Shown piece after piece: positions 1 through 43,361 of a stretch of DNA of 43,361 bases; the stretch's first letter is position 1; the number at the start of each line of letters is the position of its first letter. The notes under the pieces are model-generated. The model ran no database searches. It was not told the origin of the DNA and was given only the letters and a program-made list of their open reading frames with translations. The stretch comes from Pseudovirgaria hyperparasitica (lineage: Eukaryota > Ascomycota > Dothideomycetes > Acrospermales > Acrospermaceae): the NCBI RefSeq assembly GCF_010093815.1, contig NW_022985574.1, positions 5,467-48,827 of the forward strand. Reading direction: 5' to 3'. Made by a program: the position numbers and the translations under genes.

Positions 1-93
<93 letters not shown>
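1..93. repeat. (TAA)31 microsatellite
   Basis: Thirty-one uninterrupted TAA units. The same trinucleotide tail lies at the 3' end (left side on the plus strand) of every LINE and SINE copy here, so this is probably an expanded LINE tail, cut by the window edge, rather than an independent microsatellite. Confidence 0.95.
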
Positions 94-95
<2 letters not shown>

Positions 96-127
96 TAATA
101 TATAACTAGATAGAGTATTTCTCTATA
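94..127 (-). mobile_element. LINE 3'-terminal scrap
   Basis: Directly after the TAA run, the segment containing TATAACTAGATAGAGTA and CTCTATAG resembles the 3' end of LINE1 (2640-2672). Similarity fades after about 30 bases. From 128 to 240 I see only saturated AT-rich DNA. This is either a severely 5'-truncated LINE copy or a slippage product of the next copy. Confidence 0.35.
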
Positions 128-240
128 GATATATATTATCTATAGATTTTTATCTAATACTTCTTATACTCTAGTAGACTAAACTAGTTAATTTAAAGTA
201 ATATAATAATTTATATATATTAAATAATAGAGTATACTAA

Positions 241-672
241 GTATAATAATAATATTATTATTATTATATAACTAGATAGAGTAGTACTCTATAGATCTAT
301 ATCTTCTTTAGTCTAAGCTATTATATAAGAAGAAACCCTAGAGAAAAACTTTCTTATATTAATAATTATATTCTATTAAACCTCTATTATATCTTAAGTA
401 TATAGTTATAGTATATGTCTATTAGTCTATAGTCTATATTATTATTATCTTTACCCTTAGATAGTATATATAGATATAGAGATTATTAGTTAAGGACTAT
501 TCTTAACTAATAATTAGAGTTCTTCTAAGGTTCTTCTAGTATATATTATAGTATATAGTAAGATAGTAGTATATTATATCTCTCTAGCTATATACTTTAT
601 ACTATAAAGAAATATTAGAGATATCTCTCTTATAGAGATGGTATAGAAGTTCTATAATATCTATTTAAACTA
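241..672 (-). mobile_element. 5'-truncated LINE copy, heavily RIP-mutated
   Basis: A short (TAA)n/(TTA)n tail is followed by sequence collinear with LINE1 from 2640 to about 3230 (3' UTR and end of ORF2), but with nearly every CG, CA and TG lost. About 170 bases matching LINE1 2960-3120 are deleted. The palindrome of the LINE 3' UTR is still recognisable at 483-513. The copy stops abruptly near 672, typical of incomplete target-primed reverse transcription. I could not find a convincing target-site duplication. From 673 to about 794 no feature is visible. Confidence 0.8.
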
Positions 673-794
673 TAATAAACCTTCTAGATAAGAGTATAGC
701 TTATCTCTAAAGTAGTCTATTATATAGAGTATTCTAGCTTTTTAAAAGATAAGAATACTTAGAAGACTTAGAAGAGTATAAGTAGACTTATTAT

Positions 795-2605
795 AAGAAT
801 TATAGACGTAGAATAGTAGTCTAATAGATTATAGAAGAATTTAGAAATATATTTAAAAGAGTAGTCTACTCTTATAATAAGATTAATTTCTAAAGAGTAG
901 TAATTAAGTATATATAGTCTACTTATATAGTACCCTTACTTAATCTAGCTAACTTAACCTAGATCTATTTATTATAGAACTATACTAGAATATAGTAGTC
1001 TAGTTAAGTCTATTCTAGTACTAGTTTTAATAATATTCTTCTTCTTTTTATACTTCGCTCTAAAGTACTTAACTATATATAAATCTATAATTCTATAAGT
1101 ATTATATTTATATATATATCTAATTAAATCTATATAATATTATTAATAGTCTTTATATTAGTAAACTTAAAACTCTAGTTTACTTTTATTAACTTATATA
1201 TATACTTATCTCTTACTTTCTAGCTACTACCTTAGAGATAGCTCTATAGATTATATAACTACTATATTATCTAAGCTTATATTTAGTTCTCTTATTCTAA
1301 ATTTTCTTCTTTAGTATATCTATCTTACTCTTAAGATAAGTTATTAATTTATATACTATTTTTCTTAGTTTAGATCTATTTAGATCTAGAGTAGTCTATT
1401 CTTATTAGAGCTAGTTCTATATAATCTATTTATATTATTATAGTTACTAATTTAGCTTTCTTAATCGCCCTTAAGACTAAATAAGTATTCTATTCTTAGA
1501 TCTCTAGCTAATATATATATATATAGATACCTAATACTAGTTCTATTTCTAAGTCTATCTTCTTCTCTTATAAGACTTACTCTAAAGAGATTATCTCTAC
1601 TCTAGCTATACTAGCTAAAAAGTCTACTTATTATAGTAGTATAAAGATATACTCTAAGTTAGAGAAGAAGATAGCTAAGACTACTACTACTATTACTACT
1701 AAGGTAGCTATTAGTTACTCTAATCTAGATAATTCTAGTACTAGTATTATAGAAGAAGTAGCTATAAAGTCTACTTCTACTTTCTTATACTATCTATCTA
1801 CTCTATCTTCTTTAGAGAATAAAGAAGATCTTATTATAGATAATAATTAAGAGTTTATACTATTACTACTTTACTCTAAATACTATTTCTCTTTTTAGTC
1901 TAATATAGACTAACTTAGTTACTCTAGATTCTTTTAGAACCTTATTATTTATTCTAAGTCTAGCTCTACTAATAATAAGGTCTAGATTACTAAAGATACT
2001 AAATATAGTTATAGCTTATACTATAGAAAAATAGTAAACTATAGTTTAATATACTATAAGTATATTAAGACTTATATAACTAGCTCTAAATATATCTTTT
2101 ACTTTAATTCTAGTATTAGTTATTACTCTACTAACTCTAATAGTTCTATATATTCTATCTTTACTCTATCTATCTATTACTACTACTATACTATTTTTAG
2201 TAAAGTTTATCTTTAAATAAGTCTATTAGACTATTTTAGTCTAGAGTAATTCTAAGTTATCTATACTAATATATTTTTAGATTTCTATTTATATATAAGA
2301 TATATATAATAATCTTTATATCTATAAGACTTTTAGTAGTTCTAGTAATTATCTAGCTTCTATATATAGAGAGTTTCGAGAATACTATAAGCTCTTTCTA
2401 GAGGTTATTTAAGTATAAGTTTAGAAACTATTAATTATTTTTAACTCTAGCTTATATTTCTAGTTACTATAAAGTCTCTAGTATCTAGACTATCTATTCT
2501 AGAGAGTTAGTTTTAGCTACTAAGGCTATAGAAGAGATTTAGAGTATTCTCTCTTATCTAACTTATACTATTAATAGATCTTATAAGAGGTCTACTAGTT
2601 CTTTC
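795..2605 (+). pseudogene. outer left arm: unidentified decayed coding region
   Basis: This stretch pairs with the reverse complement of about 39765-41587, so it is the outer part of the 7-kb inverted repeat. A plus-strand frame from about 1556 to 2215 (roughly 220 codons) is interrupted only about five times, always by TAA or TAG that could derive from CAA, CAG or TGG. The peptide is rich in Ser, Thr, Tyr and Lys. The reading seems to continue past the LINE1 insertion into 15315 onward. I do not recognise the family; a gag-like or transposon-borne accessory protein would fit but is not shown. The composition is saturated: C is almost always followed by T, sometimes by C. Confidence 0.4.
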
Positions 2606-2622
2606 TCTAAGTTATCTTATAA
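2606..2622. repeat. LINE1 target-site duplication, left copy
   Basis: TCTAAGTTATCTTATAA occurs here and, identically, at 15298-15314, bracketing LINE1. The unoccupied site survives once in the opposite arm at 39748-39764 (reverse complement, one mismatch). A 17-bp duplication is typical of APE-type LINE insertion. Confidence 0.9.
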
Positions 2623-2862
2623 TAATAATAATAATAATAATATTATATAACTAGGTAGAGTAGTACTCTATAGGCCTATACCTCCTCTAGTCTAAGCCAC
2701 TATATAAGAAGAAACCCTATAGGGAAAAACTTCCTTATATCTATAACTATATCTCGTTAAACCTCTATTTTATCTTAAGTATATAGCTATAGGGTACGCC
2801 TATTAGCCTATAGCCTATATTACTATTATTTTACCCTTAGGTAGTACGTATAGATACGGAGG

Positions 2863-2893
2863 TTATTAGTTAAGGGCTGCCCTCGACTAATAA
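2863..2893. repeat. 31-bp palindrome in LINE1 3' UTR
   Basis: Arms TTATTAGTTAAGGGC and its near-reverse-complement around a one-base centre. The identical motif with perfect 15-bp arms lies in LINE2 at 22561-22591, and a third copy near the LINE 5' end at 15028-15058. It is about 240 bp from the 3' end, the same distance as the 5' copy is from the 5' end. Confidence 0.85.
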
Positions 2894-2959
2894 TCGGGGT
2901 TCTCCCGGGGTTCTTCCGGTATATATCGGGTTACTACCGGCGTATACCGGGTCTCTTCT

Positions 2960-5900
2960 AGTATATATTTCTAGATCTACTAGTACTAGAGGAGTAGTAG
3001 ATATATAAGTATCTATTAGGAGACGTCCTTAGAGTACTTATTAAGCTATTATACGATATCTAAAGTCTTTATAATATAGATAAGCTATTACTATTATATA
3101 TAGAGGTTAGGGTATATAGCTAGATAGTAGCGTATTATACCTCTACGGCTATACGCCTTATACTATAGAGAGGTATTAGGAACGCCTCTCTTATAGATAT
3201 AGTATAGAAGTTCTATAGCGTCTATTCGGGCTTAGATAAGTATAGATACTTAGGCTTTCGTTAGCCCTTTATATATCTATTTACTTAGTTCCTTCTATAG
3301 CCCTTAAATCTACTCTAGATATCTATTCTACTAGGAGGTCTAGTAGGTATAGAGTGTCTCTTTCTACTTATCTTAAGTCTACGACTATATATTTTTTATA
3401 AGTTCTTAAAGGCTCTACTAGTCTAGAAGAGCGTCCGGGTTATCTTAGACTTCTTATACTACTTAGCTAGAGTTAGCTTCTATTAAGCATCTATACCGTA
3501 TTTAATTCCGGCCTATATATAGAAGTATATAGTAATATATACTAATTCGCGCGCGTAGCGCGGCGAAAGTATATTCTATATTTTCTATACGTTCCTATAC
3601 TTATTATTTAGTAAAGTATACTACCCTCTATATCTAGTAGAAGTTATATATACTTATAACGTCTATCTCGCGTTATAGTAGTACCGTATTAGTAGCTTTA
3701 TATACGTCTAATATAAGACGGAGTATATAGTTCTATATAGATTTAAGCTTTATTCGCCTAGTCTATATAAGGGCTGTATACTAGTACTTATATCCGTACG
3801 TGAAGGCGGGTCGTGCTATAGATATATATAGCTAGCGTGTCTTATTCTAGGCGGTTCCCTACGTGGAGGCTATAATCTATTATATAGTAGCTTCTACCTA
3901 GAGGGCCCTAGAGATAGTATATACTACTTATAGTCCCTATTTAAGCTTACTATCTAGTATAACTCCGAGCGCGTGTATGCTTTATACTAGTAGTTTATTA
4001 AATACGTTAATTTAGGGGCGTTATTCGCCTTCCCTAGTTATCTATTTCTCTTAACGATTAATAAAGTATATAAGCTAGTATTTCTCCGGGGCGAACTTTA
4101 CTCTATAGCGTTTTACCTACTAGAGGCACCTCTCGTGGTCCTATTCTAGTTATCTATATATTTAGTTAGTATTATTATTAATAGCTAGGAGGTATATATT
4201 ATTAGCGTATCCGACTATCTCTATATACTTTATTTCTTAAAGAAGGTCTACCGTAAAGAAGAGGAATAGGATTAGAGAGATAGTACTCCCTTATAGGATG
4301 CCGTATACCATCTCTTTATATTTACTCTAGTACCTAGAGATATATATCTAAGTTATTCTTCCTATAAGGAATAACTATATAAAGTATATAATCTATTCTA
4401 GTATTCGTCTTATCTAGAGATTATAAATAAGTCTTATATAGTTTACCTTATTAAACGCTCCGGCTATATCGAGGGAGAGAAGCAATACTACCCGTCCCTA
4501 TTTCTATACAGCCTAGACAACTTTAATAATATATTAGATAGCTATTATTAGGGAGCTATCTACCTTTACCTTCTAGTTCGGAGGGAGGAGATTATATTCC
4601 TATACCGCGGTACTTATCTTCTTCGCTATTATAGTCTCTAGTATCTTACCTAGGTAGAAGAGAAGGGCGATTAGTCTCTATCCCTTTAGGGAGTTAGGGC
4701 TCTTTCCTAGTTTCGGGAGTATAATAGTATAGACGACTTAGAAGCTCTAGGGGTAGTACCCCTACGTGACGCATGCTTAGAATATATAAGTAATAAGTAG
4801 TAGGGTTGCTTTTATAGTACTTTTTAGGTATTAATTTAGAATTCTATCTAGTCTAGGTACTTTATTATTTAGGAGTATCTTAATAATATTAAGTATATTC
4901 TCCTCCGTAACTTCTTCGGGGATATCTACCACGTATAGATATTTAGCGCCGTGAACGTCTAATAGGTCTACTAGTTCTAGGAGAGGGAATATAGCCTTCT
5001 ATAGAGCCTTAGTTTTCTTAAGGCCCGTGGAGTATATTCTCCCCTAATATATTAGGGGAGGTATAAGTAGTAGGGGTGTCGGAGTATCTACGCCCTTAGT
5101 CTATTTCGCTATACGCTATAGCCCTATTACGTATCATATCTATTAACTAGTAATTATACGCTACTATTTACGCCTTTTGTTATAGAGAACTTTATCGCGT
5201 TATTATATTACTTCCTTCTATTCTTTCTACGACTCGGGTATTCTTATATAGTATACGTGTCTATATAGCCTTTAGGCGTCTTATCTACTTTCCTATACTC
5301 GAGGAATCCCCTTTACTTCTAGGGGCCGGTATATTTAGTATAGTACGTGTTTATTTCTCGTATTCTAGTATATTTATAGGAGTATCTATACGGCCTAGTC
5401 TATGGCTAGGTTATTAGATATATCGACTATAGAGGGATCTAGGATCGCCGATTCTAGGTCCTTTAGATACTTTTTCTAGTCGGTGTCCTTCTATATCTAT
5501 CGTCCCTATTATTTATTCGGGGTATATATATTTATTATAGTTTCTATATATTTATAGTCGGAATCCGTCTATACCTAGCCTAGGCGGTAGTATTAGATCT
5601 AGTAACTAATATACTCCGTAGTAAAGATAAGGTTAAGCGTAGACCCGTCTTTATTCTATTTATGTTTTTTCTATATAACTTATTCTATAGGTGTAAGTAG
5701 ATATAGGAAGTCATGGTAGCGGGTACGTAGTTCCCTTACTCTAAGTTCTTCCCTAACTACGGCTAGACCTCTCTACTATCGGTGGTAGAGGTTAAAGTCT
5801 CCTAGAAGGATATATTACCCTAGTTCTATAGTACCCTCGAGCATCTTCTCTAGTATATGTATATATTATTAGTTATATATGTTATATATATATAGGGGGC

Positions 5901-6340
5901 CTATATCTATTTATAGGTGTAGTGTTATCCTAAGGTTATCGCGCTTAGTATATAACTATAATAAGAGTAGTATTAACCTATGAATGTGGAAGAGGACTCG
6001 TCTTTCTAGTCCTAGAGGGTATATAGTATAGTATCTAGGGTGTGTGGTTAGTTTACTCGTCTAGTAGTATTTATAGGGTTTCTAGATAGCGAGTATTATA
6101 GCCCTAGTCTCTTTAAGGAGCGTTACCTAGTTCTCTCTTTTATATTATATATTTACCTATATAATTTAGAGTATATTCTAGTCCCTTATTAGGTACTAGG
6201 GAGTATATATACCTATATACTTATTCCTTAGAGGCGCGACTATCCTCGCGCGGTAGCGGCTTTAACTATACCTTTTAGTTATTCTATTATCTTTAGAATA
6301 GTCTACTATCCCGCCTAACTACCTTCCGGAGGGGAGGTTA
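2960..6340 (-). pseudogene. LINE1 ORF2: APE endonuclease - reverse transcriptase
   Basis: ORF2 makes the protein that nicks the target DNA and reverse-transcribes the LINE RNA. In minus-strand order I read an endonuclease start resembling LAIQEPW (near 6090), the GDFN motif (5791-5802), a SD(H/Y) motif (5554-5565, His now Tyr), then the reverse transcriptase: an LDIAGAFNKVN block, GILQGSTISLILFLFF, and the catalytic GYADD box changed to GYANN (4198-4212). A thumb region with LGVILDSKL and a C-terminal stretch follow. I found no RNase H domain. Both catalytic aspartates are lost by G-to-A changes and many Gln/Trp codons are stops, so the gene is dead. Confidence 0.88.
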
Positions 6341-6342
6341 GG

Positions 6343-7512
6343 GGTGTTATAAAGGAAGGGCTCGTGGTAGGTGTTATATTCTATAACTATCTCGCGCCTC
6401 TCGCTTTTATCGTATGAATATATTCTATGACCTATTTATATTTTATATACGTTAATAACCATAATAGGTGTTTCCTATTATAGTTTAAATACTATACTAT
6501 ATCCCTGTTTCTTAGTCCGTCTCCTCGCGGTTTATAAGGGTACTTCTAGATAGCGTGGTCTCTACGGTACTATCCGTACTTAGTCTTCTATAAGTATCTT
6601 TATATAGTGTATCTATACCCTTAATAGTTAAAGTACTATATTATTACCTATGCCCTATTCTATAGCTCGGCCATAAGGAGCTCTCCTTCTATTAGGAATC
6701 CCTTCTATATAATATATTATACGAGGGCGGGGTCTCGGAGCTCTATAATTATAGTAGAGTGTTTTTTTACCGTTATCTTAATCGCCTATAGGTTCTTCTA
6801 CCACGCTTTTATAATCTTAATCCCTAGGTATTTTCGCGTGTTAGATTATTCTATACGCGTAATATCCTCTACTCCGATAGCCTATCCCTATATAAATACT
6901 ATATATACTATAATTAGGTATATAGCTACCCTAATAGACGCGCCGGGGAAGATACTATCTATTATATTTAGATCTCGCGAGATGTTTTACTATATAGTAT
7001 TCGTTATAGTAGTAAGTACTACCCTATCTAGTGTAACTTTAGTAGCCACGACGCTTAACTATATTCCTTTCTATTTATTAATCTTATTTATAATTTCCTT
7101 TAGGGATGTCTATTAGACCTACGCTAGCGTGTCCTTATCCTAGATTACGACACGTATACTATATACTCTATCTATGGTCCTAGTAGTCCTTAGTATAGTA
7201 GCTCCGGGTATTACTATAATCTAAGCCTACGTGTTAGGGCGCTTATCTTAGAATAGCTCTTCCTAGATTCTCCGTAGGCTGGCTTCTATTTAGTTAAGTC
7301 TACTACTAGGTTCCTCTCGTAGTAACTTCCTTTCTTTCTCTATAATTTCTCTTAGGTTCCGGATAAGGTCCTAGAATATATAAAGGAGAGTCTTCTTTCC
7401 CTCCTCGGCGTCCCTCTCTATATGTATTACCTAGTATTTAATTTTATCTAGGAGGGTCTCCCCTCTTAGGGTCCCCTCGGTCTAGGTTATCTATAGTACT
7501 TTATACCCTTAG
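6343..7512 (-). pseudogene. LINE1 ORF1: gag-like RNA-binding protein (main part)
   Basis: Minus-strand frame with a helical, charged N-terminal region (for example EIIEKERKLLREEP), then a segment resembling gag domains of fungal LINEs (TIIIELRDPALVQYII), and then cysteine/histidine-knuckle remnants at about 6508-6645, where cysteines appear as tyrosine (YFNYQGYRYTIQRYLQKTKY). The protein would coat the LINE RNA. The 5' part of the ORF lies beyond G0 (14896 to about 15027). Start codon not established: an ATG at 15026-15024 is in a different frame from the conserved block. The plus-strand open frame at 6838-7116 is its shadow. Confidence 0.75.
7508..7512. repeat. G0 target-site duplication, left copy (CTTAG)
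   Basis: CTTAG precedes the 5' LTR and recurs at 14896-14900 directly after the 3' LTR. The 5-bp length is normal for a Ty3/Gypsy integrase. Confidence 0.93.
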
Positions 7513-7740
7513 TGTTAGGACTTAGCCTTAGGTAGGACTCGACCTGCACGTACCTTAGCTAACAGGGTTAGGAGGTGACGTGAAGGGCGGTAAACAGTCA
7601 CGTGCTAGATAGATCGGCGTCCCTTTGTGTATATACTCTCGGATTCCTACCGAAAGGGTTCGGTAGTAATTCGTTCTGTAATAGAATACACCCCATTATT
7701 CCATCTGGCTACACTACTATCTAATAACCCTATTCTTACA
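7513..7740 (+). repeat. G0 5' LTR (228 bp)
   Basis: Starts TGTTAGGACTTAGCC and ends TATTCTTACA. It contains TGACGTGA (7576-7583) and CACGTG (7599-7604), motifs that resemble CRE and E-box sites; a TATA-like element at 7630-7635; and, about 32 bp further on, the inferred transcription start at 7662. It is nearly identical to 14668-14895. Confidence 0.95.
7630..7662 (+). promoter_or_regulatory. G0 LTR TATA element and inferred transcription start
   Basis: TATATA at 7630-7635 lies at normal distance from 7662, the first base of the 12-mer complementary to the primer site. In self-priming elements the primer is the 5' end of the element's own RNA, which would place the start at or close to 7662. 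The start is inferred from this, not measured. Confidence 0.55.
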
Positions 7741-7742
7741 TT

Positions 7743-7754
7743 CGAATTACTACC
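7743..7754 (+). promoter_or_regulatory. self-primed primer-binding site
   Basis: CGAATTACTACC begins two bases after the LTR and is the exact reverse complement of GGTAGTAATTCG at 7662-7673 within the LTR. No tRNA-type TGG start is present. This arrangement matches the Tf1/sushi mechanism, in which the RNA 5' end folds back to prime its own reverse transcription. Confidence 0.75.
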
Positions 7755-7774
7755 CATATAGTACTATAGTCAAG

Positions 7775-9175
7775 ATGGTCTAACCAGAACTAAGAAGGTC
7801 GACACGATCCACTATAGGGACAAGTAACACTGCATTAAACAACAGGGATCCTCCACAATCGGCATCAAATCCGGCCGTTCTTGATAGAGAAGTGGAGATA
7901 TCCGACCGAATCACGGAACTTTCTAATGAGGAAATAGTGGATACACTAAGCGACTTCCCACGATAGGAAGCTAGACAACGAGTCGTGGCAGAGCTACACG
8001 AGGAATCGCAACCATCAATCGCCGAACTATAGGAGCATATCGCCAATCAAGCCCGAGAGATATAAATCCTTAAAGAATAGACCGAACGTGCGAAACTCCT
8101 TATAAAACGACGAGAACTTAACGAGTCTCTTAAAAGACTACGCGGAACGACAGTAGGTAGACGACTTCCTACACCAATTCAGGCGGAATCAGTTCACCTA
8201 CCATTAGAGTTACGACAATCCACCGTACACCCGGCCGCTTCGTTGCCGATTTACCCTGCTCCTTCCTTAGGTGTGCCGAAACCTAAAGATCCGACCATAT
8301 TTATAGGGAAGAACCAAAAGGAGTGGAAAGATTGGAAGAGAGACTGCGAGAAGTACTTCCTCGACAACCCTATGCTCTTTTCTATCGAAGTATAACGTAT
8401 TTCATTCGGAGAACGTTACTTAGGTTTATAATCCCACGATCAATAGGATAGACAGAAGGAAGTCAAGCCACTATCGGCGACAACCTAGGAACATTTAGCT
8501 ATATTTATGCTAAATACCCTCGGAACTAACGGAGAACGCGAAAGAAAGGCACTATCTAAGTTAAGAAGCGTGGCACAACGACCGAACTAGACACCTACTT
8601 AACTACTATAATACCTATAAAACCTCTAGGATAATATCCCTACACTATAGGAAAATATTCGCATATTCTAGTTTCGCGAAGCACTACTCCCGTTAATCCG
8701 CGAAAGATTAGGAATAGTATTATTAAGTTTTAACCATCTACACGAATTAGAGGAGAAAGCTAATAAATACTACCGCATCCTTAAGGAACGCGGCTCTCTA
8801 GGTAAAACCGACGAACCCCACACGGGTTAGAAACGAGGTCGATCGAATACGTTCGATCAAGAGCAACCTTACCGCGATTAACGCTAGAAGAGCGTAAATC
8901 GGGGTAGAAACGCGTCAAGAGGACACCAAAACAATCGAGGCGGTGGTTCCCAACGCGGAAAAGGACAAGGCATAGGCTTAAATGTAACGCCTGTCGCAAA
9001 ACAGCAGGACCATAGCGCACTTTATTACTATAAGTATAGAGAAAAGGGACATATTTCGCCTAACTACAAGAATCCGAAAAAAGAATAGGCTAGTACGCGA
9101 GACCTAACCGCGTTCTTAGCTAAATCACATATACTTAGGAGGAGCCGCAGCGCCTTCCGGCGAGTAAAGACCTAA
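7775..9175 (+). pseudogene. gag: G0 gag
   Basis: Frame opened by the ATG at 7775 and running about 466 codons. It holds a charged, probably coiled region (roughly residues 60-135), a capsid-type block around FIGKNQKEWKDWKRDCEKYF (about residues 185-205), a basic Arg/Gly/Asn-rich stretch, and one CCHC zinc knuckle near codon 417. All three knuckle cysteines now read tyrosine (codons 9026, 9035 and 9065), each explained by TG-to-TA. In-frame TAG/TAA sit where Gln is expected. There is no frameshift, and the zinc knuckle is destroyed. Pol follows in the -1 frame. Minus-strand open frames at 7780-8046 and 8781-9020 are shadows. Confidence 0.9.
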
Positions 9176-12100
9176 TATTACTAAAAGTATCGTTACCCAT
9201 AGCAAATGGCAATAAAACTATACAGGCCCTCGTGGACACTAGTGTAGAAGATAACTATATTTCGTCGATTCTCGCTAAGGAGTGTAGATTATCGTACGAT
9301 CTCGGTAAAGTTAGCCGAACCATCGCAGTTAATGGATATAAAGTTAGAACTTTGGGTAAAACTACAACGAATTACGAAGTTCATGACTTAAAGACAATAA
9401 AACAGTAGATGTCTAATAAATTCATCGTGGCTAATATTAGCTAATAGAATATGATTCTAGGGATGCCTTAGCTTAAACGCCTAAACCCAATCCTCGATTT
9501 TTAGAAGGAGACATTAACGTTCCGTCGACATCGCGGTAAATTATACTAGTAAGTCGCAACCATTAGTAAGGAGGCATGGAACCTCGCCGTGCGGACCCGA
9601 TCGTCGCTAGTCTACCTTATATCCCTATCGATCGTCGACGAAGACGAAGAGGATAGTAACAATCGGGGCAAAGACACGCTACCCGACGTATATTCGTAGT
9701 ACACGGATGTGTTTTCGGCAGGGGACGCGTCACTTCTCCCCGACTATGGGCCGTATAAGCTAAAGATCGAGCTCGAAGAGGGAGTAGACATCTCTTATAG
9801 TCCACTTTACCCACTTTTGAGACTAGAACTCGAAGTTCTTCGTAAATATATCGAAGAATATCTCGGAAGAGGCTAGATACGTCGTAGTACGTTATTAGCC
9901 GGCGCACCTATTCTCTTCGTGAAGAAGAAAGACGGAAGTTTACGTCTATGCGTCGACTATCGAGTACTAAATACGGTGACTAAGAAGAATCGTCACCCAT
10001 TGCCGTTAGTTAGTGAATCTTTAGACTAATTAACGAAGGCAAAGTACTTTACGAAGCTAGATTTGCGAGATGTATATTACCGGCTTCGAATCCGTCGCGG
10101 AGATGAGTAGAAAACTACATTTCGGACCAGATATGGTCATTTTAAGTACACTATTATACCGTTTAGGCTAACAAATGCGCCAGGAGCGTTCTAAGGATAC
10201 ATTAATACTATACTTATAGGATTACTTAATGTGATCTACGTAGTTTACCTCGATAATATACTAATTTACTCCGATAGTATGTAGGATCACGAAGAACACG
10301 TGAAATCGGTGCTAAATCGTTTAAGATAGTATAAACTCTACGCAAAGTTGTCTAAATGTAAGTTTTACTAATAAGAAGTTAGGTTTCTCGGCTTTATTAT
10401 AACACACGGCGGCCTCAAAATGGAGCTAGAGCGTGTTAAGACCATTATGGAATGGCCAGAATCTACTACTATACGTTAAATTAGGACGTTCATAGGTTTC
10501 GTGAACTATTATCGTAAATTCATTATAGGTTTCTTACGAATTACGGCGCCGCTTAATAAACTCATAGAGAATGGCGGTAAAATCCCTATAGGTGGGCGAG
10601 CATAGCGTAAAGCTAAGTCGGTCGAGATATAGTTAACGCCGGAAGCGCGAGATACGTTCCGATCGTTAAAGAATTGCTTTATAACTACGCCGATTCTTAG
10701 GCATTTCGATCCCGAGAAGCATATTCAGGTCAAAACAGACGCATCTAGATTCGCAATTACTGGAATTATTAGTTAACCGTATAAAGATGCGAAAGACAAG
10801 GTATAATAGCACCCGGTCGCCTTCTTTTCCCGTAAAATGGCGGATATAGAGACGCGTTATGATACGCACGACCAGGAACTACTCGCAATTATTGAGAGTT
10901 TCAAGCAATGGCGACATTATTTAGAAGGCTCCGCATATTAGATTGAATTATTATCGGATCACGTAAATCTACGTTACTTCATGTCGACCAAGGTCCTTAA
11001 TCGCCAATAAGTACGTTGGGCTAAGTAGATATTAATATTTGACTTTAAAATCTCACACAAAGCTAGAAGAGAGAATAAAGTAGATCCTCTATCACGGCGT
11101 GAAGATTACGAGAAATCGTCGTAGAATGACGCAGATAGTCGGTGTAATTTAGACTATGCTATACTATAGACACTAAAAGACTAGTTATCTAATAGAGTGC
11201 CGGAAGCCAGGACACTTTCGGCGACTCTCTGCGGGAATTAGAGCGGGCATCAAGTAATCCAAACTAACGTTCAAGAAACAGAGCAAATCCTCGAAGACTT
11301 AATTAAATCTACCTAGAATTCCGATGTATTGGCAAAGAAAGTCATAAGCATGAAGGGAATGGCTATAGAACCGCCGTGGTTATTAAGGTAGGAACGACGA
11401 TCGGACGCGATCTACTTCCAAGGCCGACTCTACGTGCCGGAAGGCGGCTTACGAATCGATATTTTAAGGGAATAGCACGATTACGCGTTAGTAGGGCACT
11501 TCGGCGTTATAAGGACGGTCGATTTAATCCGAAGGACGTACGACTGGCCAGGTCTTCATAAATATATGAAAGACTACGTAAAAACGTGTGACGTTTACCA
11601 GTATACGAAAGTGTATAGATACTTACCATATGGCGAATTAAGGCCATTACCTATGCTAAAGGAAGCATGGAAGGAATTGTCGATGGATTTCATCATAGAT
11701 CTGCCCCTAAGTGAGTATCTTAGGCATGTTTATAATAGTTTACTTGTAGTTTTGGATAGATTTACGAAGATGTCACACTACATCCCTATGAGGAAGACGA
11801 TCCAAGCACCGGATCTTATAGATATACTACTTCGTAACGTAGTTCGGCTCTATAATATACCAAATGGCATAGTTTCGGATAGAGGTCCGTAGATAACGTC
11901 TAAGTTTTAGAAGGATTTCTACTATACACTAGGAATTAAGCGGAAACTTAGCACCGCGTTCCACCCATAAACAGATAGGTAGATAGAGCAGTAGAATTAG
12001 ATAGTTAAGGCGTATTTACGCGCATATTACAACTATAAGCAAGATAACTAGGCAAGGTTAGTCTATGTCGCGGAATTCGCGTATAATAACAGCCGACATG

Positions 12101-13128
12101 CGTTAACCCACGTAAGTCCGTTCGAAGCAAACTTCGGTCGAAACCATAAAGCGCAGTTCATGGGAACTTAGTATAAATCAGAGTAGCCTAACGTCAAGGC
12201 GACGGAGATTATAATAGAACTGTTCCAAACGCAAAGAAGCGTTGCAAAGTTATTACAAGATGCTATAGATTATAGCAAATCGCACCATGATAAGGGCAGA
12301 AAGCCCATAATCTTTAATATTAGAGATAAAGTTTTACTAAATAGCAAAAATATTCGTAGTATCAGGCCGAAGAAGAAGCTTAACTACACGATGATAGGTC
12401 CATTTAAGGTTACTCGTGTAATCAATGACCAGGCGTATAAGTTAAAACTCCCTCCTACGTTAAAGATATATAATATATTCCACATTACGCTTCTCGAGCC
12501 ATTCCATGCCTTATCGTTACTAGATCGTTCCGAATAGACATTATATAAAGTAGTTACGTAAGGAGGTGCGGATATCTACGAAGTTAAGTAGATACTAGGC
12601 TAATAACGTGCCGAAGATGGCACGTGGCTATATAAAATTCGTTAGAAAGGGTATAATCCTAACGAAGATACTTGGGAACCCGTAATATACATTAGTAAAG
12701 CAGCGATATTAGCGTATAAGTAGCGATTAGCAAAGGAAGCCGCGGAATCATAGAGAATTATACTAAAGTACGGCGATTCGACGTTTTTTAGTATAGTTCG
12801 GCGCCGAGGACGGCCGCCTAAAAGGAAGAAGGTGAAAGAGATATAGATCTTTAAAACATTCCAAGGAATTAAGGAACTTCCTTAGAAAGTTTAAACTTAG
12901 AACTTTAAAAAATTAACTGAAAAAGAGACTTAGAAAAATGATTCACTAAGAGAAATGGACATCGAAAATCGGTGCCGATCGGTATAGATCGGTATAGATC
13001 ACGAAAGAGATTAAAGAAGTTATTATTAAAGAAAGATGAAATTAAGGAAGCTGAAAGAAAATCCGAAGATCTATACAGATCTATATAAACTCGCACTAAT
13101 CTATCTAGAAGAAGCAAGATCGCTTTAA
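9172..13128 (+). pseudogene. pol: G0 pol: protease, RT, RNase H, integrase, chromodomain, AT-hook
   Basis: One frame, -1 relative to gag, open but for RIP-type stops over about 1300 codons. Protease: ALVDT at 9226-9240, with DTG changed to DTS. Reverse transcriptase: [20 protein letters not shown] from about 9904; YLDD is YLDN (Asp to Asn at 10255). RNase H: KTDAS with Asp at 10738. Integrase: a CDVC knuckle with the second Cys now Tyr, and an intact catalytic triad Asp 11686, Asp 11878, Glu 11986 (DX35E). Chromodomain about 12571-12700 (YEVKQILG ... GYNPNEDTWEP), then AT-hook RRRGRPPKRKK (12799-12834). The exact C-terminus is uncertain because TAA at 13126 could be a former CAA. The stop-free pieces at 11566-11892 belong to this frame. 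Confidence 0.92.
12799..12834 (+). other. AT-hook-like motif in the integrase tail
   Basis: In pol frame the codons read RRRGRPPKRKKV. The RGRP core flanked by basic residues is the classical AT-hook for minor-groove binding of AT-rich DNA. It lies about 35 residues after the chromodomain. Function is inferred from the motif. Confidence 0.6.
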
Positions 13129-13471
13129 AATTAAAACCAAAAAAACTAAAACGCCAGATAAAAGAGACATGTTAGCACCGATCGGTATAGATCCAAACCG
13201 ATTAAGTCGGAGCAGGAGTAGAAGTACTAATCACCGCGATGGTTACATCTAATTCCTTCCGCTAGTTCTTGTTTAGTATAGTATAGAGCTTCATGACATA
13301 AGTCTCTAGCCTTTCGTTCCGACGCTATAAACTCTATATAGCGCGCCTTATAGCTATAAACTCCTCTATAGAAACCTACGGAGCGGCGGAACCCGGGACG
13401 GAGAGGGACGGACCGGCGCGGGCACGCTAAGAATTATATAAATCAGCGAAAAGATTTAACGATCGGTATAG
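12977..13471. repeat. scattered GATCGGTATAG repeats and GC-rich patch
   Basis: GATCGGTATAGATC occurs twice in tandem overlap at 12977-13000 and again at 13180-13193, with a partial copy at 13461-13471. Two imperfect copies of GCTATAAACTCTATA sit near 13324 and 13352. A strikingly GC-rich patch lies at about 13376-13428. The stretch covers the pol C-terminus, the gap after pol and the end of the antisense gene, so it may form 3'-end signals for both convergent units. The small minus-strand open frame at 12905-13117 shows no coding character. Confidence 0.55.
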
Positions 13472-14096
13472 AACCATATACCGTTAGTGTAGAAACTTCC
13501 AGATCAGAGCTATCTTCCCTAAATTTACAGCTCTTTAGCACGCGCGAGGAAGGAACCTTGGCCTTTTTACTAGAACCTTTTCTAGGAATTTTAACATCGC
13601 CGGTATGTAGAAAGAAGTCCGAAGTGGTAGAGATTTTAGCACTGTTATAGAGATTAATACATATTAGTAAGAATCTATGACGATTTAAGAAAAACGATGT
13701 TACCTAGTAATCGCGGTAATAACAGCTATAGTAGATTCCGATAAACCCTTACGGATCTTATTAGAATCGTACTCCTAGGCGTAACCCTTACCTTAGGTAT
13801 ATAGCTCGTAGAAAGCCTTCTCTAAGGCGTTGCGATCGGTGGTACCACGCTCCTTATCGGTAGGGGTCACTAGAGGCCTAGTAGTAATCTATACTAATAT
13901 AAGTAAATCTACGTAAAGTTCTTTAAACTTGCTTAAATACCTATAAGCAATAACGCTTCTTAGTTATACAAGTGCCGTATATCATAGATTTAGCACCGCC
14001 GTGAGTAATGTATGATAGAAAGCGATAACCACAATAATATATAGCTAGATTATTAGAGCCCGGCCTAGGTCGGGGCAGATCGATGGCTTTCGACAT
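13443..14096 (-). CDS. antisense spliced gene of G0 (three exons, about 179 aa)
   Basis: I read a minus-strand gene between pol and the 3' LTR. Exon 1: 14096-13941 (ATG at 14096). Intron 1: 13940-13889 (52 bp). Exon 2: 13888-13704. Intron 2: 13703-13642 (62 bp, GTAACA, branch-like TTACTAATA, AACAG). Exon 3: 13641-13443, stop TGA. Splicing joins the three frames exactly (156, 185 and 199 nt; total 540). Exon 3 has no internal stop; the others have only TAG/TAA at probable Gln codons. Peptides include PTDKERGTTDRNALEKAFYE and TSDFFLHTGDVKIPRKGSSK; the C-terminus is basic and Ser-rich. I do not recognise the family and see no membrane segment. Exons 2-3 are well supported, exon 1 less so. It converges on pol. 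Confidence 0.6.
13642..13703 (-). other. intron 2 of the antisense gene
   Basis: GT-AG on the minus strand, 62 bp, donor GTAACA after exon end ACTAG, branch-point-like CTAAT about 20 bases before acceptor AACAG. Without its removal the frames of exons 2 and 3 do not match; with it they join in phase (AG|T, Ser). Confidence 0.7.
13889..13940 (-). other. intron 1 of the antisense gene
   Basis: GT-AG on the minus strand, 52 bp, donor GTATTT following TAG (probably former CAG) and acceptor TATAG (probably former CAG). The branch site is unclear. It joins exon 1 to exon 2 in phase 0. Confidence 0.45.
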
Positions 14097-14651
14097 ATCG
14101 GTAACGTATATAAGACAGGGATTATTCGAAGGCGCCTGTTTCCGCGCCGATTACTTTAGAGTATCGAGATTTCGGGAAACCATATTACGATTATTATTAA
14201 TTTATGCAGATTATTACGAATTATGTTATTACTAGCTAAGGACGGCACGAAAATTAGTAAATTACGTAAATCGCACTAAATAGTAGTAAATCTATATAAA
14301 TCTATGTCTATAAGGATCGGGTAATATACCTAATAATCTAAAAAACTCTATAAAGAGTTAAGAAGTTTTTTGAAGAAAGGAATATTTCTAAGAAAAGATT
14401 TTAATATAGGCAGTACCCGGGCTTACCTAATCACATTACGTGATACGCTAGGCCTAATTAGGTAATCTCACCTATATAAGAAGTTAAGATGGACAAAATC
14501 TAGTTTATTAGGAAAACGCTTGTGTGAATCTTAGATCGGCGAATATCGGCAAGTATCTAAGACGAAGCGTGGAGAACGACTAAGGTCTTACGAGACTTAG
14601 GATAGGGATATAGGGATAGGTGATAATCTAGGTCGCTAAGGGCAGCTTCCT
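14097..14651. other. non-coding segment before the 3' polypurine tract
   Basis: No reading frame was recognised. It holds an inverted pair TTACCTAAT (14423-14431) / ATTAGGTAA (14457-14465), followed by CTATATAAG near 14472 that could be a plus-strand TATA box, and a hairpin CTTAGAT/ATCTAAG near 14531-14562. It probably includes the promoter of the antisense gene. Confidence 0.4.
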
Positions 14652-14666
14652 AGAGGGAAGGGATAA
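14652..14666 (+). promoter_or_regulatory. G0 polypurine tract
   Basis: AGAGGGAAGGGATAA, purine-rich (one T), ends one base before the 3' LTR. It would be the plus-strand primer for cDNA synthesis. Confidence 0.75.
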
Positions 14667-14667
14667 T

Positions 14668-14895
14668 TATTAGGACTTAGCCTTAGGCAGGACTCGACCT
14701 ATACGTACCTTAGCTAATAGGGTCAGGAGGTGACGTGAAGGGCGGTAAACAGTCACGTGCTAGACAGATCGGCGTCCCTTTATGTATATACTCTCGGATT
14801 CCTACCGAAAGGGTTCGGTAGTAATTCGTTCTATGATAGAATACACCCCATTGTTCCATCTGGCTACACTACTATCCAATAACCCTATTCTTACA
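14668..14895 (+). repeat. G0 3' LTR (228 bp)
   Basis: Same length as the 5' LTR. Starts TATTAGGACTTAG (TG to TA) and ends TATTCTTACA. Differences from the 5' LTR are mainly C/T and G/A. Followed by the target-site duplication CTTAG at 14896-14900. Confidence 0.95.
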
Positions 14896-15297
14896 CTTAG
14901 TTAGTTTCTATATTTTAGATAGGTATCTAGCTATCTATATTAATATTACTATATAGCCGTTTCTACTGTACTAGTAGGGGTATATCCGGCGTCTACCGGG
15001 GTATTACGATACCTAAGGCCGCCATGGTTATTAATTAAGGGTAGCCCTTAACTAATAAAAGGGGGTCGGCGTGTTAGCGTTTATTAGATATAGTCTATAC
15101 TTATATTATCGGAGAGTCTTCGAGCGTATATATATAGTATCTCTATACGTCGGTATCGTCGTGTATTATACGCTATACGTACGTATATATGTCGGAGGTT
15201 GTTATACTTAGTATACTCTATCGTTTGATGTATGTAAATCGCTGTTTTACCCCGAATTAACTAGTTTAGTCCGTTAGGGTGTGAGAAGTAAGTTTCT
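14896..15297 (-). mobile_element. LINE1 5' end: start of ORF1 and 5' UTR
   Basis: Continuation of LINE1 beyond G0. The ORF1 frame continues from 14901 to about 15027. A palindrome (15028-15058) separates it from an approximately 240-bp leader (15059-15297). No promoter motif is certain; the leader is richer in CG than its surroundings. Confidence 0.75.
15028..15058. repeat. 31-bp palindrome near LINE1 5' end
   Basis: Same palindrome as in the LINE 3' UTR (2863-2893 and 22561-22591) with two RIP-type differences. It lies 239 bp from the element's 5' end, between leader and ORF1. Confidence 0.8.
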
Positions 15298-15314
15298 TCT
15301 AAGTTATCTTATAA
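15298..15314. repeat. LINE1 target-site duplication, right copy
   Basis: TCTAAGTTATCTTATAA, identical to 2606-2622. Confidence 0.9.
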
Positions 15315-15785
15315 GAGAGTATATATTCTATTCTAGATTATTCTAGATTATTCTAGATCTTATTAGCTAACTTTAGATCTAGTTACTCTACTCTAGTATA
15401 TAGTTCTTCTTCTACTAGGCTCTAGTTAATTAGATAGCTACTCTAGAGAATAAGGTATCTAACCTCTACTACTATATTATCTATCTAGATTAGTTAGTTT
15501 ACTCTAAAGAGAAGAATAAGATAAAGAAGTAGCTCTATAGTTCTATTTACTAGGGTTTCTATATAGTATATATTAGCTCTATCTATCTAGTTTCTATCTA
15601 TTTTAGTCCTTTTTAGACTATTTAGATATCTATCTATTAGTTTTCTAGTAATTTAATTCTTAACTTAATAATATTATATATACTCTTATTTATTCTATAA
15701 CTATTAAATTCTAGGTTCTAATTTCCTTTAAGTTACTTAAGTATAGGTATTATATATAAATTAGTTTATCTCTCTAAATTATATT

Positions 15786-15831
15786 AGAGCACCCGAACTA
15801 GTAGCCTAGTGGTTATTAGTTCGGGTACTCT
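15786..15831. repeat. 15-bp-arm hairpin
   Basis: AGAGCACCCGAACTA pairs with TAGTTCGGGTACTCT (one mismatch) around a 16-base loop. The mirror copy is at 39243-39288. Its high GC content stands out in saturated AT DNA. Confidence 0.8.
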
Positions 15832-15884
15832 AACCTTTTATATTATATATCACGAGTTTAATTCCGTAGTAGGGTACCTTTTTA
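15801..15884 (+). ncRNA. possible tRNA-related relic
   Basis: TAGCCTAGTGG resembles a pol III A box. About 52 bases on, CGAGTTTAATTCCG resembles a B box, and GGGTACC then TTTTT could be an acceptor end and terminator. I could not fold a proper cloverleaf: T-stem pairing fails and the 5' acceptor does not match. The mirror copy (about 39190-39275) keeps the arrangement with more decay. It could be a tRNA-derived repeat or chance. Confidence 0.25.
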
Positions 15885-15999
15885 GTTTCTTAGTTCTATA
15901 TTCTTCTTATATATAATAGTCTATATAAGTCTATTCTAGACTTTTCTATATTATTCTATTATAATATATTATATTATATATCTATAATAGTTATTTATG

Positions 16000-18900
16000 T
16001 TTTCTTTATATTTAGTAACTATATATTACTTAAATTATAGAGCTATGTTATAGAGTTTTCCTAGTATATATTTAAGATTTATAATTTAATACTTTATTCT
16101 CTATAGTATCTTTCTTCTTTTTATAATAGCTCTAATAGTACTAGGTTTATAGTAGTAATGTATTATTCTATAACCTCTATTTATATATAGATATTACGGT
16201 ACTTAAGATATATACTATAGGTTCCTAGGTATTCTTATTCTTAGTATAGTTCTTCTAGTAGATTTAATACTTCTAGATACTATTCTTATTAAGTCTATAT
16301 TTAATAATATAGTCTACTTTATATATATCTAGTCTATCTTAGAGTATAATAGAGTATAATTATATATTTATATAATTATATATATTAGATTAAAACCTTT
16401 TAAGTAATAAGATATAGAATATATTATAGACTTTTATATCGTTTTCTAGGTTAAGCTTATAGACTCTTATACTAATATAATATTTAATTTAGAAGGAACT
16501 AGCTATTTTATAATTAAGCTTTTTATTTACTTATAATATTTATATATTATAGATATTAAGAAGGACTTTATCTTTCTTCTTATATATTTAATCTTTAACT
16601 AATCTATTATAGTACTTTATATATAACTTATTTACTTACTAGATTATTATATAATAGTTATATATAGTTTTAAAGATTTCAATTACTAGTTTCTATATAT
16701 AGACGTTAATATCTATTATTTGGTTAAACTAGACTATATAAGATTTAAAACCTATCCTTAGACTATATTCTAGGTTCGCCTAGAAGAGTATAATATCTAT
16801 TATACTATAATAACTATTATTATATATAAATTCTACTATACTTAGTAGAGAGGCCTAGTTATCTTATTTAAAATTATAGAATATATAAAGATAGGCCTTA
16901 AGTATTTAGTTCTATTATTCTATCTAACTATCTATTTATAGATAGAATACTATTAATATATTTCTATTTATACTAGCTATTTTATAGAATAATATCTAGA
17001 ATTTAGATATAAATATACTTCCTTAGTCTATAATAATTCTTTTTAGTATACTATAGACCTTAATAATCTTATTCTAGAATACTTATACTAGTTCTTTTAA
17101 TATAATTATCTTCTATATAGAGATATATCTAGATATCTTTATAAGTCTACCTATAATAATAAGAATTAAATTATAACTTATTCTAAGTATCTTACTTAGA
17201 GATAAGTTAACTATAAAATCTATAATAATATCTTTCTATATAAAGAAAGGGACTAGTAGAGGCTATAAATTCCTATATAGCTTATATCTAGGTATCTTTA
17301 TTCTTTAATAAATTAGATAAGTAGCTATCTATTCTTTAATATACTTAGATATATCTTTCTAAAAGTAGTACTAATAAATTAAGCTTAGGGTATATATATA
17401 TCTAAAATATTCTACTAGGTTAGTATTATAGTATTAGCTTACTATATTAAATTATATATTATCTATTAGTATATTATACTTTCTATTATAGTAAAGTAAG
17501 CTATCTATAAAGGTCTACTTATAGTCTACTTTAGTCTATAATAATCTATCTTACTATATTTTATATAACTTTAAAACTATTAGATCTATCTTTTATAAAT
17601 CTATAATTAATTAGATGAGGTCTACTTAATATATATACTAGATACTATCGCCCTCTCTAATAGCGCTAATAAATAGCTTACTAGAGACTTTAGTACTATA
17701 TCTTTAGTTACTAGCTTTAGTCTTATAAATTTAATTACTAGTATTAGTATTAGTATCTTACTAATTATTAGATAACTTATTATCTAATCTTATTCTTAAG
17801 AGTTAGGTCTATAGCTACTCTAGAATTCTATAGCTACTATAATTCTAGGCGCCTTCTTTATAGTTAGATCTTCTTAATATTCTATTAGCTAGATTTATAC
17901 TTCTATATTAATAGTAGATTATATAGTAGAAATTTATAAGCTACTTAGTCTATTAAACCTATTAATAATTTAAAACTATTATACTTATAAACTCCTTTAA
18001 GTTATAGTAATTAGTTAGTAACTTAATATTATATATAGTATCTTTAAGATAATATTACTACTACTTAAATAACTCTACTATTACTAGTAGCTCTTAGTTA
18101 TAAATAGTATATCTAGTCTTAAAATTATCTATCTTATATAAGAAGAATATAACTAGATACTATTAGATCTTTTTAGACTCTATTAGTCTAGACTAGAAGA
18201 GTATATCTAAGATTATAAATTCTAATATATTAGTTTTAATATAAATAGATTTAGTTAGATTAAAGTATACTAGTAATAGAGCGGTTATAAATATCTCTTT
18301 AATCTTCTTAAAGGATATTCTTTTAACCTCTATTAATTTAATAGATTATAACTTAATATTATACTATTTCTATCTACTATAGACTATAATAGATAAATTA
18401 GTAGTAGTAGTATATATATTAAGTAGTATAGCTAAATAGAAGAAGTATTTAATAAATTTTTAATAGTAGTTAGTAAAGCTAATAAAGATATATATATCTT
18501 AAATAGATTTTAGTTTAGGCTAGTCTATAATAGTAGTAACTCTATCTCTCTCTATAGTTATACCTTAGTTAATAATAATAAAGCTAAGGAAGTTAATATA
18601 GTTCTAATAGAACTTATATTTAGATAGCTTAATATATATCTTATACTTTTCTAGTCTATCTAGAACTATATATATATACTAGATATACTTCTTCTTATTA
18701 TCTAAGAAGATAAGAATATTATCTAGATATATAATATATATTATATTAAGTAGATCTACTAGTAAATTATTAATATATACTTAAAAGGTATCTAGCGTGT
18801 TAGTTAATCTAAAAGAGACTATAGTATACTTTAAGTATCTATAATAGATTCTAAAGGCCGTTTTCTATTTATTACCCTTCTTAATATAAAGGCAATAGTA

Positions 18901-19680
18901 GATATTATATAGATTAAGCTTAGTAAAGATCTTTATATATTCTAGTCTATTAATAGACTTAGAGATAAGAGGTAGTAGATAATAATTCTTCTATATAATA
19001 TTATTTAGACTATAATAGTTAATATATAGATAGAGGCTTCTATTCTTCTTATTTATAATGAGAATTAGAGCTCTAGCTAGAGATATACTAGGTCTAATCT
19101 ATTCTTATATAAGGTTCTTTTTAATATATTCTTAAAGGACTTATAATTTAGATTCTAAAAGAGGGTAGATAGATCTATATAGAGGTTACTAGCTATCTTT
19201 AAGATTAATAGTAAGATTAATAGATTAGTATTAAGGTAATTTAGAGGAATTAATTACTAATATAATATATTAGTATATTTAATACTAATATAGTAGATCT
19301 TTATCTACTTTAATACTAAGCTTACTATTTTAGATAAGTAAGAGTATATAGATAGTAGAGATTATCTTCTTATAATCTTTCTAGAATTATTTATTAATAA
19401 TAAGCTATACTAGTTTCTATTAAGATAGGTTTATATACTAGCTAGCTATCTTTTTAAGAAAGTCTAGTTTTAGATTATATTTCTTAAGCTATAGTATATC
19501 TAGAATTATATTAAAGGGACTATCTACTATAATAAAGGTTAAGTAGTAGAGTTTCTATTTTCCTCCGCTATCCTAGATACTATATTTAATAGTATAGGTA
19601 CTATATAACTTAATAGAACTATTAATACTATAGAATTTAGTATCTATTAGAGCTTAGATATTAATATTAAGTTCTTATAC
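16000..19680 (-). pseudogene. pol: G1 pol, left-arm copy: decayed chromovirus polyprotein
   Basis: Reads leftward on the minus strand. Protease remnant (ALIDT type) near 19644. Reverse transcriptase with the catalytic box as YLDN (18715-18729). Integrase with triad codons near 17220 (Asp), 17028 (Asp) and 16920 (Glu), spaced 64 and 36 codons apart as in G0. A chromodomain lies at about 16200-16330. Virtually all Gln/Trp codons are stops, and RNase H Asp residues read Asn. This copy lacks the SINE found in the right arm and keeps its empty site at 18641-18656. The 5' part (gag) is missing or unrecognisable between here and the centre of the palindrome. Confidence 0.85.
18641..18656. other. empty SINE target site
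   Basis: TTATACTTTTCTAGTC is the single-copy reverse complement of the 16-bp duplication around the SINE (35461-35476 and 36418-36433). It proves the SINE entered the right arm after the arms were duplicated. Confidence 0.85.
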
Positions 19681-19966
19681 TTATTAGATTAATATAATAT
19701 TAGTAGCTAAACTACTATTAAGTATTATAGTCTAATATTATCTATAAGGGACCTTAATAGATCTAGTCTATAGTTTAATATACTATTTAGCGGATTATCT
19801 CTCTATTATAGTTACTTCTATAAGTTATAAGGGTTTCTTATAGACTATTAGTTTTTTATATTCTATACTAGATAGTTAGATATAATATATTCTAGCTACT
19901 AGTACTTATAATATATAACTAATTAGTTAGTTATATTAGTACTTAGTAGTTTTACTAAATAGTACT

Positions 19967-19971
19967 TAGAT
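19967..19971. other. empty G2 target site
   Basis: TAGAT in AGTACTTAGATACTATA is the uninterrupted counterpart of the ATCTA duplication around G2 (21469-21473 and 34139-34143). Flanking sequence matches on both sides. Confidence 0.85.
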
Positions 19972-20506
19972 ACTATATAGTCTATTCTACTATAGGTATA
20001 GTAAGTAACTTTAGGTTATTTATATAAGTTAGTCCTTATATCTTAATATATTAATTAGTAGAGAGATCTATAATATAATTCTTATAGTTTTAAATTTAAG
20101 GTATAGTAGTAACCTTATAACGTTCTATAAGATCTATTACTAAATTAGTTTTAGTTAGATAATTTTATATTAGATTAGATTATTAGAGATAGTTATATAC
20201 TAGCACGGTATTAGTTATTTATTATATACTAGTATTACTCTATAAGATTTATAAGAGCTTAGAGATCTATAGAGATTATTATTATAAGATTAAGATAGTT
20301 CTTTATATTTAGAGCGAGAGATTATTTAAAGTTATTATATTATTAAATTATATAATCTTCTTTAGCTTCTCTCTAAAGAGGCTAAAGATATTTAAGAAGT
20401 TATAAGAGTAACTAATTATCTTATTATTAAGTCTTAAAGATATAGCCCTAGGCCTAGTTATATTATTTAGCTCTATTACTAAAATATTAGAGAAGAAATT
20501 TAGTAA

Positions 20507-20933
20507 ATATATTCTAGTTATAGATATTCTTAGAATATTTAATTTAGTATACTATCTAACGTTCTAAAGGAATTAGATTAAGATAGTTCTAGATAAATCT
20601 AATTTTATGACTATTATTTATAAATAGATAGAAGAATTAACTATATTAATAAGTATATATATAGAAACTCTTTCTACTTTTACTATTAAAGTAAGGTAGT
20701 TTCTTAGATTAGGGTAATTAATATAATAGTAGACTAGAATAGACTATTTTAGTTAGTATAGATCTATATATATATAGATTAGTTATTACTAGAACTAAAG
20801 TATATAATATAGCTTTAAGTCTTATAGTATATCCTTAAGCTTTATTAAGTTTATATAATTATTACTTAAGTTAAGTCTAATATTATCTCTCTTTATATAG
20901 TCTAGTATATATATTATTATAAGATATAGTTAA
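20507..20933. other. spacer at the centre of the inverted repeat
   Basis: A 427-bp saturated AT-rich segment with no self-complementarity of note and no recognised coding signal. Both G1 copies point away from it. Confidence 0.6.
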
Positions 20934-21473
20934 TTACTAAATTCCTTCTCTAATACTTTAGTAATAGAGCTAAATAACGTAACTAGGTCTAGAGCTATAT
21001 CCTTAAGACTTAATAATAAGATAATTAGTTACTCTTATAACTTCTTAAATACCTTTAGCCCCTTTAGAGAGAAGCTAAAGAAGATTATATAATTTAATAA
21101 TATAATAACTTTAAATAATCTCTCGCTCTAAATATAAAGAACTATCTTAATCTTATAATAATAATCTCTATAGATCTCTAAGCTCTTATAAATCTTATAG
21201 AGTAATACTAGTATATAATAAATAACTAATACCATGCTAGTATATAACTATCTCTAATAATCTAATCTAATATAAAATTATCTAACTAAAACTAATTTAG
21301 TAATAGATCTTATAGAACGTTATAAGGTTACTACTATACCTTAAATTTAAAACTATAAGAATTATATTATAGATCTCTCTACTAATTAATATATTAAGAT
21401 ATAAGAACTAACTTATATAAATAACCTAAAGTTACTTACTATATCTATAGTAAGATAGACTATATAGTATCTA
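20934..21473. repeat. right arm of the inverted repeat, innermost part
   Basis: Reverse complement of 19967-20506 at very high identity (for example TACCATGCTA against TAGCACGGTA, a single C/T difference). It is interrupted by G2 at 21474 and resumes at 34144. No reading frame was assigned; by position it could be G1 gag. Confidence 0.9.
21469..21473. repeat. G2 target-site duplication, left copy (ATCTA)
   Basis: ATCTA here and at 34139-34143. The left arm shows the site once. Confidence 0.88.
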
Positions 21474-21623
21474 TATTAAGATTATTAACACGTTAAGTTA
21501 AATTAGTTATAAAGTATACTATTTTCTATCTATGTATTTAGTTAGTTATATTTATATATCTAACTAGTTTACTACTACCTATAGTAATTATATATAATAT
21601 ATACTACTACTATAGCTATAATA
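21474..21623 (-). repeat. G2 3' LTR (150 bp)
   Basis: Begins TATTAAGATTATTAAC and ends AGCTATAATA on the plus strand. Direct repeat of 33989-34138; TG and CA termini are RIP-altered to TA at one or both ends. Confidence 0.9.
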
Positions 21624-22301
21624 AGATACTTAAATTTAGAAAAACCTACTACTACTCTTAGTAGCCTTATATATAATACTTAGATAGATATAGATTTATA
21701 TCTTTATAGATACTATATTATAGTTAACCTACTACTAAACTAATATTAGGGGGTTCCTTAGTAGATATAATATACTTTATAGTCTCTTTAGAGTAACCTT
21801 ATTACTTAGCTAGTAGTTTAGTAATATTAATATCTTAATTATTATTCTAGTTAACCTATAGTATCTTACTAGTAGATAGTATCCTAGTTAGTTTATATAA
21901 AGCTATTATAGTCTTACCTTATATACTATTTAAGCTATTATCTAGAAAAACTAGCTTTATAATCTTTTAGTATATCTTATAATATAATAGTCTATTTAGA
22001 AGTAGTTTAGTAAGATAAGGTTTATACTATTTATAACTATAAGTAGCTATAGTAGCGTTCTTAAGTCTAAAGCTATAATAATAATAGATATTCTAGTAGT
22101 ACTTAACCATTGACTTTAGTACTAACTCCTTAGTATAGAGCTTATATTTAGTATTATAGGCCCGATTTAGGTATTTCTATATATACTTACTAATTTTATT
22201 ATTAAATAATCTTATAGCGTATTTCCCGTACTTATAAATTAACTTTATAGACTTAAGAAGGTTAACTACCTCCTCTAGAGGCCCTAGTTACTTAATTAGT
22301 A
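21624..22301. other. G2 3' region left of LINE2
   Basis: AT-rich DNA of G2 between its 3' LTR and LINE2. No reading frame recognised. Confidence 0.6.
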
Positions 22302-22317
22302 TATCTATCTAGTATAA
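22302..22317. repeat. LINE2 target-site duplication, left copy
   Basis: TATCTATCTAGTATAA here and at 25417-25432. Confidence 0.9.
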
Positions 22318-22560
22318 TAATAATAATAATAATAATAATATTATATAACTAGGTAGAGTAGTACTCTATAGGCCTATGCCTCCTCTAGTCTAAGCTACTA
22401 TATAAGAAGAAACCCTATAGGGAAAAACTTCCTTATATCTATAACTACATCTCATTAAACCTCTATTTCGTCTTAAGTATATAGCTATAGGGTACGCCTA
22501 TTAGTCTATAGCCTATATTACCGTTATTTTACCCTTAGGTAGTACGTATAGGTGCGGAGG

Positions 22561-22591
22561 TTATTAGTTAAGGGCTGCCCTTAACTAATAA
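22561..22591. repeat. 31-bp palindrome in LINE2 3' UTR
   Basis: Perfect 15-bp arms (TTATTAGTTAAGGGC) around a single T; best-preserved copy in the window. Confidence 0.9.
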
Positions 22592-22639
22592 TCGGGGTTC
22601 TCCTAGGGTTCTTCCGGTATATATCGGGTTACTACCAGC

Positions 22640-25416
22640 GTATACCGGGTCTCTTCTAGTATATATTTCTAGGTCTACTAGTACTAGAGGAGTAGTAGAT
22701 ATATAAGTATCTATTAGGAGACGTCCTTAGGGTACTTATTAAGCCATTATACGATATCTAAAGTCTTCGTAACATGAATAAGCTATTACCGTTATATATA
22801 GAGGTTAGGGTATATAGCTAGATAGTAGCGTATTATACCTCTCCGGCTATATACCTTATACTATAGGGAGGTATCGGGAACGCCTCTCTTATAGATATAG
22901 TATAGGAGTCCTATAGCGCCCGTTCGGGCTTAGATAAGTATAGANNNNNNNNNNNNNNNNNNNNNNNNNNNNNNNNNNNNNNNNNNNNNNNNNNNNNNNN
23001 NNNNNNNNNNNNNNNNNNNNNNNNNAGGTCTAGTAGGTATAGAGTGTCTCTTTCTACTTATCTTAAGTCCACGACCGTATATTTTTTATAAGTTCTTAAA
23101 GGCTCTACTAGTCTAGGAGAGCGTCTAGGTTATCTTAGACTTCTTATACTACTTAGCTAGAGTCGGCTTCTATTAAGCACCTATACTATATTTAATTCCG
23201 GCCTATATATAGAAGTGCGTGGTAATATATACTAATTTATATACGTAGCGCGGCGAAAGTATATTCTACGTTTTCTATACGTTTCTATACTTTTTATTTA
23301 GTAAAGTATACTACCCTCTATATCTAGTAGAAGTTATATATACTTATAACATCTATCTCGCGTCGTAGTATTACCGTGTTAGTAGCTTTATATACGCCTA
23401 ATATAAGACGGAGTATGCGGTTCTATATGGATTCGAGCTTTATTTACCTAGTCTATATAAGGGCCGTATACTAGTACTCGTGTCCGTATATAAAGGCGGG
23501 TCGTGCTATAGATATATATAGCTAGCGTGCCTTATCCCGGGCGGTTCCCTATATAGAGGCTATAATCTATTATATAGCGGCTTCTACCTAGAGGGCCCTA
23601 GAGACGGCGTATACCACTTATAGTCCCTATTTAAGCTTGCTATCTAGTATAACTCCGAGCGTGCGCATGCTTTATACTAGTAGTTCGTTAAATACGTCGA
23701 TTCGGGGGCGTCGTTCGCCTTCCCTAGTTACCTATTTCCCTTAACGATTAATAAAGTATATAAGCTAGTATTTCTCCGGGGCGAACTTTATTCTATAGCG
23801 TTTTACCTACTAGAGGCACCTCTTATAGTCCTATTCTAGTCGTCTATACGTTCGGTTAGTATTATTATTAATAGCTAGGAGGTATATATTATCGGCGTAT
23901 CTAACTACCTCTATATACTTTATTCCTTAAAGAAGGTCTACTATAAAGAAGAGGAATAGAATCGGAGAGATAGTACTCCCTTATGGGATGCCGTATACCG
24001 TCTCTTTATATTTACTCTAGTATCTAGAGATATATATCTAAGTTATTCTTCCTATAAGGAATGACTATATAAAGCGTATAATCCATTCTAGTATTTATCT
24101 TATCTGGAGGTTATAAATAAGTCTTATATGGTTTACCTTATTAAACGCTCCGGCTATATCGAGGGAGAGGAGCGATACTATCCGTCCCTATTTCTATACG
24201 GCCTAGACGACTTTAATAATATATTAGATAGCTATTATTAGGGAGCTATCTATCTTTACCTTCTAGTTCGGAGGGAGGAGATTATATTTCTATACTACGG
24301 TACTTATCTTCTTCGCTATCATAGCCTCTAGTATCTTACCTAGGTAGAAGAGAAGGGTAATTAGTCTCTATCCCTTTAGGGAGTTAGCGCTCTTTTCTAG
24401 TTTCGGGAGTATAATAGTATAGGCGACTTAGAAGCTCTAGGGGTGGTACCCCTACGTAACGCATGCTTAGAATATATAAGTAATAAGCGGTAGGGTCGCT
24501 TTTATAGTACTTTTTAGGTATTAATTTAGAATTCTATCTAGTCCGGGTGCTTTATCATTTAGAAGTATCTTAATAATATTAAGTATATCCTTCTCTATAA
24601 CTTCTTCGGGGATATCTACCGCGTATAGATATTCGGCGCCGTGAATATCTAATAGGTCTACTAGTTCCGGGAGAGGGAATATAGCCTCCCGTAGGGCCTT
24701 AGTTTTCTTAAGGCCTGTGGAGTATATTCTCCCCTAATATATTAGGGGAGGTATAAGTGGCGGGGGTATCGGAGTATCTACGCCCTTAGCCCATTTCGCT
24801 ATACGCTATAGCCCTATTACGTGTTATATCTATTAACTAGTAATTATACGCTACTATTTACGCCTTTCGTTACGGAGGACTTTATCGCGTTATTATATCG
24901 CTTCCTTCTATTCTTTCTACGACTCGGGTGTCCTTATATAGTATACGCGTCTATATAGTCTTTAGGCGTCTTATCTACTTTCCTATACTTAAGGAATCCC
25001 CTTTACTTCCGGGGCCCGGTATATTTAGTATAGTATATATTTATTTCTTATATTCTAGTATATTCATAGGAGTGTCTATACGGCCTAGTCTATGGCTAGG
25101 TCGTTAGATATATCGACTATAGAGGGATCTAGAATCGCCGATTCTAGGTCCTTCAGGTACTTTTCCTAGTTAGTATCCTTCTATATCTATCGTCCCCGTT
25201 ATTTATTCGGGGTATATATATTTATTATAGTTTCTATGCATTCGTGGTCGGAATCCGTCTATACCTGGCCTAGGCGGTAGTATTAGATCCGGTAACTAAT
25301 GTGCTCCGTGGTAAAGGTAAGGTTAAGCGTGGACCCGTCTTCGTCCTATTTATGTTTTTTCTATATAACTTATCCTATAGGTGTGAGTAGGTATAGGAAG
25401 TCGTGGTAGCGGGTGC
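22640..25416 (-). pseudogene. LINE2 ORF2 fragment (partial endonuclease, reverse transcriptase)
   Basis: Same domain order as LINE1 ORF2. The catalytic box at 23888-23902 reads RYADN, so only one Asp is lost here, against both in LINE1. It stops in the endonuclease. Stops are again RIP-type. It contains the assembly gap. Confidence 0.85.
22945..23025. other. assembly gap (81 N)
   Basis: Unknown bases. The matching LINE1 segment (about 3246-3336) is about 91 bp, so the N count is close to, but perhaps not exactly, the true length. Confidence 0.98.
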
Positions 25417-25432
25417 TATCTATCTAGTATAA
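25417..25432. repeat. LINE2 target-site duplication, right copy
   Basis: TATCTATCTAGTATAA, identical to 22302-22317. Confidence 0.9.
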
Positions 25433-27790
25433 GTAATATTCTAGTTCCCTATAGTTAGCTAGAGAATAAGCTAACTTACTTAGAGTAGATAGAAGACCTA
25501 GATAGCTAACTAAATTAGACTACTTAGGCTTTTATTAAAATAATTAAGATAATATTTTTAAGATAGTTAAGGATATCTTTAGAACTAGATAGAACTATAC
25601 TATAGTAAAATTACTATTAATTTCTTTCTTATCTAATAAGATAATAAGTTATTTCTTTATAAGCTTAGATTAGATAATATAAGAGTCCTTCTTAATAGAT
25701 AGTTTTTTAAAGATTAGACTTTCTATAACTACTCTATTAAGGCTCTATATCTTTTTAGTAATATTTACCTTCTACTAAAAATCCTAGAATAATATAATAT
25801 ATATATCTAGGTTACTCTTAACTTTAAAGGAGTCTTTAGTTATTAAAATAGTATACTTAAATATAGATTATTTATATCTATTTTTAACTATATTAATACC
25901 TTTATTACTAATAAGTTTATAAAGAGTTTTAGCTTACTTAAGAAGTATTATATATAGATTATTTCTAGTAGCTATTAGAACGGACGTTAAAAATTATACC
26001 TAGATAGCTACTATAGTTCTCTAGTTAATTATATTTACCTTAATTAATAAGGTTATATTATATAGCTATTAGTAGATATTAGTAAGATAGATATTAGTCT
26101 AGATTAATTAGTTAATAATTCTTTTAACTATATTAAGATTATATATATATAGATATCTAATATAGTTACTTTTTTATTATCTAGCTAATCTTTCTATAGA
26201 ATTATAATTAGATTAAATCTTTATATACTAGTTTTAAAATGAATTATATAACTTAATTTAGATATAAAAAGTAATAGATTACTAATATTTAGTACTAAGC
26301 TACCCGTGTTCGTTTACTATCTACTTAACTAACTATATAGTAAGCTAAAGTCTAAATTATTAGTAGTAGTTATTAATATAAGTAATATAGTATATATATA
26401 ACCTAATTATTAAGATTAGACTAAGATTAGATCGCCTACTATACTCTTTATAGTTAGTTATATAGTACTTATAATCTTTAATAGTTACTTAGCTAAGATA
26501 CTACTATTATTATCTTTATATCTATATACTAGATTAATATCTAAGGGTACTATCTAATTATAACGGTCGGTTTCGTTTACTATAAGTAGCTTATCTTTAA
26601 TTATCTAGGGCTTAGAATAAGTCTTCTTTAGAATCTACTAATAATATAGTAGTAATATTACTACTCTACTAAGTATAAATTAATTAAATATAATCACGAC
26701 TTTATTATTTAAAATACTAGGAACTCTATATAGTAGATATTCTTTCTAAAACTATTCTTCTTTTAAGACGATAGCTAGCTAGTAGATACTAATCTTACTC
26801 TTTCTTATAATCTATTATTCTATTACTATAATAATTAGTAACTTTACTTAGTTAGATAGCTAGATATTTATAGATAGCTAAGTTATATAGTTCTCTATAA
26901 TATTAATAGAATAATCTATAAAAATAGCTATAAATTATATTTTAATAGGTACTATTATTTAGTTATAGAGAAATTACCTAATACTAGTCTATTACTAGAG
27001 ATCTATATAGATAGAGCTAATAATAAAGAGTATTCTACTACTATATATTCTAGAAGAATTAGTAGAAAAGCTTTTAATAGACCTAGAAAATTATTAGAAT
27101 CTATCTAGTTAGCTATTATCTTATATAGAGCCGTATATAATAGTTATATAGCTAGATTAATATTTATCTAAGTCTAAATTTTTGCCGTAGGCTAATAGTA
27201 GTACTTTTTATCTACCTTTAGTTATAGATATAGAAGGATATTAGTTAGTTTAGATTAAGTATAACTATTATATATCTACTAAATAAATATACTAGGTCTT
27301 ATAAGGATAAAGCTAGTTATATATAATAATTAGTTAATATTATAGAATATTTATAGATTAGTAGCTATAAATAGTAGACTATATAGTTAGCTTAACTATA
27401 GTAATTATTTTTAGTTAATAGATTTAGATCTAGTACTAACCTTAAAGTAAATAATATAAGAAAGTACTTAATAGTTATATATTCTTAAAATACTTAGTAA
27501 ATATATATATTATAACGCTATCTATTATAATAGATATTAACGGCTTTCTATCTATAACGGCTAGGGGCGGATAGATATAATAACTTTAAGTAGTCGCTAA
27601 TCTAGCTAGACTTCTAGTAGACTATTTCTATATACTTATTTAAGCTTATATTCTTTAACTAAGTTAAATAGAAGTATACTTTACTAAATCTATTAACCGA
27701 ATTCTAGACTCTTACTATATATTATTATCTAGTATCTAATAGTTAGTTAATAATTATACTTAATTTAAACATAGTATTAATTATAGATAG
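25433..27790. other. G2 3' region right of LINE2
   Basis: Saturated AT-rich DNA downstream of the G2 integrase on the minus strand. I could not recognise a protein or RNA in it. It is longer than a normal 3' UTR and may hold an accessory gene decayed beyond recognition. Confidence 0.45.
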
Positions 27791-30700
27791 CTATTACTAT
27801 TTATTTATTTATAATTATAAGTAGGTATATATCTTCTCTATAGTTAAAGTAGTTAAGTTTCTTTAGAAATAGTTCTAATTACTTAATAGATATTACTAGG
27901 TATATTTTCTATATCTCCGGTAGCTCTAGTTTATATATCTAACGGGCTACTATATATTTAATAGATACTAGTCTAACTTACTATTAGCTAAGCTTATAAT
28001 AAGTGCCTAGAATCTTATACCCTTTATATAGTTAAATATAGACCTAGTTACCGGAAGCAAGGTCTAGTAGAGATATATAGCGCCTATTAAAACGCTCCTT
28101 TATATATATCTAGGCGAATACTAGCGCGTCTAACGTCTTCTTCTAGTTTATATTATACTTTTAGATATAATTATTTACTTTAGTTAAACTAGTTTCCTTA
28201 AATAGAGTACCCTTAGATAGTTATTAGAAGCTATATACTATCTTATTTAGAGATTTTTATATTAAGGCGTTTATTAAATTATTTATAAGCTACTAGACTA
28301 ATAGAATATAGGTTATTTAGTCTATAGCCGGTAATATTAAAATAAGAAAACATAGGGTAATCTCTACCATTTAATTCGTACATTTACTTTAACTATTACT
28401 CTACTTATAATAAGTAGTTAATACTAGGATTTTAGTACTAATACCCTTAAAAATTCCTTTTTAAAATAATAATAGGAATTTTCGGTCCCTATTATAAATA
28501 ATTATAGCTAGAACTCTCTATTCTAGTAGTATACTTCTTCTAAATATAGTTATCTATTATATAGTAGTATAGTCGTTCTAGTCTAGAACGAGATAGATTT
28601 ATTTAGTAAACTAATCTATTATAGTAAGTAGTATATTAAATCTATTCTATATTAGTAGTCTAATAATAAAGTCTATTATAACTATGTAAAATAGTATTAG
28701 TAGTAACTAGACTAGCTTTAATTTACTATATAGAGCGTGTCTTTATATCTAGTAAGTTTTATAGATAGAATAGTACTAAATATAGTACTTTAGAAACTTT
28801 ATAAGCTAATAAATAAAGTAGTCTATACAAATCTAATTATATACTTAGAAAAAACCTATATAAGCACTTTTATTATAGAATTAAGTAAAAATATCTCTAT
28901 TAAGTAATTTTAGTATATAGATCTAATATTATCTATTAAGCTAATTAATATAATAAATTATACTATTAGTAATCTAAAAAGGAATTAGTTAGATAATATT
29001 ATTATTCTAGTCTAGTACTATAGCTTTAATACTTATCTAGTACTTATTATTATTATATATATTAGCTAGCTACCTTATAAATTTTAGATTAATCTTAACT
29101 ATTATAATATTAAATATCGAGAGCTCCTTAAGAATATCTAAGTCTCTTAGCTAGACTCTATTATAGATCTAATAGAGCTAAGAAAGAGTATTAGATACTA
29201 TATACTCTTTATCTAGTCTATATTTAAGCTTTAGATTAAACTATAATAGATACTATAAGGTCTATACTAGTTAGAGATTTAGCTTATTAACTAATAAGCT
29301 TATAAGTACTATCTACTAAATAATACTTAGTATAGCTATATAGTTAGTAATAATAATTATAAGTTAGTCTAAACTATTAACTATATAGTATATTTAATAT
29401 ATAGTCTATATAACCGCTACTACTTCTAGCTCTATTAGCTAGTAATATAACTTAGCTAAAGAGAGTTCTTTACTAAGGTATAGAATAGACTTAATATCTA
29501 ATTATCTAATCTTTATAATATTATCTACTTCTTCTTTAATATAATAAGTAAAGACTCTAAAGCTATACTTTAATACGTTAATATCTATATAAAGCTATTA
29601 TTTAGAATTATAGTAGATAAGCTTAGTCTTATCTATAAAGACGGTCTAAATACCCTTCTATAACGCTAGTAGCTAGTCTATTTAAGCGATCTTTATTTAT
29701 TTATAGTATACTATATATATATAGCCCGCTAAAGGTACTTCCTTAAGAAGATACGTTTTCTCTATCTATAGATTCTAGGCGAGTTAAGTATAATATAGTA
29801 TATATTACTATAACTAACCGGTTAGTCTAAGGTAGTACTTAAGCTTATTAAGCGTTTTAAAATACTAGAGATTATATATAGCTACTAATTTCTTAGCTAT
29901 AGTAGAGAGTCTATAAGTATTAACCTTTTAGCTAAGTAGAGTAATAGATAGATATTCTAAGTAATATCTTTTATCTTTAAGTATTAGGTTTCTTACCTAT
30001 AGAGTAGAGAATATCTACTAAAGGTAGTTAAGATACTTATTAAGTTCCTTACTAAATACAGAAATATTATTAATATATACTATAGTAAACGCCTTATATC
30101 TAGCTTCACGTAAGATCTTATTAATCTATCTTTATATATATAGTAGAGAGTTATAGAAATCTATTAGAATAATATTTAACTACTTCTAGCCTTAGTATAA
30201 TATAAATATTAGTTTATAATAGTCTTTCTTAGTAACCGGCTACTAGTAGAAGAAGCTAGCTATATTAATTATAGATATAAACTTCTTTCTAGCTATATAT
30301 TAGATAATATTACCCTAGAGTAGTAACGGGTAGAAGTCCTTAATACTAATTTTATTTAGATCTCTTATATCTCTAACTACCTAACTAGTATTCTTATATA
30401 ATATTTAGATAAGTAACTTTACTATAGAGTATATAATAAATATTAGGAAACTAAATAGTATTAACTATATTAGATATTCTATATAACCTTATATATAGAG
30501 CTTATTATATATCTTATTAATAATAGTCTTACCGCTTACCTCTAACGGGTAGATATAGTAGCTTAGCTTTATACTAGCCGTTTTCTAGTTACTTACTAGG
30601 GGAATATATATCTAGTCTTTCTCTAGAATATTTATAAGTCTAGTATTATAAAATAAGCTAGTATAACTTTAGATAATATTATTAAACTTATAGATAGTTA

Positions 30701-31700
30701 CTTTATCTTTAGTATAAACTTTTATACTAAATATATCTATCTATTTAACTTTATTAAGCTAAGTAAGCTTTATAGATAATCCCTCTATATTATTAGAAGA
30801 AACTACTTTAGTCTAAAATATATAGAGAGTATCTATTTTATCTATTAATATACTAAGTCTTATATTTTTATTTTTATATACTAATCTAAATCCACGGTTT
30901 ATAATAAATATATATACTATATTTTAGTTAGTAAGGTATATATAGATACCTTTACCTTAACTAAGTCTTATGCTTATATATATTAGAGTAAATATATAAT
31001 CTTCTATAGCTAACTCGTACTAGTAATAGATTATAATTAAGACTAGTATAAGTATTTATAGCTAGAGAATAGTATATTATAAAATAGTTACTCCCTAGTA
31101 TACTACTAGTTAAATAGTAGTAGTAAAGGTTAGTATAGTAACTCCGCTATATATACTAATAGTTATTATATATATACTTATATAGATATCTATCTTCTAA
31201 GATACTATAATATCTATTCTAAGAAGAAGACTTACTTATAGATAGTTAAGAATATATATCTTATATATTACTTTTATAGTTATAGTAGTTAAATTATTAG
31301 ACGTTCGGCCTAGAAGGAATAGTATAATAACTATGAATTTAGTTAACTTTATAGGCTTAACTCTCTCTATACCCTAAATAGAAATACCTAGTAAGATAAG
31401 TATCTAGGTATTAGAGTTCTACTATTTAAGAAAAGCTTAGTTAATTAGTATTACTACGCTTTCTATATCTATATAGATATATTTAATAGAGCCGTTAAGA
31501 CTAAGTAATACCTTAACTTAGATATAGTATAGCCCTTTATATACTCGGCTAGTATCTAGTAGACTATTAACTAATAATAGTACTATATTACCCTAGATAT
31601 TATAATATACGATATCTAACCTTAGAACTATATAATTATATAGAGGAACTTTAGTCTTTACTACTATCTTAAGATACTTTCTATTCTTAAGGTACTTAAA
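27790..31700 (-). pseudogene. pol: G2 pol: protease, RT, integrase region
   Basis: Minus strand. Protease: LLDTS at 31548-31562 (DTG to DTS), then a retropepsin-like flap end resembling LLLRIDIIVSQKIDIYIS. Reverse transcriptase: LNKISIKDFYPLLL start near 30350, ARYKAFTIVYINNISVFSK with the YIDD box changed to YINN (30063-30077), and LNKLKYYLRLTGQL downstream, resembling a fungal Gypsy lineage with KALEYYLGLTG. Integrase C-terminus near 27960-27800 resembles the YKLELPE...HPVVSIEQLE pattern (ISIKQLE here). I could not place the integrase catalytic triad with confidence. Stops are pervasive and RIP-type. Confidence 0.72.
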
Positions 31701-33988
31701 TAGCTTATTTTATAATAGAAATACCTTATTATAAAGGTTATATTAGATCTAGCGTACTAGATATATATTAGTTACTTAGTATACTATAAATTATAAAGAT
31801 AGACTCTCGTTAATATAACTAGATAATAGATTATAGCTAGTAAGACTAGTTTTATTACTAAACTATACTAGTTTAATAGTATCTATATTAGTTAGTCTAA
31901 GATAGAAGAAAGCTTCTTTAATCTCTATATAGTAAGTGTCTTTAATATCTAGATTATATAATTCTTTCTAAATATTATATGCCTAGTAGAATAGTTATAC
32001 TAGTTAGATAAACCATCTATTATTACTAAGAGACTAAGACTAGCTAGTATAGAGCTTATTAGTTATTCTAAAACTAGTAGAATAATCTATAGAACTATCT
32101 ATTATAGCTAGTAGCTAATATATATTAGCTAATATCTTTTAACTATCTTTATCTAAATCTTCTAATTCTTATTAGAACTACTATAGAGGGTAGAGCTAGT
32201 ATAAGTTAGGATATTAATTAGATTAATTAGCTATAAGATAATAGCTATTAGATTAGCTCTAGTCTTAAGAGTTACTAAATAGTTAAGATAAGTTATAGTA
32301 ATAAGAGCTATTATATTAACTATCTTCTTTTTCTTATTAAGTAAATTAACTTAAAGTACTATACTATATACTACTAAGATAATAGTAGATAAGTTAGTAC
32401 TATTCTTTATATTTTACTTATAGAGTTTATATAAATTAGACTAGAGATATAGATTCTAGTAGTAGAGGTAGACTCTAGTAAAGAAGAATATTAATACTAT
32501 TCTATATAAACGTCTAAGCGTTTTAGCTAGAAGGGCCTAATAGTTATATAGTACTATAGTCGTAAGCTATAGTATATATATATATAAAGTAATATTAGTT
32601 TAGGAGCGGGTCTATTAAAGAGTATATCTTTATATTATAAGAGATAATAGAGTATTAGATAATAGCTACTTAAACTACTTAATTAAGACTATAGTCTAGG
32701 TATCTAAACTAGATAAATAATAGAGTACTTTCTTCTTAAGATTAGATAATTCTAATATAAACTACTTAAGGGTATATTCTTATAGATACTAGAAGATTTT
32801 TAACTTAATAGTTTTAGTTTCTCTAGGTAGTATCTTTAATTTAGTTAAAGAAGATATATATATTATATATATATATATTCTAACTAGTAAAAATAATATC
32901 TCTATCTCTAAAGCTATAATCTAAGTTAGACTAGAAGAATCTAATTTCTTATATTCTAAACCCTTAACTATCTTCGTTATTATTAAATAGTAGGTTTTTA
33001 CTACTATCTATTAGGTTTTAGTTATTATCTTATAAAATACCCGCTCTCTAAGTAAGAGCCTACTAGATTATAGCTATAATTATAGCTTACTATCTTACCG
33101 TAAAGTCCCTATTATTAGTTATTAGAGCCCTAGCTAGTATACTACTATTACTAGTATCTATATCTATCTAAAATAGTATAGCATATTCTACTAAAATACT
33201 AGTATATTTAGAATAGTTAGATATAGTAGCTTCTATACTAGAGCTTACTATATAATTAACTAAGTCTAATAAGCTTAAGAATACCCTAGAGAGTCTACTA
33301 GTTAATAGATACTAAGCTTAAATTAATAGATTATTTAGAAACGAGTTATATATCTCTTATAATATAGAGTAATTTATTAACTACTATAGTAGAAAAGGCT
33401 TAATAGCTAGCCTTCTACTTTATAAAGAACGTTCTAGAGTAGAGAGTAGTAGATAGTTAGTAATAAGATAATTAAGTACTATCTTAAGTAGTAGTGGATT
33501 TCTAAATATCTATTAGTTAACTTATCTATAACTAAATAGTTAATACTCTAGGAGAACTAAGTCCTCTAGTAGTAATATAAGCTATTATTATAAGTAGCTA
33601 GTAAGAGTAGAGAAAATATAAAATTACCTATATCTAGTATATAATAGAAAAACCTTTTAAGCTAAATAGTAATATATAGAAGTAATAGAGTTATAGATAT
33701 CTAGTTTAATCTATATATAGTCTTATAACTAGTAAATAGAGCGTTCTTAAGCTTTAGAGAGTTAAGTTTTTAGTAATAAAATAAGTCTATTCTACTCGTG
33801 CCGTATACTAGAAGAAGAATATCTTACTAGTCTATTATAAGATAGTTAGTATAGATAGTATAGTAAGAAGAAGATCGCTTAAATTAGTAATTATTCTAGT
33901 ATTACTATATTAACTAAGATAGTCTAGTAAAGAGGACTTAGTATTTAAAGTATATAAACTAGTAGATACTAATTTTTAGCTACTACTT
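31701..33988 (-). pseudogene. G2 5' internal region, presumed gag
   Basis: By position between the 5' LTR and protease this should hold gag. I found no zinc knuckle or capsid motif; decay is saturated. The assignment is positional only. Confidence 0.35.
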
Positions 33989-34138
33989 TATTAAGATTAT
34001 TAATATATTAAGTTAAATTAGTTATAAAGTATACTATTTTCTATCTATATATCTAGTTAGTTATATTTATATACCTAACTAGTTCACTACTATCTATAGT
34101 AATTATATATAATATATACTACTACTATAGCTATAACA
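33989..34138 (-). repeat. G2 5' LTR (150 bp)
   Basis: Direct repeat of 21474-21623; ends AGCTATAACA on the plus strand (minus-strand start TGTTATAG). Confidence 0.9.
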
Positions 34139-34143
34139 ATCTA
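34139..34143. repeat. G2 target-site duplication, right copy (ATCTA)
   Basis: Matches 21469-21473. Confidence 0.88.
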
Positions 34144-34299
34144 AGTACTAATAAGAGAAACTACTAAGTACTAATATAACTTACTAATTAGTTATATACT
34201 ATAAGTACTAGTAGCTAGAATATATTATATCTAACTATCTAGTATAGAATATAAAAAACTAATAGTCTATAAGAAACCCTTATAACTTATAGATATAAC

Positions 34300-35460
34300 T
34301 ATAATAGAGAGATAACTAACTAAATAGTATATAAAACTATAGGCTAGACCTATTAAGGTCTCTTATAGATAATATTAGACTATAATACTTAATAGTAGTT
34401 TAGCTACTAATATTATATTAATCTAATAAGTATAAGAACTTAATATTAATATCTAAGCTCTAATAGATACTAAATTCTATAGTATTAATAGTTCTATTAA
34501 GTTATATAGTACCTATACTATTAAATATAGTATCTAGGATAGCGGAGGAAAATAGAAACTCTACTACTTAACCTTTATTATAGTAGATAGTCCCTTTAAT
34601 ATAATTCTAGATATACTATAGCTTAAGAAATATAATCTAAAACTAGACTTTCTTAAAAAGATAGCTAGCTAGTATATAAATCTACCTTAATAGAAACTAG
34701 TATAGCTTATTAATAATAAATAATTCTAGAAAGCTTATAAGAAGATAATCTTTACTATCTATATACTTTTACTTATCTAAAATAGTAAGCTTAGTATTAA
34801 AGTAGATAAAAACCCACTATATTAGTATAAAATATACTAATATATTATATTAGTATAAAATATACTAATATATTATATTAGTAATTAATTTCTCTAAATT
34901 ACCTTAATACTAATCTACTAATCTTACTATTAATCTTAAAGATAGCTAGTAACCTCTATATAGATCTATCTACCCTCTTTTAGAATCTAAACTATAAGTT
35001 CTTTAAGAATATATTAAAAAGAACCTTATATAAGAATAGATTAGGTCTAGTATATCTCTAGCTAGTACTCTAATCCTCTTTATAAAGAAAAAAGATAGAA
35101 GTCTCTATCTATATATTAACTACTATAGTCTAAATAAAATTATATAAGAGAATTACTATCTACTACCTCTTATCTTAGAGTCTATTAATAGACTAGAATA
35201 TATAAAGATCTTTACTAAGCTTAATCTATATAATACTTACTACTATCTTTATATTAAGAAGGGTAATAAATAGAAAACGGCCTTTAGAATCTATTATAGA
35301 TACTTTAAGTATATAGTAGTTTCTTTTAGACTAACTAATGTACTAGAAACCTTCTAAGTATATATTAATAATATACTAGCTAGTCTACTTAATACGATAT
35401 ATATCGTAAACTTAGATAATAAGAAGAAGTATATCTAGTACATATATATAGTTCTAGATA
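34300..35460 (+). pseudogene. pol: G1 pol, right-arm copy, first part (protease, RT fingers/palm)
   Basis: Plus-strand mirror of the left-arm copy. ALIDTK (Asp at 34466, former DTG), then LKKYNLKLDFLKKIASQYI, the pre-RT linker, and RT from about 35073 (ILFIKKKDRSLYLYINY ... KIFTKLNLYNTYY). Unlike the left arm it has lost about 20 bases that carry the catalytic YLDD box, just before 35405. The frame is then cut by the SINE inside DRLEKYK and resumes at 36434. Confidence 0.82.
34818..34882. repeat. 28-bp tandem repeat (2.3 copies)
   Basis: Units starting TATATTAGTATAAAATATAC at 34818, 34846 and 34874. The left arm has one copy, so this expansion happened after the arm duplication. Confidence 0.75.
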
Positions 35461-35476
35461 GACTAGAAAAGTATAA
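35461..35476. repeat. SINE target-site duplication, left copy
   Basis: GACTAGAAAAGTATAA, identical to 36418-36433. Confidence 0.92.
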
Positions 35477-36174
35477 TAATAATAATAATATTAGTGTTTA
35501 ACTAGGAAGAACTATATATATAGCCATATATATGCTCCACAGGCTCAGGCCTCCTCTAGTATTGGCTGCTATGTATATAAGAAAACCTCCTATGATTGGC
35601 TCCCTAACTAGACCCTATTACTAACCTAACCTGGCCTAGTCTAAGTCCTCGAATCCCATTGGGTGACAAACTTACTTCTTATCCTTATATTAGGCTTTTA
35701 TTACTATATTAGTACCGGCTCTTAATAACGCCCTAACCAACTATAGTAGGTATTACCTTTCTTATGATTAGGTAGGTCGCTAGGCTAGGCCTAGTCTTTT
35801 ATTCCTATGTTACCGTGTTTTTTTCTATCCATGGGAATATAGCTTTGCGCCGGGTAGTAGTCATTAATTAAGATAACTAATGCCGGAGGGGGTGTATATC
35901 TAATAGGTCCATGCCTTAGTACTAACCCCAGCTAGGCCGAATTCGGAAATTATTCTTCGGGGCTATATAATCGTCTATGGGTAGGCGGGATACTTAATTA
36001 GGTATTACCGTCTATTTCGTGGTTACCGAGCCGGAGTAAGCGCGAGCTAAGCCGGATTAGAGTGGATAAGGCCCCGGTATATAGTGAAAATTCTATGATT
36101 CGAGCTAAGCTAGTTATGGGTCTAGCCGCTCTAGGCGTCGCTCTACCACTTAAGGTGGCTTAGTAGGTGGCTAT

Positions 36175-36228
36175 ATTAGGTAATTCTTATTATGTAATGA
36201 CGGTATAGTCATTTTTATATTACCTAAT
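36175..36228. repeat. inverted pair inside the SINE
   Basis: ATTAGGTAAT (36175-36184) and ATTACCTAAT (36219-36228), 10-bp perfect arms around 34 bases. The same 9-mer pair in reverse order lies in G0 (14423-14465). Confidence 0.6.
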
Positions 36229-36332
36229 AGTCGCTTAGAACTAAGTAGTTATATAACGGTAACCTTCACGTCACGTGCTCGCTTAGCCCCGCATACTTTT
36301 TAATAGAGCGTGCGAAAACTAGTGTATGAAAA

Positions 36333-36417
36333 GGTAGCCGTTATAGGATTCGAACCCACGACGTTAGATAACAAACGCTTCTAGTAACGTAGTACACTAC
36401 TACTACGCCACCTGGCC
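36333..36417 (-). ncRNA. tRNA-derived head of the SINE
   Basis: Minus strand starts GGCCAGG then TGGCGTAGTAGTAG (A box) and GGTTCGAATCC (B box, 36346-36356), with a pairable T-stem and a following TTTT. The acceptor stem pairs only partly and I could not settle the anticodon, so it is a tRNA-related promoter rather than a functional tRNA. It would drive pol III transcription of the SINE. Confidence 0.75.
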
Positions 36418-36433
36418 GACTAGAAAAGTATAA
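36418..36433. repeat. SINE target-site duplication, right copy
   Basis: GACTAGAAAAGTATAA, identical to 35461-35476. Confidence 0.92.
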
Positions 36434-39060
36434 ATTATATATTAAGCTATCTAAATATAAGTTCTATTAGAATTATATTAATTTCCTTAGCTTTATTATT
36501 ACTAACTAAGGTATAATTATAGAGAAAGATAGAGTTACTACTATTATAGACTAGCCTAAACTAAAATCTATTTAAGATATATATATCTTTATTAGCTTTA
36601 CTAACTACTATTAAAAATTTATTAAATACTTCTTCTATTAAGCCGTACTACTTAATATATATACTACTACTACTAATTTATCTATTATAGTCTATAGTAG
36701 ATAGAAATAGTATAATATTAAGTTATAATCTATTAAATTAATAGAGGTTAAAAGAATATCCTTTAAGAAGATTAAAGAGGTATTTATAACTACTCTATTA
36801 CTAGTATACTTTAATCTAACTAAATCTATTCACATTAAAACTAATATATTAGAATTTATAATCTTAGATATACTCTTCTAGTCTAGACTAATAGAGTCTA
36901 AAAAGATCTAATAGTATCTAGTTATATTCTTCTTATATAAGATAGCTAATTTTAAGACTAGATATACTATTTATAACTAAGAGCTACTAGTAATAGTAGA
37001 GTTATTTAAGTAGTAGTAATATTATCGTAAAGATACTATATATAATATTAAGTTACTAACTAATTACTATAACTTAAAGAGGTTTATAAGTATAATAGTT
37101 TTAAATTATTAATAGATTTAATAGACTAAGTAGCTTATAAATTTCTACTTTATAATCTACTATTAATCTAGAAGTATAAATCTAGCTAATAGTATATTAA
37201 GAAGATCTAACTATAAGGAAGGCGCCTAGAATTATAGTAGCTATAGAGTTCTAGAGTAGCTATAGATCTAACTCTTAAGAATAAGATTAGATAATAAGTT
37301 ATCTAATAATTAGTAAGATACTAATACTAATACTAGTAATTAAATTTATAAGACTAAAGCTAGTAACTAAAGATATAGTACTAAAGTCTCTAGTAAGCTA
37401 TTTATTAGCGCTATTAGAGAGGATAATAGTATCTAGTATATATATTAAGTAGATCCTATCTAGTTATTTATAGATCTATAAAAGATAGATCTAATAGTTT
37501 TAAAGTTATATAAAATATAGTAAGATAGATTATTATAGACTAAAGTAGACTATAAGTAGATCTTTATAGATAGCTTACTTTACTATAATAGAAAGTACTA
37601 TATACTAATAGATAATATATAATTTACTATAGTTAGCTAATACTATAATACTAACCTAGTAGAATATTTTAGGTATATATATACCCTAAGCTTAATTTAT
37701 TAGTACTATTTTTAGAAAGATATACCTAAGTATATTAAAGAATATATAGCTACTTATCTCATTTATTAAAGAATAAAGATACCTAGATATAAGCTATATA
37801 GGAATTTATAGCCTCTACTAGTCCCTTTCTTTATATAGAAAGATATTATTATAGATTTTATAGTTAACTTATCTCTAAGTAAGATACTTAGAATAAGTTA
37901 TAATTTAATTCTTATTATTATAGGTAGACTTATAAAGATATCTAGATATATCTCTATATAGAAGATAATTATATTAAAAGAACTAGTATAAGTATTCTAG
38001 AATAAGATTATTAAGGTCTATAGTATACTAAAAAGAATTATTATAGACTAAGGAAGTATATTTATATCTAAATTCTAGATATTATTCTATAAAATAGCTA
38101 GTATAAATAGAAATATATTAATAGTATTCTATCTATAAATAGATAGTTAGATAGAATAATAGAACTAAATACTTAAGGCCTATCTTTATATATTCTATAA
38201 TTTTAAATAAGATAACTAGGCCTCTCTACTAAGTATAGTAGAATTTATATATAATAATAGTTATTATAGTATAATAGATATTATACTCTTCTAGGCGAAC
38301 CTAGAATATAGTCTAAGGATAGGTTTTAAATCTTATATAGTCTAGTTTAACCAAATAATAGATATTAACGTCTATATATAGAAACTAGTAATTGAAATCT
38401 TTAAAACTATATATAACTATTATATAATAATCTAGTAAGTAAATAAGTTATATATAAAGTACTATAATAGATTAGTTAAAGATTAAATATATAAGAAGAA
38501 AGATAAAGTCCTTCTTAATATCTATAATATATAAATATTATAAGTAAATAAAAAGCTTAATTATAAAATAGCTAGTTCCTTCTAAATTAAATATTATATT
38601 AGTATAAGAGTCTATAAGCTTAACCTAGAAAACGATATAAAAGTCTATAATATATTCTATATCTTATTACTTAAAAGGTTTTAATCTAATATATATAATT
38701 ATATAAATATATAATTATACTCTATTATACTCTAAGATAGACTAGATATATATAAAGTAGACTATATTATTGAATATAGACTTAATAAGAATAGTATCTA
38801 GAAGTATTAAATCTACTAGAAGAACTATACTAAGAATAAGAATACCTAGAAATCTATAGTATATATCTGAAGTACTATAATATCTATATATAAATAGAGG
38901 TTATAGAATAATACGTTACTATTATAAACCTAGTACTATTAGAGCTATTATAAAAAAAAGAAGAATACTATAGAGAATAAAGTATTAAATTATAAATCTT
39001 AAATATATACTAGGAAAACTCTATAAGATAGACCTATAATTTAAGTAATATATAGTTACT
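36434..39060 (+). pseudogene. pol: G1 pol, right-arm copy, second part (RT thumb, RNase H, integrase, chromodomain)
   Basis: Continues the frame after the SINE: KLSKYKFY...FLSFIITNQG, RNase H with TDAS changed to TNIL (Asn at 36843) and YDQELL to YNQELL. Integrase keeps Asp 37854, Asp 38046 and Glu 38154 (DX35E), followed by ILKAYLYIFYNFKQDNQA. Chromodomain about 38747-38875 (YKVDYIIEYRLNKNSIQKY ... NTQKSIVYI). The frame is readable apart from TAG/TAA at Gln/Trp sites. Near-exact mirror of 16000-18640. Confidence 0.85.
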
Positions 39061-39747
39061 AAATATAAAGAAAATATAAATAACTATTATAGATATATAA
39101 TATAATATATTATAATAGAATAATATAGAAAAGTCTAGAATAGACTAATATAGACTATTATATATAAGAAGAATATAGAACTAAGAATCTAAAAAGATAC
39201 TCTACTATAGTCTTAAACTTATAATATATAATATAAAAAGTTAGAGTATCTAAACTAATAACTACTAGACTACTAGTTCGGGTACTCTAATATAATTTAG
39301 AGAGATAAACTAATTTATATATAATACCTATACTTAAGTAACTTAAAGAAAATTAGAATCTAGAATTTAATAGTTATAAGATAAATAAGAGCGTATATAA
39401 TGTTATTAAGTTAAGAATTAAATTACTAGAAAACTAGTAAATAGATATAAATAGTCTAATAAGAACTATAATAGATAGAAACTAGATAAATAGAGCTAGT
39501 ATATACTATATAGAAACCCTAATATATAGAGCTATAGAGCTACTTCTCTATCTTATTACTACTCTTAGAATATAATAAATAAACTAACTAAGTAATAGAG
39601 TAGTAGAGGTCTAAGACCTTATTCTCTAGAGTAACTATATACTTAGTTTAAGTCTAGTAAGATAATAACTAAGTACTAGAGTAGAGTAACTATGCCTAAA
39701 GTTAGCTAATATAGTCTAGAATAATCTAGAATAAAATATATACCTTC
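39061..39747. other. right arm beyond G1 pol
   Basis: Mirror of 15315-16013. It should hold the G1 3' end, but I could not define an LTR. The hairpin copy lies at 39243-39288. Confidence 0.5.
39243..39288. repeat. mirror copy of the 15-bp-arm hairpin
   Basis: AGAGTATCTAAACTA and TAGTTCGGGTACTCT around a 16-base loop. One arm is more decayed than in the left copy at 15786-15831. Confidence 0.75.
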
Positions 39748-39764
39748 TTATAAGGTAACTTAGA
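39748..39764. other. empty LINE1 target site
   Basis: TTATAAGGTAACTTAGA, the single-copy reverse complement of the LINE1 duplication with one G/A difference. The flanks join sequence mirrored from both sides of LINE1. Confidence 0.88.
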
Positions 39765-41583
39765 AGAAGAAATAGTATATCTCTTATAAGATCTATTAAT
39801 AGTATAAGATAGATAGAAGAGAATACTATAAATCTCTTCTATAGTCTTAGTAGCTAAAACTAACTCTCTTAAATAGATAATCTAAGTACTAGAAATCTTA
39901 TAGTAACTAAATATTATAAGCTAAGATTAAGAGTAATTAATAGTTTCTAAACTTATACTTTAATAATCTCTAGAAAGAGCTTATAGCCCTCTCTAAACTC
40001 TCTATATATAGAGACTAGATAACTACTAGAACTAGTAAGAGTCTTATAGATATAAAGATTATTATATATATCTTATATATAAATAGAAATCTAAAAATAT
40101 ATTAGTATAGATAACTTTAGATTATTCTAGACTAAAATAGTCTAATAGACTTATCTAAAGATAAACTTTACTAAGAATAGTATAGTAGTAGTAGTAGTAG
40201 ATAGATAGAGTAAGAATAGAGTATATAGAACTATTAGAATTAGTAGAGTAATAACTAGTACTAGAATTAGAGTAAAAGAGATATTTAGAGTTAGTTATAT
40301 AAGCCTTAATATACTTATAGTATATTAAACTATAGTTTACTATTTTTCTATAGTATAAACTATAACTATATTTAGTATCTTTAGTAATCTAGGTCTTATT
40401 ATTAGTAGAGCTAGACTTAAAGTAAATAGTAAGATTCTAAAAGAATCTAGAGTAACTAAGTTAGTCTATATTAGACTAAAAAGAGAAATAGTATTTAGAG
40501 TAGGGTAGTAATAGTATAAACTCTTAATTATTATCTATAATAAGATCTTCTTTATTCTCTAAAGAAGATAGAGTAGATAGATAGTATAAGAAAGTAGAAG
40601 TAGACTTTATAGCTACTTCTTCTATAATACTAGTACTAGAATTATCTAGATTAGAGTAACTAATAGCTACCTTAGTAGTAATAGTAGTAGTAGTCTTAGC
40701 TATCTTCTTCTCTAACTTAGAGTATATCTTTATACTACTATAATAAGTAGACTTTTTAGCTAGTATAGCTAGAGTAGAGATAATCTCTTTAGAGTAAGTT
40801 TTATAAGAAAAGAAGATAGACTTAGAAATAGAACTAGTATTAGATATCTATATATATATATATATTAGCTAAAGATCTAAGAATAGAATACTTATTTAGT
40901 CTTAAGAGTAATTAGAAGAGCTAAATTAATAACTATAATAATATAAATAGATTATATAGAACTAGCTCTAATAAGAATAGACTACTCTAGATCTAAATAG
41001 ATCTAAACTAAGAAAAATAGTATATAAATTAATAACTTATCTTAAGAGTAAGATAGATATACTAAAGAAGAAAATTTAGAATAAGAGAACTAAATATAAG
41101 CTTAGATAATATAGTAGTTATATAATCTATAGAGCTATCTCTAAGGTAGTAGCTAGAAAGTAAGAGATAAGTATATATATAAGTTAATAAAAGTAAACTA
41201 GAGTTTTAAGTTTACTAATATAAAGACTATTAATAATATTATATAGATTTAATTAGATATATATATAAATATAATACTTATAGAATTATAGATTTATATA
41301 TAGTTAAGTACTTTAGAGCGAAGTATAAAAAGAAGAAGGATATTATTAGAACTAATACTAGAATAGACTTAACTAGACTACTATAGTCTAGTATAGTCCT
41401 ATAATAGATAGATCTAGGTTAAGTTAGCTAGATTAAGTAAGGGTACTATATAAGTAGACTATATATACTTAATTCCTACTCTTTAGAAATTAACCTTATT
41501 ATAAGAGTAGACTACCCTTTTAAATATATTCTTAAATCATTCTATAATCTATTAGACTACTATTCTACGTCTATAACTCTTAT
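39765..41583 (-). pseudogene. outer right arm: mirror of the unidentified coding region
   Basis: Reverse complement of about 795-2605, with the same Ser/Thr/Tyr-rich frame on the minus strand. Not recognised. Unlike the left copy, it is continuous with the rest of the arm. Confidence 0.4.
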
Positions 41584-43361
41584 AGTTATATCTAATTATT
41601 ATTTCTACCTTAATAGCTATAGTAGATCTATAGTACTTTCTTTTATACTTATAACTTTCTTTACTAATATATTAGAATTCTAGATAGATTTAATTAAGTC
41701 TTTAAGGGTTTTCTTAGTTTCTTAGATATTTATTTAGATTACTTAATACCTACTCTAATTCCCACGGAGAATTACTAAAAGTATTCTAGCTTCTAGTATT
41801 CTATTAGATAACTAGTCTTATAGTATCTATAGTATAGTATAGTCTAAATTATACTAACTATCTATATTATTCTATAATAATTTCTTATAATCTTTATACT
41901 ATAATAGAGGATTAGCTTTATTCTCTCTTCTAGCTCTATATAAGATTTTAAAGTTAAATATTAATATCTACTTAGTCTAATATACTTATTAGTAATCAAG
42001 GACCTTAGTTAATATAAAGTAATATAGATTTATATAATTTAATAATAATTTAATCTAATATATAGAACCTTCTAAATAATATTACTATTACTTAAAACTC
42101 TTAATAATTATAAGTAGTTTCTACTTATACATATTATAATATATCTCTATATCTACTATTTTATAGAAAAAGAAGATAACTAGGTACTATTATACCTTAT
42201 CTTTTATATTCTTATATAGTTAACTAATAATTCTAGTAATTATAAATCCTAATATATTAGTTTTAATCTAAATATACTTCTTAGAATTAAAATACCTAAG
42301 AATTAGTATAGTTATAAAGTAATTCTTTAATAATTAGAATATATCTTATACTTCTAGTATTAACTATATCTTAACTAACTTAGCTTTATACTATACTTAC
42401 CTATCTATAGAGATTTTACTACTATTCTTAGTAAGTTTATCAAGAGGTACTATAATTTATAAGAAGTCTATAATAAATTTATAATAATAGTTTATAAAAT
42501 CTATAAACGTTCTAATTTAATATATAGTAGTAGATTCTAGCTATTTTATAATAGTCTTTATATACTCTAGCTCTATTTTTAAACCGCTATATATTATAAT
42601 AAAGCTAAGAAATCTAACTTCTTATTAATAGAACTTATATTTAGATAACTTTATATAGAGTTTATACTATCTTAGATAATTTAGTACTAATTTTATATAT
42701 TCTTTATAATTCTATATACTATTAGAGTAAATTAGTATATTATTAAGATAAACTATATAAATTATATTAAGTAATTCTATAAGTATAGTATTAATATATT
42801 CTTAAAACACTACTAGTATATTTATTAGCCTAAATAGTATAATAGTATACTTAAAATAACTATATCTAGTCTAAAATATAGTTTTCTACTTATCTCTATA
42901 ATAAATTTAAAGCTAGTAATATATATCTTATAAATTTAGCTTTATAAAGTACTTTATCTTTATTAATTAGTCTAAAGATTTACTAACTAGTAGTAATAGA
43001 TAATAATTCTTCTTAGTTACTATATTTAGTATCTAATAGTTAATATATAGATATAAACTTCTATCTTTCTTCTTTATAAAGAGAATAGATATACTAGCTA
43101 ATAATATACTATAATATATCTAGTCTCTTCTAAGGTATTCTTTAATATATTTAGAAAGAACTTTAAGTTCTAGTCTTAAAAGTAGATAAAGTAGACTATA
43201 AGAAATATCTACTCCCTCTTTAAGCTTAATCTTTAGCTTATATAGTCTATAATTAGAGAGAAGTAATATATCTTCTACTAAAAATATATCTATATACTAT
43301 AAATATATATTAGATAGCGTGTCTTTACTCTAATTATTACTATTATTCTTATCTTTATTAA
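41584..43361 (-). pseudogene. G3: saturated relic of the G0 family (RT, RNase H, linker)
   Basis: Minus strand, running off the window. Collinear with G0 from about 11415 back through RNase H and RT. The catalytic box is YLNN (42739-42750) where G0 has YLDN. CAG, CAA, CAT and CG sites that survive in G0 are TA here. It stops at the outer edge of the inverted repeat, in the linker before the integrase. Stops everywhere; dead. Confidence 0.85.

What the first reader, a model, noticed from the sequence alone, without database searches (positions are those of the whole stretch)
13443..14096. Antisense, spliced gene carried inside an LTR retrotransposon
Seen: three minus-strand exons whose frames join in phase only if two GT-AG segments (52 and 62 bp, the second with a CTAAT branch-like site) are removed; exon 3 is stop-free and the others have only RIP-type stops. 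Known: some plant Gypsy elements carry antisense ORFs downstream of pol. Inference: antisense orientation explains how introns survive retrotransposition, because they are not spliced from the sense RNA. It may be a captured host gene or a regulator of the element. I recognise no family.
Basis: partly seen in the sequence, partly recalled or inferred. Interest (0 to 1): 0.85.

Follow-up and report, generated by a model that had tools for sequence, protein, structure and literature searches.

The report
Dead antisense intron-bearing gene in retrotransposon
Inside a mutation-riddled fungal jumping gene there are statistical traces of an extra gene that runs backwards and is interrupted by introns, which would explain how the introns survived copying through RNA; similar backward genes are known in a few other retrotransposons and retroviruses.

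Summary
Minus-strand 13443-14096 contains three open pieces that join in phase when two GT-AG segments are removed. In the window copy alone this is no more than chance (74 of 200 shuffles do as well). With 71 copies from the same genome it becomes unlikely by chance (6 and 10 of 1000 shuffles). The strongest evidence is a purine/pyrimidine codon rhythm, which RIP transitions cannot alter: it follows frame 2, then 1, then 2, changing at the proposed introns, at host-gene strength, though exon 2 carries most of it. It also corrects the model: intron 1 is more likely 13932-13878, and a third intron (13481-13427, canonical donor, branch site and acceptor) probably leads to a fourth exon ending at 13202, about 240 codons in all. 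All 71 copies spanning it carry in-frame stops: a dead gene. The element is a 7.4-kb Ty3/gypsy chromovirus at 7513-14895. The kind is known: Boty brtn, Grande gene23 and HTLV HBZ are antisense genes in retroelements. Three introns in a fungal chromovirus would be a new variant. No homologue was found, but the protein search was blind to this group. Origin and function are unproven.

The parts
7508..7512 (.). target-site duplication CTTAG (5' side)
   Evidence: identical 5-mer at 14896-14900
7513..7740 (+). 5' LTR, 228 bp
   Evidence: TG..CA ends; 12 differences from the 3' LTR, all transitions
7784..9100 (+). gag-like frame with stops
   Evidence: 19 stops in this frame against 21-35 in the other five; no Pfam hit for the 71-residue piece tried; called gag by position
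9139..12750 (+). pol frame, -1 to gag: RT, RNase H, integrase, chromodomain, with stops
   Evidence: Pfam RVT_1 4e-15, RT_RNaseH 2e-27, Chromo 6e-6; Integrase_H2C2 9e-14, SH3_Tf2-1 5e-18
13933..14096 (-). antisense exon 1 (may begin at the in-frame ATG at 14183)
   Evidence: frame-2 purine rhythm and open frame, but z only 1.35 on its own; ATG at 14096 in 32 and at 14183 in 29 of 71 copies
13878..13932 (-). antisense intron 1, revised, 55 nt
   Evidence: GTAAGT in 61 of 71 copies, ACTAG in 71 of 71, no CTRAY branch; the gene finder chose this donor but acceptor 13845
13704..13877 (-). antisense exon 2
   Evidence: frame-1 rhythm 1.32, z 3.4
13642..13703 (-). antisense intron 2, 62 nt
   Evidence: CTAAT branch in 69 of 71 copies; donor GTAAYA in 59 of 71, +5 not G; chosen on the minus strand in all four parameter sets
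13482..13641 (-). antisense exon 3
   Evidence: no stop in any of 71 copies; rhythm 1.25, z 2.5
13427..13481 (-). antisense intron 3, 55 nt, not in the original finding
   Evidence: donor GTATGT 17 / GTATAT 53 of 71, CTRAY at -20 in 70 of 71, YAG acceptor in 71 of 71
13205..13426 (-). antisense exon 4, not in the original finding; stop codon at 13204-13202
   Evidence: frame-1 rhythm 1.16, z 2.0, patchy along the exon; in-frame stops mostly TAG over 111 genomic places
14652..14667 (+). polypurine tract before the 3' LTR
   Evidence: AGAGGGAAGGGATAAT next to the LTR; named by position
14668..14895 (+). 3' LTR, 228 bp
14896..14900 (.). target-site duplication CTTAG (3' side)

Best explanation
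The 1.9-kb stretch between pol and the 3' LTR of this Ty3/gypsy chromovirus held an antisense protein-coding gene of about 240 codons in four exons with three short spliceosomal introns, at roughly 14096 (or 14183) to 13202 on the minus strand. Inferred working: RNA polymerase II transcribes it from the minus strand, from its own promoter or the 3' LTR. The spliceosome removes the 55-, 62- and 55-nt introns and an accessory protein is made. The element itself copies through its plus-strand RNA, in which those splice signals are not read, so the introns persist in the copies. RIP has since put stops into every copy examined, so today the gene is a fossil. Shown: position, phase, codon rhythm, splice signals, intron retention, stops. 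Inferred: transcription, splicing, protein, accessory role. Origin is open; host-like codon rhythm makes capture of a host gene the likelier source.
For: RIP changes only C/T and G/A, so purine/pyrimidine (R/Y) codon rhythm is blind to it. Averaged over 71 copies, the RNY index on the minus strand is highest in frame 2 at 14090-13970, frame 1 at 13880-13700 and frame 2 at 13640-13490; it is weak or flat at the two junctions, and 0.98-1.01 over the whole of 12760-13150 and of 14190-14640. For the four-exon model the index is 1.212 (z 4.7), with z of 1.35, 3.37, 2.53 and 1.97 per exon and -3.1 and -1.5 for the other phases. Three host kinase exons give 1.16-1.21, this element's gag 0.98 and pol 1.05. 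A gene finder that was given no coordinates (but was written after I had noticed intron 3) picked introns 2 and 3, the revised intron-1 donor and the end at 13205: 21 of 1000 shuffles score as high, against 469 of 1000 on the plus strand. With intron costs 4, 5 and 6 it is 1, 11 and 20 of 500. In-frame stops are 82% TAG (434 of 531) against 68% in pol and 33-48% in the off phases.
Against: No homologue was found, though the integrase control also found none. Codon usage trained on gag-pol does not favour the antisense frame: -14.3, with two sense-strand phases scoring higher (-4.8, -12.3). The position chi-square comes mainly from exon 2 (26.4); exons 1 and 3 alone are not significant (p 0.43, 0.13). 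Single 25-codon windows in the flanks also reach 1.2. R/Y rhythm without stops is only suggestive: 32 of 500 shuffles on the minus strand, and 45 of 500 on the plus strand, because RNY reads the same on both strands. With stops fixed in all copies, the thresholds of 0 and 1 stop are not significant (328 and 147 of 1000). One flank phase also has 66% TAG among its stops. Intron 2's donor lacks G at +5 and intron 1 lacks a CTRAY branch. My four-exon model was fitted after seeing the signal. The dinucleotide null may not capture all RIP structure. No RNA evidence exists here.
Confidence: 0.72

Rival explanations
1. There is no gene. The stretch is a non-coding 3' region, and the spliced frame is a chance product of choosing introns and forgiving stops.
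For: 74 of 200 shuffles of the window copy give as long a frame. No homologue. Codon usage unlike gag-pol. R/Y rhythm alone 32 of 500. Short GATCGGTATAGA repeats, 4 copies within 12975-13474, suggest cis-acting DNA in the same region.
Against: Multi-copy stop test 6 and 10 of 1000, rhythm in ORF-selected shuffles 2 of 1000, gene finder 21 of 1000. Frame changes fall at splice sites. TAG-rich stops as in pol.
Confidence: 0.2
2. A sub-case of the best explanation: a host gene or gene fragment was captured antisense and carried along without a role in the element. It is real and spliced, but a passenger.
For: R/Y index (1.21) and purine content (0.489) of the frame match host kinase exons (1.16-1.21; 0.47-0.50) and not gag-pol (0.98-1.05; 0.55-0.56). 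Introns 1 and 3 have ordinary fungal donors (consensus recalled).
Against: No stop-free match to exon 2 among the 150 of 233 candidates scored nor to exon 4 among 111 of 111, so no intact host paralogue was seen; a diverged one could rank below the cap. Host comparison rests on 3 exons.
Confidence: 0.3
3. The antisense transcript matters as RNA (sense-antisense duplex that represses the element), with any frame incidental.
For: Antisense transcription is proposed to feed siRNA control of LTR elements (PMC7264820, passages).
Against: Does not predict codon rhythm or in-phase exon joins.
Confidence: 0.06
4. The rhythm comes from a lost sense-strand gene (env-like), since RNY is strand-symmetric.
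For: RNY reads the same on the other strand; the plus strand reaches 45 of 500 in the R/Y-only finder.
Against: With stops counted, the plus-strand finder is no better than shuffles (238, 167 and 238 of 500 at costs 5, 4 and 6). A sense gene would be expected to have lost its introns.
Confidence: 0.03

Closest known systems
brtn of Boty-like Ty3/gypsy elements, Botrytis cinerea (Zhao et al. 2011, not held; seen only through passages of PMC7264820, PMC8365987, PMC4227169 and PMC5987419)
   Same: Fungal gypsy element with chromodomain and an extra gene antisense to gag-pol, listed by PMC7264820 among those between pol and 3' LTR.
   Different: BRTN sequence was not at hand, so homology is untested. 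Whether brtn has introns was not seen. Here three introns are inferred.
Antisense additional ORFs (aORF-3R) of plant gypsy elements: Grande gene23, RIRE2, Retand, PvRetro13
   Same: [quoted passage not shown] own promoter reported for gene23 (PMC7264820 abstract and passages).
   Different: Other kingdom; no sequence link tested; the word intron does not occur in that review.
HBZ (HTLV-1) and APH-2 (HTLV-2)
   Same: Antisense, spliced gene in the 3' part of a retroelement, with regulatory proteins (PMC2386809 and PMC3736048 passages).
   Different: One intron with a first exon in the 3' LTR. No basic-zipper match here.
Antisense homing-endonuclease genes with spliceosomal introns in nuclear group I introns
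   Same: Mobile element carrying an antisense gene with a spliceosomal intron of about 50 nt (PMC9548176 abstract and passages).
   Different: Not an LTR element; the gene there is the mobility enzyme.

Membership tests
Ty3/gypsy chromovirus | LTRs with target-site duplication | tested here: met
   228-bp LTRs, CTTAG on both sides
Ty3/gypsy chromovirus | RT, RNase H, integrase, then chromodomain, in that order | tested here: met
   Pfam hits above cut-off for RT, RNase H, integrase zinc domain, SH3_Tf2-1 and Chromo; the integrase core (rve) is below its cut-off
aORF-3R (antisense extra ORF between pol and 3' LTR) | antisense frame downstream of pol | tested here: met
   minus-strand gene model 14096-13202, pol ends near 12750; an inferred, broken frame
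aORF-3R (antisense extra ORF between pol and 3' LTR) | present in most copies of the family | tested here: met
   71 of 83 mapped copies span it, but the copies were found with this region as probe; exon 4 at 111 genomic places
brtn | sequence similarity to BRTN | not tested
HBZ-like antisense gene | spliced antisense transcript starting in the 3' LTR | not testable with these tools
   no RNA data
HBZ-like antisense gene | basic zipper domain | tested here: not met
   no bZIP hit in Pfam; only hit FTA2 at E 0.1; heptad contrast of an exon-4 piece reached by 625 of 5000 shuffles. RIP missense weakens the test

The most novel reading that the evidence does not exclude
A fungal chromovirus captured a host gene in antisense with its three introns and kept it as an accessory gene. 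The retained introns are a built-in record of the capture direction, because only an antisense gene can keep introns through an RNA intermediate.
Probability: 0.35. Interest if true: 0.7.

Novelty: new variant of a known kind. Interest (0 to 1): 0.52.

Why it matters
Antisense genes of LTR retroelements are uncommon, and their role outside HTLV is unclear (PMC7264820 passages). A multi-intron case in a fungus would give a clean test of how such genes arise and persist. It also shows that genes erased by RIP can be found through purine/pyrimidine codon rhythm, which RIP leaves untouched, together with stop statistics over many copies. This could be applied to other RIP-ridden elements whose extra genes annotators miss.

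Tried and rejected
Rejected: (1) the window copy alone as proof: 74 of 200 shuffles. (2) Codon-usage model from gag-pol: no support; gag-pol is purine-rich and a poor model. (3) Selection by codon position of transversions: no power; pol itself shows 4/2/5. (5) A 974-aa open frame at C10 matching exon 3: artefact of a run of N. (6) Exon 4 in frame 2 through a donor at 13474: more open, but the rhythm prefers frame 1. The 138-aa integrase control found none at E 1e-5 or below either, so these searches say little. (8) Viral, prokaryotic and plasmid collections and Rfam: no match; PDB: nothing below E 0.7. (9) A coiled coil in exon 4: heptad contrast not significant, 625 of 5000 shuffles. (10) The chi-square was undefined for at least one shuffle; such rows count as not reaching.

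Full report
The window is a RIP-ridden contig of a 35.0-Mb genome in 59 contigs (G000:C26). The finding lies in an LTR retrotransposon at 7513-14895, with 228-bp LTRs that differ by 12 transitions and no transversions and CTTAG on both sides. gag and pol lie on the plus strand in two frames. Pfam gives reverse transcriptase, RNase H, integrase and chromodomain pieces, so it is a Ty3/gypsy chromovirus. Between pol (ends near 12750) and the 3' LTR lie 1.9 kb that contain the finding.

On the window alone it proves little. Letting a program choose up to two GT-AG introns and forgive up to three TAA/TAG stops, 74 of 200 dinucleotide shuffles of the same strand give 179 codons or more.

The genome holds many copies. 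I mapped 83, of which 71 span the stretch. In the four-exon frame the 71 copies have 6-10 stops each.

Stops over many copies separate chance from gene better. Counting a codon as bad if it is a stop in any of 71 copies, the real strand gives 168 codons with at most 3 bad codons and 181 with at most 4; 6 and 10 of 1000 shuffles do as well. With 38 copies it is 27 and 34 of 1000. By this count pol's own frame is not exceptional (326-564 of 1000), because it has many codons that RIP turns into stops. Counting only stops present in all copies, the real strand is reached by 328, 147, 7 and 13 of 1000 shuffles for at most 0, 1, 2 and 3 stops. Here the pol frame as positive control is reached by 0 of 1000 at each, the pol minus strand by 766, 555, 423 and 279, and the plus strand of the 3' region by 20, 78, 252 and 360. 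So the signal is there but weaker than pol's, and not significant at every threshold.

The most useful test ignores RIP altogether. RIP is C to T (and G to A on the other strand), so purines stay purines. Coding sequence tends to have a purine at codon position 1 and a pyrimidine at position 3 (recalled; borne out here by three host kinase exons, index 1.16-1.21). On the minus strand the best frame of this index is 2 over 14090-13970, 1 over 13880-13700 and 2 over 13640-13490. It is weak or flat in the proposed introns and near 1.0 over each flank as a whole, though single 25-codon windows in the flanks reach 1.2. Exon 2 carries most of the chi-square; exons 1 and 3 lean the same way but are not significant alone.

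The rhythm also corrects the model. At that place lies an intron with donor GTATGT (17 of 71 copies) or GTATAT (53), a CTRAY branch site 20 nt before the end in 70 of 71, and a YAG acceptor. It leads in phase into exon 4, 13426-13205, followed by a stop. A gene finder scoring rhythm, stops and splice signals, which I wrote after noticing intron 3 but gave no coordinates, chose intron 2, this intron 3, a new donor for intron 1 (GTAAGT in 61 of 71 copies) and the end at 13205. 21 of 1000 shuffles score as high, against 469 of 1000 on the plus strand and 704 of 1000 for the pol minus strand; the pol plus strand is itself only 89 of 1000, since pol has little RNY rhythm. With intron costs 4, 5 and 6 the counts are 1, 11 and 20 of 500; with rhythm alone 32 of 500. 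For intron 1 the finder took the acceptor 13845, whose AG is in only about half of the copies; I prefer 13878 (AG in 71 of 71).

The stops in this frame look like RIP hits on a coding frame: 434 of 531 are TAG, against 649 of 959 in pol and 33-48% in the two off phases; the six flank phases lie at 35-66%. Exon 4 was found at 111 places, all 111 candidates scored, and none is free of stops.

Against: codon usage trained on gag-pol does not favour the frame, and two sense phases score higher. Intron 2's donor lacks G at position 5, and intron 1 lacks a CTRAY branch site. Selection cannot be tested because nearly all differences are RIP-type. No homologue was found, but the integrase of the same element found none either, so the protein search does not reach this group; and the revised four-exon product itself could not be put to that search any more.

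Mechanism. Shown: position, phase, rhythm, splice signals, and introns kept in all covering copies (0 of 78, 81 and 82 lack introns 1, 2 and 3). Inferred: minus-strand transcription, splicing and a protein. Because the element copies through plus-strand RNA, minus-strand introns would not be removed in transit. The frame's rhythm and purine content match host exons and not gag-pol, which hints at a captured host gene; three host exons are a thin comparison.

Known relatives in kind. [quoted passage not shown] PMC8365987 (passages) cites the paper that named brtn; that paper itself was not held, so whether brtn has introns is not known to me. HBZ and APH-2 of HTLV are antisense and spliced (PMC2386809, PMC3736048; passages). 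An antisense homing-endonuclease gene in a group I intron also carries a spliceosomal intron (PMC9548176; abstract and passages). In the listings of searches I saw no fungal LTR element whose antisense gene is reported to have introns; this is no proof that none is in print.

Verdict: an antisense, intron-bearing gene is the best explanation (0.72), now dead in every copy examined. It is a new variant of a known kind and not categorically new.

Noticed in passing
window 9088-9139: gag frame (2 mod 3) and pol frame (1 mod 3) suggest a -1 frame relation between gag and pol.
   Followed up: no
window 12975-13474: The 12-mer GATCGGTATAGA occurs four times in the 3' internal region (in repeats starting at 12975, 12985, 13178 and 13459); the last lies in the proposed intron 3. 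Possibly a cis-acting element.
   Followed up: no
window 13371-13430: A GC-rich patch (CGGAGCGGCGGAACCCGGGACGG...) in an otherwise AT-rich element; it falls at the start of the proposed antisense exon 4.
   Followed up: partly
window 2606-3635 and 22304-23325: Two 92-94% alike direct copies 19.7 kb apart, next to TAA/AAT microsatellite-like runs, could be copies of a LINE-type element; a third, less alike copy begins near 238.
   Followed up: no
window 15626-18656 and 36418-39448: 3-kb inverted repeat, 97% complementary, among nested repeats.
   Followed up: no
window 41602-43343: A 76%-alike inverted copy of the pol region 9653-11394: a second, more decayed gypsy element.
   Followed up: no
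window 15785-15860: tRNA-like stretch (TAGCCTAGTGG...TTCGGG...) that could be a SINE head; ARAGORN reports no tRNA in the window.
   Followed up: partly
L042 4800-7464: A long run of N next to an element copy makes false 900-aa open frames.
   Followed up: yes
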